A DNA stretch of 64,000 nt, taken from positions 310,001 to 374,000 of the forward strand of contig NZ_CP071445.1 of assembly GCF_017352195.1 (NCBI RefSeq), in the 5' to 3' direction. The notes beneath the pieces are model-generated. The model ran no database searches. It saw nothing but the letters and a program-made list of their open reading frames with translations, and was not told where the DNA came from. This stretch comes from Sedimentibacter sp. zth1 (GTDB lineage Bacteria > Bacillota > Clostridia > Tissierellales > Sedimentibacteraceae). A program made the translations under genes and the position numbers. Shown here in pieces: positions 1 through 64,000 of the stretch. Position 1 is the stretch's first letter. Every line of letters starts with the position of its first letter.

Positions 1-813
1 TCTGTTGTAGTAGGCGAAAATGAAATAAAAAATAATGCTACTTCATCAGTTATAAAAAATAGATTTGATGATATTGATTACGATAAATTAATGCATAATG
101 CTATAGGAGACGCAATTAATATGCTATCTGCATCACCAATAAAAAGTGGAAAATATAAAGTTGTTTTAAGAAATAATGCCGCAGCTGATATACTAACATG
201 TTTTATGCCTATATTTAACATAGAAAATATAAACAAGGGTATTAGCAAATTTAAGGATAAGCTAAATACTAATGTAGCAAGCAAATGCTTTAGTTTAATC
301 GATGATCCTTTGTATGAAAACGGCAAATTAAAACGTAATTTTGATGATGAAGGTACTAAGACGTGTAAAAAATATCTTATTAAAGAAGGCGTTTTAAATA
401 GTTATTTATCTAAAAATGCAATTGATAACATATCAACAGGCAATGCATTTAGATATAGCTATAGAGAAAATATAGAGATTAGTCAAACAAATTGTTTTGT
501 AGAAAAAGGTAGTCAAACTACAAAAGAAATTATTGAAAATATAAATGATGGCATAATTATTACAAGCTTTGATGGCTTGAATGCTGGTATTAATACTGTT
601 ACAGGTGATTTTTCATTAATTTCAAATGGATTTTATATAAAAAATGGTAGAATTGAAAAATCGATAAATCAAATAACTGTAGGCGGTAATATTTATGAAG
701 TAATAAATGATATTGAATGTGTTTCTTCTGATGTCGAATGTGCTTACAGCTATGGAGATTATTTTGAATCGCCTTCAATATTGATTAACAATTTAATGAT
801 AGGTGGTTTATAG
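1..813 (+). CDS. TldD/PmbA family protein, C-terminal part (5' end outside window)
   Basis: The reading frame is open from the first base, so the gene begins upstream. The visible 270 residues look like the C-terminal domain of the TldD/PmbA family (metallo-protease-type modulators that process peptides such as microcins). Typical features are the segment around NTVTGDFSLISNGFYIKNG and the closing sequence SPSILINNLMIGGL. The catalytic metal-binding region of TldD is not identifiable here, so PmbA-like (the non-catalytic partner) is the more likely of the two. Family assignment rests on remembered C-terminal motifs. Confidence 0.8.
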   Translation, partial: SVVVGENEIKNNATSSVIKNRFDDIDYDKLMHNAIGDAINMLSASPIKSGKYKVVLRNNAAADILTCFMPIFNIENINKGISKFKDKLNTNVASKCFSLIDDPLYENGKLKRNFDDEGTKTCKKYLIKEGVLNSYLSKNAIDNISTGNAFRYSYRENIEISQTNCFVEKGSQTTKEIIENINDGIIITSFDGLNAGINTVTGDFSLISNGFYIKNGRIEKSINQITVGGNIYEVINDIECVSSDVECAYSYGDYFESPSILINNLMIGGL

Positions 814-844
814 AATAGTTAATTTTTGCTAAGTAATATGTATA

Positions 845-897
845 AAACATAGTAAAAAAGGAAATACTCCCATTAGGAGGTGTTTTTTACTATGTTT
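845..897 (+). promoter_or_regulatory. Long hairpin enclosing the ribosome binding site and start codon
   Basis: A perfect 15-bp inverted repeat joins 845-859 (AAACATAGTAAAAAA) to 883-897. The downstream arm contains the ATG at 892 and the loop contains the AGGAGG at 875-880. CTCC at 867-870 can also pair with GGAG at 876-879. Folded RNA would hide both the Shine-Dalgarno sequence and the start. It could be a translational switch, or a terminator-like hairpin of the upstream gene that overlaps the next start. The repeat is seen directly; the role is inferred. Confidence 0.6.
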
Positions 898-1800
898 AAG
901 TCTCAAAATAGGCATTTTAAAAAAATATATATTGATGAAACTTTAAATAAAAGAAAATATCTTGGATATAGGCTAGATATTGTACTTATAAAGTTTATTA
1001 TCATAACATTTATTGCGCTGGTGGTTTATGTTAATACAGGAGATTTTCTATTTACAAGTATAATAATAATTCAAGTTTTTTGTATAATAACACTCATAAA
1101 TAAGATTATTATAGACAAAAAGGCGTCAAGAGGGAAAGTGAAATTTTTAAAACGTATAAAAAAAGATAAGTTTAAAAAGAAAATTTTTTCCTCTAAATAT
1201 AGTGAAATTGAGAGCTTTATATTTTTATACTTAAACCAAAATAGATATTATCATTTAAAGAAAACTAAAAATTATTGTTATAAAGCTTTGAAAAATGATG
1301 AAACTATACTTATAAATGTTGTAAAGTTTTATCAAGATGCCTTAATTGAGAAAATAGATTTGAGAAACTATATAACTAATGCATTAAATGTTAATATTGA
1401 TAAGCTTATTTTGATTACAATCAATGATTTTAGCGAAGAAGCTAGCAAAATGTTGGAAAAAAGCGAAGAAGTAATAAAATTAGAAATTATTAATTTTGAA
1501 GATTTATATGAATTTGCTGATACAAATTTATTGTTATCATCATCGTATGAAATAATTTCAAATGAAGATATATGTACAAATACTAAAGTCAAAACTAGTG
1601 AAATTTTTAATAATATCTTTAATAGTGAAAAAATAAAAATATATTTAATTGCTTCTGTTACATTCTATATTATTCATAAAATTTTATTAATAAATAAAAT
1701 TGGTGTGTATATTTCATATTATTTTTTATTTTTAACATTTATAAATATCGTGTATAATGTATATAATACATTTATAAAGAAGAAAGTTACAAGTAAATAA
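892..1800 (+). CDS. Membrane protein with possible degenerate Mrr-like domain
   Basis: The protein has 302 residues. ATG 892 is chosen because AGGAGG at 875-880 precedes it; an in-frame GTG at 880 would overlap that site. Two hydrophobic segments lie near residues 30-75 and two more at the C-terminus (about 250-290), flanking a cytosolic, lysine-rich middle. That middle (about 110-220) has the pattern ILINVVKFYQ ... LILITINDFSEEA ... INFEDLYEF. This resembles the fold order of Mrr/NERD restriction-endonuclease-like domains, but the catalytic D-(E/Q)xK set is not convincing. I do not recognise a characterised homologue. The function is unknown, and the nuclease-fold link is an inference. Confidence 0.6.
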   Translation: MFKSQNRHFKKIYIDETLNKRKYLGYRLDIVLIKFIIITFIALVVYVNTGDFLFTSIIIIQVFCIITLINKIIIDKKASRGKVKFLKRIKKDKFKKKIFSSKYSEIESFIFLYLNQNRYYHLKKTKNYCYKALKNDETILINVVKFYQDALIEKIDLRNYITNALNVNIDKLILITINDFSEEASKMLEKSEEVIKLEIINFEDLYEFADTNLLLSSSYEIISNEDICTNTKVKTSEIFNNIFNSEKIKIYLIASVTFYIIHKILLINKIGVYISYYFLFLTFINIVYNVYNTFIKKKVTSK

Positions 1801-1843
1801 TGTTCAATATATTTGTTGTTTTTACTATTTTTACATTTTTATA

Positions 1844-1872
1844 TTGAAATAAATACTAAAGTGTCATATAAT
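1844..1872 (+). promoter_or_regulatory. Sigma-A type promoter of the pduL-ptb-buk operon
   Basis: TTGAAA at 1844-1849 and TATAAT at 1867-1872 are separated by exactly 17 bases. Transcription would start near 1879, about 45 bases before the pduL start. This contrasts with the sigma-54 promoter of the second ptb-buk set at 19622. Confidence 0.75.
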
Positions 1873-1922
1873 TTTATTATTACGTTATATAAATTAGTTT
1901 TTATTTAAAGGAGATATATAAA

Positions 1923-2501
1923 ATGAGCAAAAAAATACCTGTAGGATTATCAAACAAGCATGTACATTTATCACAGGCGCATCTTAATATTCTTTTTGGT
2001 GAAGGACATGTTTTAACACCAATAAAGGATTTAGGACAACCAGGTCAATATGCTTGCGATGAGAAGGTAGATTTAGTTGGACCAAAAAGAACTATCAAAG
2101 GTGTAAGGGTTTTAGGACCTATAAGAAAAGAATCACAAGTTGAATTATCATTTAGTGATGGAATATCTTTAGGGTTAGGCAATATACCTGTAAGAGACTC
2201 TGGAATGTTAGATGGTACACCAGGGCTAAAACTTATAGGACCAAATGGTGAAGTTGTTCTTGAAAGAGGAGTTATAGCTGCAAAAAGACATATTCATATG
2301 CATACAACAGATGCAAAAGAGTATGGAGTTAAGGATAAAGATATAGTTCTTGTTCCAGTTGAAGGTGAAAGAGGACTAGTATTTGATAATGTTTTAATAA
2401 GAGTTAGTGATTCTTATGCTTTAGAAATGCATGTAGATATTGAAGAAGGAAATTCAGCTGGACTTAAAAATGGTCAAGTTGTAGATATAATTAAAAAGTA
2501 A
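1923..2501 (+). CDS. pduL: Phosphate propanoyltransferase, PduL-type phosphotransacylase
   Basis: This enzyme converts short acyl-CoA and phosphate into acyl phosphate and CoA. It belongs to the PduL family, unrelated to Pta. At 192 residues it is near family length and lacks an N-terminal microcompartment-targeting extension, so it probably works in the cytosol. Metal-site motifs are visible: SNKHVHLS at residues 10-17, RHIHMH near 122 and EMHVDIEEGNSAG near the C-terminus. AAAGGAG precedes the ATG. It stands first in an operon with ptb and buk, so its acyl phosphate could feed the kinase two genes downstream. Its preferred acyl chain cannot be read from sequence. Confidence 0.92.
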   Translation: MSKKIPVGLSNKHVHLSQAHLNILFGEGHVLTPIKDLGQPGQYACDEKVDLVGPKRTIKGVRVLGPIRKESQVELSFSDGISLGLGNIPVRDSGMLDGTPGLKLIGPNGEVVLERGVIAAKRHIHMHTTDAKEYGVKDKDIVLVPVEGERGLVFDNVLIRVSDSYALEMHVDIEEGNSAGLKNGQVVDIIKK

Positions 2502-2521
2502 TTACTGATATATATATATAT

Positions 2522-2542
2522 GAGGCAATATTTTATTGCCTC
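2522..2542 (+). terminator. Hairpin between pduL and ptb
   Basis: A 9-bp perfect stem (GAGGCAATA, 2522-2530, with 2534-2542) has a 3-base loop. The downstream T tract is weak (TATATTAAT), so this may be a partial terminator or an mRNA-processing and stability hairpin that sets pduL against ptb-buk expression. Confidence 0.5.
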
Positions 2543-2590
2543 TATATTAATATAAATATAATTAAATCATTAAATTAAGAGGTGTTATAA

Positions 2591-3499
2591 ATGAGATTGA
2601 AGGATTTACAGAGTTTATTACATAATGATAAAAAGATGAGATTGGCAGTAGTTGCTGCAGAAGAGGAAAATGTTTTAATTGCAGTGGATGATGCGTTCAA
2701 AAATGGTGTTTCAGTACCAATATTGATAGGAAATGAAAAAGCTATTAAAGAAATTGCAAAAAAAGCAGATATTAATATTGATTCTTATCAAATAATAAAT
2801 GCTAATAGTTTAGAAGAGTCAGCTGAAATTGCTGTTAAAATGGTTAAACAAGGACAAGCGGATTTTCTAATAAAGGGGTTAATAGATACTTCTATTTTAG
2901 TTAAGCAGGTATTAAACAAAGAGTATGGATTAAGAACAGGAAAGACACTTAGTCATGTTATGGTTTATGACGTACCTCAATACCATAAGCTATTATTTTT
3001 AACAGATGGTGGTATAATGACATATCCGGACTTAGACAAAAAGAAAAATATATTAGAAAATGCTGTTGAAGTATTAGGTTCACTTAAATATGACGAAATA
3101 AAAGTAGCTTGCTTAGCTGCAAAAGAAAAGCTTAATCCTAAGATGCCTCCAACAGTTGATGGAGATGCATTGAAAAAAATGTACTTAGATGGTGAATTTG
3201 AAAAGGGTGTAATAGTTGAAGGACCAATTTCTTTTGACCTAGCAATTTCTAAAGAGGCGGCTAGCATCAAAAAGTATAATAGTCCAGTTGCTGGTGATGC
3301 AGACGTTTTATTAGTACCTAATATTGAAATGGGTAATGGGATTGGTAAAACTATGACATACTTTGGAAATGCTATAAGTGCAGGTGTTATAATGGGTGCA
3401 AGTGCACCAGTTGTTCTTGTATCAAGAGCGGATTCTTATGAATCTAAATATTATTCAATATTATTAGGTGCTTTAGTAGCACAAAAAAACAAAGAATAG
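2591..3499 (+). CDS. ptb: Phosphate butyryltransferase (first copy)
   Basis: This enzyme transfers phosphate onto butyryl-CoA or branched short acyl-CoA to give acyl phosphate. The 302 residues match the usual length of the Ptb/Pta fold. Recognisable pieces include the KGLIDTS segment, NKEYGLRTGKTLSHVMV, KEKLNPKMPPTVDGDAL and the C-terminal APVVLVSRADS. AGAGGTG lies upstream of the ATG. The buk gene starts 10 bases after the stop. A paralogue lies at 19661. Branched acyl-CoA substrates are plausible given the oxoacid oxidoreductase in the same window, but specificity is inferred. Confidence 0.93.
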   Translation: MRLKDLQSLLHNDKKMRLAVVAAEEENVLIAVDDAFKNGVSVPILIGNEKAIKEIAKKADINIDSYQIINANSLEESAEIAVKMVKQGQADFLIKGLIDTSILVKQVLNKEYGLRTGKTLSHVMVYDVPQYHKLLFLTDGGIMTYPDLDKKKNILENAVEVLGSLKYDEIKVACLAAKEKLNPKMPPTVDGDALKKMYLDGEFEKGVIVEGPISFDLAISKEAASIKKYNSPVAGDADVLLVPNIEMGNGIGKTMTYFGNAISAGVIMGASAPVVLVSRADSYESKYYSILLGALVAQKNKE

Positions 3500-3509
3500 G
3501 GAGCAAATT

Positions 3510-4574
3510 ATGTACAAAATATTGTCAATTAACCCTGGTTCTACATCTACAAAGATTGCAATTTATGAAGATGAACATGAATTATTTGTTGAAAGTATCT
3601 TACATACTGATGAAGAACTTAGTAAATTTCATAGAGTTCAGGATCAATTTGAATTCAGAAAAAGTGCTGTGTTAAATTTTCTTAAGCAAAATAAATTTGA
3701 TGTTGGAGAGTTATCAGCTATAGTTGGAAGAGGTGGACTTTTACCACCGGTTAAATCAGGGGCATATAAGGTAAATGAACTAATGGTTGATAGACTTATG
3801 AATAGACCTATTTTAGAGCATGCTTCAAATTTAGCAGCACTTATTGCTTATGAGTTATCTAATGAATTGCATATTAATGCATATATTTACGATTCTATTG
3901 CTGTAGATGAGCTTATGGATATTGCAAAGCATACAGGATTATATGAAGTAGATAGAGTTAGTTTGACTCATGCTTTAAACATGAGAGCTGCTGCAATGAA
4001 GGTTTCAAAAAAACTTGATAAAAAATATGTTGATTGCAATTTTGTTGTTGCACATTTGGGTGGAGGAATTTCGTTATCAGCACATCATCAAGGTAAAATG
4101 ATTGATATAGTATCGGATGATGAAGGTCCATTTTCACCAGAACGTTCAGGAAGAGTCGCTGTCAAGGACTTATTTAAATATGTAACTTCAGGGAAATATA
4201 CTAAAGATGAATTGAAGAAAAAGCTTAGAGGAAACGCTGGACTTAAAGGTCATTTAGAAACTGTGGATGCTAGAGAAGTTGAAAAAAGAATACATGATGG
4301 AGATGAAAAAGCCAAATTAATATATGAAACTATGGCTTATCAAATAGCAAAATCAATAGGAGAACTATCTGTTACACTATATGGTAATGTAGATAGAATT
4401 ATATTGACTGGTGGTATTGCTTATTCTAAAATGTTAACTGATTTAGTTATTAAAAGAGTTAATTTTATTGCACCGGTAGAAGTTATTCCAGGAGAAAATG
4501 AAATGGAATCTCTAACACTTGGAGCACTAAGGGTACTAAGGGGCGAAGAAAAAGCAAGAGATTACTTCGAATAG
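3510..4574 (+). CDS. buk: Butyrate kinase (first copy)
   Basis: This kinase makes ATP from butyryl or branched acyl phosphate, the substrate-level phosphorylation step. At 354 residues it is full length. It is an ASKHA-fold acetokinase-family member with the N-terminal phosphate motif [11 protein letters not shown] (residues 6-16). Further motifs are GRGGLLPP, AHLGGGISLSAH around residue 182, [12 protein letters not shown] and the adenosine motif ILTGGIAYS. GGGAGCAAATT precedes the ATG. It sits directly behind ptb; a second buk at 20614 has the same architecture. Confidence 0.94.
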   Translation: MYKILSINPGSTSTKIAIYEDEHELFVESILHTDEELSKFHRVQDQFEFRKSAVLNFLKQNKFDVGELSAIVGRGGLLPPVKSGAYKVNELMVDRLMNRPILEHASNLAALIAYELSNELHINAYIYDSIAVDELMDIAKHTGLYEVDRVSLTHALNMRAAAMKVSKKLDKKYVDCNFVVAHLGGGISLSAHHQGKMIDIVSDDEGPFSPERSGRVAVKDLFKYVTSGKYTKDELKKKLRGNAGLKGHLETVDAREVEKRIHDGDEKAKLIYETMAYQIAKSIGELSVTLYGNVDRIILTGGIAYSKMLTDLVIKRVNFIAPVEVIPGENEMESLTLGALRVLRGEEKARDYFE

Positions 4575-4631
4575 ATTTATATAGCAGATTATTATTCTAG
4601 CCTACTAAAATTTTTGGGGGGAGAAATTGAG

Positions 4632-5975
4632 ATGTTAATGATTATTCTAAAAATTATAGATTATTTAATATATTCAATTTCGTCAGTTTTAATAATTGCT
4701 ATCTTTGGTAAAGAGACAAAATTATTTAAAAAGAAGTTTATAGTGTTATCATTACTAACGTTTGTCATTGCTATATTATTGTTTGACAATGTAAATGATT
4801 TAAAAAAATTATGTATAGTTTTTTTAATTTTATTATTTGATGCTTTTATTATGTGTAGTAAAAAAATTTGGCAAAATTTAATTATAACAATTTTTACTGT
4901 TATAATATTTTGTATAGCAAGTTGTTCTGCTTCATACGTAACTCAGTATTTATTGAAAATAGAATTAAGTTCAATTGATAAAAGTTATGTTAATTATCTT
5001 ATATATATTGTATTTTATTATGCTACAGTATTTGCAGTTACTAGTATTTTAGGAATTAAAAATATAACAGGAATTGTAAATAGAAAGATAAGTACAAAAA
5101 CGCATATTTTGTTAGTTATAATGATTGTTTTACAGTTACTAAGAGTATGCACGGAATATATAATAAGTATTACTTTAGCTTCTATACCAAATCTTACCAT
5201 AATACCACTTTTGTTTTACATTTTTTCATTGATATCAATTGTTCTTTTTTGTTATTGTATCAATTCAATAATAAACAAGGAAAATATTATAGAGCTTAAT
5301 ATTAAAAATAATGAAAAGCTAAAAACCTATAATGAAGTTTTAGAATATACTCTTGAAAATCAAAGAAAAATTGCACATGAGCATGGTAATAATTTAGCTG
5401 TTTTATCAGGCTACTTGGAAAACAAAAATTATGATAAGGCAAAAGATTATGTAACAAAAATCATTGGTCAATCATGTAATAAAGAAAATAGTGCTATAAA
5501 TAATATTATAGAAAGTGGTTTAAAGGCATTAATATTATACAAAATTGCAATATTTGAGAAAAAGGGCATAGAATATGAAGTCGTAATTGATGAAAGTATT
5601 GCAGATTTAATAATTCCGTCAGAAGACATGTGTAGTATAGTAGGCATATTCTTAGATAATGCATTAGAAGCATCTATTGAATCAGATGAACCATATATTT
5701 CAATATCATTTATTAAAAATGATAATATGTTGATAGTTACGATTATGAATTCAATTAAAAGCTCCTTGATAGAAAAATCAAAAATATTCAACAAAGGTTA
5801 TTCAACTAAAGGAGAAGGTAGAGGTTTTGGATTAAATATTGTCAAAGATATTGTTAACAGATATGATGAATTAGAACTTATTACAACTGTGAGAGAAAAT
5901 TTATTATTTATTCAAGAACTTAAAGTAAACAAAAAAATAAATTTAAGTAAACAATCAGTAAACTCATTAGATTAA
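4632..5975 (+). CDS. Orphan sensor histidine kinase, GHKL type (AgrC/NatK-like)
   Basis: The protein has 447 residues. ATG 4632 is preferred over the upstream TTG because the GGGGGAG run (4617-4623) is correctly spaced. About six membrane segments fill residues 1-220, as in peptide- or ligand-sensing AgrC-like kinases. A short coiled coil and an H-box follow (IAHEHGNNLAVLSG). The ATPase domain has the N-box FLDNALEAS and the G-box GRGFGLNIVKDIV. The H-box reads HEHGNN rather than the usual HD(F/Y)KHH/NH type. No response regulator lies nearby. The next gene is an Lrp-type regulator and the previous one is buk; any functional link is conjecture. Confidence 0.82.
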   Translation: MLMIILKIIDYLIYSISSVLIIAIFGKETKLFKKKFIVLSLLTFVIAILLFDNVNDLKKLCIVFLILLFDAFIMCSKKIWQNLIITIFTVIIFCIASCSASYVTQYLLKIELSSIDKSYVNYLIYIVFYYATVFAVTSILGIKNITGIVNRKISTKTHILLVIMIVLQLLRVCTEYIISITLASIPNLTIIPLLFYIFSLISIVLFCYCINSIINKENIIELNIKNNEKLKTYNEVLEYTLENQRKIAHEHGNNLAVLSGYLENKNYDKAKDYVTKIIGQSCNKENSAINNIIESGLKALILYKIAIFEKKGIEYEVVIDESIADLIIPSEDMCSIVGIFLDNALEASIESDEPYISISFIKNDNMLIVTIMNSIKSSLIEKSKIFNKGYSTKGEGRGFGLNIVKDIVNRYDELELITTVRENLLFIQELKVNKKINLSKQSVNSLD

Positions 5976-6009
5976 AATAAAAAAATATATATTCAAAGGA
6001 TAAAAAATT

Positions 6010-6441
6010 ATGGACAATTTAGACAGACAAATAATTAACATATTATTAAGAAATGGTAGAATAACTCATGAAGAAATTTCAAAAAAATTGAATATGTCTA
6101 GACCTGCTATTCATCAACGTATTTCAAAGTTGGAACAACAGGGTATCATTGAGGGGTATAGAACTAAGGTAGATTGGAGTAAGCTTGGTTATCATATTAG
6201 TGCATACATATCTATTAAGGTTAAAACTAACGATTTCAATAAATTGATGGATGAAATAGTCAACATCAAACTAGATAATTTTATAATTGAGGAGTGTCAT
6301 AGAGTTACTGGAAGTTGGTGTTTAATTTCAAAGATTAGGACACTTACTCCAGATTATATTACTAAATTTCATGATTTGTTATTAAAAAATGAGAGTATCA
6401 CTGATACTTCAACCGTTTTATTATTGTCATCTATTGAATAA
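6010..6441 (+). CDS. Lrp/AsnC family transcriptional regulator
   Basis: This is a 143-residue DNA-binding regulator of the feast/famine type. An N-terminal winged helix-turn-helix (LDRQIINILLRNGRITHEEI ... MSRPAIHQRISKLEQQG, about residues 3-45) is followed by a RAM ligand-binding domain that includes the ECHRVTGSWC segment. Such proteins usually sense amino acids or their oxoacids. Its location after ptb-buk and a sensor kinase fits control of amino-acid catabolism. It is likely part of the preceding transcription unit, with a 34-base gap and a terminator right after its stop. Confidence 0.9.
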   Translation: MDNLDRQIINILLRNGRITHEEISKKLNMSRPAIHQRISKLEQQGIIEGYRTKVDWSKLGYHISAYISIKVKTNDFNKLMDEIVNIKLDNFIIEECHRVTGSWCLISKIRTLTPDYITKFHDLLLKNESITDTSTVLLLSSIE

Positions 6442-6474
6442 AATAGCTAACATTAGTTAGCTATTTTATTTTTT
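6441..6474. terminator. Bidirectional terminator between lrp-type gene and DHHW gene
   Basis: An 11-bp perfect stem (AAATAGCTAAC, 6441-6451, with 6456-6466) has a 4-base loop and a following T-rich tract. On the minus strand the preceding A run also serves as a T tract. It separates two convergent transcription units. Confidence 0.85.
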
Positions 6475-6488
6475 AATTATTATAAATT

Positions 6489-7727
6489 TTATTTAATATC
6501 AAACATATTATAACTAGAAATACTTCCACTACCATAAAGCATAATTACAATGTCATAATCGCCATTTTCAATATATTCTTTAACAGATTCGTTTTTTACA
6601 AGTCTTAAATCAACCATTGTTACTTTTTTGCAGCTAAGTGATAAAAATGAAGCTACGGGTAAGGCATATGAGTCCTTTATAAGTAATATTTTATAGTCAT
6701 TTTTCGCATTGATATTTTCTATTGTTTCAAAGCTATTGTCTTGACTAAAATATGTACCATATCTATTAGTTTCGATTGGTTCATTAATATCAGATAACGT
6801 TTTGTCAATTATTGAATCATTGAACTTCCCTTCTTTAACTAAGTTGTTTTGGTAGCCTAAAGAAATTTTAAAATAGGTATCAAATTTAGGTGTTATATAT
6901 GTATAATCATCAATGCCCGAGTAAATTCGACCCATCCTTTTACCTAATGATCCCAAAAAGCTTTCTTTTAGTATGTGTGTGTCATAATTATCAATATTTG
7001 TGAAATATCTGTCCTTATCTAATTTAATCTTTAATTTATAATCTAAATAATCTACAATTTCCGTATAGGCCCAAAATGCAGTTTCAGTTTTCCAATGGTG
7101 GTCTGTTTTAAAAAACAATTCTTCTTTATTTAATTCACCTGTATCCAAAGTGTTTAAATTCAAATAGTTAATATTATTGCTTTTTAGTTCATTAAAAAAT
7201 ACATTAACATTTGTATTTGATTTACTATAAATATCTAAACCATTTTTGAATTCTGTATATCCCTCTATATTTTTAGATAAAGCACTAACAAAGACAAATG
7301 GTATATCTAAAGATTGAAGATAATTATTAAAGTTTATTAACTGTTGAGCATTTTTTTTAGTATCCACTAAATAACCTGCAAAATGTAGGAAATTATTATT
7401 GTCTTTTAAAACATAGCCTACACTTGAATCACTTATTAGTCTTTTGTTAAGCAGAAGTTGAGTAGCACCATAAGCTTCTATAAATACTTTCCGACCTGAT
7501 AAATTACTGTTATATGCTTTATTTGTATTGTCTCTAAATATTTCAAATTTTGATGTTAGCTTATCTAAAATGCTTAAATCATTAGTCTCATCTAGTGGTA
7601 GTAATGTTTGTGTTGCAATTGGCCTAATATTGTTTATGATTGTTTTTGAACCAAATACAAAAGAAATTAATAAAAATATTATTGTTATAATTATGTATTT
7701 CAATTTATTTAACATATTATTCTCCAT
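6489..7727 (-). CDS. DHHW family protein (AlgJ/AlgX-like SGNH-type partner of MBOAT)
   Basis: The protein has 412 residues. An N-terminal hydrophobic segment (about 10-26) anchors a large extracellular domain. The family signature TDHHW is at residues 208-212 and supplies the Asp/His pair of the SGNH-hydrolase-like fold; LIKDSY further on resembles its serine block. Such proteins act outside the cell to move acyl groups onto polysaccharides delivered by an MBOAT protein. Its start overlaps the stop of the MBOAT gene by one base (TAATG), so the two are translationally coupled. The acylated polymer is unknown. Confidence 0.85.
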   Translation of the reverse strand: MENNMLNKLKYIIITIIFLLISFVFGSKTIINNIRPIATQTLLPLDETNDLSILDKLTSKFEIFRDNTNKAYNSNLSGRKVFIEAYGATQLLLNKRLISDSSVGYVLKDNNNFLHFAGYLVDTKKNAQQLINFNNYLQSLDIPFVFVSALSKNIEGYTEFKNGLDIYSKSNTNVNVFFNELKSNNINYLNLNTLDTGELNKEELFFKTDHHWKTETAFWAYTEIVDYLDYKLKIKLDKDRYFTNIDNYDTHILKESFLGSLGKRMGRIYSGIDDYTYITPKFDTYFKISLGYQNNLVKEGKFNDSIIDKTLSDINEPIETNRYGTYFSQDNSFETIENINAKNDYKILLIKDSYALPVASFLSLSCKKVTMVDLRLVKNESVKEYIENGDYDIVIMLYGSGSISSYNMFDIK

Positions 7728-9151
7728 TAAAAATTAAAATATATAAAAGGATTGTATGTACCTTTTACAATATAACTCAAGCTAATTATATATAATAATA
7801 AAAATGACACAGTGTAAACCAAATTAAAGAAAAAGTTGTTATTCAGATTTTTAGCTGTAATTTGGTTTTTAATTAATCTAGTTATAGGAAATGAACCTAT
7901 AATTGCAATAATAAAAAATGTTATTGAACCCTCAAATACCGAAGGTAAAAAATTATCTGTAATCAAGTTATTATTTAATCCAAGCATTGCCTTGATGTAT
8001 ATAAAAGCAGAGTTTATGTCATTGCTTCTAAATAATACCCATCCTAGCATTACGGCAACAAATGTATATAACCATTTAATATATTTTATATTTTTAAATT
8101 TGTTTTCAAAATCAAATAATTTTTCAATAGATAAAAGTATAAAATAATAGAGTCCCCATATGATAAATGTCCAATTTGCGCCATGCCAAATTCCTGTCAA
8201 AATCCATACTGTAAATAGGTTGAAAATAAGTCTTGATTTATGACTTACTCTACTTCCACCAAGTGGTATGTAAACATAATCTTTAAACCACGTTCCTAAT
8301 GATATATGCCACCTTCTCCAAAATTCAGATATTGATCTTGAAATATATGGATAGTTAAAGTTTTCATTAAAATTAAATCCAAACATTTTTCCAAGCCCGA
8401 TTGCCATATCTGAATACCCGGAAAAATCATAATATATTTGAAATGTATAAGATAAAGCACCTAACCATGCCATAGCAACGGACATTGATGATAAATTTGA
8501 ATTAAATGCTTTATCGGCAAATATGGCAAAGGTATTTGCAAGTAATACTTTTTTGCACATACCTACTATAAATCTACAAACACCATCAGAAAAACCTTTG
8601 AATGTTTCTTTTCTATTTGAAATTTGCTTTGCAACAGTTTGGTATCTTACGATTGGACCTGCAATTAGCTGTGGAAAAAATGATATGTACAATCCGACAT
8701 TCAAAGGATTTTTTTGTACTTGTCCATCTTTTCTATATATATCTACAACATATGATATTGCCTGAAAAGTAAAAAATGATATTCCTATTGGAAGAGTAAT
8801 TGATGGAACATTAATTTCTAAATTAAATATGTTGTTTATATTGTTCATAAAGAACATTAAGTACTTGTAAATAAAAATGATTGATAAATTAAACACTACC
8901 ATAGTTGTTAGTATTATTTTAGAGAGTATATTATGGTTTCTGTATTCATTAATAAGTAGCCCAAAAATATAATTTGCCAATATTGACAAAAGCATAATGA
9001 AAACGAATTTTGGCTCGCCCCAAGCGTAAAACATAAGACTTGAAAATAATAAAAATATATTTCTTGATTTTATGCTTCTTAGGAAAACAAAATAAATAAA
9101 CAATACACATGGTAAAAAAAGAAAAATAAATATAGAACTAGAAAATAACAT
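7727..9151 (-). CDS. MBOAT family membrane O-acyltransferase (AlgI/DltB-like)
   Basis: This 474-residue polytopic membrane protein carries acyl (often acetyl) groups across the membrane for polysaccharide modification. Family hallmarks are visible: the PLGISFFTFQ segment, WRRWHISLGTWFKDYVYIPLGG with the conserved Trp-His, and LTGIWHGANWTF with the catalytic histidine. A TGGAGGC ribosome site precedes the ATG on the minus strand. Pairing with a DHHW protein matches alginate-acetylation-like systems rather than the dlt operon, since no dltA, dltC or dltD genes are near. Confidence 0.92.
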   Translation of the reverse strand: MLFSSSIFIFLFLPCVLFIYFVFLRSIKSRNIFLLFSSLMFYAWGEPKFVFIMLLSILANYIFGLLINEYRNHNILSKIILTTMVVFNLSIIFIYKYLMFFMNNINNIFNLEINVPSITLPIGISFFTFQAISYVVDIYRKDGQVQKNPLNVGLYISFFPQLIAGPIVRYQTVAKQISNRKETFKGFSDGVCRFIVGMCKKVLLANTFAIFADKAFNSNLSSMSVAMAWLGALSYTFQIYYDFSGYSDMAIGLGKMFGFNFNENFNYPYISRSISEFWRRWHISLGTWFKDYVYIPLGGSRVSHKSRLIFNLFTVWILTGIWHGANWTFIIWGLYYFILLSIEKLFDFENKFKNIKYIKWLYTFVAVMLGWVLFRSNDINSAFIYIKAMLGLNNNLITDNFLPSVFEGSITFFIIAIIGSFPITRLIKNQITAKNLNNNFFFNLVYTVSFLLLYIISLSYIVKGTYNPFIYFNF

Positions 9152-9307
9152 TTTGCCTCCATTACAAAATATTTATAACCTATAAATATTACTATAGATT
9201 GTTCTTAAAATCAAGCTATTATATATTTTATTAATATAATTACATTTGGAATATTATTGCTATAAATTGGTTAGAATAATATTAATCAATTTCAAAGGAG
9301 AATGTTT

Positions 9308-9619
9308 ATGACAAAAATTATATGTGGTGTTACAAACTGTTATTTGAATAAAGATAAATGTTGCTGTGCTAGTAATGTAAATGTATTAGGTCAAAATGCA
9401 GTAAATAGAGGCTCAACCTGCTGTAGTACTTTTGGTGAAAAGGTAGATGGATTTTCAAATTCAGCTCAAACACCTCAAGATCAATCATATATAGCTTGCA
9501 ATGCAACAAATTGTATTCATAATGAAAATAATAAATGTACATCCCAAACTATCCAAATACATGGCAATAGTTCAGCTAATAGCAAAGAGACATTTTGTAC
9601 AACTTTTCACTGTAAATAA
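9308..9619 (+). CDS. DUF1540 domain protein with two cysteine-rich repeats
   Basis: The 103-residue protein starts at ATG 9308, which is seven bases after AAGGAG; an ATG at 9302 is too close. Two copies of the DUF1540 pattern are present: IICGVTNCYLNKDKCC ... STCCSTF and IACNATNCIHNENNKCTS ... TFCTTF. Each has four or more cysteines that could bind a metal. The family is common in spore-formers and has no firm function. The tandem arrangement suggests a small zinc-binding or spore-associated protein. Confidence 0.88.
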   Translation: MTKIICGVTNCYLNKDKCCCASNVNVLGQNAVNRGSTCCSTFGEKVDGFSNSAQTPQDQSYIACNATNCIHNENNKCTSQTIQIHGNSSANSKETFCTTFHCK

Positions 9620-9655
9620 ATAAGGGTGCTTATATAGCACTCTTATTTATTTTTT
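9618..9655. terminator. Bidirectional terminator between convergent genes
   Basis: A 13-bp stem with one G-T pair (9618-9630 with 9636-9648) has a 5-base loop and a T-rich run after it. It overlaps the stop codon of the DUF1540 gene and that of the opposing DUF3842 gene, so it serves both. Confidence 0.88.
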
Positions 9656-10061
9656 CTTTAATAAGCTCAATAGAGTCATTTATTAATTGCTGTAAAGATA
9701 AATCGGAAACTCCAGCAATATAAGCATTACATTTATGAGATGGAATTAAAATTTTCATAGCATCGCTATCACTGATAGCCTCAGCCATTTTAGGGGTTAA
9801 CTCACCAAGCAAAGAATTAGGCATAATAATGGCTAAAACACCCACTATAATTGGAACTCTATATGCATTGTGTATGATTGCATTTTCTCCAGTTGCACCG
9901 TCATCTGCACCTGCCTTTATCATTTGAGTAGTCGCTACAGAATTTGTACCTAGTGCAAGAACTGTTAAATTTGGTATTTCTTTTTTTATACTTTCAACCA
10001 ATATTTTACCGATCCCACCACCTTTTCCGTCAATTATAGCTATATCATAAATATGTTTCAT
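9630..10061 (-). CDS. DUF3842 family protein
   Basis: The 143-residue cytosolic protein begins with a Rossmann-like nucleotide-binding start, IAIIDGKGGGIGK (about residues 7-19). ALGTNSVATTQMIKAGADDGATGENAI follows in shorter conserved blocks. This is the conserved DUF3842 family of clostridia, with no known reaction. A TAGGAG site precedes the ATG. It is transcribed alone, convergent to the DUF1540 gene. Confidence 0.85.
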   Translation of the reverse strand: MKHIYDIAIIDGKGGGIGKILVESIKKEIPNLTVLALGTNSVATTQMIKAGADDGATGENAIIHNAYRVPIIVGVLAIIMPNSLLGELTPKMAEAISDSDAMKILIPSHKCNAYIAGVSDLSLQQLINDSIELIKEKINKSAI

Positions 10062-10156
10062 AATTACTCCTACGACTGTATTTTATTATACAATTATACC
10101 ATATAAACTAAATAAAGTCATTGAATTGAATTGTTAATATTTTGTTTATTTGGAAC

Positions 10157-10185
10157 TTGACATAATTAATGATGAGGTGTAGAAT
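10157..10185 (+). promoter_or_regulatory. Promoter of the SulP transporter gene
   Basis: A perfect TTGACA at 10157-10162 and TAGAAT at 10180-10185 have a 17-base spacer. The start would fall near 10192, just before a 9-bp hairpin (10198-10206 with 10210-10218) that would sit at the extreme 5' end of the mRNA and may stabilise it. Confidence 0.8.
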
Positions 10186-10253
10186 CTACATTGTTCGAAA
10201 GCACACTTTGTGTGCTTTTATATTGCAAAAAAATACATACTAGGAGTATTATC

Positions 10254-11894
10254 ATGAATATGCTTAAAGATTTTTCTACACAATTGCATACAGAATTTAA
10301 GGGCTATAATACAAAAAGATTAGGAAAAGATATTTTAGCCGGAATTACTGTAGCAGCAGTTGCTTTGCCATTAGCACTTGCTTTTGGAGTTAGTTCAGGT
10401 GCTGATGCTGCCGCAGGACTTATAACAGCAATATTTGCTGGACTTCTAATCGGAGGATTGTCAGGAGGTTCATACCAAATTTCTGGACCAACCGGCGCAA
10501 TGACAGCCATATTAGTTTCATTGGTAGCACGTTTTGGATTGCAAGGAGTGTTTATAGCATGCTTTTTATCAGGAATATTGTTGTTAATTGCAGGAGTGTT
10601 AAAATTAGGAGGATTAGTGTCCTTTATACCATTGCCGGTTATTACAGGTTTTACATCAGGTATAGCAATAATAATAGTTTTAGGACAAATTAATAATCTA
10701 ACTGGGTTTACTAGTTTTGGATTAACTACTTTATCAAAAATATCTAGTTATTTTACAACACCACAAAATTTAGATATTACATCTTTTTTGATAGGGTTAA
10801 GCGTAATTATATTTATGTTTATGTATCCTAAAAAACTAAATCAATTTTGCCCATCTTCATTGATGGCTATAATCTTAGCAACATTAGCAAATGCTATTTT
10901 TAAATTTCCAGTTGCTATTGTAGGAGAAATACCAAGAACTGTTTTTTTAGAAAATAGATTGGACCTTTCATCTATTAACTTTGATACTATTTCAATTTTC
11001 CTTGTTCCTGCAATAAGTATTGCCGCTTTAGGGTTAATAGAAAGTTTGCTGTGTGGTGCATCAGCGGGTAGAATGAAAAATGAAAAATTAAATTCAGATC
11101 AAGAATTAGTAGCACAAGGAATCGGCAATATGATTATACCTTTTTTTGGAGGAGTTCCGGCTACTGCTGCAATAGCACGTACTAGTGTTGCAATCAAATC
11201 AGGCGGACAAACTCGTTTAACAAGTATTTTTCATGCTATTGTGCTTTTATTGTCTATGTTTTTATTAGGTCCTATAATGTCAATAATTCCACTTGCATCA
11301 TTGGCAGGTGTTCTAATTGTTACAGCTTGGAGAATGAATGAGTGGCATGTTATAAAAGATATTTTTTCTAAGAAAATTAAAACTGCAATATTTCAGTTCA
11401 TTATAACAATGCTTGCAACTGTAGTATTTGATTTAACTATTGCAATACTTATCGGTGTATTATTCTCTATAGTTATGTTTGTAGTAAAAGTATCGAATAT
11501 GCAAATTTGTGTTAGAAATATTGAAAAAGATAAACTTGATGATAGAATTACATATATTGATAAATTTGAAAAAACTGCTGTTATTTATGTTACAGGTCCA
11601 TTGTATTTTGGAACAGCAAAATCTCTTGAAGAAAAATTACCATCCAAGACATCTAAAAGTATATTAATTTTTTCAATGAGAGGAGTAACAATGGCAGATA
11701 TTTCAGGAGTTCAAGCATTAAGTGAAATGTGTGAAAAACTTGGAAAAGATGATACTGAAATATTATTTACTTGTGTTCAACCAGAAGTTAAGAAAATGTT
11801 TGAGCGTTGTGGCATGAAAGAAAAAACAGGAGAAAATTCATTTTTCTTCAGCACAAATTTAGCATTAGAATATTTAAGTAAAGAAAATTGCTAA
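10254..11894 (+). CDS. SulP family anion transporter with STAS domain
   Basis: The 546-residue permease starts at ATG 10254, behind TAGGAG at 10241-10246. It would carry sulfate, bicarbonate or a related anion. The N-terminal transporter domain has the family blocks DILAGITVAAVALPLALAFG, GGSYQISGPTGAM and GNMIIPFFGGVPATAAIARTS. The C-terminal cytosolic STAS domain covers roughly the last 110 residues and includes the ISGVQAL loop. Substrate cannot be deduced, as no sulfate-assimilation or carbonic-anhydrase gene is adjacent. It is monocistronic, between its own promoter and a following hairpin. Confidence 0.9.
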   Translation: MNMLKDFSTQLHTEFKGYNTKRLGKDILAGITVAAVALPLALAFGVSSGADAAAGLITAIFAGLLIGGLSGGSYQISGPTGAMTAILVSLVARFGLQGVFIACFLSGILLLIAGVLKLGGLVSFIPLPVITGFTSGIAIIIVLGQINNLTGFTSFGLTTLSKISSYFTTPQNLDITSFLIGLSVIIFMFMYPKKLNQFCPSSLMAIILATLANAIFKFPVAIVGEIPRTVFLENRLDLSSINFDTISIFLVPAISIAALGLIESLLCGASAGRMKNEKLNSDQELVAQGIGNMIIPFFGGVPATAAIARTSVAIKSGGQTRLTSIFHAIVLLLSMFLLGPIMSIIPLASLAGVLIVTAWRMNEWHVIKDIFSKKIKTAIFQFIITMLATVVFDLTIAILIGVLFSIVMFVVKVSNMQICVRNIEKDKLDDRITYIDKFEKTAVIYVTGPLYFGTAKSLEEKLPSKTSKSILIFSMRGVTMADISGVQALSEMCEKLGKDDTEILFTCVQPEVKKMFERCGMKEKTGENSFFFSTNLALEYLSKENC

Positions 11895-11902
11895 TATTTT
11901 CA

Positions 11903-11942
11903 AAGACAATAAAGCAACTAAATATAATAACTTTATTGTCTT
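11903..11942 (+). terminator. Stem-loop after the SulP gene
   Basis: A 12-bp perfect inverted repeat (AAGACAATAAAG, 11903-11914, with 11931-11942) has a 16-base loop and is followed by GATTTTTATTG. It is probably the sulP terminator and overlaps the -35 box of the next promoter. Confidence 0.7.
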
Positions 11943-11969
11943 GATTTTTATTGTTAGTTAAACTATAAT
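11941..11969 (+). promoter_or_regulatory. Promoter of the ECF S-component gene
   Basis: TTGATT at 11941-11946 and TATAAT at 11964-11969 have a 17-base spacer. The leader to the start codon is about 90 bases and contains a short stem (ATTTTGT near 12021 with ACAAAAT near 12043) just upstream of the ribosome site. I could not match this leader to a known riboswitch. Confidence 0.75.
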
Positions 11970-12063
11970 ATCAATAGACTTATTTCATTGAAATGATTTA
12001 AGATAAATACCTAGAAGGTTATTTTGTATCTGAAGATGCGCAACAAAATTTGGAGGAAATTAG

Positions 12064-12600
12064 ATGCAAAATAAAAATAGTTTAAAAGATTTAATATTAA
12101 CTGGCTTGTTTATAGCTATTGGACTTACACTTCCAATAGTTTTTCATTACTTTGGAGGGCTTGGTGCAATTTTTTTACCAATGCATATACCGGTTTTACT
12201 TTGCGGTTTCATATGCGGATGGAAATATGGATTAATCTGTGGTATTATTACCCCATTATTATCTAGTGTATTGACAGGTATGCCACCAATATTTCCTATT
12301 GGAGCAAGTATGAGTTTTGAGTTATTAACTTATGGACTATTGTGTGGTCTGTTATACAAAACATTACATAAAAATATATATGTTTCTTTGATTAGCGCAA
12401 TGCTTGGTGGAAGAATAGTATCGGGTATAGCAAATACGATTTTTATGGGTGTAGCTGGAAAACCATATGGATTTAGTATTTTTATAACAAGTGCATTTAT
12501 AAAATCATTACCTGGAATAATTATTCAAATAATTTTAATTCCTTTATTGATTATTGCACTGCAAAAAACAGGTCAATTAAAAACACAAACACAAAGATAA
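12064..12600 (+). CDS. ECF transporter S component (substrate unknown)
   Basis: The 178-residue integral membrane protein has about five to six helices. It matches the substrate-binding S component of group II energy-coupling-factor vitamin transporters, recognisable from LILTGLFIAIGLTLP, the HIPVLLCGFICGWKYG block and LGGRIVSGIANTI. It would share the EcfA/A'/T module encoded elsewhere. TTGGAGG lies upstream of the ATG. It is monocistronic, with a strong terminator after it. The vitamin cannot be assigned from sequence. Confidence 0.82.
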   Translation: MQNKNSLKDLILTGLFIAIGLTLPIVFHYFGGLGAIFLPMHIPVLLCGFICGWKYGLICGIITPLLSSVLTGMPPIFPIGASMSFELLTYGLLCGLLYKTLHKNIYVSLISAMLGGRIVSGIANTIFMGVAGKPYGFSIFITSAFIKSLPGIIIQIILIPLLIIALQKTGQLKTQTQR

Positions 12601-12605
12601 GTATT

Positions 12606-12637
12606 AAAAAACCGTATCCGAAGATACGGTTTTTTTT
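12606..12637 (+). terminator. Intrinsic terminator after the ECF S-component gene
   Basis: ACCGTATC (12611-12618) pairs with 12623-12630 around a CGAA loop, extended by an A run and a T run of eight. This is a textbook rho-independent terminator. Confidence 0.95.
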
Positions 12638-12729
12638 AAAGATATTAAGAAAATATTGTAAGATGCCATTTCTTGACTACTTTCAGTATTGAGTTTATAA
12701 TAATAATATAAAAAATTGAGGAGAAACAA

Positions 12730-14529
12730 ATGAGTTTTTTACCGATAGATAAAAAAGATTTAGAAATAAGAGGATGGGAACAGTGTGATTTTATATTTAT
12801 TACAGGTGATGCATATGTTGATCATCCTTCGTTTGGAACTGCAATTATCTCTAGAATATTGGAGAGATTTGGATATAAGGTTGGGATTATAGCTCAGCCT
12901 GATTGGAATGACTTAGATGAATTTAAACGATTAGGTAAACCAAGACTTGGTTTTTTGATAAATTCAGGTAATATTGACTCAATGGTTAACCATTATACAT
13001 CTATGAAGAAAAAAAGGAATTCGGATGCATATACACCAGGTGGAGTAGCTGGTAAAAGACCAGATAGAGCAGTAATTGTGTATTCAAATAAGGTGCGTGA
13101 AGCATACAAAGATAGTCCAATAATAATTGGTGGAATAGAGGCAAGTCTTAGACGTTTAGCACATTATGATTATTGGACGGACAAAGTTAGAAGGTCAATT
13201 CTTCTAGATTCTAGTGCAGATTTACTAGTTTATGGTATGGGAGAAAAACAAATTATCGAAATAGCAGAAAGCTTGGATTCGGGTATTCCAATAGAAGAAA
13301 TAACATTTATAGACGGAACAGTATATAAAACTAAAGATAAAGATAGAGCGTATGAACCTATAATTTTACCAACTTATGATGATGTTAGTAAATCTAAGCA
13401 GGAGTATGCAAATAGTTTTAAGATACAACATGATAATACTGATTCATTAAATGCAAATCCTCTTGTTGAGCAATATGGAAATATATATGTTGTACAAAAT
13501 ACTCCAGCCAAGATACTTTCAATGCAAGAGCTAGATGATGTATACGATGTAGACTATGAAATGACATATCATCCTATATATGAAAAAGATGGTGGAATTC
13601 CATCACTTAGTGAAATTAAATTTAGTGTTACAAGTGTTAGAGGATGTTTTGGAGGTTGTTCGTTTTGTGCATTGAATTTTCATCAAGGTAGAACAATACA
13701 AGTTAGAAGTCATGATTCAATCATTCAAGAGGTAGAAAAAATGACTCATGATAAAGAATTTAAAGGTTATATACACGATATTGGTGGACCAACTGCTAAC
13801 TTTAGAATACCATCATGTCAAAAACAATTAGAACATGGGGTTTGTAAGCATAAACAATGTTTGTCTCCTGTTAAATGCCAAAATTTACAGGTTGATCATA
13901 GTGACTATGTTTCATTGTTAAGAAAAGTTAGAAAGCTTCCAAATATTAAGAAGGTTTTTGTGCGTTCAGGTGTTAGATATGACTATGTTATGTATGATAA
14001 AAGTGATGAGTTCATAAAAGAATTGGCAGAACATCATGTAAGTGGACAGCTTAGAACAGCTCCTGAACATGTGTCCAATAATGTTTTGAAACTTATGGGT
14101 AAACCAAATATTGAAATATACGATAAATTTGTAGATAAGTTCAATAAGGTAAGTAAAAATCTTGGTAAAAACCAATATATAGTTCCTTATTTGATATCAT
14201 CACATCCAGGCAGTACATTGAACGATGCAATTAAATTAGCTGAGTATATCAGAGATATGGGATATACACCTGAACAGGTACAGGATTTTTATCCAACTCC
14301 TGGTACATTATCAACTTGTATGTATTATACAGGAATAAATCCTTTAACTGGTAAAGCTGTATATGTACCAAAATCTATTGAAGAAAGAAAAATGCAAAGA
14401 GCTTTGATGCAATACAAAAAAAGAGAAAATTATGGATTGGTGTTAAAAGCATTACAAAAGTCGAATAGATATGATTTGATAGGATTTGACAAAAAATGCT
14501 TAATCAAGCCACCAAAAACAAAATATTAA
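12730..14529 (+). CDS. YgiQ family radical SAM protein
   Basis: The 599-residue cytosolic enzyme belongs to the YgiQ (UPF0313) radical SAM family. The iron-sulfur motif CFGGCSFC lies at residues 306-313. The N-terminal part resembles a cobalamin-binding-like fold ([16 protein letters not shown]), and [16 protein letters not shown] is family-specific. The C-terminal block includes the TAPEHVS and [15 protein letters not shown] segments. The reaction catalysed is not known. TGAGGAGAAAC precedes the ATG. It appears monocistronic. Confidence 0.93.
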
Positions 14530-14554
14530 TTTATTATTAAGTATATGAAAAATA

Positions 14555-14583
14555 TTGCAAAATATATAAAATTAAGTTAGTAT
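14555..14583 (+). promoter_or_regulatory. Probable promoter of the capA-cdaA-cdaR unit
   Basis: TTGCAA at 14555-14560 and TAGTAT at 14578-14583 have a 17-base spacer, placed about 35 bases before the CapA start. The -10 box is imperfect, so confidence is moderate. Confidence 0.5.
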
Positions 14584-14619
14584 TATATTGACAATAAAAT
14601 TTATAAAAGGGAAAAGAAG

Positions 14620-15897
14620 ATGCGAAAAAAACACACACTATCTTATGGTAGATTATTTCTAGTGATACTAATTATAGGTTTAATTTTAACTGTTAGTATT
14701 ATGGTAGGAGTAAATTTAAAAGAAAAATTATTTGATAATCAACCTAAAGACAATGCGAACAATGAACAAAATACAGACATTAATGTTGTTGGCGATAACG
14801 ACAAAGATAGTAACAAAGATAACGATTCAAATGTAGATGAACCAAATAATGTTGAAGACATAAATATCACAATGACAGCAGTTGGAGATATCATGTTTCA
14901 TCCAAAAGAAATTTGGGGAGGATATGATGAGGAAACAGATACTTTTGATTATAAACCATATTTTCAATATGTAAAGCCAATTCTTGAAAAAGCAGATATT
15001 GCAGTTGGTAATTTTGAGGGTACAACCTGTGGCAATGACTTATATAAATATCAAGGATATCCTTTATTCAATGCCCCAAATGAAGCTTTAGATGCTCTTA
15101 AAGATGCTGGATTTGATGTGCTTTCAACTATTAACAACCACTCCTTGGATACAAGGAAAACTGGTGTTATTAGGACCATTGAAAGAATGGATGAAAGAGG
15201 CATTGTACATGTCGGAACATATAAAGAAAAACCTGAATCAAGAATTTTGATGCAGAATGTAAAGGGTATTAAAATTGCATTTTTAGCTTATACAGAGCTT
15301 TTAAATGGTTTAGAAGTAGTAATGACAGATGAAGATTTAGACACAATGATTAATAAAATTGATAAAGAAAAAATCAAACAAGATATTGCAGATGCAAAGA
15401 AAAATGAAGCAGATTTGATAGTTATGATTATACACTGGGGAAATGAGTACAATAGAAAACCTAATCAAATGCAACAAGAATTAGCTAAATTTTTATTAGA
15501 TGAAGGTGTAAATATAATTCTTGGTAGTCATCCTCATGTTATTCAAGATTGTAGCGGGGTAATGCATGAAGGTAAGAAGGCATTTATTGCATATTCGACA
15601 GGGAATTTTATATCAAATCAAAGAATAGAAGAAGAGCTTGTTTCTCAAACAGAAGATGGTATCATAATTAATTTTAATATTAAAAAGGATGGAAAAACTG
15701 GAGAAACTACTTTAGAGACAGTTGAATATACGCCAACATGGGTATATAGAGAAAAACTAGCAGGTAATAAGTATACTTATAGAATACTACCAGTTATGGA
15801 TTTTATAGAAAGTGATGAATTTTCTGAAAATTCAATAAAAAGAATGAAAAGGTCTTTAGAAGATACAATGTCAAAATTAGATACTAATTTTAATTAA
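14620..15897 (+). CDS. CapA family protein (metallophosphatase-fold, surface)
   Basis: The 425-residue protein has an N-terminal membrane anchor (about residues 11-30), an acidic, Asn/Asp-rich linker (about 40-80) and then a PGA_cap domain. Metal-site-like motifs of the calcineurin-type fold are visible: AVGDIMFHP, VGNFEGT, STINNHSLD, IHWGNEY and GSHPHVIQ. CapA proteins take part in poly-gamma-glutamate capsule synthesis, but no capB or capC is present, so the actual substrate is open. It precedes cdaA by 21 bases and may be co-transcribed. Confidence 0.88.
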   Translation: MRKKHTLSYGRLFLVILIIGLILTVSIMVGVNLKEKLFDNQPKDNANNEQNTDINVVGDNDKDSNKDNDSNVDEPNNVEDINITMTAVGDIMFHPKEIWGGYDEETDTFDYKPYFQYVKPILEKADIAVGNFEGTTCGNDLYKYQGYPLFNAPNEALDALKDAGFDVLSTINNHSLDTRKTGVIRTIERMDERGIVHVGTYKEKPESRILMQNVKGIKIAFLAYTELLNGLEVVMTDEDLDTMINKIDKEKIKQDIADAKKNEADLIVMIIHWGNEYNRKPNQMQQELAKFLLDEGVNIILGSHPHVIQDCSGVMHEGKKAFIAYSTGNFISNQRIEEELVSQTEDGIIINFNIKKDGKTGETTLETVEYTPTWVYREKLAGNKYTYRILPVMDFIESDEFSENSIKRMKRSLEDTMSKLDTNFN

Positions 15898-15918
15898 TAA
15901 TTATAGAGGTGCCATATT

Positions 15919-16746
15919 ATGAACCAAATTAAGTTAATTTTTTCAAATATGTCTATTGTAAGTTTAATTGATATAGTAGTAGTTTATTTTCTTATTTATC
16001 AAGGCTATGTACTTATAAAAAACATGAGAGCTAAACAACTTGTAAAGGGTATTGTTTTAATTTTAGTGATTACTCAACTTGCATCGTTATTTAAATTCTA
16101 TACGTTAAGTTGGATTTTGGAGAATACTGTTCAAGTAGGCTTTATAGCATTAATTATTTTGTTTCAGCCTGAACTTAGAAGAGCTCTAGAATTTATTGGA
16201 CGTTCGTCGATGTTTTCAATAAATACATTAGATAAAGATACTGCAACTTCAGAAAAAGTAATTAAAGAGATTTGTTCAGCTGTATCATCTCTTGCAAGGC
16301 AAAAGATAGGAGCTTTAATTATATTCGAGCAAAAAACTGGATTAAATGAAATTGTTGATACTGGTACATCTCTAGACTCAGCTATTTCAAGTGGATTGTT
16401 GATTAATATATTTATACCGAACACACCACTTCATGATGGTGCGGTTGTTGTTAGAAACTATAGATTAGCAGCTGCAGGATGTTTTTTACCTCTAACAGAT
16501 AATAACACATTGAGTAAAGATATTGGTACAAGACACAGAGCAGCACTTGGAATTACTGAAAGATCAGATGCTATTGCAGTAATAGTATCAGAAGAAACAG
16601 GTTATATTTCATATGCTGTTGATGGTAGACTTTATAGAAATATTCAGGTCGATGAGTTAGAAAGAATATTATCTAGCGTATATTTTGAAGAAGAAAAACC
16701 AAAATTATTTGAAAAGTGGAGATATAAAAATGAAGGTAAAAAATGA
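15919..16746 (+). CDS. cdaA: Diadenylate cyclase CdaA
   Basis: This enzyme makes the second messenger cyclic di-AMP from two ATP, which controls potassium and osmotic balance. The 275 residues comprise three N-terminal membrane helices (about 12-85) and a cytosolic DAC (DisA_N) domain. The catalytic motifs are present: LHDGAVVV with DGA at 173-175, and TRHRAALG with RHR at 205-207. AGAGGTG precedes the ATG. The regulator gene cdaR overlaps its end by 17 bases, the usual cdaA-cdaR pairing. Confidence 0.96.
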   Translation: MNQIKLIFSNMSIVSLIDIVVVYFLIYQGYVLIKNMRAKQLVKGIVLILVITQLASLFKFYTLSWILENTVQVGFIALIILFQPELRRALEFIGRSSMFSINTLDKDTATSEKVIKEICSAVSSLARQKIGALIIFEQKTGLNEIVDTGTSLDSAISSGLLINIFIPNTPLHDGAVVVRNYRLAAAGCFLPLTDNNTLSKDIGTRHRAALGITERSDAIAVIVSEETGYISYAVDGRLYRNIQVDELERILSSVYFEEEKPKLFEKWRYKNEGKK

Positions 16747-18067
16747 TAAATGGATCGTCAGAATACTATGTGCATTAGGTGCAATAACTCTTTGGGTATT
16801 AGTAATGATGAAAGTTAATCCTTTATGGAAAAATGACTTCAATAATATAAAAGTTAACATTAACGATCTAAGTTCATTAGAAAACCAAGGTTATGTTTTA
16901 ATGAATGAAAAAAGTGATTTTAAGGTTGATGTAAAGATATCTGGGCTTAAAAACAACCTATTGAAATTTAATTCAAGGGATATTATAGCTACAATTGACT
17001 TGAATGATATTAGAGGTATAGATAAAGAAGGGATACATCATTTGCCAGTTAAAATTCAAGATATTGAGAATTTTGAAATAACAAGTTATAGCCCAATATA
17101 TATAACTTGTAACGTGGAGAAAAGAATAACTAAATCAGTTGGTATTGAGGTAAAATATGAGGGTTCACAAGTTGCTGGATACTATGTAGGAAACGGAGTT
17201 TCAAATCCTGATTCTGTATTGGTTACGGGACCTAGAAGTGTTGTGGATTCTGCAAAAAGCGCTATTGCTGTAGTTAATGTAGAAGGAGAAAGCGAAATTT
17301 TAAGTAGGAGTGAGCCTGTTAGAATTGTAGATGAAAAAGGAAATGAATTGTCTGAAGTCTCAGTTAAACCGATAACTGTTGATATTGCGTTGCCTATATA
17401 TCCGACTAAAGAAGTACCAATTGTGGTTGATTTTGTAGGAGAGCCACAAGAAGGGTATAGAGTGACTAATTTAAAAACTGAACTTGGTACAGTTACTATT
17501 GCTGCTCCTAAAGGGCTTTTAGAAACTATTAACGAGGTAAAAACGGAACCTGTAGATATATCAGGAGCAAATGTTGATATAGTTGTAGATAAGAATTTAA
17601 TTACTGATGGAAAAATAAAAATCACTGATGGTAATCATAAAACTAAAGTAACTGCAACTATCGAAAGAATAATTGAAAAAGATTTTGAATTTACATTTGA
17701 TGATATTGAATTATTAAATTTGGATGAAAATTATATTGTTACACCTATATTTGAAAATGAGGATAATCAAGAAGATAGTAATAATGGTGAGTCAACAGAT
17801 ACTGATGAGGTAGATAATACCAATTTACAAACCCCTAAAATAAAGATAAAAGTTAAGGATATAGCAACAACTATTGCAAAAATAAGTAAGTCAAATATTA
17901 AACTATCTTTAGATTTAAAAGATATTACACCAGGTGTATATGAGTTAGAATTAATTATTGATGTAGACCCTAAAGCGGAGACTGTTGCTAGTAATTATCA
18001 AGTAATTAAATTAAATGTTGAAATAAAAAGTACAGAAGATGACTCTAGTGAGGATGGACAAGAATAA
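16730..18067 (+). CDS. cdaR: CdaR, YbbR-domain regulator of diadenylate cyclase
   Basis: The 445-residue protein starts at ATG 16730, with GGAG at 16718-16721; the frame is open further upstream inside cdaA. One N-terminal helix (about 8-25) anchors an extracellular chain of YbbR repeats, recognisable from recurring VTGP(R/K) and VPIVVDFVGEPQEGY elements. It binds CdaA in the membrane and modulates c-di-AMP output. A low-complexity acidic insert lies near residue 345. Many firmicutes have glmM next; here a sigma-54 activator follows instead. Confidence 0.9.
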   Translation: MKVKNDKWIVRILCALGAITLWVLVMMKVNPLWKNDFNNIKVNINDLSSLENQGYVLMNEKSDFKVDVKISGLKNNLLKFNSRDIIATIDLNDIRGIDKEGIHHLPVKIQDIENFEITSYSPIYITCNVEKRITKSVGIEVKYEGSQVAGYYVGNGVSNPDSVLVTGPRSVVDSAKSAIAVVNVEGESEILSRSEPVRIVDEKGNELSEVSVKPITVDIALPIYPTKEVPIVVDFVGEPQEGYRVTNLKTELGTVTIAAPKGLLETINEVKTEPVDISGANVDIVVDKNLITDGKIKITDGNHKTKVTATIERIIEKDFEFTFDDIELLNLDENYIVTPIFENEDNQEDSNNGESTDTDEVDNTNLQTPKIKIKVKDIATTIAKISKSNIKLSLDLKDITPGVYELELIIDVDPKAETVASNYQVIKLNVEIKSTEDDSSEDGQE

Positions 18068-18090
18068 ATATTTTATTAAAGGAAAACTAT

Positions 18091-19506
18091 ATGAGTAAAA
18101 ATATAAAAAAGGTCTTGAACTTAGTAGATAATCATTTAAGTAATTTGGAAGAATACCAAAGTTTGCTAGAAGCTATTTTTTCGAGTACACAAGATGCTAT
18201 AAGTGTTGTTAACCATCTCGGTGAGCATATAATGATCAATCCTGCCTATACAAAAATAACAGGTATTAAAGCTGAAGATATTTTAGGAACTAATGCATAT
18301 TTTGATGTAGGTGAGGGAGAAAGTGTTCATATGAAGGTTTTAAGAACTAGTACACCTGTAACTGGAGTTACTATTAAGTTAAGACCTTCTGGTAAAATTG
18401 TTATAGCACAAGCTGCACCGATTATTGTTGATAATAAATTGATTGGAAGCGTAGCTGGTTTAAAGGATGTAACTGAAATCAATAAATTGACAAATAAACT
18501 TCAAGATGCAAAGAAAAAAATCAGAGAATTATCTGCTAAATATACATTTGATGATATAATTGGAGAAAATAGCTTGTTTGTTGAAAGTAAATTAGAAGCT
18601 AAAAAAGCAGCAAAGGTTCCTGTAACAGTGCTATTAAGAGGTGAAAGTGGTACAGGCAAAGAATTATTTGCTCATGCTATACATGCTAAAAGTACAAGAA
18701 AAAATAATCAGTTTATTAGAGTGAATTGTGCAGCTCTAAATGAGTCTTTACTTGAAAGTGAACTATTTGGCTATGTAGAAGGAGCATTTACTGGAGCTAA
18801 AAAAGGTGGTAAAAAAGGATTATTTGAAGAAGCCAACAAGGGTACTATATTTCTAGATGAAATATCAGAAATAAATTTCAATACTCAAGTAAAATTATTG
18901 AGAGTATTACAGGAAAAGGAAATAACGAGGGTAGGTAGTACTAAAAGTATGCCTGTAGATGTAAGAGTTATTGCTGCTACAAACATTAATCTTGAAAAAG
19001 CTGTTAGACAAGGAAAGTTTAGAGAAGACTTATATTATAGAATTAATATATTTCCGATCAATATTCCATCTCTAAAATATAGAAAAGATGATATACCATT
19101 GTTAGTAGATGAATTCATAAAAAAATTTAATTATGAATATGGTAGAAACATAAAAGGTATTGAAGATGCAGCAATAAAGGTTTTATTTAGCTATGATTGG
19201 CCAGGAAACGTAAGAGAATTGGAAAATTACATAGGTAGAAGCATAATTACTATGAATTTTAATGAACAAATTATAAAAAAGGTTAATCTTCCACATAAAG
19301 ATTTTGTTTTAGGCAAAGCAATAGCTATTAATGATCCTATAATTGGTAATATAGAATTATTAGAAAATATAACATCAAAAGCCGAAGAAGAGTATATTAT
19401 AAAAGCTTTAAATTCTTTAAATAGCAATAAAACGGAGACAGCTAAAAAACTAGGAATATCGCTTAGAAGTCTTTATTATAAGCTTGATAAATATAATATT
19501 TTATAA
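18091..19506 (+). CDS. Sigma-54-dependent activator (PAS-AAA+-Fis HTH)
   Basis: The 471-residue enhancer-binding protein has a PAS sensor domain at about 25-130 and a short coiled linker. The AAA+ domain (about 155-385) has Walker A GESGTGKE at 184-191, the sigma-54 contact loop GAFTGA at 231-236 and Walker B GTIFLDEI. A C-terminal Fis-type helix-turn-helix follows (KTETAKKLGISLRSLYYKLD). It lacks a receiver domain, so a small ligand or redox cue bound by PAS is likely. Directly after its stop come tandem TGCAAAATATTGC sites and a -24/-12 promoter in front of the second ptb-buk, making those genes the probable target. Confidence 0.94.
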   Translation: MSKNIKKVLNLVDNHLSNLEEYQSLLEAIFSSTQDAISVVNHLGEHIMINPAYTKITGIKAEDILGTNAYFDVGEGESVHMKVLRTSTPVTGVTIKLRPSGKIVIAQAAPIIVDNKLIGSVAGLKDVTEINKLTNKLQDAKKKIRELSAKYTFDDIIGENSLFVESKLEAKKAAKVPVTVLLRGESGTGKELFAHAIHAKSTRKNNQFIRVNCAALNESLLESELFGYVEGAFTGAKKGGKKGLFEEANKGTIFLDEISEINFNTQVKLLRVLQEKEITRVGSTKSMPVDVRVIAATNINLEKAVRQGKFREDLYYRINIFPINIPSLKYRKDDIPLLVDEFIKKFNYEYGRNIKGIEDAAIKVLFSYDWPGNVRELENYIGRSIITMNFNEQIIKKVNLPHKDFVLGKAIAINDPIIGNIELLENITSKAEEEYIIKALNSLNSNKTETAKKLGISLRSLYYKLDKYNIL

Positions 19507-19562
19507 GCAATATTGTGCAATAAATTGCATTATGCAAAATATTGCTTGCAAAATATTGCAAT
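19507..19562 (+). promoter_or_regulatory. Tandem upstream activator sites for the sigma-54 activator
   Basis: The sequence TGCAAAATATTGC occurs twice (19533-19545 and 19547-19559) with a 14-base period. Related GCAATATTGTGCAA (19507-19520) and TTGCATTATGCAA (19525-19537) elements lie just before it. Each is a near-palindrome of TTGC and GCAA half-sites. They sit 60-115 bases upstream of the -24 element, the usual distance for enhancer sites. Binding by the adjacent Fis-HTH protein is inferred. Confidence 0.75.
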
Positions 19563-19620
19563 TAAACAAAAAATGAATTCTATAGCCATTGAAATTGTAA
19601 AATATCTTTAACAAAATAAA

Positions 19621-19636
19621 TGGCATAAAATTTGCA
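19621..19636 (+). promoter_or_regulatory. Sigma-54 (-24/-12) promoter of ptb2-buk2
   Basis: TGGCAT and TTGCAT carry the invariant GG (19622-19623) and GC (19634-19635) with exactly ten bases between, as sigma-54 requires. The predicted start near 19647 lies just ahead of the ribosome site GAGGTG at 19650-19655. No sigma-A promoter is apparent in the same gap. Confidence 0.88.
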
Positions 19637-19660
19637 TAAATAATAATATGAGGTGATATA

Positions 19661-20557
19661 ATGAAAAATTTTAATGATGTTTTAATGAAAGCAAAAGATA
19701 GAAATGTTTGTATTGCTGTGGCAGCAGCTCATGATAAGGAAGTCTTATCAGCTATAAAAATGGCAATTGATAATAAATTGATTGTTCCAATTCTAGTTGG
19801 TAACAAAGTTCAAATACAGGAGTATTCTAAAGAAATTAATCTTGATTTAACTAATATAGAAATTATTGATGAAACTGATATAAAAAAATGTTCAGAAATA
19901 GCTGTTAAACTTGTTCATGAAAAAAAAGCAAAAATATTAATGAAAGGTTTAGTAGATACGTCTATAATTTTAAAAGAGGTACTAAACAAAGAGTATGGTT
20001 TAAGAACTGATAGCTTGTTAAGTCATGCAGCTATATTTCAAACAGAAAAATACCACAAACTTTTATTTATTACTGATGCAGCAATGAATTTAGCACCAAA
20101 TGCTAATGATAAGAAAAAAATAATTGACAATGTTGTTAAATTAGTTCATTCATTATCAATTAGTAACCCAAAAGTTGCTGTAGTATGTGCAAAAGAAAAG
20201 GTTAACCCTAAAATGATAGCAACTGTTGATGCACAAGAGTTGGTTGAGAGAAATAGAGCTGGAGAGATAAAAGGTTGTGTAGTTGGAGGACCTTTTGCAC
20301 TTGATAATGCAATATCAAAAGAGGCAGCAACACATAAAGGTATTACTGATCCAGTAGCAGGTGATGCAGATATACTTCTAATGCCTGATATAGAAGCAGG
20401 TAACATATTGTACAAGTCACTTGCATTTTTATCAAATACAAAAAATGCGGGTATATTATTAGGTGCTGCTGCGCCAATAGTATTAACATCTAGAGCCGAT
20501 ACAGATGAAGCAAAATTAAATTCAATTGCATTGGCAGTAATGTATACTAGTTTATAA
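19661..20557 (+). CDS. ptb: Phosphate butyryltransferase (second copy)
   Basis: This 298-residue Ptb-family phosphotransacylase is a paralogue of the protein at 2591. Shared blocks include MKGLVDTS, NKEYGLRT, KEKVNPKM and APIVLTSRADT. It converts acyl-CoA, probably branched-chain acyl-CoA from the downstream oxoacid oxidoreductase, into acyl phosphate. AGGTGAT precedes the ATG. It is transcribed from the -24/-12 promoter and so is probably induced separately from the first copy. Confidence 0.93.
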   Translation: MKNFNDVLMKAKDRNVCIAVAAAHDKEVLSAIKMAIDNKLIVPILVGNKVQIQEYSKEINLDLTNIEIIDETDIKKCSEIAVKLVHEKKAKILMKGLVDTSIILKEVLNKEYGLRTDSLLSHAAIFQTEKYHKLLFITDAAMNLAPNANDKKKIIDNVVKLVHSLSISNPKVAVVCAKEKVNPKMIATVDAQELVERNRAGEIKGCVVGGPFALDNAISKEAATHKGITDPVAGDADILLMPDIEAGNILYKSLAFLSNTKNAGILLGAAAPIVLTSRADTDEAKLNSIALAVMYTSL

Positions 20558-20613
20558 TTAAATATAATTATATTTAACAATATAAGGCAAAATAAATTTA
20601 ATTGAGGTGTAAA

Positions 20614-21687
20614 ATGCAAAAATTAAGACAGTTAATTATTAACCCTGGTTCAACTTCTACAAAAATAGCTGTTTTTGAAGATGAAAAGGTGTTATTTGAA
20701 AAAACATTAAGACATACAACTGAGGAACTTGTTGGTTTTGAACGTGTTTCAGACCAATATGAGTTTAGAATGAACATTATTTTAGATGCACTTAAGGAAA
20801 ATGGTATAGAATTATCTTCACTATCAGCAATTGTTGGTCGAGGCGGATTGTTAAAACCAATTGAGGGTGGAACATATAATATCAATGATTTAATGTATGA
20901 AGATTTGAAAGTTGGAGTATCTGGAGAACATGCATCAAACTTAGGTGGTATGATTGCTTATTCTATTGCTAATGCTCAAAACATTCCTTCATTCATAGTA
21001 GACCCAGTTGTTGTTGATGAATTTGATGACATTGCAAGAATTAGTGGACATCCTTTATTTGATAGAAAAAGTATTTTCCATGCATTGAATCAAAAAGCAG
21101 TTGCAAGACGTGCAGCAAGTGAATTAAGCAAAAAATACGAAGAATTAAACTTAATAGTAGTACATCTAGGGGGCGGAGTTTCAGTTGGAGCTCATAAGAT
21201 GGGTAGAGTTGTTGATGTAAACAATGCATTAGATGGTGATGGTCCATTTTCACCTGAAAGATCAGGTTCTCTTCCAATTGGTGCAGTAGTGAAAGCATGT
21301 TTTAGCGGAAAATATACTCAACAAGAAATAGCAAAAATGATTAAAGGCAATGGTGGGCTTAATGCTTATCTAAATACTAATGATGCTAAGAGTGTAAGCG
21401 AAATGGCAGAGTCAGGAGACAAAAAAGCTAAACTTGTATATGATGCAATGGCTTACCAAGTAGCTAAATCAATTGGAGAATGTGCAGTAGTATTAGATGG
21501 CAATGTAGATGGAATAGTTATAACTGGTGGAATTGCATATTCAAAACCATTTGTTGAATATATTTCAAATAAAGTGAAATTTATTTCTAAGATATTTGTT
21601 TATCCTGGCGAGGATGAATTATTAGCTTTGGCACAAGGTGGTATAAGAGTTCTTAGAGGTGAAGAAAAGGCTAAAGTGTATAAATAA
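20614..21687 (+). CDS. buk: Butyrate kinase (second copy)
   Basis: The 357-residue acetokinase-family enzyme starts at ATG 20614, behind TTGAGGTG; a TTG in frame at 20602 overlaps that site. Motifs are [48 protein letters not shown] and VITGGIAYS. It makes ATP from acyl phosphate produced by the preceding Ptb. The position between ptb2 and the oxoacid oxidoreductase genes suggests isobutyrate or isovalerate kinase activity in branched amino-acid oxidation; this substrate preference is inferred. Confidence 0.93.
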
Positions 21688-21727
21688 ATTCTTTGCAACG
21701 TATTGATTGATGAAAGGGGAAATTAAC

Positions 21728-22402
21728 TTGACAAATAGTAGATTAACAATAGTAACAGGTCATTATGGTAGTGGAAAGACTGAATTTTGTGTAAACTTAG
21801 CCAAAAAACTAAAAGAAACTAATGAAAAAGTTAGTATTGCAGATTTGGACATAGTAAATACTTATTTTAGAACAAGAGATAAGAAGGAATTCTTGGAGGG
21901 TTATGGAGTGCATGTTTGTGAGAGTAGTATTAAAAGCACAGCACTTGATTTACCGGCAATCTCTGCTGAAGTAATGGGTATTATACAAAATGAAAAAATA
22001 ACTTCTGTACTTGATATTGGTGGTGACCCAGTTGGAGCAAGGGTTTTAGCAAGGTTTACTCCATTGATTCAGAAACATCAATATGATTTGTTGTTTGTAA
22101 TAAATGCAAATAGACCAGAGACACAAACATTAGAAGATACGTTGAACTACCTTAGAGCAATTGAGATAACATCAAACTTAAAAGTAACTGGTATAGTAAA
22201 CAGTACACATTTATTGAAAGATACAACTGTAGAAGATGTTATTAGAGGACATAAACTTTCAAAAGAGTTGTCAAAGGCTACCAATATTCCAATAAAATAT
22301 GATGTGGCAATTGAATCAGTTGCTAACCGAGTAGAAGACGAAGAAATTAAAAAAACAATATTCCCTATAAAAATGTACATGAGGGAAGATTGGATGAGTT
22401 AA
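21728..22402 (+). CDS. P-loop ATPase of the ParA/MinD/CobQ-like type
   Basis: The roughly 224-residue cytosolic protein probably starts at TTG 21728, eight bases after AAAGGGG; an ATG at 21710 lies upstream of that site. Walker A is GHYGSGKTEF and the switch region is ADLDIVNTYFRTRDKKE. A second acidic block LDIGGDPVGARVLARF and NANRPETQTLED are distinctive. It lies between buk2 and the ferredoxin oxidoreductase genes. It is not a partition or septum protein by context; it may help metal-cluster or enzyme assembly, but the function is unknown. Confidence 0.8.
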   Translation: MTNSRLTIVTGHYGSGKTEFCVNLAKKLKETNEKVSIADLDIVNTYFRTRDKKEFLEGYGVHVCESSIKSTALDLPAISAEVMGIIQNEKITSVLDIGGDPVGARVLARFTPLIQKHQYDLLFVINANRPETQTLEDTLNYLRAIEITSNLKVTGIVNSTHLLKDTTVEDVIRGHKLSKELSKATNIPIKYDVAIESVANRVEDEEIKKTIFPIKMYMREDWMS

Positions 22403-22626
22403 TTTATTTAATTTAGTATATTTATAACATATATATATGTACAAGCATATTTATAAATGTTTACAATATAGATTTAGTATAGACAAACTATATTATTACA
22501 GTTTTGTTTTAGTAATAATTATTATCATTATTGCAATAACTTATATTAACGAAGTATGTAGTTGTTTTAACAATAAAATTATTTATATTTCGTTAGTGCT
22601 TATTTTAAAAAAATGGAGGTTTTACA

Positions 22627-22842
22627 ATGGCTAAAGGTAAAGTAACATTTAATGAGGACATTTGCAAAGGCTGTGAACTATGTGTTATGGCATGTCCTAA
22701 AAATCTAATCAGTATGAATACTGAAAAAATTAATAAAAAAGGATACAATGCTGCTTATATAGCAAATCCTGAAGAATGTATCGGATGCGGAAATTGTGCA
22801 GTAATGTGTCCAGATTCAGTAATAACAGTAGAAAGAATATAA
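22627..22842 (+). CDS. 2-oxoacid:ferredoxin oxidoreductase delta subunit (2x[4Fe-4S])
   Basis: The 71-residue ferredoxin-like subunit has two cluster motifs, CKGCELCVMACPKNL (from residue 13) and CIGCGNCAVMCP (from residue 55). It takes electrons from the thiamine-diphosphate site and passes them to ferredoxin. TGGAGG precedes the ATG. It is first of four adjacent subunit genes. A 224-base AT-rich gap upstream contains no gene and no promoter I can place with confidence. Confidence 0.93.
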   Translation: MAKGKVTFNEDICKGCELCVMACPKNLISMNTEKINKKGYNAAYIANPEECIGCGNCAVMCPDSVITVERI

Positions 22843-22860
22843 AAATGGAGGAAAACTAAA

Positions 22861-23922
22861 ATGGCTAAAGTATTAATGAAAGGTAATGAGGCTATAGGAG
22901 CAGCTGCTATAAAAGCTGGTTGTAAATATTTCTTTGGATATCCTATAACTCCACAAAGTGAATTACCTGAGTATATGTCAAGTGAATTACCAAAAGTAGG
23001 TGGATGTTTTTTACAAGCTGAAAGTGAAGTTGCAGCTATAAATATGGTATATGGAGCTGCAGGTGCTGGTGTTAGAGTTATGACTAGTACATCAAGTCCA
23101 GGAATGGCTTTGAAACAAGAAGGTATTACATATGCAGCTGGTGCTGAACTTCCATGTGTAATTGTTAACGTTATGAGAGGTGGACCAGGTCTTGGTGGTA
23201 TTCAACCTAGTCAATCAGACTATTTCCAAGCTACTCGTGGTGGCGGAAATGGAGACTATAGAACTATTGTATTTGCACCATCAAGTATTCAAGAAACTGT
23301 TGATTACGTTATGGAATCTTTTGTAAAAGCTGATCAATATAGAATTCCAGTTGTAGTTTTAGCTGATGGTATGATTGGTCAAATGATGGAAGCTGTTGAG
23401 TTTAAAGAACCTAAGAAAGTAGAATTAGAACCAAAAACTTGGGCTACTACTGGTACAAAAGGACAAAGAAAACCTAATATAGTTAACTCATTATTCTTAG
23501 ATCCTCAAGAACTTGAAGATCATAACTGGAAATTAGATAGAAGATATAAAGAAATTGAAAAAAATGAAGTTTTAGTAGAAACTGTAGATATTGAAGATGC
23601 AGATGTTGTATGCGTTGCATATGGTACTACTTCAAGAATCGTTAAAAATGCTATTGCAGATTGTAAAGCAAAAGGATTAAAAGTTGGCTTGATTAGACCT
23701 ATAACATTATGGCCTTTCCCAATGGAAGTATTTAAACAAATTAATCCAAATTGTAAGGGTATACTTACTGTTGAAATGAGTACTGGACAGATGATTGATG
23801 ATGTTAAAATAGCTAACGAAGGAAGATTACCAGTATATTTTAATGGTAGAGTTGGTGGAATGATTCCTACACCAGCAAGTATATCTGCAGATATAGAAAA
23901 AATAGCTGGAGGTATAAAATAA
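22861..23922 (+). CDS. vorB: 2-oxoacid:ferredoxin oxidoreductase alpha subunit, VorB type
   Basis: This 353-residue alpha subunit belongs to a branched-chain (2-oxoisovalerate-type) ferredoxin oxidoreductase. It has the pyrimidine-binding start GNEAIGAAAIKAGCKYFFGYPITPQSE and the MRGGPGLGGIQPSQSDYFQ block typical of VorB. The complex turns valine-, leucine- or isoleucine-derived oxoacids into acyl-CoA, CO2 and reduced ferredoxin. Its stop overlaps the beta-subunit start by one base. The adjacent second ptb-buk supports conversion of the acyl-CoA to acid and ATP. Confidence 0.92.
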   Translation: MAKVLMKGNEAIGAAAIKAGCKYFFGYPITPQSELPEYMSSELPKVGGCFLQAESEVAAINMVYGAAGAGVRVMTSTSSPGMALKQEGITYAAGAELPCVIVNVMRGGPGLGGIQPSQSDYFQATRGGGNGDYRTIVFAPSSIQETVDYVMESFVKADQYRIPVVVLADGMIGQMMEAVEFKEPKKVELEPKTWATTGTKGQRKPNIVNSLFLDPQELEDHNWKLDRRYKEIEKNEVLVETVDIEDADVVCVAYGTTSRIVKNAIADCKAKGLKVGLIRPITLWPFPMEVFKQINPNCKGILTVEMSTGQMIDDVKIANEGRLPVYFNGRVGGMIPTPASISADIEKIAGGIK

Positions 23923-24668
23923 TGACAATTGTTTATGAAAAATCAAAAGGTTTGACAGATGCACAAACTCACTACTGCCCGGGATGTACTCATGGTATAA
24001 TCCACAAATTAGTTGCAGAAGTATTAGTTGAATTAGGAGTATTAAATGAAGCTATAGGTGTTGCTCCTGTTGGATGTTCAGTTTTAGCATATAATTATTT
24101 TAATTGTGATATGCAAGAAGCTGCTCATGGTAGAGCTCCTGCAGTTGCAACAGGTATCAAAAGAGTAAGACCAGAAAATACAGTATTTACTTATCAAGGT
24201 GATGGTGACTTAGCATCTATAGGAACTGCTGAAGTTGTACACTCAGCTCATAGAGGAGAAAAAATCACAACAATATTCGTTAATAATGCTATATATGGTA
24301 TGACAGGTGGACAAATGGCTCCTACTACATTGATAGGACAAAAGGCTACAACAGCACCACTTGGTAGAACAATAGAGCACAGTGGTAAACCATTAAAAAT
24401 ATCTGAAATGCTAGCAACAATAGATGGGGCTAAATTTGTTGAAAGAGTTGCAGTTAACAATCCAGCTAACATTAGAAAAGCTAAAAAAGCTATAAAAAGA
24501 GCTTTTGAATGTCAAATTCAAGGCAAAGGATTTGCTATAGTAGAAGTATTATCTACATGTCCTACAAACTGGGGCAAAACACCAGTAGATGCATTAAAAT
24601 GGTTAGAAGATAATATGATGCCTTACTATCCTTTAGGAAATTTCAGAGACTTTGAGGAGGATAAATAA
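23922..24668 (+). CDS. 2-oxoacid:ferredoxin oxidoreductase beta subunit (thiamine diphosphate)
   Basis: The 248-residue catalytic subunit carries the cofactor. HYCPGCTHG near residue 17 and the GDGDLASIGTAE ... NNAIYGMTGGQ pair (about 89-125) form the classic thiamine-diphosphate/Mg site. Translational coupling to the alpha subunit through TAATG suggests equal production. The stop is followed by the gamma-subunit start after one base. Confidence 0.92.
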   Translation: MTIVYEKSKGLTDAQTHYCPGCTHGIIHKLVAEVLVELGVLNEAIGVAPVGCSVLAYNYFNCDMQEAAHGRAPAVATGIKRVRPENTVFTYQGDGDLASIGTAEVVHSAHRGEKITTIFVNNAIYGMTGGQMAPTTLIGQKATTAPLGRTIEHSGKPLKISEMLATIDGAKFVERVAVNNPANIRKAKKAIKRAFECQIQGKGFAIVEVLSTCPTNWGKTPVDALKWLEDNMMPYYPLGNFRDFEEDK

Positions 24669-24669
24669 C

Positions 24670-25212
24670 ATGAATGAAAAAGTTATAATGGCAGGATTTG
24701 GTGGTCAAGGTATAATGGCTATAGGTAAAATACTTGCTTATGCTGGAATGCTTGAAAATAAAGAAGTTTCATGGTTACCATCATATGGTCCTGAAATGAG
24801 AGGTGGTACTGCTAACTGCGCAACTATCGTATCTGATACACCAGTAGGATCACCAGTTATCACAAATGATGCTACATCAGCAATAATAATGAATTTACCT
24901 TCATTAGATAAGTTTGAAAATGATGTTGTGCCAGGTGGTAAAATAATTATTAACAGTTCTTTAATAGATCAAAAAGCAACTAGAACTGATGTTGATGTAT
25001 ACTATGTAAATGCTAATGAAATAGCACGTGATCTAGGAAACGCTAAAGCAGCAAATATGGTTATGCTTGGTGCATATTTAGAGTTATTTAAACCTGTTAA
25101 GATGGATACAGTATTAAAAGCATTCTTAAAAGTTTTTGGTGAAAATAAAGCTAAATTTCTTCCATTAAATGAAAAAGCTTTATTAAAAGGTGGAGAAGCT
25201 GTTAGAAAATAG
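24670..25212 (+). CDS. 2-oxoacid:ferredoxin oxidoreductase gamma subunit
   Basis: The 180-residue subunit starts at ATG 24670, just after GAGGAGG at 24654-24660, which lies inside the end of the beta gene. It has the family start VIMAGFGGQGIMAIGK and the LPSYGPEMRGGTANC block of the POR_N/gamma domain. It completes a delta-alpha-beta-gamma four-subunit enzyme. A strong terminator follows. Confidence 0.92.
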   Translation: MNEKVIMAGFGGQGIMAIGKILAYAGMLENKEVSWLPSYGPEMRGGTANCATIVSDTPVGSPVITNDATSAIIMNLPSLDKFENDVVPGGKIIINSSLIDQKATRTDVDVYYVNANEIARDLGNAKAANMVMLGAYLELFKPVKMDTVLKAFLKVFGENKAKFLPLNEKALLKGGEAVRK

Positions 25213-25236
25213 TTTATAATAAACAAATTATAAAAC

Positions 25237-25270
25237 AAAGGATGTAGTTTTAACTACATCCTTCGTTTTT
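25237..25270 (+). terminator. Terminator of the oxoacid oxidoreductase operon
   Basis: AAGGATGTAGTT (25238-25249) pairs perfectly with 25252-25263 and is followed by CGTTTTT. It has 12 bp with a very tight loop, so the tip probably opens. Confidence 0.88.
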
Positions 25271-25412
25271 ATCTATGAATAGGCAACTAAATTAGTAAAA
25301 AAACATATAAATAATAATTTTTAAAATAAATATGTTGAAAAATAATTTTCATGTAGTATAATTAAAATACATTTGTAAATTAAATTTATAAATGCCTCTT
25401 AAATTTTTTGCC

Positions 25413-25445
25413 TAAAGCCGTACGTAAAGTACGGCTTATTATTTT
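25413..25445. terminator. Terminator at the end of the antiporter gene
   Basis: AAGCCGTAC (25415-25423) pairs with 25429-25437 around GTAAA. A-rich and T-rich flanks make it usable in either direction; it lies 25 bases beyond the stop of the minus-strand antiporter. Confidence 0.85.
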
Positions 25446-25462
25446 TATTTAGTCTATTTATT

Positions 25463-26629
25463 TTAATGCTCTTGTGCTTCTCCAGATTTAATTAGTATAT
25501 ATTTAGTTAAAACAGGTCCTACGAATTCGTAAACAAAAACGGAAGCCATAATCAAGTTTAATATTTTATTGCCCATAGTTGGAAATTTCGTTGCTGCTAT
25601 TGCAGCAAGACCTATAGCAACACCTGCCTGAGGTAATAGTCCAAATCCTAAGTTCTTTTTGATCTTAGATTCAGCTTTTGTGACAAGTGTACCAATATAT
25701 GCTCCTGAAATTTTACCCAAAGTTCTAGCAATTATATATATAATTCCAATGAATCCTAATCCTTTTATAACATTTAAGTCTAAGCTCATACCTGAGAATG
25801 TGAAGAATAACAAGTAAATGTGTGTAGACAAGTCTTCAGCAGTATCAAATATTTTAGCTTCAATAGGAGATAAATTAGCAATCATAGCTCCTGCAGTAAC
25901 ACAAGTTAATAATGATGACAATTCAAATTTAATAGATATACCAATTGATAATAGTATAATACTCATCGGTATCAATATTATTGACTCTTGTTTTGATTTT
26001 CTATTTACAGCAAAGTTTATTAATAATCCAGCAATACCTCCAACAAGGAATGAACCAATAATTTCAATCAGTGGTGATGCAATAGCTTTTACAATTGTTA
26101 TAGAACCTGATAGTGCTATTTCTGCAATTGCATTTGCAATACTAAATAATATGATACATACTAAATCATCCATTGCAACAACTGAGATAAGAGTGTCTGT
26201 TAAAGTTCCTCTTGCTCGATATTCTTTGATAACCATTATAGTTGCAGCTGGAGCAGTTGCTGCAGATATTGCTGCAATAACTAAACTAAAAGGCATGTCC
26301 TTAGTAAATGCTAACAGTGTAACAAAAACAACTATAACCGTTATAAATGCTTGTAAAAATGTTATTGTTATAACACTTTTAGCTAATTTCTTTATTTGCT
26401 TTATTTGAAAACCTTTTCCTACGTGAAATGCAATTAGTCCTAAAGCAAAATCACTTATAAAACTTAAATCTTTAACATTTGTTTCTGAAATAATGTTTAA
26501 TACATATGGACCTATTAGTAGCCCCGCTAAAAGATATCCTGTAACCGCTGGTAATTTTAGTTTGTTTATTAGTTTAGCTACTATAATACTAGTGATTGAG
26601 ATAATTCCTAATGCAAGTATTGTGTTCAT
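25463..26629 (-). CDS. Cation:proton antiporter (CPA2-type)
   Basis: The 388-residue membrane protein has about 11-12 helices of the Na/H exchanger fold. Recognisable pieces are KLKLPAVTGYLLAGLLIGPYVL, GLIAFHVGKGFQIKQIKK, ATAPAATIMVIKEY with VVAMDDLVCI (the acidic pair region), and LLPQAGVAIGLA. It lacks a C-terminal TrkA-N/C regulatory domain, so it is a short form. AGGAGGACAAA precedes the ATG on the minus strand. The transported ion (Na or K) is not predictable. It is monocistronic. Confidence 0.88.
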   Translation of the reverse strand: MNTILALGIISITSIIVAKLINKLKLPAVTGYLLAGLLIGPYVLNIISETNVKDLSFISDFALGLIAFHVGKGFQIKQIKKLAKSVITITFLQAFITVIVVFVTLLAFTKDMPFSLVIAAISAATAPAATIMVIKEYRARGTLTDTLISVVAMDDLVCIILFSIANAIAEIALSGSITIVKAIASPLIEIIGSFLVGGIAGLLINFAVNRKSKQESIILIPMSIILLSIGISIKFELSSLLTCVTAGAMIANLSPIEAKIFDTAEDLSTHIYLLFFTFSGMSLDLNVIKGLGFIGIIYIIARTLGKISGAYIGTLVTKAESKIKKNLGFGLLPQAGVAIGLAAIAATKFPTMGNKILNLIMASVFVYEFVGPVLTKYILIKSGEAQEH

Positions 26630-26846
26630 TTTGTCCTCCTTTTTATATAAATAATCGTCAAATACATTATATTACAAATTATGCAAAAAATAAAGTAAAA
26701 TATAAAATATTCTAAATTATTAATATTTAGACATTATAAGTATACAATAGGAAAAAAAGAATGTAATTAAAATATCAATAAATAAAAGTGATAAAAATAT
26801 ATTGTAAAAAAATATAATTAATGATATCATAATTCTGTTGCATAAA

Positions 26847-26933
26847 GCGAGTGTGCTGAAATCGGCAGACAGGCATGCTTGAGGGGCATGTGTTTAAATA
26901 AACGTAGGGGTTCAAATCCCCTCACTCGCACCA
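26847..26933 (+). tRNA. tRNA-Leu (anticodon GAG), CCA encoded
   Basis: Acceptor GCGAGTG (26847-26853) pairs with CACTCGC (26923-26929). The anticodon stem CATGC/GCATG encloses TTGAGGG with GAG at 26881-26883. The T arm is AGGGG-TTCAAAT-CCCCT. A long variable arm (TGTTTAAATAAACG) marks a class II tRNA. The discriminator A and an encoded CCA follow. The rest of 26630-27189 is AT-rich with no visible gene. Confidence 0.95.
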
Positions 26934-27130
26934 ATGATGAGTGTTTTTATTGCATTTGATAGAATGCTGTAATAACACTTGATTTTTGTGTTGATTGTTT
27001 TTATGTTATATGTATTAAAAACTATATTTGATTTATAATAGATTTAATAATTAATTTATCTAATAATTATAAATGAATTAAAAAAGATTATATAAAAAAT
27101 AATAAAATTATTAAAATTTGTATTTACAGA

Positions 27131-27158
27131 TTGACGAAAATGTTTAATAATATATAAG
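27131..27158 (+). promoter_or_regulatory. Promoter of the DUF1846 gene
   Basis: TTGACG at 27131-27136 and TATAAG at 27153-27158 have a 16-base spacer, placed about 30 bases before the start codon. Confidence 0.6.
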
Positions 27159-27189
27159 TTAAAAAAAATAATAAGTAAAGGGTTGCAAA

Positions 27190-28695
27190 ATGAAAATTGG
27201 ATTTGATCATGAAAAGTATTTACAAGAACAATCAAAATATATACTAGAAAGGGTAAATAATTATCAAAAGCTTTATTTAGAATTTGGGGGTAAATTAATT
27301 AGTGATTTACATGCAAAGAGAGTTCTTCCTGGTTTCGATGAAGATGCAAAAATTAAATTGTTGCAAAAATTAAAGGATAAGGTTGAAATTATTATTTGTG
27401 TGTATGCAGGTGATATTGAAAGAAACAAAATAAGAGGCGATTTAGGTATTACTTATGATTTAGAAGTGCTTAGAACTATAGATAATTTCAAATTTTACGG
27501 GTTAGAAGTTAATAGTGTAGTTATCACTAGATATGACGAGCAACCTTCAGCTACTATATTTATGAATAAGCTTGGTCGTAGAGGAATTAAGGTTTATACT
27601 CATACTTCCACAAAAGGATATCCTACAGATGTTGATACTATAGTAAGTGATGAAGGATATGGCAAAAATCCATACATAGAGACTAAAAAGCCAATAGTTG
27701 TTGTAACAGCTCCAGGACCTGGAAATGGTAAATTATCAACTTGCTTAAATCAATTGTATCATGAATATAAAAGAGGTAATATGGCAGGGTATTCTAAATT
27801 TGAAACATTCCCCGTTTGGAATATACCGTTAAAGCATCCATTAAACGTTGCTTATGAAGCAGCTACTGTTGATTTAAAAGATGTAAACATGATAGATTCT
27901 TTTCATTTAGATGCGTACAATGAAATAACAATAAACTATAATAGAGATATTGAATCTTTCCCTGTCCTAAAAAGAATAATAGAAAAAATAACAGGTGAAG
28001 AGTCTGTATATAAGTCTCCAACTGATATGGGTGTTAATAGAGTTGGATTTGGAATAATAGACGATGAAATTATAAAAGAAGCTTCTTTACAAGAAATCAT
28101 AAGAAGGTATTTTAAAACTGCATGTGAATATAAAAAAGGATATATAGATTTTGAAGTGCTTCAAAGAATTCAATTAATTATGAATGAAATGAAGTTAAAG
28201 GAAGAAGACAGGGTAGTAGTAATGCCTGCTAGAGAATATGCAAGACAGATTGAAGAAAAATCTGATAATACAGAGATTTGTCCAGTTGCAGCTATTGAAT
28301 TGGAAAATGGTACTATAATAACAGGTAAAGGCTCGAGTTTAATGTGTTCAACTGCCGCAGTAATATTGAATGCAATAAAGTATTATGCAAAAATAGATGA
28401 TTCAATACATTTAATTTCACCTGTAATTTTAGAGCCAATTCTTAAACTAAAAAGAGACACATTAAAAATAAGGAATTCAGCATTGAATTGCCAAGAGGTG
28501 CTTACAGCTTTAAGTATATGTGCAGTAACAAACCAAATTGCTGAATTAACTTTAAAAATGTTAGAAAAACTTAATGGATGCATTGCACATTCAACTACAA
28601 TAATAGAAAATAATGATGAGCAAACTTTGAGAAGACTTGGTATAGATATAACATGCGATCCAATATATTCTACTGATAATTTATATTATAATTAA
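27190..28695 (+). CDS. DUF1846 family protein
   Basis: The 501-residue cytosolic protein matches the DUF1846 family at its usual length. Diagnostic stretches include [49 protein letters not shown] (a P-loop-like turn), [16 protein letters not shown] and [16 protein letters not shown]. Structures of family members show several alpha/beta domains, but no reaction has been established as far as I know. AAAGGGTTGC precedes the ATG. It probably has its own promoter; mgsA follows 96 bases later. Confidence 0.9.
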
Positions 28696-28791
28696 TTATA
28701 ATATAAATTATCTTTATAAATATTATAGATGTAAGTGTTGTTAGTTGTTATAATGCAATTAATAAAATATATTATTTAGGAGAAAAACTAT

Positions 28792-29226
28792 ATGGTAGAA
28801 TTGAAACCTATTGGTATTAAGAAAAATATAGCCTTGATAGCACATGATAACCTAAAGGATACTATGGTTAATTGGTGCATAAAAAATAAACATATACTTG
28901 AAAAACATATGCTTTGTGGAACTGGAACGACAGCAAAGCGTATAAATCAAGAAACAGGACTAAATGTTTATGGATACAATAGCGGCCCACTTGGAGGGGA
29001 TCAGCAAGTAGGTTGCAGAATAGCAGAAGGATTGATTGATATGGTTATATTTTTTTCAGATCCATTGTCTGCACATCCACATGACCCTGATGTTAAAGCT
29101 CTATTAAGACTTGCACAAGTTTTTGATATACCTATGGCAAACAGTGAAGCAACAGCAGATTTTCTAATAACATCACCTTATATGGAAACAGAGTATACAA
29201 GAAATATTATGAATATAAAACTATAA
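28792..29226 (+). CDS. mgsA: Methylglyoxal synthase
   Basis: This enzyme converts dihydroxyacetone phosphate into methylglyoxal and phosphate, a bypass used when phosphate is short or sugar phosphates pile up. The 144 residues are family-typical. Visible motifs are IALIAHDNLKDTM, the phosphate-binding CGTGTTAKRI, the catalytic SGPLGGDQQVG and FFSDPLSAHPHDPDVKAL. TTAGGAG precedes the ATG. A strong terminator follows the stop. Confidence 0.95.
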   Translation: MVELKPIGIKKNIALIAHDNLKDTMVNWCIKNKHILEKHMLCGTGTTAKRINQETGLNVYGYNSGPLGGDQQVGCRIAEGLIDMVIFFSDPLSAHPHDPDVKALLRLAQVFDIPMANSEATADFLITSPYMETEYTRNIMNIKL

Positions 29227-29256
29227 AAAATAAAAGCCTTTTGGCTTTTATTTTTA
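29227..29256 (+). terminator. Terminator after mgsA
   Basis: TAAAAGCC (29231-29238) pairs with GGCTTTTA (29243-29250) around TTTT, with A and T runs on both sides. It may also serve the convergent small gene at 29266. Confidence 0.9.
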
Positions 29257-29265
29257 AGTATAATA

Positions 29266-29556
29266 TTAAATTATATGTTTTATATCTTTTATTTCATAAT
29301 CGAATTTTCCTTCGATATTTTTGTTGGGTAAACTGTTTATTATCATTAATATTAAACTTTCTTGTGGAGGGTTTGTTTCAGTTACTTGACTACAAGTTAT
29401 TGCATAATCAACACCAATAAAATTTTGCTTTCCATAATAAAGTATAGGTTTAAAAGTAATTCCATGAAAATTTTTAGTTGCACTTATAAATGCAATTCGT
29501 ACCTCATCAGGTAAATTACATTCTTCTAAGTTATTAGTCTCCCATTTCTTTAACAT
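29266..29556 (-). CDS. Small hypothetical protein
   Basis: The 96-residue soluble protein has mixed beta-type sequence and no cysteine cluster or membrane segment. I do not recognise the family. Evidence for a real gene is the clean frame in an otherwise empty, convergent position, plus a TAGGATG site eight bases before the ATG on the minus strand. It is monocistronic. Confidence 0.6.
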   Translation of the reverse strand: MLKKWETNNLEECNLPDEVRIAFISATKNFHGITFKPILYYGKQNFIGVDYAITCSQVTETNPPQESLILMIINSLPNKNIEGKFDYEIKDIKHII

Positions 29557-29715
29557 ATTAACACATCCTAACTCTTTTTTATTTAATTATATAATTTTTA
29601 AGCAAAAATTTAAATTGTTATATTCCGTCAAATTAAAACAAAAAACGACACAAAGATTTATAATTATTTGTTATTTTTCTGTTATCAATGAATACTTTTT
29701 AAAGAGGCGTTATTT

Positions 29716-29925
29716 ATGATATGTCCGGAGGAGTTAGTAGCAATTGTAAATGCATTGTGTGTTGCCATTGCTAAGAATTTAACAATTGACGAATTAGAAA
29801 TACTATCAACTGTTTTAGAGCAAGCATCTTATACCTTTAGAGCAATAGTTATCCAAAGGATAAATATAAAAAATAAAACAGACAAATACAAAGATTCAGA
29901 AGAAATAGATAGAAAGTATAGGTAA
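29716..29925 (+). CDS. Small helical protein (DUF6774-like)
   Basis: The 69-residue protein has the pattern PEELVAIVNALCVAIAKNLTIDELEILSTVLEQ, which resembles the DUF6774 family of short helical proteins in firmicutes. The C-terminal third is highly charged and probably disordered. AGAGGCG precedes the ATG. It is transcribed alone ahead of an AT-rich terminator. Its role is unknown. Confidence 0.65.
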   Translation: MICPEELVAIVNALCVAIAKNLTIDELEILSTVLEQASYTFRAIVIQRINIKNKTDKYKDSEEIDRKYR

Positions 29926-29972
29926 TTATACAAATATAAAATAAACAATACATAAATAATTAAAAATTTAAC

Positions 29973-30000
29973 AAAGTTTTTTATAAAAAAAACTTTTTTT
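29973..30000 (+). terminator. AT-rich terminator after the DUF6774-like gene
   Basis: AAAGTTTTTT (29973-29982) pairs with 29987-29996 around ATAA and runs into seven T residues. It isolates the next operon, which starts at 30148. The rest of 29926-30147 shows no gene. Confidence 0.75.
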
Positions 30001-30147
30001 ATTTATTAATTTGAGATATAATTAGATGTAATAAAAATGATTTCTATGCAAATTAGTTTTGTACAATAACTTAATATTCATCCCAGTATATACATAAGAA
30101 ATATATTATATATTAAATTAAATTTATTATATTGTAGGGAGGAAAAA

Positions 30148-30489
30148 ATGAAAGTTACAGAATTTATAAAGGTACTAAATGCTGAATGTGTTACAAGGCT
30201 AATAACCGATGATAAAAATTATAATTTTGCATTTGCAAGTGATTTAATGAGCGATGTTTTAGCACTTGCTGATAGTTCAACAGTATTGATAACTGGGCTG
30301 AACAATCCACAGGTTATTAGAACGGCTGAAATGATGGATATTTCTCTAATAATATTAGTTAGAGGGAAAATACCAAGTAAAGAAACAATTGAGCTTGCTA
30401 CAGAAGCTAATATAACTATATTAACAACACATTCAATTATGTTTGAAACATGTGGAATATTATATAAGTCCGGATTAAGGCCAATTTAG
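30148..30489 (+). CDS. DRTGG domain protein (first of two)
   Basis: The 113-residue stand-alone DRTGG-domain protein has an N-terminal start MKVTEFIKVLNAECVTRL, the central AFASDLMSDVLALADSSTVLITGL and a C-terminal NITILTTHSIMFETCGILYKSG. DRTGG domains occur in phosphotransacetylases and CBS proteins and may bind nucleotides. It opens a six-gene set with two HATPase proteins, a hydrogenase-like protein and a PHP protein, ahead of rnf. GGGAGGA precedes the ATG. A paralogue lies at 32213. The function is unknown. Confidence 0.85.
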   Translation: MKVTEFIKVLNAECVTRLITDDKNYNFAFASDLMSDVLALADSSTVLITGLNNPQVIRTAEMMDISLIILVRGKIPSKETIELATEANITILTTHSIMFETCGILYKSGLRPI

Positions 30490-30490
30490 T

Positions 30491-30919
30491 ATGGACAAAG
30501 AGAATTTCCTAAAAAGATATAGTTGTGATGTTGTCGCGAATAATTTTAGTAATGCTGGTAAAGGTTCTAGTGATATTAAAAAGAACTTAAAATTGCTAAA
30601 TATTGACCCTGCTATCATAAGAAGAATTGCTATTGTTTCATATGAGGCAGAGATAAATTTGGTAATACACTCTTTAGGTGGAAAATTACACTGTGATATA
30701 TATGAACATAAGATAATAATTATATCGGAAGATATTGGACCTGGTATTCCCAATGTTGAACTTGCAATGACAGAAGGATATTCTACAGCTTCAAGTAGTG
30801 TTAGAGAATTTGGATTTGGAGCAGGTATGGGGTTGCCTAATATGAAGAAATGGTCAGATGATTTTAACATAACAACAAAAAAAACTGGTACAGAAATTTC
30901 TATGACAATTAATATATAG
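30491..30919 (+). CDS. HATPase protein, anti-sigma-factor-kinase-like
   Basis: This 142-residue single-domain ATPase of the GHKL/RsbW type has N-box YEAEINLVIHS (Glu52, Asn56), G1 EDIGPGI (Asp81) and G2 GFGAGMGLPNM (about 108-118). There is no histidine phosphotransfer domain, so it would phosphorylate a protein on serine or act as a switch rather than be a two-component kinase. It starts one base after the stop of the DRTGG gene. No STAS antagonist or sigma factor is adjacent, so its partner is unknown. Confidence 0.85.
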   Translation: MDKENFLKRYSCDVVANNFSNAGKGSSDIKKNLKLLNIDPAIIRRIAIVSYEAEINLVIHSLGGKLHCDIYEHKIIIISEDIGPGIPNVELAMTEGYSTASSSVREFGFGAGMGLPNMKKWSDDFNITTKKTGTEISMTINI

Positions 30920-30953
30920 CATACAAAAAAATAGTTATAGAAAGGAGTTTTAT

Positions 30954-32216
30954 ATGGATTTTTCAATTCTACTAGATTCAGATAAGTGTAGAGGCTGTAC
31001 TAATTGTATGAAGAAATGTCCTACACAAGCAATTAGGATTAAAAATGAAAAAGCAGTTATTGATAAAAACAAATGCATATATTGTGGTGAATGTATAAAA
31101 GCATGCCCATATAATGCATATTCTCCATATGAGGTTAACAAAAATGATTTTGTAGAAACAAAGTTTTCGATTGCTATTCCATCTACAGCTTTGTATGGTC
31201 AATTTCCTAAAGGAACAGAAATATGTAATATTCAAAATTCAATTTTAAAATTAGGATTTGATTATGTATATGATGAAAGTTATGCTGCTGAGTTAACATC
31301 AAAAGCTATAGCAAGAAAAATATCTGAAAGTGAAGGTGTTAAGCCAATTATATCAACTAATTGTCCAGCAATTGTTAGGCTAATAAAGATTAGATATTTA
31401 TCTTTATTAGATAATCTTATAACTGTAGAATCACCAATGGAGATAGCAGCAAGACTTGCAAAACATAATGCACATGAAAATTTTGATGTATGCTCTGAAG
31501 ATATTAAAATTTATTACATTTCTCCATGCCCTGCGGAAATGCTTAGTATTACAAATCCTATTGGGACGAAAAAATCTAGTATAGATAGTGTTATTCCGTT
31601 AAATTCAATATATGGAGATATATATAGAGAAGTATGTAAAAATACAAAACTATGCAATTCAACACCATCTATAAAGGGTATAAAGTGGGCTATTGCAGGT
31701 GGTCAAAGCGAGACAATTAATGTATCATCATATATTTCTGTTTATGGTATAGAAAATATAATTGATATACTTGAAGAAATTGAGAACGGTAAGTTGCACG
31801 ATATAGATTATGTTGAGCTATCAGTGTGTACAGAAGGCTGTGTAGGTGGTATTTTCAATGTAGAAAATCCATTTATTGCGAAAAGAAATATTGATTATAT
31901 AATAAAAAATACCAAAGAAACATTCAATGCAGGTATATCAGACGAAGTATTTAATGATTTGTATGAAAAGAATTTTTTTGATATTGAAATTATAAAAGAA
32001 GATACAAATAAAAGAAAATTAACCTTGGCTGAAGCAGTAGAAAGAATGGAAAGAATAGAACAAATAACTGCTCTTTTGCCAGGCTTAGATTGTGGTTCAT
32101 GTGGTTCGCCTACTTGCAGAGCATATGCTGAGGATATTTGTGATGGACATGCAGATTTATATGGTTGCATTTTATTAAAAGCTAATAAAAAAAGATTAAA
32201 TTCGGAGGAATTATGA
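30954..32216 (+). CDS. [FeFe]-hydrogenase-like Fe-S protein, probably non-catalytic
   Basis: The 420-residue protein has two [4Fe-4S] motifs (Cys12-22 and Cys41-51), a hydrogenase large-subunit C-terminal domain (about 70-320) and a C-terminal Fe-S domain DCGSCGSPTCRAYAED (Cys380, 383, 388, 405). The four H-cluster cysteine positions are kept (Cys137, 192, 292, 296). The usual TSCCPAW motif reads STNCPAI, losing the proton-relay cysteine, and MPCxxKxxE reads SPCPAEM, losing the lysine. This suggests a redox or hydrogen sensor rather than an enzyme. It overlaps the next DRTGG gene by four bases. Confidence 0.88.
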   Translation: MDFSILLDSDKCRGCTNCMKKCPTQAIRIKNEKAVIDKNKCIYCGECIKACPYNAYSPYEVNKNDFVETKFSIAIPSTALYGQFPKGTEICNIQNSILKLGFDYVYDESYAAELTSKAIARKISESEGVKPIISTNCPAIVRLIKIRYLSLLDNLITVESPMEIAARLAKHNAHENFDVCSEDIKIYYISPCPAEMLSITNPIGTKKSSIDSVIPLNSIYGDIYREVCKNTKLCNSTPSIKGIKWAIAGGQSETINVSSYISVYGIENIIDILEEIENGKLHDIDYVELSVCTEGCVGGIFNVENPFIAKRNIDYIIKNTKETFNAGISDEVFNDLYEKNFFDIEIIKEDTNKRKLTLAEAVERMERIEQITALLPGLDCGSCGSPTCRAYAEDICDGHADLYGCILLKANKKRLNSEEL

Positions 32217-32545
32217 AAATATTAGAATTATCTAAGATTTTAAACTGCGAAATTATTGTTGGCACAAGTGAAACTAAGGATATAGATATAAAAAATGTAT
32301 ATATTGGAGATTTATTAAGTATAGTCATGTCAAAAGCACAAGCTGGTTGTGTTTGGATAACAATTCAGACACACTTAAATATTGTAGCTGTTGCTGAATT
32401 GATTGAAATGTCATGCATAATAGTAGCGGAAAATATGGAGATTGAAGGAAGCACAATATTAAAAGCAGAGAAACTTAATATTCCAATATTAAAAAGTAAA
32501 CAAACTTCTTTTGAACTTGCATGCTTAATTAATAATATTAAATGA
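32213..32545 (+). CDS. DRTGG domain protein (second of two)
   Basis: The 110-residue paralogue of the protein at 30148 shares the same layout, with LSKILNCEIIVGT at the start and ILKSKQTSFELACLI at the end. The central GDLLSIVMSKAQAGCVWITIQ is the domain core. ATGA overlaps on both sides couple it to the hydrogenase-like gene before and the PHP gene after. Duplication of this domain around the hydrogenase-like protein suggests that the two act as a pair. Confidence 0.83.
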   Translation: MKILELSKILNCEIIVGTSETKDIDIKNVYIGDLLSIVMSKAQAGCVWITIQTHLNIVAVAELIEMSCIIVAENMEIEGSTILKAEKLNIPILKSKQTSFELACLINNIK

Positions 32546-33246
32546 AATACTATTATGATTTTCATATTCACTCGGATTTATCACCATGTGGTGATAGTGA
32601 CATGACTCCAAACAATATAGCAAACATGGCTCTAATAAAAGGCTTGAATTTCATTGCTGTAACAGATCATAATTCAGTAAATAATAGCAAAGCGGTTGAA
32701 ATTGTAGCGAATAAATTAGGATTAAATACATTGTGTGGTATGGAAATTACAACTAGAGAAGAAATTCATTTATTAAGCTATTTTAAAAATTATGAAGATG
32801 CTAAGGTAGTGAGTGATTTGATTTATGAATCATTGCCTAATATTAGAAATAAGCCAGAATATTTTGGTGAACAGAATATCTACAATGAATATGATGAAAT
32901 TATAGGAACTGTTGATAAACTTCTATTGAGTGCTAGCAAATATACATTAAATGAAATAAGTAATTTAGTGTTTAAATATGATGGTATCATAGTACCAGCT
33001 CATGTTAATAAATTGAATAATGGAATTTTAGGAGTTTTAGGCTTTTTTCCTAGTGATTTAAAATGCAATTTTATAGAAATATACAAAAACAATGTAAATA
33101 ATGACAATAAATTATTAAACGAAAGTGCATATAAAGTATTGTATAATTCAGATGCACATTACTTAAAAGATATTTCAGAACCAATTAATTATATATATAT
33201 AGATAAAAACAAAAGCATTTATGATTATTTATGTTTTAGTATGTAG
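32542..33246 (+). CDS. PHP domain metal-dependent phosphoesterase
   Basis: The 234-residue protein has the PHP metal-site motifs DFHIHSDLSPCGD (His6, His8), VTDHNSV, a glutamate in CGMEITTREEIH, PAHVNK and a late NSDAHYL. It would hydrolyse a phosphoester, perhaps a nucleotide or a phosphorylated partner. It overlaps the DRTGG gene by four bases. Association with DRTGG and HATPase genes suggests that it removes a signal or a phosphate in the same circuit; this is inference. Confidence 0.87.
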   Translation: MKYYYDFHIHSDLSPCGDSDMTPNNIANMALIKGLNFIAVTDHNSVNNSKAVEIVANKLGLNTLCGMEITTREEIHLLSYFKNYEDAKVVSDLIYESLPNIRNKPEYFGEQNIYNEYDEIIGTVDKLLLSASKYTLNEISNLVFKYDGIIVPAHVNKLNNGILGVLGFFPSDLKCNFIEIYKNNVNNDNKLLNESAYKVLYNSDAHYLKDISEPINYIYIDKNKSIYDYLCFSM

Positions 33247-33302
33247 ATTGTTTAAAATGCTTAATTAAATAACAAAAATATATATTTAGGAGATAGTTAA
33301 TT

Positions 33303-33860
33303 ATGAAAGAATTATCATTACATATATTAGATATTGTTCAGAATTCTATTAAAGCTAGTGCAACCTTGATTATTGTCACGTTTTCTGATAATATAGTGAG
33401 TAATTCTGTAAAAATTACTATAGAGGATAATGGGGTTGGTATGGATGAAGATACGTTGCAAAATGTGCTAAATCCATTTTATACTACTAGAACTACCAGA
33501 AAAGTCGGATTAGGACTATCATTGCTAAATGAAGCAGCTAATAGGTGTAATGGGTTTCTAAATATTACTTCAAAAATTGGCATAGGTACTAAGGTTGAAT
33601 GTATGTTTGAAAAAAATAATATTGATACAGCACCACTTGGGAATATTAGTGAAACTATCATTACTATTGTCAATTCAATGTGTACAAGCTGCGATTTGAT
33701 TTATAGACATACAGTAAATGATAATATGTTTGAGTTTTCAACAATCAAAATAAAAGAAATACTACAAGAAGTTGATATAAATAGTCCTGATGTTTTAAAA
33801 TGGATTAGAGAGTATATCAATGAAGCTTTATTTGATTTAAATAGTAAAGCAACTAATTAG
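33303..33860 (+). CDS. HATPase protein, histidine-kinase-like ATPase domain
   Basis: The 185-residue protein starts with SLHILDIVQNSIKASA (N-box Asn14), followed by EDNGVGM and the lid FYTTRTTRKVGLGLSLL. A C-terminal extension (about 110-185) has two cysteines in MCTSC and no recognised fold. It is a second ATPase in the cluster, unlike the RsbW-like one at 30491 because it has a typical kinase lid. No separate H-box or receiver is present. RnfC begins 56 bases later with no terminator between. Confidence 0.85.
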   Translation: MKELSLHILDIVQNSIKASATLIIVTFSDNIVSNSVKITIEDNGVGMDEDTLQNVLNPFYTTRTTRKVGLGLSLLNEAANRCNGFLNITSKIGIGTKVECMFEKNNIDTAPLGNISETIITIVNSMCTSCDLIYRHTVNDNMFEFSTIKIKEILQEVDINSPDVLKWIREYINEALFDLNSKATN

Positions 33861-33916
33861 TTATAAAATGTATGTTGTTACATTTATATATAAAAATATT
33901 TAGAGAAGGTGATGTC

Positions 33917-35251
33917 ATGGACACAAAAGGATTTACTTTTAAAGGTGGTATTCATCCTCCACACTTTAAAAAGTTAACAGAACAAAAGGCAATTGAAAAG
34001 GCAATTGAACCTAAAGTAGTAGTTGTTCCTTTGCAGCAACATATTGGGGCTCCTTGCGAAGCACTGGTAAAAGTTGGAGAATTGGTGAAGGCTGGACAAA
34101 AAATAGGTGAGTCAAAGTCATTTGTATCTGCTAATATACATTCGAGCATATCAGGTGTTGTAAAAAACATTGGTATGTATAATACAAGCGGAGGTTCAAA
34201 GGTAAATTGTATCGTTATTGAGTCGGACGGTAAATTTACAGTACATGAATCAGTAAAACCAATGGGAAATATTGATGAATTAAAAAAAGAGGATATCATT
34301 AATATTATAAAAGAATCTGGTTTTACAGGTATGGGAGGAGCAGGTTTTCCTACTCATGTTAAATTAAGCCCACCGAAAGATAAAAAAATAGATTTTGTAA
34401 TTATTAATGGTGCAGAATGTGAACCATATTTAACTGCTGACCATAGAATAATGCTTGAAAAATCAGACGATGTAGTAGTTGGTGCTAAAGCTATAATGAA
34501 AGTACTTGATGTTGATAAATGTTATATAGCTATAGAAAAAAATAAACCTGATGCTATTGAAACTATGAAAAAGGCTGTAGAATCAATTGACAATATTGAA
34601 GTAGCACAATTAGAGCCAAAATACCCACAGGGTGATGAAAAAAGGTTAATAAATGCTGTAACTGGAAGGGTTGTTCCTTCAGGTGGACTACCTATGGATG
34701 TAGGAGCAGTTGTTCAAAATGTTGGTACTACTGCAACATTGGGCAATACAATTAAAACAGGTATGCCTGTAATTCAAAGAGTTGTTACAGTAACAGGAAA
34801 TGCAATAAAAGAACCTAAAAATTTGCTTGTAAGAATAGGTACAAGCTTTAAAGAAGTTATAGAACAATGTGGAGGATACTCTGAGGAACCAGGAAAAGTA
34901 ATAAACGGTGGACCAATGATGGGTATAGCTCAATTTACAACAGATATTCCTGTTATAAAAGGTACATCTGGAATATTGGTTTTAACTAAAAAAGAATCAG
35001 AAGTTGAAGAACCTAAAAATTGTATAAGATGTGGAAAATGTGTTGAAGCATGTCCAATTCATTTACAACCTTTAATTTTGAGTAAATTATCATTGTTAAA
35101 TAAGTTTGATGAAACTGAAGAGTATCATGTATTAGATTGTATTGAGTGTGGCTCTTGTTCATATGTATGCCCATCAAAACGAAAACTAGTTGAATCTATT
35201 AGAGTTGCTAAGCGTGAAGTAGCAGCAAAACGTAGAAAAGCAAGTAAATAG
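33917..35251 (+). CDS. rnfC: Rnf complex subunit C
   Basis: The 444-residue peripheral subunit starts at ATG 33917, behind GAAGGTGATG. It has the N-terminal GGIHPPHFK region and a flavin/NADH-binding core with GFTGMGGAGFPTHVKL and INGAECEPYLTADHR. Two ferredoxin motifs lie near the C-terminus (CIRCGKCVEACP and CIECGSCSYVCP). It is the NADH-facing end of the ferredoxin:NAD oxidoreductase that pumps Na or H. It is first of six rnf genes in the order CDGEAB. Confidence 0.96.
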   Translation: MDTKGFTFKGGIHPPHFKKLTEQKAIEKAIEPKVVVVPLQQHIGAPCEALVKVGELVKAGQKIGESKSFVSANIHSSISGVVKNIGMYNTSGGSKVNCIVIESDGKFTVHESVKPMGNIDELKKEDIINIIKESGFTGMGGAGFPTHVKLSPPKDKKIDFVIINGAECEPYLTADHRIMLEKSDDVVVGAKAIMKVLDVDKCYIAIEKNKPDAIETMKKAVESIDNIEVAQLEPKYPQGDEKRLINAVTGRVVPSGGLPMDVGAVVQNVGTTATLGNTIKTGMPVIQRVVTVTGNAIKEPKNLLVRIGTSFKEVIEQCGGYSEEPGKVINGGPMMGIAQFTTDIPVIKGTSGILVLTKKESEVEEPKNCIRCGKCVEACPIHLQPLILSKLSLLNKFDETEEYHVLDCIECGSCSYVCPSKRKLVESIRVAKREVAAKRRKASK

Positions 35252-35262
35252 GAGGAAAAACA

Positions 35263-36207
35263 ATGGAAGAAAATAGACTTAAAGCCTCGTCATCTCCTCA
35301 CATTAGGTCAGATGAAAGTGTAAATAAAATTATGCTTGATGTTTTAATAGCTTTATTGCCTGCATTTATAGCAAGTATTTTTTATTTTGGGGTTAAATCT
35401 TTAATATTAGTGGTAGCTTCTGTATTATCTGCAGTTATAACAGAAGCACTTTGTCAAAAAATTATGAAAAGACCAATAACAATTGGTGATCTTAGTGCAA
35501 TTGTTACAGGAGTATTATTAGCATTTAATTTACCATCAACTACACCAGTATGGATGCCTGTTATAGGTAGTGCTTTTGCAATAGCTATAGGCAAACAAGT
35601 ATTTGGCGGATTAGGACAAAACTTTATTAACCCTGCATTAGCAGGACGTGCTGTATTGTTTGCATGTTGGCCAGCACTTATGGGAAATTATGTTGCCCCT
35701 CTTGGAATTGATGCTGTCGCAACAGCTACGCCACTTGCAATTTTAAAAGGTACAGCAGATGCTGGATTGCAAATGCCAGGACTTTTAGAAATGTTTATTG
35801 GTAGAATTCCAGGCTGTATAGGTGAAACTTCAGCGGTTTTACTTATTATAGGTGGTATTTATTTAATAGTTAGAAAAGTAATTTCATGGAGAATTCCAGT
35901 AGCTTATATAGGAACAGTTGCTGTTATAGCTTTGATCTCAGAAGGTAATTTAACAGGAATGTCTTATTATTTATTTGCTGGTGGTCTTATGCTTGGTGCA
36001 TTCTTCATGGCAACTGATTATGCAACTAGCCCAGTTACGCCAAAAGGTAAAATCATATATGGTATTGGTGCTGGAGTATTAACAATGTTGATTAGAAAAT
36101 TAGGAGGCTATCCTGAGGGAGTTTCATATTCTATTTTACTTATGAATGTAGCCACACCTTTAATTGATAAATACACTAGTCCAAAGATATTTGGAGGTGC
36201 TAAATAA
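35263..36207 (+). CDS. rnfD: Rnf complex subunit D
   Basis: The 314-residue integral membrane subunit has about nine helices. The covalent FMN acceptor site lies in DAVATATPLA (the threonine before PLA). Conserved GQNFINPALAGRA and YATSPVTPKGKIIYG blocks are present. It takes part in ion translocation. AGGAGGAAAAAC precedes the ATG. Its stop overlaps the rnfG start (TAATG). Confidence 0.96.
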   Translation: MEENRLKASSSPHIRSDESVNKIMLDVLIALLPAFIASIFYFGVKSLILVVASVLSAVITEALCQKIMKRPITIGDLSAIVTGVLLAFNLPSTTPVWMPVIGSAFAIAIGKQVFGGLGQNFINPALAGRAVLFACWPALMGNYVAPLGIDAVATATPLAILKGTADAGLQMPGLLEMFIGRIPGCIGETSAVLLIIGGIYLIVRKVISWRIPVAYIGTVAVIALISEGNLTGMSYYLFAGGLMLGAFFMATDYATSPVTPKGKIIYGIGAGVLTMLIRKLGGYPEGVSYSILLMNVATPLIDKYTSPKIFGGAK

Positions 36208-36797
36208 TGAAAAATGAAATAGTTAAATTAGGGCTTATTCTATTAATTATTACAGCGCTTGCCGGAACATTTCTTTCTGTAGCTAATCATTTTACAAAAG
36301 ATATTATAGATAAAGCAATTGAAGATGCTAAATCTGGAGAAGAAGTTGTTAAAGCTGTATTTCCAGAAGCTAAATCAATGGACGTATTTGACGAAGCGTT
36401 AGAAGTTAAAATTAAGGAACAAAACGAAAAATTTATTAGTCTTAAAATCTGTAAAGATGAAAGTGGTAATGATTTAGGTTATGCTATTCAAACACTTAGT
36501 ACAAGAAAAGGATATGATGGAGATATAGAAATTATAGTTGGTATTTCTTTAGAAGGTAAAGTTGTAGGTATTAAAGTAACTCAGCATGCTGAAACTCCAG
36601 GACTTGGTTCTCATATTGAAGATGCTGAATATCAACAACAATTTATAGGAAAAAGCACAGATACAGAGTTAAAAGTATCAAAAACACCTAAAGATGAAAC
36701 TGAGGTTGAAGCATTGGGTGGAGCAACTTATTCTTCTAAATCATTCACTAGCGCAATCAATAACGCAATGGCAATTTATAATGAATTTCTTAAATAG
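36207..36797 (+). CDS. rnfG: Rnf complex subunit G (covalent FMN)
   Basis: The 196-residue protein has one N-terminal membrane helix (about 8-28) and an extracellular FMN-binding domain. The flavinylation motif is GGATYSS near residue 172. The HAETPGLGSHI segment is also family-typical. ApbE at 46716 is the enzyme class that attaches this FMN. It is translationally coupled to rnfD. Confidence 0.95.
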   Translation: MKNEIVKLGLILLIITALAGTFLSVANHFTKDIIDKAIEDAKSGEEVVKAVFPEAKSMDVFDEALEVKIKEQNEKFISLKICKDESGNDLGYAIQTLSTRKGYDGDIEIIVGISLEGKVVGIKVTQHAETPGLGSHIEDAEYQQQFIGKSTDTELKVSKTPKDETEVEALGGATYSSKSFTSAINNAMAIYNEFLK

Positions 36798-36829
36798 TTG
36801 TCAAAATATTATAAATTATGGAGGTTATA

Positions 36830-37429
36830 ATGGATAGGTTAAAATATATTAAAAATGGCATCGTAACAGAAAATCCTATTTTTGTCCAATTATTAGGTAT
36901 GTGTCCAACACTTGCTATTACTACTTCGTCTATAAATGGTATGGGTATGGGACTTGCAGTTACAGCTGTTTTAATTTGTTCAAATGCAGTAATATCACTT
37001 ATTAAAAATTTAATACCAGATAAAATTCGTATTCCTGCATTTATTGTTGTTATTGCAACATTTGTTACATTGATAGATATGTTAATGCATGCTTATGTTC
37101 CTGCATTATATGAACAATTAGGATTGTTTATTCCATTAATAGTTGTTAACTGTATCATTCTTGGTAGAGCAGAAGCTTTTGCTTCTAAACATGGAGTATT
37201 TGATTCTGTTTGTGACGGATTGGGTATGGGAATTGGATTTACTATAGCACTTACTTTACTTGGTTCAGTAAGAGAAATTTTAGGAGCTGGAAGTATTTTT
37301 GGGTTTGCTTTATTTGGTGAAGCATTTGAACCAGCTTTGATAATGATAATGCCTCCGGGAGCATTCATTGCACTTGGATTATTAATCGGTTTAGTTAATT
37401 TTATCAATATAAAACGTAAGAAAGCATAG
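36830..37429 (+). CDS. rnfE: Rnf complex subunit E
   Basis: The 199-residue membrane subunit starts at ATG 36830, after TGGAGG at 36819-36824; an upstream ATG at 36818 overlaps that site. It has six helices with the family blocks NPIFVQLLGMCPTLA and IPLIVVNCIILGRAEAFA. It pairs with RnfA, its structural mirror, around a buried iron-sulfur centre. Confidence 0.95.
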   Translation: MDRLKYIKNGIVTENPIFVQLLGMCPTLAITTSSINGMGMGLAVTAVLICSNAVISLIKNLIPDKIRIPAFIVVIATFVTLIDMLMHAYVPALYEQLGLFIPLIVVNCIILGRAEAFASKHGVFDSVCDGLGMGIGFTIALTLLGSVREILGAGSIFGFALFGEAFEPALIMIMPPGAFIALGLLIGLVNFINIKRKKA

Positions 37430-37444
37430 GAGGGAAGATAAATT

Positions 37445-38020
37445 ATGAATTTATTTAGTTTGTTTATAGGAGCATTATTAGTTAATAACATCATTTTTGC
37501 AAAATTCATGGGTATCTGTCCATTCCTTGGCGTATCCAAAAAAATTAATACAGCAATTGGTATGGGTGTTGCCGTAACATTTGTAATCACTCTATCATCT
37601 ATCATTACTTGGTTGTTACAAAACTTTGTATTGAATAAATTAGGACTTGGATATTTACAAACTATAGCATTTATATTGGTTATAGCTGCACTTGTTCAGT
37701 TTGTTGAAATGTTTCTTAAAAAATCTAGTCCTTCATTATATGAAGCATTAGGTGTTTATCTACCTTTAATCACTACAAACTGTGCTGTTTTAGGGGTAGC
37801 TTTATTAAATATTAAAGATAACTATAATTTAGTTGAAACTATTGTAAACTCATTAGGTTCTTCGTTAAGTTTTTTGTTAGCAATAGTTTTGTTTGCTGGT
37901 ATAAGAGAGAGATTAGCACTTGCAGATATTCCTGAATCACTTCAAGGATTTCCAATTGCACTAATTACTGCTGGACTAATGTCTATAGCGTTTTTAGGAT
38001 TCTCTGGCTTAGCTATATAG
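37445..38020 (+). CDS. rnfA: Rnf complex subunit A
   Basis: The 191-residue membrane subunit has six helices and the conserved NNIIFAKFMGICPFLGVSKK and LITTNCAVLGVALLN pieces, each with the cysteine that ligates the shared membrane Fe-S centre. AGGAGGG lies upstream of the ATG. RnfB begins 12 bases after its stop. Confidence 0.96.
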   Translation: MNLFSLFIGALLVNNIIFAKFMGICPFLGVSKKINTAIGMGVAVTFVITLSSIITWLLQNFVLNKLGLGYLQTIAFILVIAALVQFVEMFLKKSSPSLYEALGVYLPLITTNCAVLGVALLNIKDNYNLVETIVNSLGSSLSFLLAIVLFAGIRERLALADIPESLQGFPIALITAGLMSIAFLGFSGLAI

Positions 38021-38032
38021 GGAGGTGAAAAT

Positions 38033-39016
38033 ATGTTAATTGATATATTAAAAGCAGTAGGTGTTTTAGGTGCTTTAGGTTTAGTATTTGGTATAGTATT
38101 GGGTATAGCCGGTAAGATTTTCGAAGTTAAGGTAGATCCAAAAGTAGCTAAAATTAGAGAATTATTACCAGGTGCAAACTGTGGAGCTTGTGGATTTCCA
38201 GGATGTGATGGAATGAGTAAGGCTATGGCAAGTGGTGAAATGCCAGCTACAGGATGTCCAGTTTCAAATGCCGATGCTGTTAAAAAGATAAGTGAAGTTT
38301 TAGGAGTGGAAGCTGTATCAGGTGAAAAAATGGTTGCGAAAGTTTTATGCAAGGGTTGCGAAGGCAAAGCAGTAAAAAAATTCGATTATGATGGAATTAA
38401 AGATTGTAAAGCTGCAATGATTGTACAAGGCGGAGATAAACTTTGTGCTCAAGGTTGCTTAGGATATGGTAGTTGTGTAAAAGTTTGTGATTTTGATGCT
38501 ATTAAAGTTGTTAATGGTGTAGCGGTTGTAGATAAAGAAAAATGTACATCTTGTGGCAAATGTATCGAAGAGTGTCCAAAACACATTATAGAGCTTGTAC
38601 CTTATAAGCAAGAAGTAATTGTAGAATGTAAAAACACAGATTTCGGTAAAGCTGTTAAAGAGGAATGTAAAGTAGGCTGTATCGGTTGTAAAATGTGTGA
38701 AAGAAGCTGTCCGTTTGGAGCTATAAAAGTTGAAAATAATATAGCAAAAATAGATTATACTAAATGTAAACAATGTTTAGTATGTGTTGCTAAATGTCCA
38801 ACGGGTGCTATTTCTGGACAATTAGATAAAAGAGTTAAAGCTCACATCAATGATGATTTATGTGTAGGATGTGGAATTTGCAAAAAAAATTGTCCTGTTG
38901 AAGCAATTGATGGTGAAATGAAGCAAAAACATATAGTGGATGAAGCAAAATGTATAGGATGCAGTGTATGTTTCGAAAAATGCCCTAAAAAAGCAATTGA
39001 GATGCTACCTCGTTAA
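38033..39016 (+). CDS. rnfB: Rnf complex subunit B, extended poly-ferredoxin form
   Basis: The 327-residue electron-entry subunit has one N-terminal helix (about 7-28). The Fe-S domain ANCGACGFPGC has cluster ligands at Cys50, 53, 58 and 75. Six ferredoxin-type motifs follow, starting at Cys138, 171, 216, 245, 277 and 307, giving up to seven clusters. It accepts electrons from ferredoxin and wires them to the membrane subunits. The long form is usual in clostridia and longer than the proteobacterial one. A strong terminator ends the operon. Confidence 0.95.
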   Translation: MLIDILKAVGVLGALGLVFGIVLGIAGKIFEVKVDPKVAKIRELLPGANCGACGFPGCDGMSKAMASGEMPATGCPVSNADAVKKISEVLGVEAVSGEKMVAKVLCKGCEGKAVKKFDYDGIKDCKAAMIVQGGDKLCAQGCLGYGSCVKVCDFDAIKVVNGVAVVDKEKCTSCGKCIEECPKHIIELVPYKQEVIVECKNTDFGKAVKEECKVGCIGCKMCERSCPFGAIKVENNIAKIDYTKCKQCLVCVAKCPTGAISGQLDKRVKAHINDDLCVGCGICKKNCPVEAIDGEMKQKHIVDEAKCIGCSVCFEKCPKKAIEMLPR

Positions 39017-39029
39017 TTACATAAAATAT

Positions 39030-39063
39030 AAAAAGACTGTGAAAATAATTCACAGTCTTTTTT
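39030..39063 (+). terminator. Terminator of the rnf operon
   Basis: GACTGTGAA (39035-39043) pairs with 39049-39057, extended by AAAA/TTTT, with a 5-base loop and a six-T tail. The next 200 bases are AT-rich and without a gene. Confidence 0.95.
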
Positions 39064-39266
39064 GATTACTAAATTATATTTGCTTGAAAAAAAATTATAT
39101 AAATGATAATATTATTCTAATAGTTAAAATTTTATAAAAATGCTATAAAAACAAAGCACTATTTTACAAAATGTGATATAATTTTAATTGATTAAATATT
39201 TATTATACGAGCAATATCAGCATTTATTTTTGATATAAACAAATAAATAAGAGGAAGGAAAAACAA

Positions 39267-39515
39267 TTGAAAAGAGGAAGTTCTATTGCTTGGATTATTG
39301 TAATTCTAGCAGGTTCAATATTTGGCAATATTATAGGTACTGCATTCTCTAAATATGCTCCTCTTCTTACATTTGGAGAGAGTATAGGATTTGGACCGAT
39401 GACTGTAGACTTAAATATTATAAAATTCACAATTGGGTTTAATGCATCTTTGACAATATCAGCTATAATAGGCATAATTTTAGCAATTTTAATTTATAAA
39501 AGAGTTAGTAGATAA
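39267..39515 (+). CDS. DUF4321 family small membrane protein
   Basis: The 82-residue protein starts at TTG 39267, after GAGGAAGGA. Two hydrophobic helices (about 8-25 and 58-78) flank a loop with GFGPMTVDL. This is the DUF4321 family, often found just before radC and mreB in clostridia, as here. Its function is unknown; the context hints at a cell-envelope role. Confidence 0.85.
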   Translation: MKRGSSIAWIIVILAGSIFGNIIGTAFSKYAPLLTFGESIGFGPMTVDLNIIKFTIGFNASLTISAIIGIILAILIYKRVSR

Positions 39516-39575
39516 GGAGTTTGGATAAGAATATAAGAAAATGTAATTAATGTTTAAAATCGGGGGATATTAAAT

Positions 39576-40262
39576 ATGCAAGGTAATTATACGATTAGTA
39601 AGATACCAAAAGAAGAAAGACCAAGAGAAAAGCTATTAAAGCATGGTGCTTCTGTACTTACAAATTCGGAGTTGTTGGCATTGATAGTTGGTGTTGGTAG
39701 TAAAGAAGATTCAGCAATAACATTATCACAAAAAATACTCAATAATAATAACAATGGATTACATAATTTAGTGGAATTAGATGCAATTGCGTTGAAATCG
39801 TACAAGGGTATAAACGATGCAAAAGCTGCAAAAATATTAGCTGTGGTTGAGATAAGTAAAAGAATAAGTAGACTTAAAATAAATAAAGTCAAGATTTCTT
39901 CACCTGAGAGTGTAGCAGTATTGCTTCTTGAAGAGATGAGATATTTGAAAAAGGAATATTTTAAGGTTGCACTTTTAGACACAAAAAACAATATTTTAGC
40001 TATTAAGGATATATCAATGGGTTGTTTGGATAGCACTGTTGTACATCCTCGGGAGGTTTTTGTAGAAGCAATAAAATTAAGCAGTGCTTCAATTATTTTG
40101 GTGCATAATCATCCTAGTGGGGAAGTTGAACCAAGTAAGGAAGATAAAAACATTACTAATCGCATAATAGAATGTGGTAAAATAATAGGTATTAGGGTTT
40201 TAGATCATATTATAATAGGAGATGGAATATTTTTAAGCTTTAAAGAGCATGGATATATGTAA
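39576..40262 (+). CDS. radC: RadC/DUF2466 JAB1-type protein
   Basis: The 228-residue protein has an N-terminal helix-hairpin-helix-like region (GASVLTNSELLALIVGVGSKE) and a C-terminal JAMM/MPN+ metalloprotease fold with LVHNHPSGEVEPSKED (His-x-His ... Asp). It was named for DNA repair, though that role is disputed in the literature. It precedes mreB, as in many firmicutes. Confidence 0.94.
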   Translation: MQGNYTISKIPKEERPREKLLKHGASVLTNSELLALIVGVGSKEDSAITLSQKILNNNNNGLHNLVELDAIALKSYKGINDAKAAKILAVVEISKRISRLKINKVKISSPESVAVLLLEEMRYLKKEYFKVALLDTKNNILAIKDISMGCLDSTVVHPREVFVEAIKLSSASIILVHNHPSGEVEPSKEDKNITNRIIECGKIIGIRVLDHIIIGDGIFLSFKEHGYM

Positions 40263-40296
40263 GGCTTAAAGGCATTTGATTTTACAGGAGGAAAAA

Positions 40297-41313
40297 ATGA
40301 GTTTTGCAGGAAATAATATAGGTATTGATTTAGGTACATCAAACACACTGGTATATGTTAATAAAAAAGGTGTCATAATAAATGAACCGTCAGTTGTGGC
40401 AATTAATACGAATAACAATGAAGTAAAAGCAATAGGTATGGATGCTAAGGAAATGCAAGGTAAAACACCTTACAATATAGAGACAATAAGACCATTAAGA
40501 GATGGAGTTATTGCTGATTTTAATGTTGCAAAAGTTTTAATAAAATATTTTATTGATAAAGCACTAAATAACAATAAATTTGCTAGACCGAAAATATGTA
40601 TATGTGTTCCAGTTGGTGTTACATCAATAGAAAGAAAAGCTGTTGAAGATATTGCACAAAATGCTGGAGCAAGAGTCATACAGTTAGTTGAAGAACCAAA
40701 AGCGGCGGCTATAGGTGCGGGAATTGATGTTGCAGCAGCTATAGGAAATATGGTAGTCGATATAGGTGGCGGAACTACTGAAATTGCAGTTATTTCACTT
40801 GGAGGAATTGTTGTAAGTGATTCTTTAAGATTAGCTGGAGATAAAATTGACATTGAAGTTAAAGAGTATGTTAAAAGAAAGTATAAATTAGATATTGGTA
40901 TTAAATCTGCTGAAATTATAAAAACTAAACTTGGAAATGCTTGTGAAGAATATTATACTACTAATATTGAAGGTATAGATAATTCTGAAAAGATTACAAC
41001 TATTAATACTACAGGTATAGATATGGTTACCGGTCTTCCAAGAACTATTGAACTAACTGCAGAGGAAATCAGAGAATCAATGTCTGAAACTATAAACAAT
41101 ATAGTGAGTGGTGTTAAACGCTGCTTAGAGAGAACACCTCCTGAATTATCATCTGATATTTATTGTAATGGTATTTATTTAACAGGTGGTGGTGCACTTA
41201 TAAAAGGCTTAGATTTATTTATGCAAAAAGAAACAGGATTAATTGTTAGAGTAGCTGAGAGTCCTTTGGAATGTGTTGCTTTAGGAGCAGGTAAAATTTG
41301 TGAAGATATGTAA
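40297..41313 (+). CDS. mreB: MreB rod-shape-determining protein
   Basis: The 338-residue actin-like ATPase starts at ATG 40297, after ACAGGAGGA. It has IGIDLGTSNTLVYV (phosphate 1), the VEEPKAAAIGAGIDV helix, VVDIGGGTTEIAVIS (phosphate 2) and YLTGGGALIKG (adenosine). It forms membrane filaments that steer wall synthesis. It heads mreB-mreC-mreD-pbp2. Confidence 0.96.
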   Translation: MSFAGNNIGIDLGTSNTLVYVNKKGVIINEPSVVAINTNNNEVKAIGMDAKEMQGKTPYNIETIRPLRDGVIADFNVAKVLIKYFIDKALNNNKFARPKICICVPVGVTSIERKAVEDIAQNAGARVIQLVEEPKAAAIGAGIDVAAAIGNMVVDIGGGTTEIAVISLGGIVVSDSLRLAGDKIDIEVKEYVKRKYKLDIGIKSAEIIKTKLGNACEEYYTTNIEGIDNSEKITTINTTGIDMVTGLPRTIELTAEEIRESMSETINNIVSGVKRCLERTPPELSSDIYCNGIYLTGGGALIKGLDLFMQKETGLIVRVAESPLECVALGAGKICEDM

Positions 41314-41332
41314 TTAGTGATTGGGAGAAGTT

Positions 41333-42175
41333 ATGAAGATTTCACAACGAAGTATTAAAAAATTTGTTATTGTTTTAGTAATTTTAGGATTAATTATTTT
41401 AATTGGAATAACAGCTAATCCAAACAAAGATATCAACAGTGCTGAAAATGCTGTTGGTAGCTCTGTTTCTTTTTTGCAAAAAACAGTATATAATATCGGA
41501 CAAACAGTTAAAAATGCTTTTAAATCAGTGCAAGATATTTCAAAGATAAATAAGGAAAATGAAGTGTTAAAGGAAATGTTATACAAATTGAAGGAAGATA
41601 ATAGAATTTTGAAAAACATTGTAAACACTTCTAATGTTCTTGAAGCAGAGTATAAGCTTAGAAATAGTTTAAAGTATGATTATGTTGTAGGTCAAGTTAT
41701 TGCAAAAGATGATTCTAATTGGTTTTCTAGATTTACTATTGATCAAGGTAGAGATGATGGTGTCAAAAAAAATGATATTGTTATACAAGCGATTGAAACA
41801 GAAGAAGGAATTGTTCAAATAGGACTTGTTGGTGTAATTTCTGAAGTTGGACATAATTTTGCAAAAGTTATAACAATAATTGATGAAAACTGCAAGGTAA
41901 GCTTTAAGAACATTGAGAATAATGAAAGTGGTATAATAACTGGAAATACCGATGGTAAAATCTCAGGATATTTTCTAGATAATAAAGCTACAGCAAATGT
42001 AGGAGATGAGTTGTTTACGTCCGGTATAGGTAATGTATATTTAAAAGATATATTTATTGGCAAAATAAGTAAGGTTATTGACACAACAGATGCTTCATCA
42101 AAGAAAATATATGTTAAACCAATAATTGAGTTTAAAAATATTTATAAGGTATTTGTACTTAAAATTGATAGGTGA
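41333..42175 (+). CDS. mreC: MreC rod-shape-determining protein
   Basis: The 280-residue protein starts at ATG 41333, after GGGAGAAG. It has one N-terminal helix (about 12-30), a coiled coil (about 60-100) and two beta-barrel domains outside the membrane, with WFSRFTIDQGRDDGVKKND and GIGNVYLKDIFIGKI. It links MreB filaments to wall synthases. MreD starts four bases after its stop. Confidence 0.94.
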   Translation: MKISQRSIKKFVIVLVILGLIILIGITANPNKDINSAENAVGSSVSFLQKTVYNIGQTVKNAFKSVQDISKINKENEVLKEMLYKLKEDNRILKNIVNTSNVLEAEYKLRNSLKYDYVVGQVIAKDDSNWFSRFTIDQGRDDGVKKNDIVIQAIETEEGIVQIGLVGVISEVGHNFAKVITIIDENCKVSFKNIENNESGIITGNTDGKISGYFLDNKATANVGDELFTSGIGNVYLKDIFIGKISKVIDTTDASSKKIYVKPIIEFKNIYKVFVLKIDR

Positions 42176-42179
42176 TAAT

Positions 42180-42695
42180 ATGAAAAGAATGTATATGTTT
42201 TTAATAGTATTTATTAATCTCATTTTACAAGTATCTTTATATAATTTTTTGAAGATATTTGATGTAATACCCAATATAGCTTTAATTTTGGTTGTCATTT
42301 TTTCTTTATCAACAGATGATATAACTGGAGGACTTATTGGTTTAATTACAGGACTTTTATATGATGTGTTAATTATGGATGTAATAGGTATAAATGCACT
42401 AATTTATTTTATAGTAGGAGTATCGTTAGGTAGTCTTAGTGAAGATGTTAATAGAGAAAATAAAATGTTATTTGCATTAATAACAGCTATAGCAACAGTT
42501 TTTTATCATCTGTTGACATTCATAGCATTATTCTTTTTAAAGGTGAATGCGTCAAGTGTTGCCTTGATATTTAATAAAATAATTTTGCAAATTGTGTTAA
42601 ACACATTGTTTTGTATTTTATTATATAAATTACTTGAATTGTTATTTAACTTATTTAAGATAAAATTATTTGACGATTTTTATAGGGGTGAGTGA
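42180..42695 (+). CDS. mreD: MreD rod-shape-determining protein
   Basis: The 171-residue membrane protein has about five helices. ATG 42180 is chosen because AGGTGAT immediately precedes it; the frame extends upstream into mreC. Sequence is weakly conserved, but FDVIPNIALILVVIFSL, GGLIGLITGLLYDVLIMD and its place between mreC and a PBP2 are typical. Confidence 0.9.
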   Translation: MKRMYMFLIVFINLILQVSLYNFLKIFDVIPNIALILVVIFSLSTDDITGGLIGLITGLLYDVLIMDVIGINALIYFIVGVSLGSLSEDVNRENKMLFALITAIATVFYHLLTFIALFFLKVNASSVALIFNKIILQIVLNTLFCILLYKLLELLFNLFKIKLFDDFYRGE

Positions 42696-45600
42696 TATAG
42701 GTATATTAAAATTTTTCAAGAACAGATATAATATTTTGTACATAGTGGTGATAGTAATTATAACTATTCTTTCGTTTAAACTTGCTACATTAACTGTTGT
42801 TGAAGGTGAAAAATATAGAGAAGTTGCAGATGTAAAGAAAATAAAGGATATTCCAATAAAGGCACCAAGAGGTAAAATTTACGATAGAAATGGTGTTGTT
42901 TTAGCAGATAATCTTACTAGCTTTACAGTTCAAATATATAAAAATAAAGTTAGGAGTGGTAATTTTATAGACACTGCTTTTGCTTTAACTAAGATTTTAG
43001 AGGAAAATGGTGAGTCTTTGATAGATGAGTTTCCTATTTTATTAGATACTTTTGAATTTGTAAATGAAGAAGATGGTGTTACACAATCTGAAACAGAAAG
43101 TGTTATAAGTATTATAAGAGATAACAATCTATTTAATGAATGGATAAATGCTAAAGTAGATATTGACAATATTACCTTAAGTATAAAAGAAAAAGTATCT
43201 ATTTTGTTGAATAAAGAAATGAAATTGTTGCCTATTAAATTAGAAAATGATATGTTTTTATATACATTAGATGATGAAGGTATAAAAAAATGGCTAGTTG
43301 ACAATAATTATTCAGAAAATTTAACATGCGATGAATTAGTTCATGATATTATATCAAGAGATAATAGATTTATGTTGAATTTACTTTCTAATTCAAGAAT
43401 TAGAAAAATAACATATAATATGTTAAATAGTAAGGGTTTGATAGATAGCATTAAGTTAGTACCATTTTCGTTCATTTATGATAGAAAATACAAAACAATA
43501 AAAAGCAATTTAATTGAAAAATATGATGGTATTACAAATGAAACAACTGCAAAAGAAGATTTCATTTATTTAACAAAACTTGAGGTTTTTGATTACTTAT
43601 TTAGTTCTGCATATGGAGAAGATAAACAAGTGGTTCCAGCAGAATTATTGCTAAATAAGCTTAAAGAAACATATAGTGACTTACCTGTTCAAATAAAAGT
43701 CGAAAATGGTATTGCTGAATATGAATATATTGAGGATTTTGACAAAGATAAATATATTAAAGATTTAAACTTAGAAAGCACTGTTTCTGCATACCATTTA
43801 ATTAAAATCTTGTCCTTGAAGGAAAATACAATTGTTGATAATGTTATTACGAGTATTGATGTTGCTCCGTATGCGCAGATTGAACTTTTAAATAGAGAAA
43901 TTAATCCTAATATATCAATAGCTTCGTGGAAATATTCACCTATCAGAGATAAATATAATTGGATTTCTAATAATTTAGGAAAATCTGATAAAAACAAAAG
44001 TGTCGAAGAAATATTTAAAATTCTAAAAAAAGATTTAAAATTAGATGAAGAAATGAGCAACTATGATGTTAGAAATATTTTAGTTGTTAAGGATAGATAT
44101 AATAAACAAGGTTATTTGTCTTATTACCCAATTGATATTTGTTATAATATTTCAGAGAAATCGGTAGCAATGATTTCAGAAAGAAATTATGAGCTTGAAG
44201 GTGTAAATATTGAAATAGAGCCAATAAGATACTATCCTGAGAAAAGTTTGGCGGCTCATGTTTTGGGGTATTTAGGCAAAATTTCTCAAGAATATGAAAT
44301 TGAAGAGTATATCGAAAATCAAGGATATAGCTTAGATGATATCATAGGAAAAACGGGTATAGAAGAAAAGTTTGAAAGCTATTTATGTGGTTTAAAAGGC
44401 AAAAAAACAGTTGCGGTTAATTCTACGGGCAATACAATTGAATCAGTTGATGAATTAGCACCCCGTCCTGGTGATGATGTATATTTGACTATAGATGCAA
44501 GGCTTCAAGCTAAGGCTCAAGAAGCATTAGAAAAAGGGCTTAAAACTTTGCAAGTTGGTGGAACGTATGAAAGTGAGTGGGGAAAGTATAAATTTTCTGA
44601 TGCTTACAAGAATGCAACATCAGCCTCTTTGGTAGCATTGGATGTAAAAACAGGAGAGGTATTAGCACTTGCAAATTATCCTTCATATGATTTAAATATG
44701 TTTGCAACAGGTATATCCTCTGAAGACTGGAACAGCTTGCAAAATGACTCGAAAGATCCACTTTCACCAAGACCACTTTATAATACAGCATTATTAACGG
44801 CAATACAACCCGGTTCTACTTTTAAAATGATTACAGCTCTTGCAGCACTTGAAAAAGGCGTTAATCCAAATGAAAAAATATACTGTGCAGGTGTTATGGA
44901 AGTCGGAGGTAGAAATTTTGGTTGTTGGATTTATAATCTTAGACGTGGTGCACATGGTAATCAAGATATTTATCAAGCAATAAAAAATTCATGTAACTTT
45001 TATTTTTTCACAACAATGCTTGGTGAAAATCCTGCAACAGGTCAAAAGCATAGTATAAAGCTTGATTTTGAAGATGTAACAAATATGGCAGTAAAATTTG
45101 GTCTAAATGACCCAACTGGAATAGAAATTGATATACCTAAAGAGTACTCTGGAGGAGTACCAAACTTAGATAGTAAAAAATCAACTATAAGAATGTATCT
45201 TAGGTTTTTCTTAGAAGATAAACTGAAGAACTATGTAATAGATGACTATGATATGGATGATGATGAATTGAAAAATGTTATTGAAGAAATTGTTAGTTGG
45301 ATTAATGCAGAAAATGTACTTACAAGAGGTGAAGTATATGAAAAGCTTGATAAACTAAATATTAATCCTGAAAAAACGTATGGTGATAACATTCCAATTG
45401 TAGATATTTTAAAATATACTTATATCAACCAAGCTGCGTGGAATAGTGGTGATAGTCTAAACCTTTCAATTGGTCAGGGTAGTAATGCTTATACACCTAT
45501 TCAAATGGCGAATTATGTTGCAACAATTGCAAATGGCGGATATAAGCATAATGTGAGTGTCATTGATAAGATTTTGTCTTATGATAAATCTAAATTGACA

Positions 45601-45957
45601 TATTTAGGTGAAAGAGTTTCTGAAAGAGTAGAATTAAGTGATTATTCGTATTTAGATATAGTAAAAGAAGGCATGAAGTTAGTTGCAAATGACAGCTCAG
45701 TTTTTAGATCGTTTCCTGTTCAATGCGCAGTAAAAACAGGTACTGCACAAAAAGATGGAATTAATCCTGAAACTGGAGAAGAATATGATGATTTTGCTTG
45801 GTATGTAGCATATGGACCATATGAAGATGCACAAATAGCAGTAGCATGTGTTATATTTCAAGGAGGATCAGGACTCTATCCAGCACCAATTGTAAGAGAT
45901 GTAATAGGAGAATATTTAGTGTTAAATGGTAAACTAGAAAGACCAACTAAAGAATAA
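42688..45957 (+). CDS. Penicillin-binding protein 2, very large form
   Basis: This class B transpeptidase cross-links peptidoglycan during elongation. It has one N-terminal helix, a dimerisation/pedestal domain starting KDIPIKAPRGKIYDRNG, and a catalytic domain with GSTFK (Ser710 when counted from GTG 42688), KNSCN and KTGTAQ. At about 1089 residues it is far longer than the usual 600-700 because of a roughly 300-residue insertion in the pedestal and another before the KTG motif. Start choice is uncertain: GTG 42688 overlaps the mreD end and lies within the AGGGGTGAG that would be the ribosome site, while TTG 42670 has no site. Confidence 0.9.
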   Translation: MSDIGILKFFKNRYNILYIVVIVIITILSFKLATLTVVEGEKYREVADVKKIKDIPIKAPRGKIYDRNGVVLADNLTSFTVQIYKNKVRSGNFIDTAFALTKILEENGESLIDEFPILLDTFEFVNEEDGVTQSETESVISIIRDNNLFNEWINAKVDIDNITLSIKEKVSILLNKEMKLLPIKLENDMFLYTLDDEGIKKWLVDNNYSENLTCDELVHDIISRDNRFMLNLLSNSRIRKITYNMLNSKGLIDSIKLVPFSFIYDRKYKTIKSNLIEKYDGITNETTAKEDFIYLTKLEVFDYLFSSAYGEDKQVVPAELLLNKLKETYSDLPVQIKVENGIAEYEYIEDFDKDKYIKDLNLESTVSAYHLIKILSLKENTIVDNVITSIDVAPYAQIELLNREINPNISIASWKYSPIRDKYNWISNNLGKSDKNKSVEEIFKILKKDLKLDEEMSNYDVRNILVVKDRYNKQGYLSYYPIDICYNISEKSVAMISERNYELEGVNIEIEPIRYYPEKSLAAHVLGYLGKISQEYEIEEYIENQGYSLDDIIGKTGIEEKFESYLCGLKGKKTVAVNSTGNTIESVDELAPRPGDDVYLTIDARLQAKAQEALEKGLKTLQVGGTYESEWGKYKFSDAYKNATSASLVALDVKTGEVLALANYPSYDLNMFATGISSEDWNSLQNDSKDPLSPRPLYNTALLTAIQPGSTFKMITALAALEKGVNPNEKIYCAGVMEVGGRNFGCWIYNLRRGAHGNQDIYQAIKNSCNFYFFTTMLGENPATGQKHSIKLDFEDVTNMAVKFGLNDPTGIEIDIPKEYSGGVPNLDSKKSTIRMYLRFFLEDKLKNYVIDDYDMDDDELKNVIEEIVSWINAENVLTRGEVYEKLDKLNINPEKTYGDNIPIVDILKYTYINQAAWNSGDSLNLSIGQGSNAYTPIQMANYVATIANGGYKHNVSVIDKILSYDKSKLTYLGERVSERVELSDYSYLDIVKEGMKLVANDSSVFRSFPVQCAVKTGTAQKDGINPETGEEYDDFAWYVAYGPYEDAQIAVACVIFQGGSGLYPAPIVRDVIGEYLVLNGKLERPTKE

Positions 45958-45991
45958 TTTTATAAAAATTTTATAGTAAAGGTGTTTGATT

Positions 45992-46696
45992 ATGAATAAA
46001 AAAATACTGGTAACTTCTGAAAAAGATAATATTGGAAAAAGTCTATTTAGTGTCAAACTTGCTATTTCAATTGCAGAAAACGAAAAAAAAGTAGTTATTG
46101 TTGAATATACTAACAAAAATAAAAGTATTGCTGATTATTTGGGTTTTGAAGAAGAGATTATTTATGATTTAAAAGATGCATTAGAAAAAGTATGTACTCT
46201 TGAACAAAGCTTGAAGCAAATAAGCGAAAGAGTTGATTTATTACCTGCACCAAGACTTAAAAATAAAAAAATTGAAACAGATTCACTTAAATTTGCTGAT
46301 TTGTTAAACACACTATCAAAAACATATGATTATATTATTGTTGAAACTTCATCTATTTCAGCATGTGTAAGTATTGATTTAAAATTAATAAATTCTATTT
46401 TAATAATGAATAATAATGATTTTTCTTCAATAAGAGAAATAAATAATGATTTTTTGATATCAAATGAATACAAAATTATTAATAAATACATTATAATTAA
46501 TAAATTTGATAAAAGTGGTGCAAAAACTAGCAAAAAATTAAAAGTAAAGGATTATACTAAAGTGTTCCCACAACCTTTATTGACTATAGTTCCTTATAAG
46601 CATAAGTATGATAATTTTAAAACAGCATATTTATTAAATGAAAGAAAAGATAAACTTTCTAACTGTATAAAGGAGTTAGCACAAAAGGTTTTATAA
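45992..46696 (+). CDS. MinD/ParA-like ATPase with eroded P-loop
   Basis: The 234-residue protein lies where minC-minD-minE usually follow pbp2. The overall fold fits MinD/ParA: start KKILVTSEKDNIGKSLFSVKLA, then VVIVEYTNKNKSIADYLGF and DYIIVETSS. The Walker A reads EKDNIGKS instead of KGGxGKT/S, and the switch aspartate in the DxD block is replaced by VEYT. It is probably a divergent or inactive family member. No minC, no minE and no C-terminal amphipathic helix of MinD are visible. Confidence 0.7.
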   Translation: MNKKILVTSEKDNIGKSLFSVKLAISIAENEKKVVIVEYTNKNKSIADYLGFEEEIIYDLKDALEKVCTLEQSLKQISERVDLLPAPRLKNKKIETDSLKFADLLNTLSKTYDYIIVETSSISACVSIDLKLINSILIMNNNDFSSIREINNDFLISNEYKIINKYIIINKFDKSGAKTSKKLKVKDYTKVFPQPLLTIVPYKHKYDNFKTAYLLNERKDKLSNCIKELAQKVL

Positions 46697-46715
46697 CTTT
46701 ATAAAAGGTGGATAT

Positions 46716-47747
46716 ATGGTTAAAAAAAGAATATTTAGTGCTACTATATTTATCTTGATTTTGTCTATTACTACATCATGTAGTATAATGGGTAAGGATT
46801 TATCAATTTCAAGAGATGCTTTTATGCTTGATACATTAGTTACTATAACCATTTATGGTCAAGATGATCAAGAAATTATTAGTGGTGCTCTAAATAAAAT
46901 TAGTGAGTTAGAAAATATATTAAGTGTTCATAAAGAAGGAAGCGATTTATATAACATTCGGCTAAACGCAGGTATTCAAGGAACAAAAGTTACAGATCAT
47001 ACTATGAATGTAATAAAAAGATCTATGGATTATTACAAATTAACATCTAATGATTATGATATCACACTTGGACCCGTTATAGAATTATGGAAAAAAAGCA
47101 GTGAAACAAAATCATTGCCAGATGTGAAAAGAATCAATGAATTATTAAAATTAGTTAATTCTAATTTAATTCAAATAGATGAAGATAATAACATGGTTTA
47201 TGTAAATAAAGGAATGTTTATAGATTTTGGAGCAGCAGCCAAAGGTTATATAGCAGACCAAGTAAAAGAATACTTAATAGGGAAAGGCGTTAAAAATGCC
47301 ATCATTAATTTAGGTGGCAATGTAGATATAATAGGTTCAAAAGTTGATGGTTCAAATTTTAATATTGGTATAATAGATCCATTTGCAAATGAAGCTAGTT
47401 TCCTGGGTATATTAAATGTTTCTAACACGTCTATTGTTACATCTGGTGATTATGAAAGATATTTTGAAGTTGACGGGAAAAGATATCATCATATTATTAA
47501 TCCAAAGACGGGTTATCCAGCAAACAGTGATTTGACGTCAGTTTCAATAGTAACAAATAATGGATTAAATGCTGATATACTTTCAACTAAAACTTTTATC
47601 TTAGGATATGAAAAAGGTATTGAACTAATTGAGAGCTTAGATGGAGTTGAAGCGTTGTTTATAAAAAAAGATAAAACTATTTATTTAACAAAAGGTTTGA
47701 AGGATAGATTTAAGATTGTTAATGATAATTATAAAATAATAAATTAA
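46716..47747 (+). CDS. apbE: ApbE-type FAD:protein FMN transferase, lipoprotein
   Basis: The 343-residue protein has a lipoprotein signal with Cys22 in LSITTSC, so it is anchored outside the membrane. The family features are RDAFMLDTLVTITIYG, FIDFGAAAKGYIADQV, INLGGNVDIIG and YHHIINPKTGYPA. It covalently attaches FMN to threonine in motifs such as those of RnfG and RnfD, which are present in this window; that pairing is inferred. Confidence 0.94.
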   Translation: MVKKRIFSATIFILILSITTSCSIMGKDLSISRDAFMLDTLVTITIYGQDDQEIISGALNKISELENILSVHKEGSDLYNIRLNAGIQGTKVTDHTMNVIKRSMDYYKLTSNDYDITLGPVIELWKKSSETKSLPDVKRINELLKLVNSNLIQIDEDNNMVYVNKGMFIDFGAAAKGYIADQVKEYLIGKGVKNAIINLGGNVDIIGSKVDGSNFNIGIIDPFANEASFLGILNVSNTSIVTSGDYERYFEVDGKRYHHIINPKTGYPANSDLTSVSIVTNNGLNADILSTKTFILGYEKGIELIESLDGVEALFIKKDKTIYLTKGLKDRFKIVNDNYKIIN

Positions 47748-47841
47748 TAAATATATACAATAAAATTTAGTTACCCCTTTAATATTATAGTAATAAAGCT
47801 TGTAACATTTTAATACAATAATAAAAAAGGGGTGTCTTTAA

Positions 47842-48474
47842 TTGAGCAAAGTATTTAATAAAAAAATAAATATTAAAAGAAAAGAAAATATTAATAAAAA
47901 ACTTGTCATACAAATTGTATTAAGCATTGTTTTAGTTATAGCAGTTGTTATCACAAAACAACTGAATAACATATATACAATAAAATATACCAATCTAGCA
48001 AAAGAGAAAATAGTTGAAACTATAGACTACAAAAATATTTTTACTAATATCAAATCAAATTTTACCAATATTGGGCAAAGGATATCTACAAGTGTATTTC
48101 AAAGTAAAGAATATGCAGCACCGGTTAGTGGCAAAATAACAAAAAACTATGGTATTGATAACTCTGTAAACAATTCCGAATATAATCATGGCATAGATAT
48201 AATATCAAACTTGGCATCTGTGAAATCAATATCAGATGGCAGTGTTCTTTCTGTTGGTGAAAATGATAATATGTTCAATTATATTATTATAAAAAAAGAT
48301 GGTAAAACTATAATTTATAGCAAACTAGAAGAAGTCTTTGTCAATAAAGGAGATAATATTGAAATAGGTCAATTAGTAGGAAAATTAGATGAAAAAGACA
48401 AACAACTACATCTTGAAATATGGGAAAATGGTGAATCAATTAATCCTACTAAATTATTTAAGCTATATGAATAA
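47842..48474 (+). CDS. SpoIVFA-like sporulation protein (degenerate M23 domain)
   Basis: The 210-residue protein starts at TTG 47842, behind AAGGGGTG. It has one helix (about 25-42) and an extracytoplasmic M23-like domain. YNHGIDI keeps the first histidine and an aspartate, but the HxH motif reads HLE, so the domain is probably not a protease. A membrane-tethered inactive M23 domain next to an M50 protease is the SpoIVFA/SpoIVFB arrangement, in which SpoIVFA holds the protease in check until late sporulation. Confidence 0.75.
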   Translation: MSKVFNKKINIKRKENINKKLVIQIVLSIVLVIAVVITKQLNNIYTIKYTNLAKEKIVETIDYKNIFTNIKSNFTNIGQRISTSVFQSKEYAAPVSGKITKNYGIDNSVNNSEYNHGIDIISNLASVKSISDGSVLSVGENDNMFNYIIIKKDGKTIIYSKLEEVFVNKGDNIEIGQLVGKLDEKDKQLHLEIWENGESINPTKLFKLYE

Positions 48475-48476
48475 AA

Positions 48477-49010
48477 TTGAAGCTTAAATATTTATTAATT
48501 ATATATATATCTTTTATATTGCATGAGATAGGGCATTTTATAACTGCACATTTCATAGGAGCTAGAGTAGTTTGCTTTAAGTTAGGTTTATATGGTGTTA
48601 ATATGCAGATTAATACTAATGATTTATCATATAAAAAAAAGATGTTATTGTTTTTCTCAGGTCCATTAACAAATGTATTTATTGCTTTGTTTGCATATAA
48701 ATATCAATTGGTAAGCATATTAGAGGTTAATATGCTGTTAGCAGTGATTAATTTGATACCTGTAGTTCCATTGGATGGTGGAAATATTTTAAAAACAATA
48801 TTGGAGATCTTTTTAAAGAAAAAATATGTGTGTATATTTAATATAATTATTAATCTTATATTTATGTTAATTGCGTTGTGGTGTTTATATAAATCACATA
48901 GCATTATTTATTTAGCAATAGGGTACATTGCAATTAAAGGTATCATAACAGAAAAAAATATGTTATTATTTGATAAAATGAAAAACACATATAAAAAGTT
49001 AATTTATTAA
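48477..49010 (+). CDS. SpoIVFB-like M50 site-2 metalloprotease
   Basis: The 177-residue membrane protein has the zinc motif HEIGH (about residues 16-20) in its first helix and a later NLIPVVPLDGGNIL with the third-ligand aspartate. The FFSGPLTNVFIAL segment is typical of M50B proteases. It would cleave pro-sigma-K in the mother cell; the substrate is inferred. The TTG start two bases after the previous stop lacks a good ribosome site, implying coupling. It is shorter than B. subtilis SpoIVFB and has no clear CBS domain. Confidence 0.82.
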   Translation: MKLKYLLIIYISFILHEIGHFITAHFIGARVVCFKLGLYGVNMQINTNDLSYKKKMLLFFSGPLTNVFIALFAYKYQLVSILEVNMLLAVINLIPVVPLDGGNILKTILEIFLKKKYVCIFNIIINLIFMLIALWCLYKSHSIIYLAIGYIAIKGIITEKNMLLFDKMKNTYKKLIY

Positions 49011-49020
49011 AAGGTATAAG

Positions 49021-50112
49021 ATGAAAGATAAAATATTAGAGATAGCAAAAAATATAGGTATAGATGAAATAGGATTTACTAACACATTGAATTTGGACTA
49101 CCTTAGACCTGTTTTAGAAAAAAGGATAAGCAATAATTTTTCTTGTGAATTTGAAGAGAATAATATTGATAAAAGACTTAATATAAAAGATTATTTTGTT
49201 GGTTGTAGGAGTATTATTTGTGTTGCCTTTCCATATGCACAAGGCTACAAAATTCCTAATAAATCGAATATGGGAAATTTAAGTGTTTCTTCTTTTGGAA
49301 TTGATTATCACAGGATAGTAAAAGAAAAGTTAAATGAGTTAGCTGAAAAAATAAAAGAAATAAAGTCATTTAATTATACTATATGCGTAGATACTACTCC
49401 TCTTGTCGATAGAGCAATATGTAAAAATTCAGGATTAGGATATATTGGAAATAATAGCATGCTTATCAATAGTAGGTATGGTTCTTTTGTTTTTTTAGGA
49501 TATATTTTAACAGATTTAGATATTTCACAGGATGAAAACAAGGTGAACGATAGTTGCGGAAGTTGTAATATTTGCAGAATAAAATGCCCAAACCATGCAA
49601 TACAACCAGATGGAACTATAAATACAAAAAGATGTGTATCTTATTTAACCCAAACAAAGGACTATATAGAAATCAAATATAGAAAAGCGTTAGGTCATCA
49701 AATATATGGTTGTGACATTTGCCAATATTATTGCCCTAAAAATAAACACATACTAGATTTAGATACACAATGCAATTATGAAGAGTTACTTGTTGAATTA
49801 AAAGAATTATTTTATATTTCTAATAAAGAGTTCAAAATAAAATATGGGCATTTAGCAGGTAGTTGGCGAGGAAAAAATATTTGGAAAAGAAATGCTATCA
49901 TCGCTAGTGCAAATATGAAATTATATGAAATGTTCGATATTATAAGTGAAGAGCTAAAATATGATAATGATATGATTAAACTATATGCATCATGGGCATT
50001 ATTAGAAATAGATAGAGATAAAGCAAAAGATTTGATATTTAAGAGAATTAAATATGAAAACGAAATAGTACAAAATGAGTACAGAAAACTTTTGGAGGTG
50101 AAAAATGAATAG
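49021..50112 (+). CDS. queG: Epoxyqueuosine reductase
   Basis: The 363-residue cobalamin- and Fe-S-dependent enzyme performs the last step of queuosine synthesis on tRNA. VDTTPLVDRAICKNSGLGYIGNNSML carries the active region. Ferredoxin ligands are in CGSCNICRIKCPNHAI and GCDICQYYCPKN. The HLAGSWRGKNIWKRNA segment is typical. It overlaps nth by eight bases. Confidence 0.92.
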   Translation: MKDKILEIAKNIGIDEIGFTNTLNLDYLRPVLEKRISNNFSCEFEENNIDKRLNIKDYFVGCRSIICVAFPYAQGYKIPNKSNMGNLSVSSFGIDYHRIVKEKLNELAEKIKEIKSFNYTICVDTTPLVDRAICKNSGLGYIGNNSMLINSRYGSFVFLGYILTDLDISQDENKVNDSCGSCNICRIKCPNHAIQPDGTINTKRCVSYLTQTKDYIEIKYRKALGHQIYGCDICQYYCPKNKHILDLDTQCNYEELLVELKELFYISNKEFKIKYGHLAGSWRGKNIWKRNAIIASANMKLYEMFDIISEELKYDNDMIKLYASWALLEIDRDKAKDLIFKRIKYENEIVQNEYRKLLEVKNE

Positions 50113-50728
50113 AGCTACCAATGTTTATTTAATGTTAAGTGAAGAGTATCCAAATGCTAAATGTGAGTTATTATATGATACCCCATTTCAACTTTTGATT
50201 TCAACTATTTTGAGTGGTCAGTCAACAGATAAAAGTGTAAATAATTTAACTAAAGATTTATATAAAGAGTGTCCAGACCTAGATTCACTTTCTAAATTAT
50301 CAATTGAAGAGTTAGAAGAAAAGATAAGAAAAATTGGATTATATAAAAATAAATCAAAAAGTATATATAAGTTATGTAAAGAATTAATAGCATTATATGA
50401 TGGTGAAGTACCAAAAACTATGGAAGAACTTATAATACTTTCAGGAGTTGGCAGAAAAACTGCATCCGTAGTTTTAGCAGAGGCGTTTAAAATACCTACT
50501 TTCCCAGTTGATACTCATGTCTATAGAGTAACAAAAAGATTAGGACTTTCAAAATCAAATACAGTTGATAAGGTGTCAGATGATATGATGAAAAAGTTGC
50601 CTAAAAAATATTGGATAAATGCGCATCATTTATTTATAACTCATGGAAGAAAAATTTGCAGCTCAAGAAATCCAAAATGCGATATATGTATATTGAAAAA
50701 AATATGCAATTACAGTACAGATGATTAA
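50105..50728 (+). CDS. nth: Endonuclease III
   Basis: The 207-residue DNA glycosylase/AP lyase removes oxidised pyrimidines. It has LLISTILSGQSTDKSVN, the helix-hairpin-helix LSGVGRKTASVVLAEAF with the catalytic lysine, PVDTHVYRVTKRL with the catalytic aspartate, and four [4Fe-4S] cysteines at the end (CSSRNPKCDICILKKIC). TTGGAGGTG inside queG is its ribosome site. Confidence 0.96.
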   Translation: MNRATNVYLMLSEEYPNAKCELLYDTPFQLLISTILSGQSTDKSVNNLTKDLYKECPDLDSLSKLSIEELEEKIRKIGLYKNKSKSIYKLCKELIALYDGEVPKTMEELIILSGVGRKTASVVLAEAFKIPTFPVDTHVYRVTKRLGLSKSNTVDKVSDDMMKKLPKKYWINAHHLFITHGRKICSSRNPKCDICILKKICNYSTDD

Positions 50729-50769
50729 ATCTAAATAAAATTGTTCTTGGTAAAAATAAAGGAGTAATT

Positions 50770-51324
50770 ATGGCTACTGTATATTATGAATATATTTTAA
50801 TAAAGAAGTACAAAATTTTTCTTGCTTATACTAAAGACTTTGTTATACAAGCAAAATTTTTTGCAAATGATTCGTCGATAATAAATTATAATTGTTTTTT
50901 GAAAAGGTACTATACAAAAGTTGTACACAATAGATTTAGAAGTGATTATGGATTAATTTTAGAAAATTTTTTATTGGGAAAGTGTCAAAACATTGATTTG
51001 CCCATAAAATTTTTAGGAACTGATACTAATAAAAATGTATGGTCTAAAATTATGGACATACCTTTTGGAAAGCTTATAACATATGATGATTTAGTATCTC
51101 AATTAGGGGATAGTATAACAAATAAATTGGTTATTCAAGCAATAAACAAAAATAATTTTGATATAATCGTTCCATGCCATAGAGTTATTAATAAAAATAA
51201 AACCATATCTGTGGGTGCAGGAATATGTAGTGAGAAAATTGAACTTTTAAAACTTGAAGGGCATATTATTTCAAAAAAAGGGAATAATTTTTGTAAAAAA
51301 AGCCTTTATATTGTTGAGAAATAA
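50770..51324 (+). CDS. Methylated-DNA--cysteine S-methyltransferase
   Basis: The 184-residue suicide repair protein accepts alkyl groups from O6-alkylguanine. The acceptor motif is IVPCHRVI near residue 137. The preceding IPFGKLITYDDLVSQLGD carries the DNA-binding helix. The N-terminal domain is divergent. AAAGGAG precedes the ATG. It sits in a run of repair and tRNA-modification genes. Confidence 0.9.
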   Translation: MATVYYEYILIKKYKIFLAYTKDFVIQAKFFANDSSIINYNCFLKRYYTKVVHNRFRSDYGLILENFLLGKCQNIDLPIKFLGTDTNKNVWSKIMDIPFGKLITYDDLVSQLGDSITNKLVIQAINKNNFDIIVPCHRVINKNKTISVGAGICSEKIELLKLEGHIISKKGNNFCKKSLYIVEK

Positions 51325-51366
51325 TGATATAATCACCATGATAAAAATATAATGAGGTGTTTATAA

Positions 51367-51837
51367 TTGTCAATAAATATTGTAATGTTTGAACCAGAGA
51401 TTCCACAAAATACTGGTAATATAGCGAGAACATGTGCAGCAACAGGTAGTAAACTACATCTAATTAAACCACTTGGATTTTCTGTAAGTGACAAGTATTT
51501 AAAAAGAGCAGGTTTAGATTATTGGAGTTTGGTAGATATTACATACTATGAGGATCTTGAAGATTTTTTAAGTAAGCATAGTAAAAAGAAGATTTTTTTA
51601 TCTACTACACATGCAACAAAGTTTTATACAGAAGCAAAGTATGAAGATGAATGTTATATAATTTTTGGTAAGGAAACAAAAGGTCTCCCAGACAATTTGC
51701 ATGATATGTATCATGAAAATAGGATTAAAATACCTATGATTGATAATGAACATGCGAGATCATTGAATTTAGCTAATTCAGTAAACATTGTGTTATTCGA
51801 AGCACTTAGACAAATTAGATTTCCAAATTTAATTTAG
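51367..51837 (+). CDS. trmL: tRNA (cytidine/uridine-34 2'-O) methyltransferase TrmL
   Basis: The 156-residue SPOUT-fold methyltransferase starts at TTG 51367, after TGAGGTG. It has MFEPEIPQNTGNIARTCAAT, FGKETKGLPDNL and IPMIDNEHARSLNLANSV, which form the knotted S-adenosylmethionine site. It methylates the wobble ribose of tRNA-Leu species. Confidence 0.94.
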   Translation: MSINIVMFEPEIPQNTGNIARTCAATGSKLHLIKPLGFSVSDKYLKRAGLDYWSLVDITYYEDLEDFLSKHSKKKIFLSTTHATKFYTEAKYEDECYIIFGKETKGLPDNLHDMYHENRIKIPMIDNEHARSLNLANSVNIVLFEALRQIRFPNLI

Positions 51838-51852
51838 TATAATGGAGGAAGT

Positions 51853-53463
51853 ATGGATATAGTAATTAGTCTTATAGGCGGATTAGGGTTGTTTTTATTT
51901 GGTATGAATTATATGGGGGATGGGTTACAAAAGGCTGCTGGCGAAAAAATGAAAAATATTTTAGCAGTACTAACAAAAAATAAATTTCTAGGTTTATTAG
52001 TTGGAACTCTTGTAACAATGGTAATTCAGAGTAGTAGTGCTACTACCGTTATGACAGTAGGTTTTGTTAATGCGGGCTTAATGAATTTGCAACAAGCTAT
52101 AGGAATTATAATGGGTGCAAATATTGGTACGACGGTTACTGGATTTTTAGTATCGTTAAGTATTGATAAATTAGCACCATTATTTATAGGCATAGGTGTT
52201 TTCGTATACATCGCAACAAAGAAAAAGAAAGTTAAAGATGCAGCACAAATAATCATTGGCTTTGGTATTTTGTTTTTAGGTATGGATCTAATGAAAAATG
52301 CAGTAAATCCATTAAAAAATTCACCAGTTTTCATAGATGTTCTATCAAATTTAGAAAATCCGGTACTTGGAATTTTTGCTGGCTTTGCGATAACTGCTTT
52401 ATTGCAAAGTAGTAGTGCAACAACAGGTCTTTTAATAGCTGTTGCAGCAAGTGGCTGCATTACTATAGATATGGCTTTTCCAATTCTTTTTGGACAAAAC
52501 ATAGGTACATGTGTTACAGCATTATTGTCAAGTATTGGTGCAAATAAAGTAGCTAAAAGAGCTTCAGTTATGCACTTATTATTTAATGTTATCGGAACAG
52601 CTATTTTCCTAATATTTTTGGCTAAGCCAGTATCTTTATTGGTTGTTAATCTAGTTAAGACAGATATAAAAATTCAAATAGCTGTAGCCCATATATTGTT
52701 TAATATCATTAATGTAGTTATATTATTTCCATTTTCCAATTTAATTGTTAAGGCAGCAACATTCTTAGTTAAAGGCGATGATGATATAATTGATGACAAT
52801 ATTAAATATATAGATACAAGATTACTTGCTACACCATCAGTTGCATTAGCTCAAGCTAGTAGAGAAACATTAAGACTTGGAAAAATAGTAACAAAACAAT
52901 TAGAATACTCAATTGAGGCATTAATTAATAGAGATGAAAATATTGCAAAAAAAGTATTTGAAATTGAAAGACAAGTTAATTTATTAAATAGTACAATATT
53001 GAATTATGTAGTTAAAGTAGACAAAGTCTCTCTAAATTATGAAGAAGAAGATAAGGTGGCAAAGTTATTTAATATACTTAATGATATTGAGAGAGTAGGA
53101 GACCATGCAGATAATATAGCAGAGCTTGCAATATATATGTATGAAAATAATGTGTCTTATTCAGATTATGCAAGAAAAGAATTAGAGCAACTTATTAGAT
53201 TAACACTTGATGTATATAAAAATTCTATAAACGTTATCAAAAGTGCAGATAAAGAAATTGGAAATCAAGTTATAACTAATGACCATAAAATAGATGCTTC
53301 TTTTAAAGCATTAAGAAAAAATCATATACAAAGGCTAAATGATAGAGTATGTGAACCTAGTGCTGGAATTATTTTCTTGGACGTAATTAACAATCTAGAA
53401 CGTATAGGAGACCACGCTTCGAACATTGCAATTACAATGATTGAAGGATTTGGTAATAATTAA
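51853..53463 (+). CDS. Na/Pi cotransporter family protein with PhoU domain
   Basis: The 536-residue protein has an N-terminal membrane domain of about nine helices with two inverted repeats, each containing QSSSATT (about residues 57 and 179). A C-terminal PhoU-like helical domain (about 340-536) has two ERVGDHADN/ERIGDHASN motifs. It moves phosphate with sodium, or regulates it. TGGAGGAAG precedes the ATG. The glycine riboswitch promoter follows. Confidence 0.93.
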   Translation: MDIVISLIGGLGLFLFGMNYMGDGLQKAAGEKMKNILAVLTKNKFLGLLVGTLVTMVIQSSSATTVMTVGFVNAGLMNLQQAIGIIMGANIGTTVTGFLVSLSIDKLAPLFIGIGVFVYIATKKKKVKDAAQIIIGFGILFLGMDLMKNAVNPLKNSPVFIDVLSNLENPVLGIFAGFAITALLQSSSATTGLLIAVAASGCITIDMAFPILFGQNIGTCVTALLSSIGANKVAKRASVMHLLFNVIGTAIFLIFLAKPVSLLVVNLVKTDIKIQIAVAHILFNIINVVILFPFSNLIVKAATFLVKGDDDIIDDNIKYIDTRLLATPSVALAQASRETLRLGKIVTKQLEYSIEALINRDENIAKKVFEIERQVNLLNSTILNYVVKVDKVSLNYEEEDKVAKLFNILNDIERVGDHADNIAELAIYMYENNVSYSDYARKELEQLIRLTLDVYKNSINVIKSADKEIGNQVITNDHKIDASFKALRKNHIQRLNDRVCEPSAGIIFLDVINNLERIGDHASNIAITMIEGFGNN

Positions 53464-53485
53464 TAAAAAATATTGAAAAAAATGC

Positions 53486-53514
53486 TTGCTTTATATGAAA
53501 AACTTTTATATAAT
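53486..53514 (+). promoter_or_regulatory. Promoter of the glycine reductase operon
   Basis: TTGCTT at 53486-53491 and TATAAT at 53509-53514 have a 17-base spacer. Transcription would begin near 53521, about 20 bases before the riboswitch. Confidence 0.82.
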
Positions 53515-53534
53515 GAATTTGTAATTAATAAGAT

Positions 53535-53740
53535 TGAATGAAAGTTGCGGGAGAGACTCATAGTGAGCGCCGAAGGAATAAGTTATATAAAGCCAATATA
53601 TATAATGATGATCTCAGGCAAAAGGACCGTAACTGGACAATACTCTGGAAAGCATAGCACCGAAGGAGCAACTCTTGCAAAAGAAGAATCTCTCAGGTTA
53701 ATAACAGAGCATAGGGGGCTTAAACTCTATGCTATTTTTG
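53535..53740 (+). ncRNA. Tandem glycine riboswitch with expression-platform terminator
   Basis: Two aptamers are in tandem. The first has GGGAGAGACTC, GCGCCGAAGGA, ATCTCAGGCAAAAGGACCG and ACTGGAC (about 53546-53637). The second has ACTCTGGAAAG, GCACCGAAGGAGCAACTC and AATCTCTCAGG (about 53641-53700). A 9-bp hairpin with one G-T pair (53708-53716 with 53725-53733) and TATTTTT follow, a terminator that glycine binding should disrupt. It controls the downstream glycine reductase genes as an on-switch. There is no gene in 53464-53793 besides this RNA. Confidence 0.93.
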
Positions 53741-53793
53741 TGCAAAAAAATAGTATTATAGTTAATTATAATAAATTTGAAGGTGATATAGTT

Positions 53794-54168
53794 ATGGGCT
53801 TTATAATAATTACAAACAATGATACTGTTTACACTGAATACAAAGATACATATAATGTTGAGTTGTATGAATGCTCAATAAAAGAAGTAATGGTTAAGGT
53901 TAGAGACCGTATACATGCAGGTTACAAGCTGCTTACACATCCTTTATCTAGTAGTGTTAAGCCAAACGAATCATTATTTAAATCAATTGTTATATCAGAT
54001 GAAAGTGGAACACTGGATATGGATTCTTTATTAATTATAGAAAATGCAGTTCAAACATGTGATAAATTTAACAAAATTAAGTATAATATTGAGTATACAG
54101 AGCGTATCGTTGAAGATTTTAAATTAATTGATTTAACTGTGCTTAAAAGCGCGTTAGATAGGGTATAA
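53794..54168 (+). CDS. grdX: GrdX family protein
   Basis: The 124-residue protein starts at ATG 53794, after GAAGGTGAT; the frame stays open upstream through the riboswitch, but that part is not protein. The family blocks are IIITNNDTVYTEYKD, VRDRIHAGYKLLTHPLSSSVKPNE and an LLIIENAVQTC segment. GrdX is the conserved first gene of glycine reductase clusters. Its role has not been established. Confidence 0.9.
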   Translation: MGFIIITNNDTVYTEYKDTYNVELYECSIKEVMVKVRDRIHAGYKLLTHPLSSSVKPNESLFKSIVISDESGTLDMDSLLIIENAVQTCDKFNKIKYNIEYTERIVEDFKLIDLTVLKSALDRV

Positions 54169-54239
54169 TATTCAATATGAGTTTATACTCGCATAGATAA
54201 TAATAAAAAAAATAACAAAATTATTTGGAGGTGACTTTT

Positions 54240-55520
54240 TTGAAGTTAGAATTAGGTTTAATTCATATTAATGACATGCAATTTTCTGATGTTACTAAAT
54301 TAGAGAATGGTGTTATATATGTTAATAAAGAAGAATTAAAAAACATAATCTTAGAAGATAAGAATATTAAATCAGTTGACTTTGAAATAGCAAGACCTGG
54401 TGAAAGCATTCGTATTACACCAGTTAAAGACGTAATTGAGCCAAGAACAAAGGTTGAAGGACCTGGTGGAATATTCCCAGGAATGATGGCAAAAGTTGAT
54501 ACAGTAGGTTCAGGAAAAACTAACGTATTAAAAGGATCAGCAGTTGTTACTACTGGTAAAATAGTTGGGTTCCAAGAAGGTATCATAGACATGTCAGGAG
54601 TAGGTGCTGAATACACACCATTCTCTAAATTAAACAACTTAGTAGTAGTTTGCGAACCAATTGATGGTTTAAAACAACATGACCATGAAAAAGCTGTTAG
54701 ATTTGCTGGATACAAAGCTGCTTTATACTTAGGAGATTTAGGTAAAACTGTAACTCCTGATGAAGTTAAAGTTTATGAAACTTTATCAGTATCAGAAGGT
54801 ATGAAACAATACCCTGAATTACCAAGAGTTGCTTACGTACAAATGTTACAATCTCAAGGCTTATTACATGATACATATGTATATGGTGTTGATGCTAAAC
54901 AATCATTAACTACTTTGATTTATCCAACTGAAACAATGGATGGAGCAATTGTAAGTGGAAACTGCGTATCTGCTTGTGATAAAAACACAACATATCATCA
55001 CTTGAATAACCCAGTAGTTCAAGATTTATTTGAACAACATGGAAAAACTATTAACTTTGTTGGTACAATTATTACAAACGAAAATGTTTACTTAGCTGAT
55101 AAAGAAAGATCTTCAAACTTCACAGCTAAATTTGCTGAATTCTTAGGATTAGACGGAGCTATTATTTCACAAGAAGGTTTTGGAAATCCTGATACAGACT
55201 TAATAATGAACTGTAAAAAAATTGAAGAAAAAGGTATTAAAACTGTTATTATAACAGATGAATACGCTGGACAAGATGGAAAATCACAATCACTTGCTGA
55301 TGCTCACGTTAGTGCAAATGCTGTTGTTACTGGAGGAAATGCTAACCAAGTTATTACTTTAGCTCCTATGGACAAAGTAATTGGAAACATTGACGTTGTA
55401 ACTACAATAGCAGGTGGTAATGAACATTCATTAAAAGAAGATGGCTCAATTGTAGCTGAACTTCAAGTTATAACAGGAGCTACTAATGAATTAGGCTTCA
55501 ATAAATTAAGTGCTAGATAG
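54240..55520 (+). CDS. grdE: Glycine reductase component B, alpha/beta proprotein
   Basis: The 426-residue precursor starts at TTG 54240, behind TGGAGGTG; a TTG at 54225 overlaps that site. It is cleaved before Cys242 (in SGNCVSACDKNTTYHH) to give two subunits, the second with a pyruvoyl-type group that binds the glycine amine. The position Cys242 supports the chosen start. It forms the substrate-specific protein B with GrdB. Confidence 0.94.
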   Translation: MKLELGLIHINDMQFSDVTKLENGVIYVNKEELKNIILEDKNIKSVDFEIARPGESIRITPVKDVIEPRTKVEGPGGIFPGMMAKVDTVGSGKTNVLKGSAVVTTGKIVGFQEGIIDMSGVGAEYTPFSKLNNLVVVCEPIDGLKQHDHEKAVRFAGYKAALYLGDLGKTVTPDEVKVYETLSVSEGMKQYPELPRVAYVQMLQSQGLLHDTYVYGVDAKQSLTTLIYPTETMDGAIVSGNCVSACDKNTTYHHLNNPVVQDLFEQHGKTINFVGTIITNENVYLADKERSSNFTAKFAEFLGLDGAIISQEGFGNPDTDLIMNCKKIEEKGIKTVIITDEYAGQDGKSQSLADAHVSANAVVTGGNANQVITLAPMDKVIGNIDVVTTIAGGNEHSLKEDGSIVAELQVITGATNELGFNKLSAR

Positions 55521-55538
55521 GAAGGAGGAGAATAAGAA

Positions 55539-56843
55539 ATGATAAAAGTTGTTCAATATATAAATCAATTCTTCGCACAAATTGGTGGAGAAGAAATGGC
55601 TGGAATTAAGCCAGAATTAAGAGAAGGAATTGTAGGACCTGGTATTGCATTTAACACTGCATTTAATGGTGAAGCAGAAATAGTAAATACTATAGTATGT
55701 GGAGACTCATACTTCAATGAAAATTTAGATTCAGCTAAGGCTGAAGTATTAGAAATGGTTAAATCTATAAAACCTGATTTATTCATTGCTGGACCTGCAT
55801 TTAATGCTGGTAGATACGGAGTTGCTTGTGCTACTATAGCAGAAGCAGTTCAAAGTGAATTAAATATTCCAGTTTTAACTGGTATGTACAAAGAAAATCC
55901 AGGCGCTGATATGTTCAAAACTAAAGTTTACATTGTTGAGACTAAAAACAGTGCAGCTGGTATGAGAGGTGCTGTTAAGAAAATGGCTCCTTTAGCATTA
56001 AAATTAGCTAGAGGAGAAAAAATTGGTTCTTCTGCTGAAGAAGGATATATGCCTAATGGTGTAAGAGTTAACTTCTTTGAAAATGAAAGAGGATCAAAAA
56101 GAGCTGTAAATATGCTTCTTAAAAAATTAGCAGGAAAAGAATTTGTTACAGAATTCCCAATGCCAAACTTTGACAGAGTAGAACCTAACAAAGCAATAAA
56201 AGATATTACAAAAGCAAAAATTGCTTTAGTAACTTCTGGTGGTATCGTTCCAAAAGGAAACCCAGATCACATTGAATCTTCAAGTGCTTCAAAATATGGT
56301 AAATACGATATTTCTGGATTTGATGATTTAACAGAAGCAACTCATGAAACAGCTCATGGTGGATATGATCCAGTATATGCTAATGAAGATTCTGATAGAG
56401 TTTTACCAGTAGATATTTTAAGAGAATATGAAAAAGCTGGCAAAATTGGTTCGTTACACAAATATTTCTATACTACAACAGGTAATGGAACAGCAGTTGC
56501 TAGTTCAAAAGCTTTTGCTACTGAATTTTCAGAAGAATTAAAAGCTGACGGAGTAGATGCAGTTATCTTGACTTCTACATGAGGTACTTGTACACGTTGC
56601 GGTGCAACAATGGTAAAAGAAATTGAAAGAGCTGGTATCCCAGTAGTTCATATTTGTACAGTAGTGCCAATATCATTAACAGTTGGAGCTAACAGAATAG
56701 TTCCTGCTATAGCTATTCCTCACCCACTTGGAAATCCTGCATTAACTATGGATGAAGAGAAAGAAATCAGAAGAGGAATAGTTGATAAAGCTCTTAAAGC
56801 TTTAACAACTGAAGTAGATAAGCAAACTGTATTCGAAAAATAG
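55539..56843 (+). CDS. grdB: Glycine reductase component B gamma, selenoprotein
   Basis: The gene is read through an in-frame TGA at 56580-56582 as selenocysteine (residue 348), in the context LTST-U-GTCTRCGATMVKEIE. The protein is about 434 residues and ends at TAG 56841. A short stem-loop (GTTGC-GGT-GCAAC, 56596-56608) lies about 13 bases after the TGA, a candidate bacterial SECIS. Selenocysteine attacks the glycine-derived Schiff base and passes a carboxymethyl group to GrdA. AGGAGGAG precedes the ATG. Without recoding the gene appears as two pieces. Confidence 0.95.
56580..56608 (+). promoter_or_regulatory. UGA selenocysteine codon and candidate SECIS in grdB
   Basis: TGA at 56580 is followed by a 5-bp stem with a GGT loop at 56596-56608. 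Spacing fits bacterial SECIS elements, which lie immediately 3' of the codon. Structure is judged by eye only. Confidence 0.7.
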
Positions 56844-56870
56844 TCAAGTATTAATAAAAAGGAGGCAGCT

Positions 56871-57806
56871 ATGAGTAAATTATACGATGTAATTGTTATA
56901 GGTGGAGGACCTGCAGGCCTTTCAGCATCATTATACGCTGGTAGATCAAGATTAAGTGTATTAATGTTAGAAAGAGCAAAAGATGGTGGACAAATCGCTA
57001 TGACTTCTGAAGTAGAAAACTACCCAGGATGTTTAGAAGGTGAGTCTGGACCTACCTTAATAGACAGAATGTCTAAACAAGCTGAACATTTCGGAACTGA
57101 AAAAGTATATGATGAAATAGTTGAAGCTAAACTAGAAGGAGCTGAAAAAGTATTAGTTGGTAAAAAAGGTGAATATAGAGCAAAATCTGTAATCATTGCA
57201 ACTGGTGCATCAGCAAGACCAATAGGATGTAAAAATGAGAAAGATTTCGTTGGTAAAGGAATATCATTCTGTGCTACATGTGATGCTTCTTTCTTCGAAG
57301 ATTTTGAAGTTTATGTTGTAGGTGGTGGAGACACTGCTGTTGAAGAAGCTATGTACTTAACTAAATTTGCTAGAAAAGTAACTGTTATTCACAGAAGAGA
57401 TGAGTTAAGAGCAGCTAAATCAATACAAGAAAAAGCATTTAAAAACGAAAAATTAAACTTTATGTGGGATTCTGTTGTAGAAGAAGTTAGCGGAGACGGT
57501 ATACTTGATACTATGATAGTTAAAAACAAAAAAACAGGTGAGCTAACAACAATTAAAGCTGACGATGAAGATGGAACATTTGGTTTATTCGGATTTATTG
57601 GATACTTACCAAAAACTGACATATTTGTTGATAAAATAGAATTGCAAAACGGATATATCGTAACAGATGAAAACATGAAAACTAATGTACCAGGAGTTTT
57701 TGCCGCTGGAGATGTTAGAGTTAAAAGTTTAAGACAGGTTGTTACAGCAGCTGCTGATGGGGCTATTGCAGCAACACAAGCAGAAAAATATATTGAAAAT
57801 ATGTAA
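56871..57806 (+). CDS. trxB: Thioredoxin reductase of the glycine reductase operon
   Basis: The 311-residue flavoprotein has FAD-binding VIGGGPAGLSASLYAGR at the start, the redox pair CATC at 134-137, a second dinucleotide fold at VVGGGDTAVEEA and HRRDELRA, which favours NADPH. The FAGDVR-type closing motif reads FAAGDVR. It passes electrons to TrxA, which re-reduces GrdA. AGGAGGCAGC precedes the ATG. Confidence 0.95.
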   Translation: MSKLYDVIVIGGGPAGLSASLYAGRSRLSVLMLERAKDGGQIAMTSEVENYPGCLEGESGPTLIDRMSKQAEHFGTEKVYDEIVEAKLEGAEKVLVGKKGEYRAKSVIIATGASARPIGCKNEKDFVGKGISFCATCDASFFEDFEVYVVGGGDTAVEEAMYLTKFARKVTVIHRRDELRAAKSIQEKAFKNEKLNFMWDSVVEEVSGDGILDTMIVKNKKTGELTTIKADDEDGTFGLFGFIGYLPKTDIFVDKIELQNGYIVTDENMKTNVPGVFAAGDVRVKSLRQVVTAAADGAIAATQAEKYIENM

Positions 57807-57821
57807 TTGGAGGAAATGAAA

Positions 57822-58139
57822 ATGTTAGAATTAGATAAAAGTACGTTTGAAGCAGAAGTTTTAAAAGCTGAAGGATACGTTCTAGTTGATTTCTTTGGTG
57901 ACGGATGTGTTCCTTGTGCTGCATTAATGCCACATGTTCACGCTTTCGCTGATCAATATGGTGATAAATTAAAATTCACTCAATTAAACACAACTAAAGC
58001 AAGAAGACTTGCTATAGGACAAAGAATATTAGGTTTACCAGTTATAGCAATCTACAAAAATGGTGAAAAAGTAGAAGAATTAATTAAAGAAGATGCTACA
58101 CCAGAAAATGTAGAAGCAATGATTAAAAAATATATTTAA
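57822..58139 (+). CDS. trxA: Thioredoxin with atypical CVPC active site
   Basis: The 105-residue thioredoxin starts at ATG 57822, eight bases after TGGAGG; ATG 57816 is too close. The active site is DGCVPC with Cys29 and Cys32 in place of WCGPC, a variant known from glycine reductase thioredoxins. The cis-proline segment is LGLPVIAIYKNGE. It carries electrons from TrxB to selenoprotein A. Confidence 0.94.
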   Translation: MLELDKSTFEAEVLKAEGYVLVDFFGDGCVPCAALMPHVHAFADQYGDKLKFTQLNTTKARRLAIGQRILGLPVIAIYKNGEKVEELIKEDATPENVEAMIKKYI

Positions 58140-58217
58140 TAATATATTTTAAAAATTATAATTAAAGATTAATAAACAGCAAATAAATAAATTAATTAAT
58201 TAAATAGGAGGATTACA

Positions 58218-58691
58218 ATGAGCATATTAAATGGTAAAAAAGTTATCATAATAGGCGATAGAGATGGTATTCCAGGACCAGCTATCGAAGAATGTGTTAA
58301 ATCAGCAGGAGGAGAAGTAGTATTCTCTTCAACTGAATGTTTTGTCTGAACTGCTGCTGGCGCAATGGATTTGGAAAATCAAAAAAGAGTAAAAGAATTA
58401 ACAGAAAAATATGGTGCTGAAAACACAGTAGTTTTACTAGGAGCATCAGAAGGTGAAGCAGCAGGTCTTGCAGCTGAAACTGTAACTAATGGAGATCCTA
58501 CTTTTGCAGGCCCATTAACAAATGTTCAATTAGGATTAAGAACTTATCACATCTGTGAACCAGAAATGAAAGCTGAAGTAAATGAAGCTATTTACGAAGA
58601 GCAAATTAGTATGATGGAAATGGTATTAGATGTAGATGATATAGTATCTGAAATGTCATCTGTAAGAGAACAATTCTGTAAATTCAACTAA
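58218..58691 (+). CDS. grdA: Glycine reductase selenoprotein A
   Basis: The gene is read through TGA 58347-58349 as selenocysteine 44 in the motif [13 protein letters not shown]; the protein is 157 residues. It takes the carboxymethyl group from protein B on selenium and releases it as a ketene-like unit to protein C, forming a mixed selenide-sulfide with the nearby cysteine. AGGAGGATTAC precedes the ATG. Conventional translation would give a 43-residue fragment and a headless second part. Confidence 0.96.
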
Positions 58692-58705
58692 TAAGTTAAT
58701 ATATT

Positions 58706-58733
58706 AAAAAAGGTGATTAATATCACCTTTTTT
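58706..58733 (+). terminator. Internal terminator between grdA and grdC
   Basis: A perfect 12-bp stem (AAAAAAGGTGAT, 58706-58717, with 58722-58733) has a TAAT loop and ends in a six-T run. It sits in the middle of the glycine reductase cluster, so grdC-grdD would need readthrough or their own promoter. Partial termination would make more GrdA than GrdC/D. Confidence 0.88.
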
Positions 58734-58784
58734 AAAATTTAAATTTAGTTACAAAAGTAACAATGAACAATTCAGGAGGAAATA

Positions 58785-60314
58785 ATGAATAGTGTTTTAA
58801 AAGCTACTGGATATGTATTAGTTCATACTCCAGATATGGTTTTACATCATGGAACAACTCAAACAACTGAAAGAAGAGTAAATCCAACTTCAGATTATTT
58901 ACAACAATTACCAAAACATTTAAGAAGCTTTGAAGAAGTGGTTGCATATCCACCAAATCAAACTTATATAGGAAATATCACACCTCAAGATTTAGCTAAA
59001 ATCGAAGCTCCTTGGGTGGATAAAAAAATCGAGGGTGCTACAAGAGATGGTAAATTCGGCGAAATAATGCCTCAAGATGAATTTATAGGCTTAATGCAAG
59101 TTTGCGACGTATTTGACCTAATAAAATTAGAGAAAAACTTTGCTGCAAAATGTAAAGAAACATTCTTAGCGCATCCATTACTAAAAGATTTAGCTGACAA
59201 AATCAAAGAAGGCGAAGAATTAGAAACAATTATGTCGTTTATAAATGATGAACACTCAGAATCATTTATACATGAAGGAAAAGTTGTTGGTTGTGTAAAA
59301 AGAGCACATGATATTGATGAAAACTTATCAGCTCATATTATGTTTGAAAACTTAGTATCAAAAGCATCAGCAGTTTTATCATTATTAAACTTAACTGCTA
59401 AAAATGATGTTAACAAAGAAGATATTGATTACGTTATAGACTGTTGCGAAGAAGCTTGTGGAGATATGAACCAAAGAGGTGGCGGAAACTTTGCAAAAGC
59501 TTGTGCTGAAGTTGCTGGCTTTGTAAATGCTACTGGTTCTGACGTAAGAGGATTCTGTGCTGGTCCTGCTCATGCTTTAATTCATGCTGCTTCATTGGTA
59601 GCTTCAGGAACATTTAAAAATGTTGTTGTAAGTGCTGGTGGATGTACTGCGAAATTAGGTATGAACGGTAAAGATCACATTAAAAAAGGTCTTCCTATAT
59701 TAGAAGATTGTTTAGGTGGATTTGCAATACTTGTTAGTGAAAATGATGGAATTAGTCCTGAAATTATTACAACTGTATTAGGTAAACACGTATGTGGTAC
59801 TGGTTCATCACCACAAGCTGTTATAACAGCATTAGTTACTGATGCATTGGATAGAGCAGAACTTAAAATAACAGATGTAGATAAATATTCTGCAGAAATG
59901 CAAAACCCTGATATAACTAAGCCAGCAGGAGCAGGAGATGTTCCAGCAGCTAACTATAAAATGATTGCTGCATTAGCAGTAAAAAGAGGCGAATTACAAA
60001 GAGCTGAAGTTGCTACTTTCGGAGCAAAACATGGTATGCCTGGTTGGGCTCCAACTCAAGGTCATATTCCATCAGGAGTTCCTTATTTAGGATTCTGTAG
60101 AGATGAAATATTAGCTGGAACTACAAAAAGAGCAATGATTATCGGAAAAGGTAGTTTATTCTTAGGTAGAATGACTAACTTATTTGATGGTGTATCATTC
60201 TTAATTGAAACTAATAAAGGAAATACTCCAGAGCAAACAGTGTCAGAAGAGCAAATCAAAGGATTAATTGCTAATGCACTTAAAAACTTCGCTTCAAATC
60301 TTTTAGCAGAATAG
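58785..60314 (+). CDS. grdC: Glycine reductase component C, beta subunit
   Basis: The 509-residue subunit of protein C releases acetyl phosphate from the carboxymethyl selenoether, giving ATP through acetate kinase. It resembles ketoacyl-synthase-like proteins, with DVRGFCAGPAHALIHAA, VVVSAGGCTAKLGMNG, GKHVCGTGSSPQAV and FGAKHGMPGWAPTQGHIPSG. AGGAGGAAATA precedes the ATG. grdD follows 11 bases after its stop. Confidence 0.94.
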   Translation: MNSVLKATGYVLVHTPDMVLHHGTTQTTERRVNPTSDYLQQLPKHLRSFEEVVAYPPNQTYIGNITPQDLAKIEAPWVDKKIEGATRDGKFGEIMPQDEFIGLMQVCDVFDLIKLEKNFAAKCKETFLAHPLLKDLADKIKEGEELETIMSFINDEHSESFIHEGKVVGCVKRAHDIDENLSAHIMFENLVSKASAVLSLLNLTAKNDVNKEDIDYVIDCCEEACGDMNQRGGGNFAKACAEVAGFVNATGSDVRGFCAGPAHALIHAASLVASGTFKNVVVSAGGCTAKLGMNGKDHIKKGLPILEDCLGGFAILVSENDGISPEIITTVLGKHVCGTGSSPQAVITALVTDALDRAELKITDVDKYSAEMQNPDITKPAGAGDVPAANYKMIAALAVKRGELQRAEVATFGAKHGMPGWAPTQGHIPSGVPYLGFCRDEILAGTTKRAMIIGKGSLFLGRMTNLFDGVSFLIETNKGNTPEQTVSEEQIKGLIANALKNFASNLLAE

Positions 60315-60325
60315 GAGTGGAAAAA

Positions 60326-61498
60326 ATGTCTGAATTACAATTAAATAAAATTATAGGTAAAGTGTTTTCAGAGTTAGCTGATACACTTGAAACTGGTTCT
60401 TATGGCAAAAAACCGAATATTGGTATTACTTCTATGGGAAGCGAACATGGAGAAGATAATGCAATTAATGGTGCTTTAAAAGCTATAAAAAATAATATAG
60501 ATGTTACAGTTATAGGAACAAAAGCTGCTGAAGGTTTGAATTTAGCAGAGATTACAAATGAAGACCAATCTCACAAAAAAATGGAACAGCTTTTAGATAA
60601 TAAGGAAATTGATGCTGCAGTAACAATGCATTACCCATTCCCTATAGGTGTTTCTACAGTAGGTAGAGTAATAACACCTGGAACTGGTAAAGAAATGTTC
60701 TTAGCAACAACTACTGGAACTTCTTCAACTGATAGAATTGAAGGAATGATTAAAAATACTATCTATGGTATAATCACAGCTAAAGCTTGTGGTATCAAAA
60801 ACCCAACAGTTGGTATTTTAAACATTGATGGAGCAAGACAAGTTGAAATAGCACTTAAAAAATTACAAGAAAATGGATATGATATAACATTTTCAGAATC
60901 AAAAAGAGCTGACGGTGGTGCAGTTATGAGAGGTAATGATTTACTTATGGCATCTGCAGATGTTATGGTACTTGACTCTTTAACAGGCAACTTGATGATG
61001 AAATTGTTCTCAGCATATACTACTGGTGGTTCATATGAATCATTAGGATATGGTTATGGACCTGGAATCGGTGAAGGCTTTGATAAAATTATAATGATTA
61101 TTTCAAGAGCTTCTGGAGAACCAGTTGTAGAAGGTGCAATCAAATATGCAGCACAACTTGTAAAAGGAAACTTACTTAATATTGCTAAAGAAGAATTTGC
61201 TAAAGCAAAAAAAGCAGGTTTAAAAGAAATATTAAAAAGCTTAAAGCCAGTAAAAAAAGACGATGCTTCTGATGAAGATGTAAAAGCACCAGCAAAAGAA
61301 GTTGTTACTGCACAAATACCTGGTATCGAAATCATGGATTTGGAAGATGCAGTAAAAGTTTTATGGAAAAATGGAATATATGCTGAAAGCGGAATGGGTT
61401 GTACAGGACCAGTCGTTTTAATGAGTGATGCTAATCACAAAAAAGCAGTAGACCTATTAATCCAAGCTGGCTATGTTTCAAAAGACCAAGCTGAATAA
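60326..61498 (+). CDS. grdD: Glycine reductase component C, alpha subunit
   Basis: The 390-residue subunit starts at ATG 60326, after TAGGAG; a GTG at 60317 overlaps that site. It resembles fatty-acid/phospholipid synthesis PlsX-like proteins and has the catalytic cysteine in GMGCTGPVVLMS near the C-terminus. It forms acetyl phosphate with GrdC. A lysine-rich stretch near residue 310 is probably a flexible linker. Confidence 0.93.
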   Translation: MSELQLNKIIGKVFSELADTLETGSYGKKPNIGITSMGSEHGEDNAINGALKAIKNNIDVTVIGTKAAEGLNLAEITNEDQSHKKMEQLLDNKEIDAAVTMHYPFPIGVSTVGRVITPGTGKEMFLATTTGTSSTDRIEGMIKNTIYGIITAKACGIKNPTVGILNIDGARQVEIALKKLQENGYDITFSESKRADGGAVMRGNDLLMASADVMVLDSLTGNLMMKLFSAYTTGGSYESLGYGYGPGIGEGFDKIIMIISRASGEPVVEGAIKYAAQLVKGNLLNIAKEEFAKAKKAGLKEILKSLKPVKKDDASDEDVKAPAKEVVTAQIPGIEIMDLEDAVKVLWKNGIYAESGMGCTGPVVLMSDANHKKAVDLLIQAGYVSKDQAE

Positions 61499-61557
61499 AA
61501 TTAAATATGATTAAATATTTAAGTAGTTTAATTACTATTGTGTCGTGAAGTATAAAG

Positions 61558-61597
61558 ACATCCTAAGCATTAATTTGTTTAGGATGTTTTTATTTTT
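61558..61597 (+). terminator. Terminator of the glycine reductase locus
   Basis: ACATCCTAA (61558-61566) pairs with 61579-61587 around a 12-base loop, followed by TTTTTATTTTTT. It ends transcription 60 bases after grdD. Confidence 0.88.
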
Positions 61598-61659
61598 TGA
61601 AATATAACATTAATATTTGGTACTATTATATAGGTTAGCAACCTAGTAGTGAAATTCTT

Positions 61660-61688
61660 TTGCTTTTTATCATGAATTTTGGTATAAT
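61660..61688 (+). promoter_or_regulatory. Promoter of rpoN
   Basis: TTGCTT at 61660-61665 and TATAAT at 61683-61688 have a 17-base spacer. Upstream, TAGGTT-AGC-AACCTA (61631-61645) is a perfect short palindrome that could be an operator. Confidence 0.7.
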
Positions 61689-61726
61689 TAATGCATAAGA
61701 AAAACTTTTATAATGGAGATATAACC

Positions 61727-63136
61727 ATGAAGATGGGATTTGAATTAAATTTATCACAAACACAGAAGTTAATAATGACACCAGAGCTTAGACAGGCAAT
61801 ACAAGTATTACAATTTAATAATGTAGAACTTATGGAATATATTAACAATGAATTAGAATCTAATCCTTTTTTAGAAGTAGATGATAAAAAAAAGGAGACA
61901 AATAAAGAGGATAATGAGAACTTAGAATCTTATAAGGATGATTCTAAGAATGAAATAGATTGGAAAGAAGTTATAGAAAAATACGATGATATAAGCTATA
62001 AGTCTAATAATTACAATAATGATAAAGATAATAGGCAATCGTTTGATAGTTATGTATCAAAAAAAATATCACTAAAAGAACATCTGATGTTTCAATTAGG
62101 GTTAAGTGTGACTAATAACAAAGAAAGAAAAATCGGTGAGTTTTTGATAGAATCTTTAGATAATAAGGGATATTTATCTTCTACTATACAGGATATTAGT
62201 TTTCAAATAGGAGAAAATGCAGTAGATGTAGAAAAGGTTTTACATCTTTTACAATCATTTGATCCTGTTGGAGTAGGTGCAAGAAATTTAAGTGAATGTC
62301 TTATGATACAGCTTAAAGAAAAAGGAATTCAAGACAGAAATGCATATATTATAGTTGATAGATATTTAGATGATATAGCTTTTAATAAGATGCAAAAAAT
62401 TTCTAAAGAATTGCAAATACCAGTGCAAAGAGTACAAAGTATATGTGATATCATAAAAATGCTTGAACCAAAACCTGCAAGAGGTTTTATAGTTGATAGT
62501 GACAATATTAGGTACATAGTACCTGATGTAACAATAGAAAAAATTAATGGAGAATATATCATTATCGTTAATGATTCTAATTTTCCGATGCTTTCTATAA
62601 GCGGTTATTATAAGCAAATGGCTGCAGATATAAATGATAAAGAAGCTAACAAGTTTTTGACAGATAAGCTTAATTCATCATTGTGGCTAATTAGGAGCAT
62701 TGAGCAAAGACGATTGACACTATACAAAGTTGTAAAATCAATACTTGAATTTCAGAAAGATTTCTTTGAATTTGGTATTGAGGCACTAAGACCATTAGTT
62801 TTGAAAGATGTAGCAGAAGATATATCAGTTCACGAATCAACAGTAAGCCGTGCAACTAATGGAAAATATGTTCAAACTCCAAGAGGAATATTTGAGCTTA
62901 AATATTTCTTTTCAAGTAGTGTTAAAGATGATAACGGTGGAGATGGTGTTTCATCACTCAGCGTGAAATCACAAATTAAAGAGCTTATAGATAATGAAAA
63001 TACCTCTAAGCCATTGAGTGATCAAAAAATTGCTGATATATTAGAGAACAAAGGTATAAATATATCGAGACGTACAGTAGCTAAATACAGAGATGAAATG
63101 AGAATTCCAGCATCCTCTATGAGAAGAAGATTTTAA
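61727..63136 (+). CDS. rpoN: RNA polymerase sigma-54 factor
   Basis: The 469-residue factor starts at ATG 61727, after TGGAGAT; an ATG at 61691 lies on the -10 side with no ribosome site. Region I is NLSQTQKLIMTPELRQAIQVLQ in two short blocks, followed by an acidic region II, the core-binding domain (LLQSFDPVGVGARNLSECL), the HTH (DISVHESTVSRATNGKY) and the RpoN box RRTVAKYRDEM near the end. It binds GG-N10-GC promoters such as 19621-19636 and needs an AAA+ activator like the one at 18091. Confidence 0.96.
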   Translation: MKMGFELNLSQTQKLIMTPELRQAIQVLQFNNVELMEYINNELESNPFLEVDDKKKETNKEDNENLESYKDDSKNEIDWKEVIEKYDDISYKSNNYNNDKDNRQSFDSYVSKKISLKEHLMFQLGLSVTNNKERKIGEFLIESLDNKGYLSSTIQDISFQIGENAVDVEKVLHLLQSFDPVGVGARNLSECLMIQLKEKGIQDRNAYIIVDRYLDDIAFNKMQKISKELQIPVQRVQSICDIIKMLEPKPARGFIVDSDNIRYIVPDVTIEKINGEYIIIVNDSNFPMLSISGYYKQMAADINDKEANKFLTDKLNSSLWLIRSIEQRRLTLYKVVKSILEFQKDFFEFGIEALRPLVLKDVAEDISVHESTVSRATNGKYVQTPRGIFELKYFFSSSVKDDNGGDGVSSLSVKSQIKELIDNENTSKPLSDQKIADILENKGINISRRTVAKYRDEMRIPASSMRRRF

Positions 63137-63154
63137 TAAAAATTAATATAGAAA

Positions 63155-63190
63155 AACACAGTTTAGATAATATTCGACTAAAATTGTGTT
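63155..63190 (+). terminator. Weak stem-loop after rpoN
   Basis: AACACAGTTT (63155-63164) pairs with 63181-63190, with one G-T pair, around a 16-base loop and only a short pyrimidine tail. It is probably the rpoN terminator or a processing site. Confidence 0.5.
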
Positions 63191-63196
63191 CTTTAT

Positions 63197-63259
63197 GGCT
63201 CTTTGTCAATAGTTGGTGTAAGAATTGAATAAATTCTTGTACTGACAAGGCAAAGGGCT
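63197..63259. repeat. Short inverted-repeat element, ISL3-like ends (possible MITE)
   Basis: GGCTCTTTGTC at the left and GACAAGGCAAAGGGCT at the right are imperfect inverted ends. They enclose a second inverted pair, AAGAATT (63230-63236) with AATTCTT (63241-63247 region). The outer sequence resembles remembered ends of ISL3-family insertion sequences. No transposase is present. It could be a miniature element or the collapsed scar of one; the family link is from memory only. Confidence 0.45.
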
Positions 63260-63342
63260 ATTTTAATGTTCAATAATAAAGTAAGTAATTTAGGGTACAC
63301 AAAAAATTAGTTTAAATGAGTAATTCCAAGATAAATTAATAT

Positions 63343-63369
63343 GACTGCATATAATGCGGTCTTTTTTTT
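63343..63369 (+). terminator. Intrinsic terminator without an obvious gene upstream
   Basis: GACTGCA (63343-63349) pairs with TGCGGTC (63355-63361), with one G-T pair, and is followed by eight T residues. The only upstream unit is rpoN, 200 bases away, which suggests a short RNA, a lost small gene, or a backup terminator. The remainder of 63137-63505 has no gene. Confidence 0.8.
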
Positions 63370-63418
63370 GATAAACTATATTATTAAAGCATAATATCTT
63401 TTTAATTAATAAAATATG

Positions 63419-63446
63419 TTGCATAAATTAAAATATATGCTATAAT
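63419..63446 (+). promoter_or_regulatory. Promoter of gap
   Basis: TTGCAT at 63419-63424 and TATAAT at 63441-63446 have a 16-base spacer, about 60 bases before the start codon. Confidence 0.65.
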
Positions 63447-63505
63447 ATAAAAGAAATATAGCTATATATTACATACTACTTATTTGTGTTTATTAGGAGG
63501 ATATT

Positions 63506-64000
63506 ATGATTAAAGTAGCAATAAATGGATTTGGAAGAATAGGAAGACTTGCATGCAGATTAATGTTAGATTCTAACGATTTTGATGTTGTTGCAATAAA
63601 TACACACTCAGGAGCAGATACATTATCATATTTACTTAAATATGATTCTGCACAAGGAAGTTTTAAAACTGATAAAATAACTAATACAGAAAATGCTATA
63701 CTAGTTGATGGAAAAGAAATAAAAGTTTATGCTGAAAGTGACCCTTTAAACTGTCCTTGGAAAGCATTAGATATAGATATAGTATTAGAATGTACAGGAA
63801 AATTCATAAAAAAAGAAGACGCAGAAAAACATATCACTGCTGGAGCTAAAAAAGTTGTAATTTCTGCACCAGGCAAAGGTGATTTGAAAACTGTTGTATA
63901 TAATGTTAATCAAAATGTTTTAACAAATGATGATAAAATCGTTTCTGGAGCAAGTTGTACAACTAATTGTTTAGCACCGGTTGCTAAAGTATTAAATGAT
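63506..64000 (+). CDS. gap: Glyceraldehyde-3-phosphate dehydrogenase, 5' part (runs off window)
   Basis: The first 165 residues of the type I enzyme are present; the rest is outside the window. IKVAINGFGRIGRLACRLM is the NAD-binding start, VLECTGKF and VVISAPGK follow, and the catalytic motif SGASCTTNC holds the active cysteine. It oxidises glyceraldehyde 3-phosphate in glycolysis or works in reverse during gluconeogenesis. TTAGGAGGATATT precedes the ATG. Confidence 0.96.
   Translation, partial: MIKVAINGFGRIGRLACRLMLDSNDFDVVAINTHSGADTLSYLLKYDSAQGSFKTDKITNTENAILVDGKEIKVYAESDPLNCPWKALDIDIVLECTGKFIKKEDAEKHITAGAKKVVISAPGKGDLKTVVYNVNQNVLTNDDKIVSGASCTTNCLAPVAKVLND

Follow-up and report, generated by a model that had tools for sequence, protein, structure and literature searches.

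A six-gene module with a hydrogenase-like protein upstream of the Rnf operon in Sedimentibacter sp. zth1: a possible redox control unit

Introduction

The putative sensory [FeFe] hydrogenases of group D (M2e) are encoded upstream of bifurcating hydrogenases and near kinases (PMC3561251, PMC3608648, PMC8163306), and TamHydS of Thermoanaerobacter mathranii is an example of the group (PMC8163306, PMC10407848, PMC13104023). TamHydS turns over H2 (PMC8163306). It has been examined as a purified protein with a synthetic cofactor; its authors state that none can be had from the native host and lean on the conservation of HydEFG (PMC10407848). E252 is highly conserved in group D and lies in the proton path; the E252V and E252D variants of TamHydS retain less than 0.01% of H2 oxidation and 10–20% of H2 evolution, the residue in the protein described here being Q, neither V nor D, and in H2-treated E252V electrons still reached the accessory clusters (PMC10407848). 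In Vallitalea guaymasensis L81 a sensory hydrogenase and a histidine kinase are found next to Rnf, where the authors assume control by H2 (PMC6163223). Group D sensors beside a hydrogenase, and once beside Rnf, are already in print. An earlier, sequence-only reading of the locus studied here knew of no described pathway with its full set of genes; in view of the group D reports and the Vallitalea case, the arrangement is partly described.

Here we analyze a window of 64,000 nucleotides of Sedimentibacter sp. zth1 (NZ_CP071445.1, positions 310,001 to 374,000), in which a hydrogenase-like gene and five partner genes precede rnf.

Results

Six genes directly upstream of rnfCDGEAB are present in the window in the order and with the spacing proposed by the sequence-only reading (Table 1). 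Their products all exceed the curated Pfam cut-offs, in gene order for DRTGG, HATPase_c, Fe_hyd_lg_C with Fer4 and FeS, DRTGG, PHP and HATPase_c. HATP1 starts one base after DRTGG1, and the HydS/DRTGG2 and DRTGG2/PHP junctions are 4-base overlaps. The order rnfCDGEAB is complete (family scores were run for rnfC and rnfB only), and RnfC, with 560.6 bits against a TIGR01945 cut-off of 245.95, also matches the NuoF-type Complex1_51K domain.

Table 1. Features of the module and its downstream flank (positions in the window).
Feature	Coordinates	Strand	Basis
DRTGG1, stand-alone DRTGG-domain protein, 113 aa, D-L-M-S motif	30148..30489	+	Pfam PF07085 1.8e-8
HATP1, SpoIIAB/RsbW-like ATPase, candidate Ser/Thr switch kinase	30491..30919	+	Pfam HATPase_c 2.5e-6
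HydS homologue, hydrogenase-like Fe-S protein, group D/M2e descent, 420 aa	30954..32216	+	Pfam, alignments, residue counts, tree
DRTGG2, second stand-alone DRTGG protein, D-L-L-S motif	32213..32545	+	Pfam PF07085 5.8e-7
PHP-family metallo-phosphoesterase, 234 aa	32542..33246	+	Pfam PF02811 1.3e-11
HATP2, histidine-kinase-type GHKL ATPase without phospho-acceptor domain	33303..33860	+	Pfam 8.6e-16
rnfC, likely start 33917 (longest ORF from 33872)	33917..35251	+	TIGR01945 1.8e-168
rnfD, rnfG, rnfE, rnfA, rnfB	35263..39016	+	ORFs; rnfB TIGR01944 4.6e-46
Palindromic terminator-like hairpin, 14 bases past rnfB	39030..39062	.	Listed on - by the scan; stem symmetrical
DUF4321, then radC	39267..40262	+	Flank also 3' of hydABC in Thermoanaerobacter wiegelii

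Among the window's relatives, rnf adjoins the module in 27 of 31 readable sensor loci. In 26 of those 27 rnf-type loci rnfC is preceded by all six genes in this order, and the 27th is cut by a contig end within the module; this order is more than chance. CDGEAB is complete in 22 of the 27 stretches, some being cut by contig or stretch ends. The six families also travel together across Clostridia and beyond: six of six genes lie nearby in 104, and five of six in 39, of 166 loci with a full-length sensor, contig-cut loci included. The co-occurrence on which the sequence-only reading made its proposal depend is borne out. Its tie to Rnf holds in the window's relatives; outside the window's order Rnf is a minority partner, and the commonest identified neighbor elsewhere in Clostridia is the bifurcating hydrogenase hydABC (26/80 named and 25/55 class loci are of HYD type). 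The module is absent from 208 of 392 class genomes at E 1e-60. A gene of about 290 aa, frequently upstream, was rejected as a further member, since it is not one family (PhzF-like and SPOR-like by eye).

Context labels were given by script, with two corrected by hand (L207 to HYD, L208 to NUO+RNF); those of L211–L234 were assigned by eye and are coarse, L213 (nuoE match at a contig end) and L231 (Fd2S gene) being filed as 'none'. L074 (cut gene), L210, L235 and L236 were left out.

The same chromosomal slot is occupied by hyd in T. wiegelii, whose locus (L090) has all six genes, and by rnf in the window, both being followed by DUF4321-(maf)-radC-mreB. Transitional loci are also found. Four carry the module with hyd and then rnf (L088, L146, L157, L161), and six read module-nuoE-HATP2-Fd-nuoF-rnf without hydA (L103, L148, L163, L208, L217, L218).

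Judged by its sequence, the hydrogenase-like protein descends from group D (M2e), a group of putative sensory [FeFe] hydrogenases. It has two N-terminal [4Fe-4S] motifs, an H-domain, no PAS domain in Pfam, and the C-terminal Cx2Cx4Cx16C (C380, C383, C388, C405). The four [4Fe-4S]H cysteines (C137, C192, C292 and C296 in the window) are kept in 180/180 HydS, counted on a de-duplicated set from which 11 near-identical rows had been removed, and the N- and C-terminal cluster cysteines in 178–180 of the 180. The position of CpI 353 is Ser, where group D expects Ser or Thr. The group D Ala at A137 of TamHydS is replaced by N136, and E252 of the proton path by Q251, while E289 of the same path is kept as E288 (40/40 RNF rows before de-duplication). 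K358 of CpI contacts a cyanide ligand; its position is E195 here, and E occurs there in the window protein alone. In the rnf lineage A137 is mostly N, L or Y, and Q replaces E252 in 33/36 RNF and 5/6 NUO+RNF sequences, against 2/55 HYD, 0/11 HYDup and 0/4 HYD+RNF; Q252 and A137 never occur together among the 180. Exceptions run both ways: A137/E252 are intact in the rnf-linked L180, L228 and the doubtful L083, and Q252 is found in the hyd-linked L164 and L211. Most of the agreement between residue change and rnf link in the tree falls on a single branch, and the change in the lineage was largely one event. When residue change was tested against context by independent contrasts, starred branches gave 3 independent pairs, too few (sign test p = 1).

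In 37 checked genomes the module is present with neither HydF nor HydE exceeding the cut-off, and HydG exceeds it in 0/30. Genomes of this kind that carry an rnf-type module are, within the window's family, G002, G003, G012, G015 and G021; in G004 of the same family the module is cut before rnf. The lack of HydEFG was rejected as a mark of the rnf type, its occurrence being spread over all contexts; 23 of the 37 cases keep A137/E252, several with an intact-looking linked HydA. The window genome encodes HydF and could therefore mature an H-cluster. This would allow HydS to be a working H2 sensor here too, with a full H-cluster bound and the module tuning Rnf by H2, as proposed for Vallitalea (PMC6163223). 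Such a role would agree with descent from a group whose TamHydS turns over H2 (PMC8163306) and with the retention of E289 and the H-domain cysteines, but it is unlikely in the face of the A137 to N, E252 to Q and (in the window only) K358 to E exchanges, the loss of H2 oxidation in TamHydS E252 variants (PMC10407848), and the occurrence of rnf-type modules in genomes where neither HydF nor HydE is over the cut-off. With its H2-linked residues lost, the sensor may now read the fullness of the cell's electron pool. The retention of the cluster cysteines, together with the changes at the H2 site, fits the earlier idea that the Fe-S protein senses electron pressure; the relay by its neighbors is a proposal at the level of biochemistry.

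At the junction with rnf, the likely start of rnfC is the ATG at 33917 rather than 33872, as it aligns by eye with the starts in relatives; given this start, the gap after HATP2 is a short 56 bases. No terminator-like site is listed on the + strand in a scan of 28700–40400 (4 listed, all on -, with 3.5 expected), in keeping with the earlier remark that no terminator precedes rnfC. Promoter and terminator consensus scans of the window gave values near the shuffled expectation. A Rex-box scan of the window, made with the Rex consensus, gave 4 matches against 3.0 expected, not above chance, and no clear pattern by context. In rnf-type relatives 46–370 bases (1328 in one) lie ahead of rnfC, and TATAAT is present in this gap in 36/37, though near-copies occur among these rows and such A+T-rich DNA yields TATAAT by chance too; in L065 and L066 a terminator-like hairpin separates module and rnfC. 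In relatives with such a gap and TATAAT, or with the hairpin, rnf may have its own promoter. By the sequence-only reading, an rnf promoter and expression pattern independent of the module would undo the proposed link, and here the picture is mixed, with a short gap in the window and gaps with TATAAT, or hairpins, in relatives. The neighborhood could then be historical, the module regulating something else while rnf or hyd merely shares the locus, each under its own promoter. The module does lie near pyrK-pyrD in the f22 genomes and beside a molybdenum hydroxylase in L212, and loci with neither enzyme adjoining are common (24/166 after L207 was moved, cut loci counted apart). Nevertheless, most loci that extend far enough to show a partner have hyd or rnf in that place, intermediates carrying both recur, HATP2 moves inside the nuoE-nuoF operon, and the pyrK-pyrD case is one family, which together make a purely historical neighborhood quite unlikely.

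The two DRTGG proteins share a D-L-x-S motif, in which D32 and S35 of DRTGG1 (20/20) and D33 and S36 of DRTGG2 (21/21) are invariant. The DRTGG1 model (AF2 pLDDT 95.5) matches the fold of AF1212 (Z 17.2, rmsd 1.8, 112 aligned). DRTGG1 is fused to HATP1 in L088 and L146, and in both a Rex gene overlaps the fused gene upstream by 4 bases. A reading in which Rex replaces DRTGG1 in these loci proved wrong, and L133 was dropped as a third fusion, its N-terminus not matching DRTGG1. SpoIIAB/RsbW anti-sigma kinases are GHKL kinases with Glu and Asn in the N-box, and HATP1 has both: E52, N56, D81 and GFGAGMG are invariant (20/20). Its best PDB matches are anti-sigma F factors (about 1e-10), its TIGR01925 match (1.2e-10, 41.4 bits) is below the equivalog cut-off of 135, and it may also resemble RsbT; neither a sigma factor nor a STAS protein was found among the six genes by ORFs and Pfam. 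The PHP protein, which has EndoQ and PHP phosphoesterases as relatives in the PDB, has H8, H10, D42, H43, E68, H76, H154, D204 and H206 invariant (21/21), which make up the full metal-ligand set. HATP2 (AF2 pLDDT 91.5) matches sporulation kinase B in the PDB (6e-16) and has a MutL/GyrB-type fold (Z 13) and its own conserved C-terminal extension; in the usual hydrogenase operon its gene comes after nuoE and before nuoF. That position and fold, with the NuoF-type domain of RnfC, would suit a system that assembles flavin/Fe-S complexes (NuoEF, RnfC) or controls their quality, with chaperone-like GHKL ATPases and HydS as Fe-S scaffold, but this is very unlikely, as HATP1 is closest to anti-sigma kinases and Rnf or HydABC likely often occurs without the module, which is absent at the above threshold from over half of the class genomes.

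Discussion

We tentatively favor, as a possibility falling somewhat short of probable, that the module is a phosphorylation-type redox control unit in which the HydS homologue responds to low-potential electrons instead of H2 and adjusts Rnf. The module most often accompanies the NAD/ferredoxin-linked HydABC and would have been rewired in the window's lineage to Rnf, the other ferredoxin/NADH electron exchanger. Reduced ferredoxin, the presumed donor, would load the [4Fe-4S] clusters predicted from the N- and C-terminal cysteines of HydS. In the rnf lineage HydS would no longer split H2, because A137 and E252, which flank the di-iron site, are substituted, as is their neighbor K358 in the window. 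The state of the clusters would set the activity of HATP1, which may act on DRTGG1, a partnership backed by the fusion in two genomes; as for the reaction, we guess that HATP1 phosphorylates the invariant serine of D-L-x-S in DRTGG1/2. PHP, with its full metal site, could reverse the mark or strip the DRTGG proteins of a nucleotide ligand. HATP2 may hand the signal to the enzyme or to its transcription, as its position alongside NuoE/NuoF or rnfC and, in two genomes, the Rex gene adjoining the fused gene would suggest.

A wider claim, which we regard as doubtful, is that sensing H2 is not the primary task of group D sensory hydrogenases as a class. Their di-iron site would be optional, and they would be ferredoxin/Fe-S redox sensors driving a DRTGG-kinase-PHP relay over the ferredoxin:NAD enzyme sharing the locus, with the rnf lineage visibly without H2 chemistry. 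One lineage has altered the residue whose loss removes H2 oxidation, yet the H-domain cluster cysteines stay. For TamHydS the conservation of HydEFG was relied on (PMC10407848); here the module is present in genomes with no maturase over the cut-off. With five partner proteins named, what group D proteins sense and control becomes directly testable. If the redox reading is true, the module would give these fermenters a concrete candidate for a regulator of Rnf that is linked to the electron pool.

Several known systems share parts of this design. The PAS-type sensory hydrogenase of group C (M2f) in the window genome itself (L042) has a PP2C-like phosphatase gene beside it, and its 14-kb stretch holds no match to DRTGG, HATP1, PHP or HATP2. 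HATP1 has the fold family and N-box Glu/Asn of the SpoIIAB/RsbW partner-switch kinases, whereas it stays below their equivalog cut-off, has no sigma or STAS gene among the six, and appears to have a DRTGG protein as partner. The fold of DRTGG1 is that of the DRTGG domains of CBS pyrophosphatases (Z 15.1) and AF1212, whereas the window proteins are a stand-alone pair with D-L-x-S, a motif lacking, by alignment, from the genome's own CBS-pyrophosphatase-like DRTGG. In Vallitalea L81, too, Rnf genes directly adjoin those of a sensory hydrogenase and a kinase; that account, as published, concerns two genes in one genome with H2 control assumed (PMC6163223), and the present one a six-gene module with residue and maturase analysis. 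The TamHydS-type group D cluster shares with the window the domain order, the C-terminal Cx2Cx4Cx16C, the Ser at CpI 353 and E289, but has hydABC beside it in place of rnf, and A137, E252 and K358 where the window has N, Q and E.

Results

Six genes lie in the places and with the overlaps described in the sequence-only reading, and rnfCDGEAB comes next; family searches back every name. The genes encode DRTGG1, a SpoIIAB/RsbW-like ATPase (HATP1), a hydrogenase-like Fe-S protein (HydS), DRTGG2, a PHP protein and a second ATPase (HATP2). The genome is one contig of 3.13 Mb, in which a genome-wide search places three DRTGG domains above cut-off: two in the module and one in a 541-aa frame, taken for a CBS-pyrophosphatase. 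Two further loci look, by eye, like NuoE-NuoF-HydA. Given this DRTGG search and the position of the NuoE-NuoF-HydA loci elsewhere, the module is single-copy, located at rnf and at neither hydrogenase. The genome also has a locus (L042, G000:C1:3032000-3046000) with three genes named by eye: an intact PAS-type sensory hydrogenase, a PP2C-like phosphatase and a group B [FeFe] hydrogenase. The group B gene, at about 5347-6794, is broken by a stop or frame change and adjoins the other two.

From HATP2 to the likely rnfC start there are 56 bases. The absence of a terminator at this junction, asserted from the sequence, agrees with a scan of window positions 28700-40400, where no + strand terminator-like site was found. 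Across 37 rnf-type rows, a figure that counts near-copies, the gap up to the start of the longest ORF ranges from 46 to 370 bases, apart from one of 1328. TATAAT is present in 36 of these 37 gaps, and DNA so A+T-rich gives TATAAT by chance too. A terminator-like hairpin occurs in three of the gaps, strong in L065 and L066 and weaker in L072.

HydS combines a pair of N-terminal [4Fe-4S] motifs with a shortened H-domain and, at the C-terminal end, Cx2Cx4Cx16C; the window protein has Ser at CpI position 353 and lacks a PAS domain. According to the consulted part of PMC8163306, this motif layout, the Ser and the lack of PAS mark the M2e/group D class. HydS of a Thermoanaerobacter wiegelii locus (L090) matches TamHydS, the characterised group D protein of T. 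mathranii in the same genus, at all five sites checked (C20, A137, E252, E289 and C379), and TamHydS numbering is therefore used. The C-terminal cluster stretch of the HydS profile (window 32079-32171) matches RnfB residues 40-76 in the solved Rnf structure 9eri_B.

In HATP1 the Glu and Asn that belong to the SpoIIAB/RsbW nucleotide box are conserved (20/20), and the protein's top structure matches are anti-sigma F factors. At two loci (L088 and L146) DRTGG1 and HATP1 form a single 269-residue protein, with a Rex gene upstream overlapping by 4 bases. The predicted structure of DRTGG1, compared with known folds, resembles other DRTGG domains. An invariant D-L-x-S is common to DRTGG1 and DRTGG2 and absent, in alignment, from the pyrophosphatase-like DRTGG of the genome. 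The PHP protein keeps its metal-site residues in 21 of 21. HATP2 is like histidine-kinase ATPases by sequence and like MutL/GyrB by fold.

HydS matches were obtained in 32 of 41 relatives (E < 1e-95); among 392 genomes sampled from the class, 184 gave profile matches of E 1e-60 or better. Neighbours were compared in three sets that share some genomes, with labels assigned by script and two then corrected by hand. The named set is the best 80 loci of one scan and no census; it includes Sedimentibacter, Dethiosulfatibacter, Caloranaerobacter, Thermoanaerobacter, Tepidanaerobacter, Lutispora, Petroclostridium and Deltaproteobacteria, and also Spirochaetes and Caldatribacterium, but with fewer partner genes. 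The 55 class loci stand for 45 of the 57 families having a match, families without listed coordinates being left out.

Genes beside the module in three locus sets (RNF, rnf; HYD, hydrogenase; upstream, hydrogenase upstream or divergent; NuoEF, NuoE/NuoF without HydA, in the named set without visible HydA; cut, contig end)
Set	RNF	HYD	Upstream	HYD+RNF	NUO+RNF	NuoEF	Cut	None
Relatives, 31 readable loci	27						2	2
Named genomes, best 80 loci	8	26	8	2	2	10	14	10
Class, 55 loci, corrected	4	25	4	2	2	2	4	12

The proposed link between module and rnf is real and conserved, with RNF at 27/31 readable loci of relatives. The context counts in the three sets establish that outside the window's order the commonest identified partner is hydABC, and that rnf is the partner within the order and in a few other lineages. 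HATP2 lies between nuoE and the following subunits in the usual hydrogenase operon and is the last module gene in rnf operons. A common DUF4321-radC-mreB flank stands 3′ of hydABC in T. wiegelii, where maf is also present, and 3′ of rnf in the window, as if one cassette had been swapped for the other at a single chromosomal site. At L069 the module occupies this site with neither hyd nor rnf.

Other neighbours were also seen. In family f22 (L179, L219-L224, L226) the module is upstream of pyrK-pyrD-like genes, with one gene intervening in L179 and L219 (Pfam for L221 only). A molybdenum hydroxylase and an Fe-S flavoprotein follow the module in place of hyd or rnf at L212 and L214 (Pfam for L212 only). 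HATP1-HydS pairs without DRTGG or PHP (L117, L122, L111) adjoin CheW (Pfam), a receiver domain or a response regulator (by eye), hinting at other outputs. Of 71 readable HydA at HYD-type loci, 69 have TSCSP instead of TSCCP as their first H-cluster motif; the others, extra HydA genes of L112 and L127, have TSCCP.

Residues of the H2 site were counted in 180 de-duplicated HydS. Site 252 is Q in 33/36 RNF loci, the exceptions (L083, L180 and L228) retaining A137/E252; L083 bears the RNF label though its rnf genes are distant. NUO+RNF loci have Q in 5/6. The 55 HYD loci have E in 51, A in 2 and Q in 2, and E is found in 11/11 loci with the hydrogenase upstream or divergent and in 4/4 HYD+RNF loci. 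Site 137 is N 15, L 8, Y 4, A 3, H 3, S 1, T 1 and M 1 at RNF loci, and A 51, S 2, N 1 and D 1 at HYD loci. Q252 together with A137 has zero cases among the 180. All four cysteines of [4Fe-4S]H are present in 180/180, and the remaining cluster cysteines in 178–180 of 180, where the only departures are gaps and a single Ser. K358 (CpI numbering) is E in the window protein alone, N in one other and K or R in the rest. In another family, two orphan HydS carry S137/Q252 (L196 and L230, from G230 and G328); the L196 copy stands before rnfD, and the Q252 change may have arisen there a second time.

HydF is above cut-off in 259/392 class genomes, and is lacking in 44/184 module-bearing versus 88/208 module-less genomes, a tally with one more HydF-positive than 259. 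When all candidates were scored in 30 of these 44, two of them single-contig genomes, neither HydF (0/30) nor HydG (0/30, class genomes only) was above cut-off; two had sub-threshold HydG matches (3.7e-67 with an internal stop, and 1.2e-12). Among relatives, 15/32 module-bearing genomes lack HydF, several being incomplete. HydE is above cut-off in 0/37 (the 30 plus seven relatives that lack HydF, of which six are rnf-type and one is cut), with one sub-threshold match (1.1e-59), and in 4/4 HydF-positive controls. A137/E252 is retained in 23 of these 37 cases, which counts against a simple reading. In nine of them (L162, L188, L189, L194, L211, L215, L229, L232, L233) an intact-looking HydA adjoins the module, judged by the TSCSP, MPC and CxGGC motifs, with no HydE/F/G above cut-off. 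Either these are hydrogenases without the di-iron site, or maturase genes escaped detection, or maturation follows a route not yet recognised.

Discussion

Since site 137 varies while 252 is uniformly Q in the rnf lineage, the change at 252 looks like re-tuning, not decay, as judged from sequence. According to the part of PMC10407848 consulted, TamHydS E252V and E252D keep <0.01% of H2 oxidation and 10–20% of H2 evolution, and E252V treated with H2 still reduced its own accessory clusters.

In a quick-search tree of 115 HydS and one outgroup, with 42/113 inner branches starred and 42 weak, 27/30 rnf-type HydS form one group, nested at 86–93% support, with L180, L083 and L196 outside; the group also contains four NUO+RNF, two "none" and one HYD row. 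RNF/HYD changes number at minimum 4, and independent pairs on starred branches only 3; locus context and residue change are therefore inseparable from shared descent.

The earlier observation of the module by rnf is sound, and its signalling chemistry is a hypothesis. Searches by title and abstract start, with subscription journals mostly outside their reach, found no paper on the six-gene set, the hydrogenase-to-Rnf swap at one site, the matching H2-site residue change, or the module where no known H-cluster maturase is found. Within these searches, the view that no described pathway has the full set holds for the six-part module and not for its surroundings. In the parts of the sources consulted, M2e proteins lie close to kinases and precede bifurcating hydrogenases (PMC3561251, PMC3608648, PMC8163306), and HydS with a kinase adjoining Rnf is already in print (PMC6163223). 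The set is a variant of this known sensory-hydrogenase neighbourhood.
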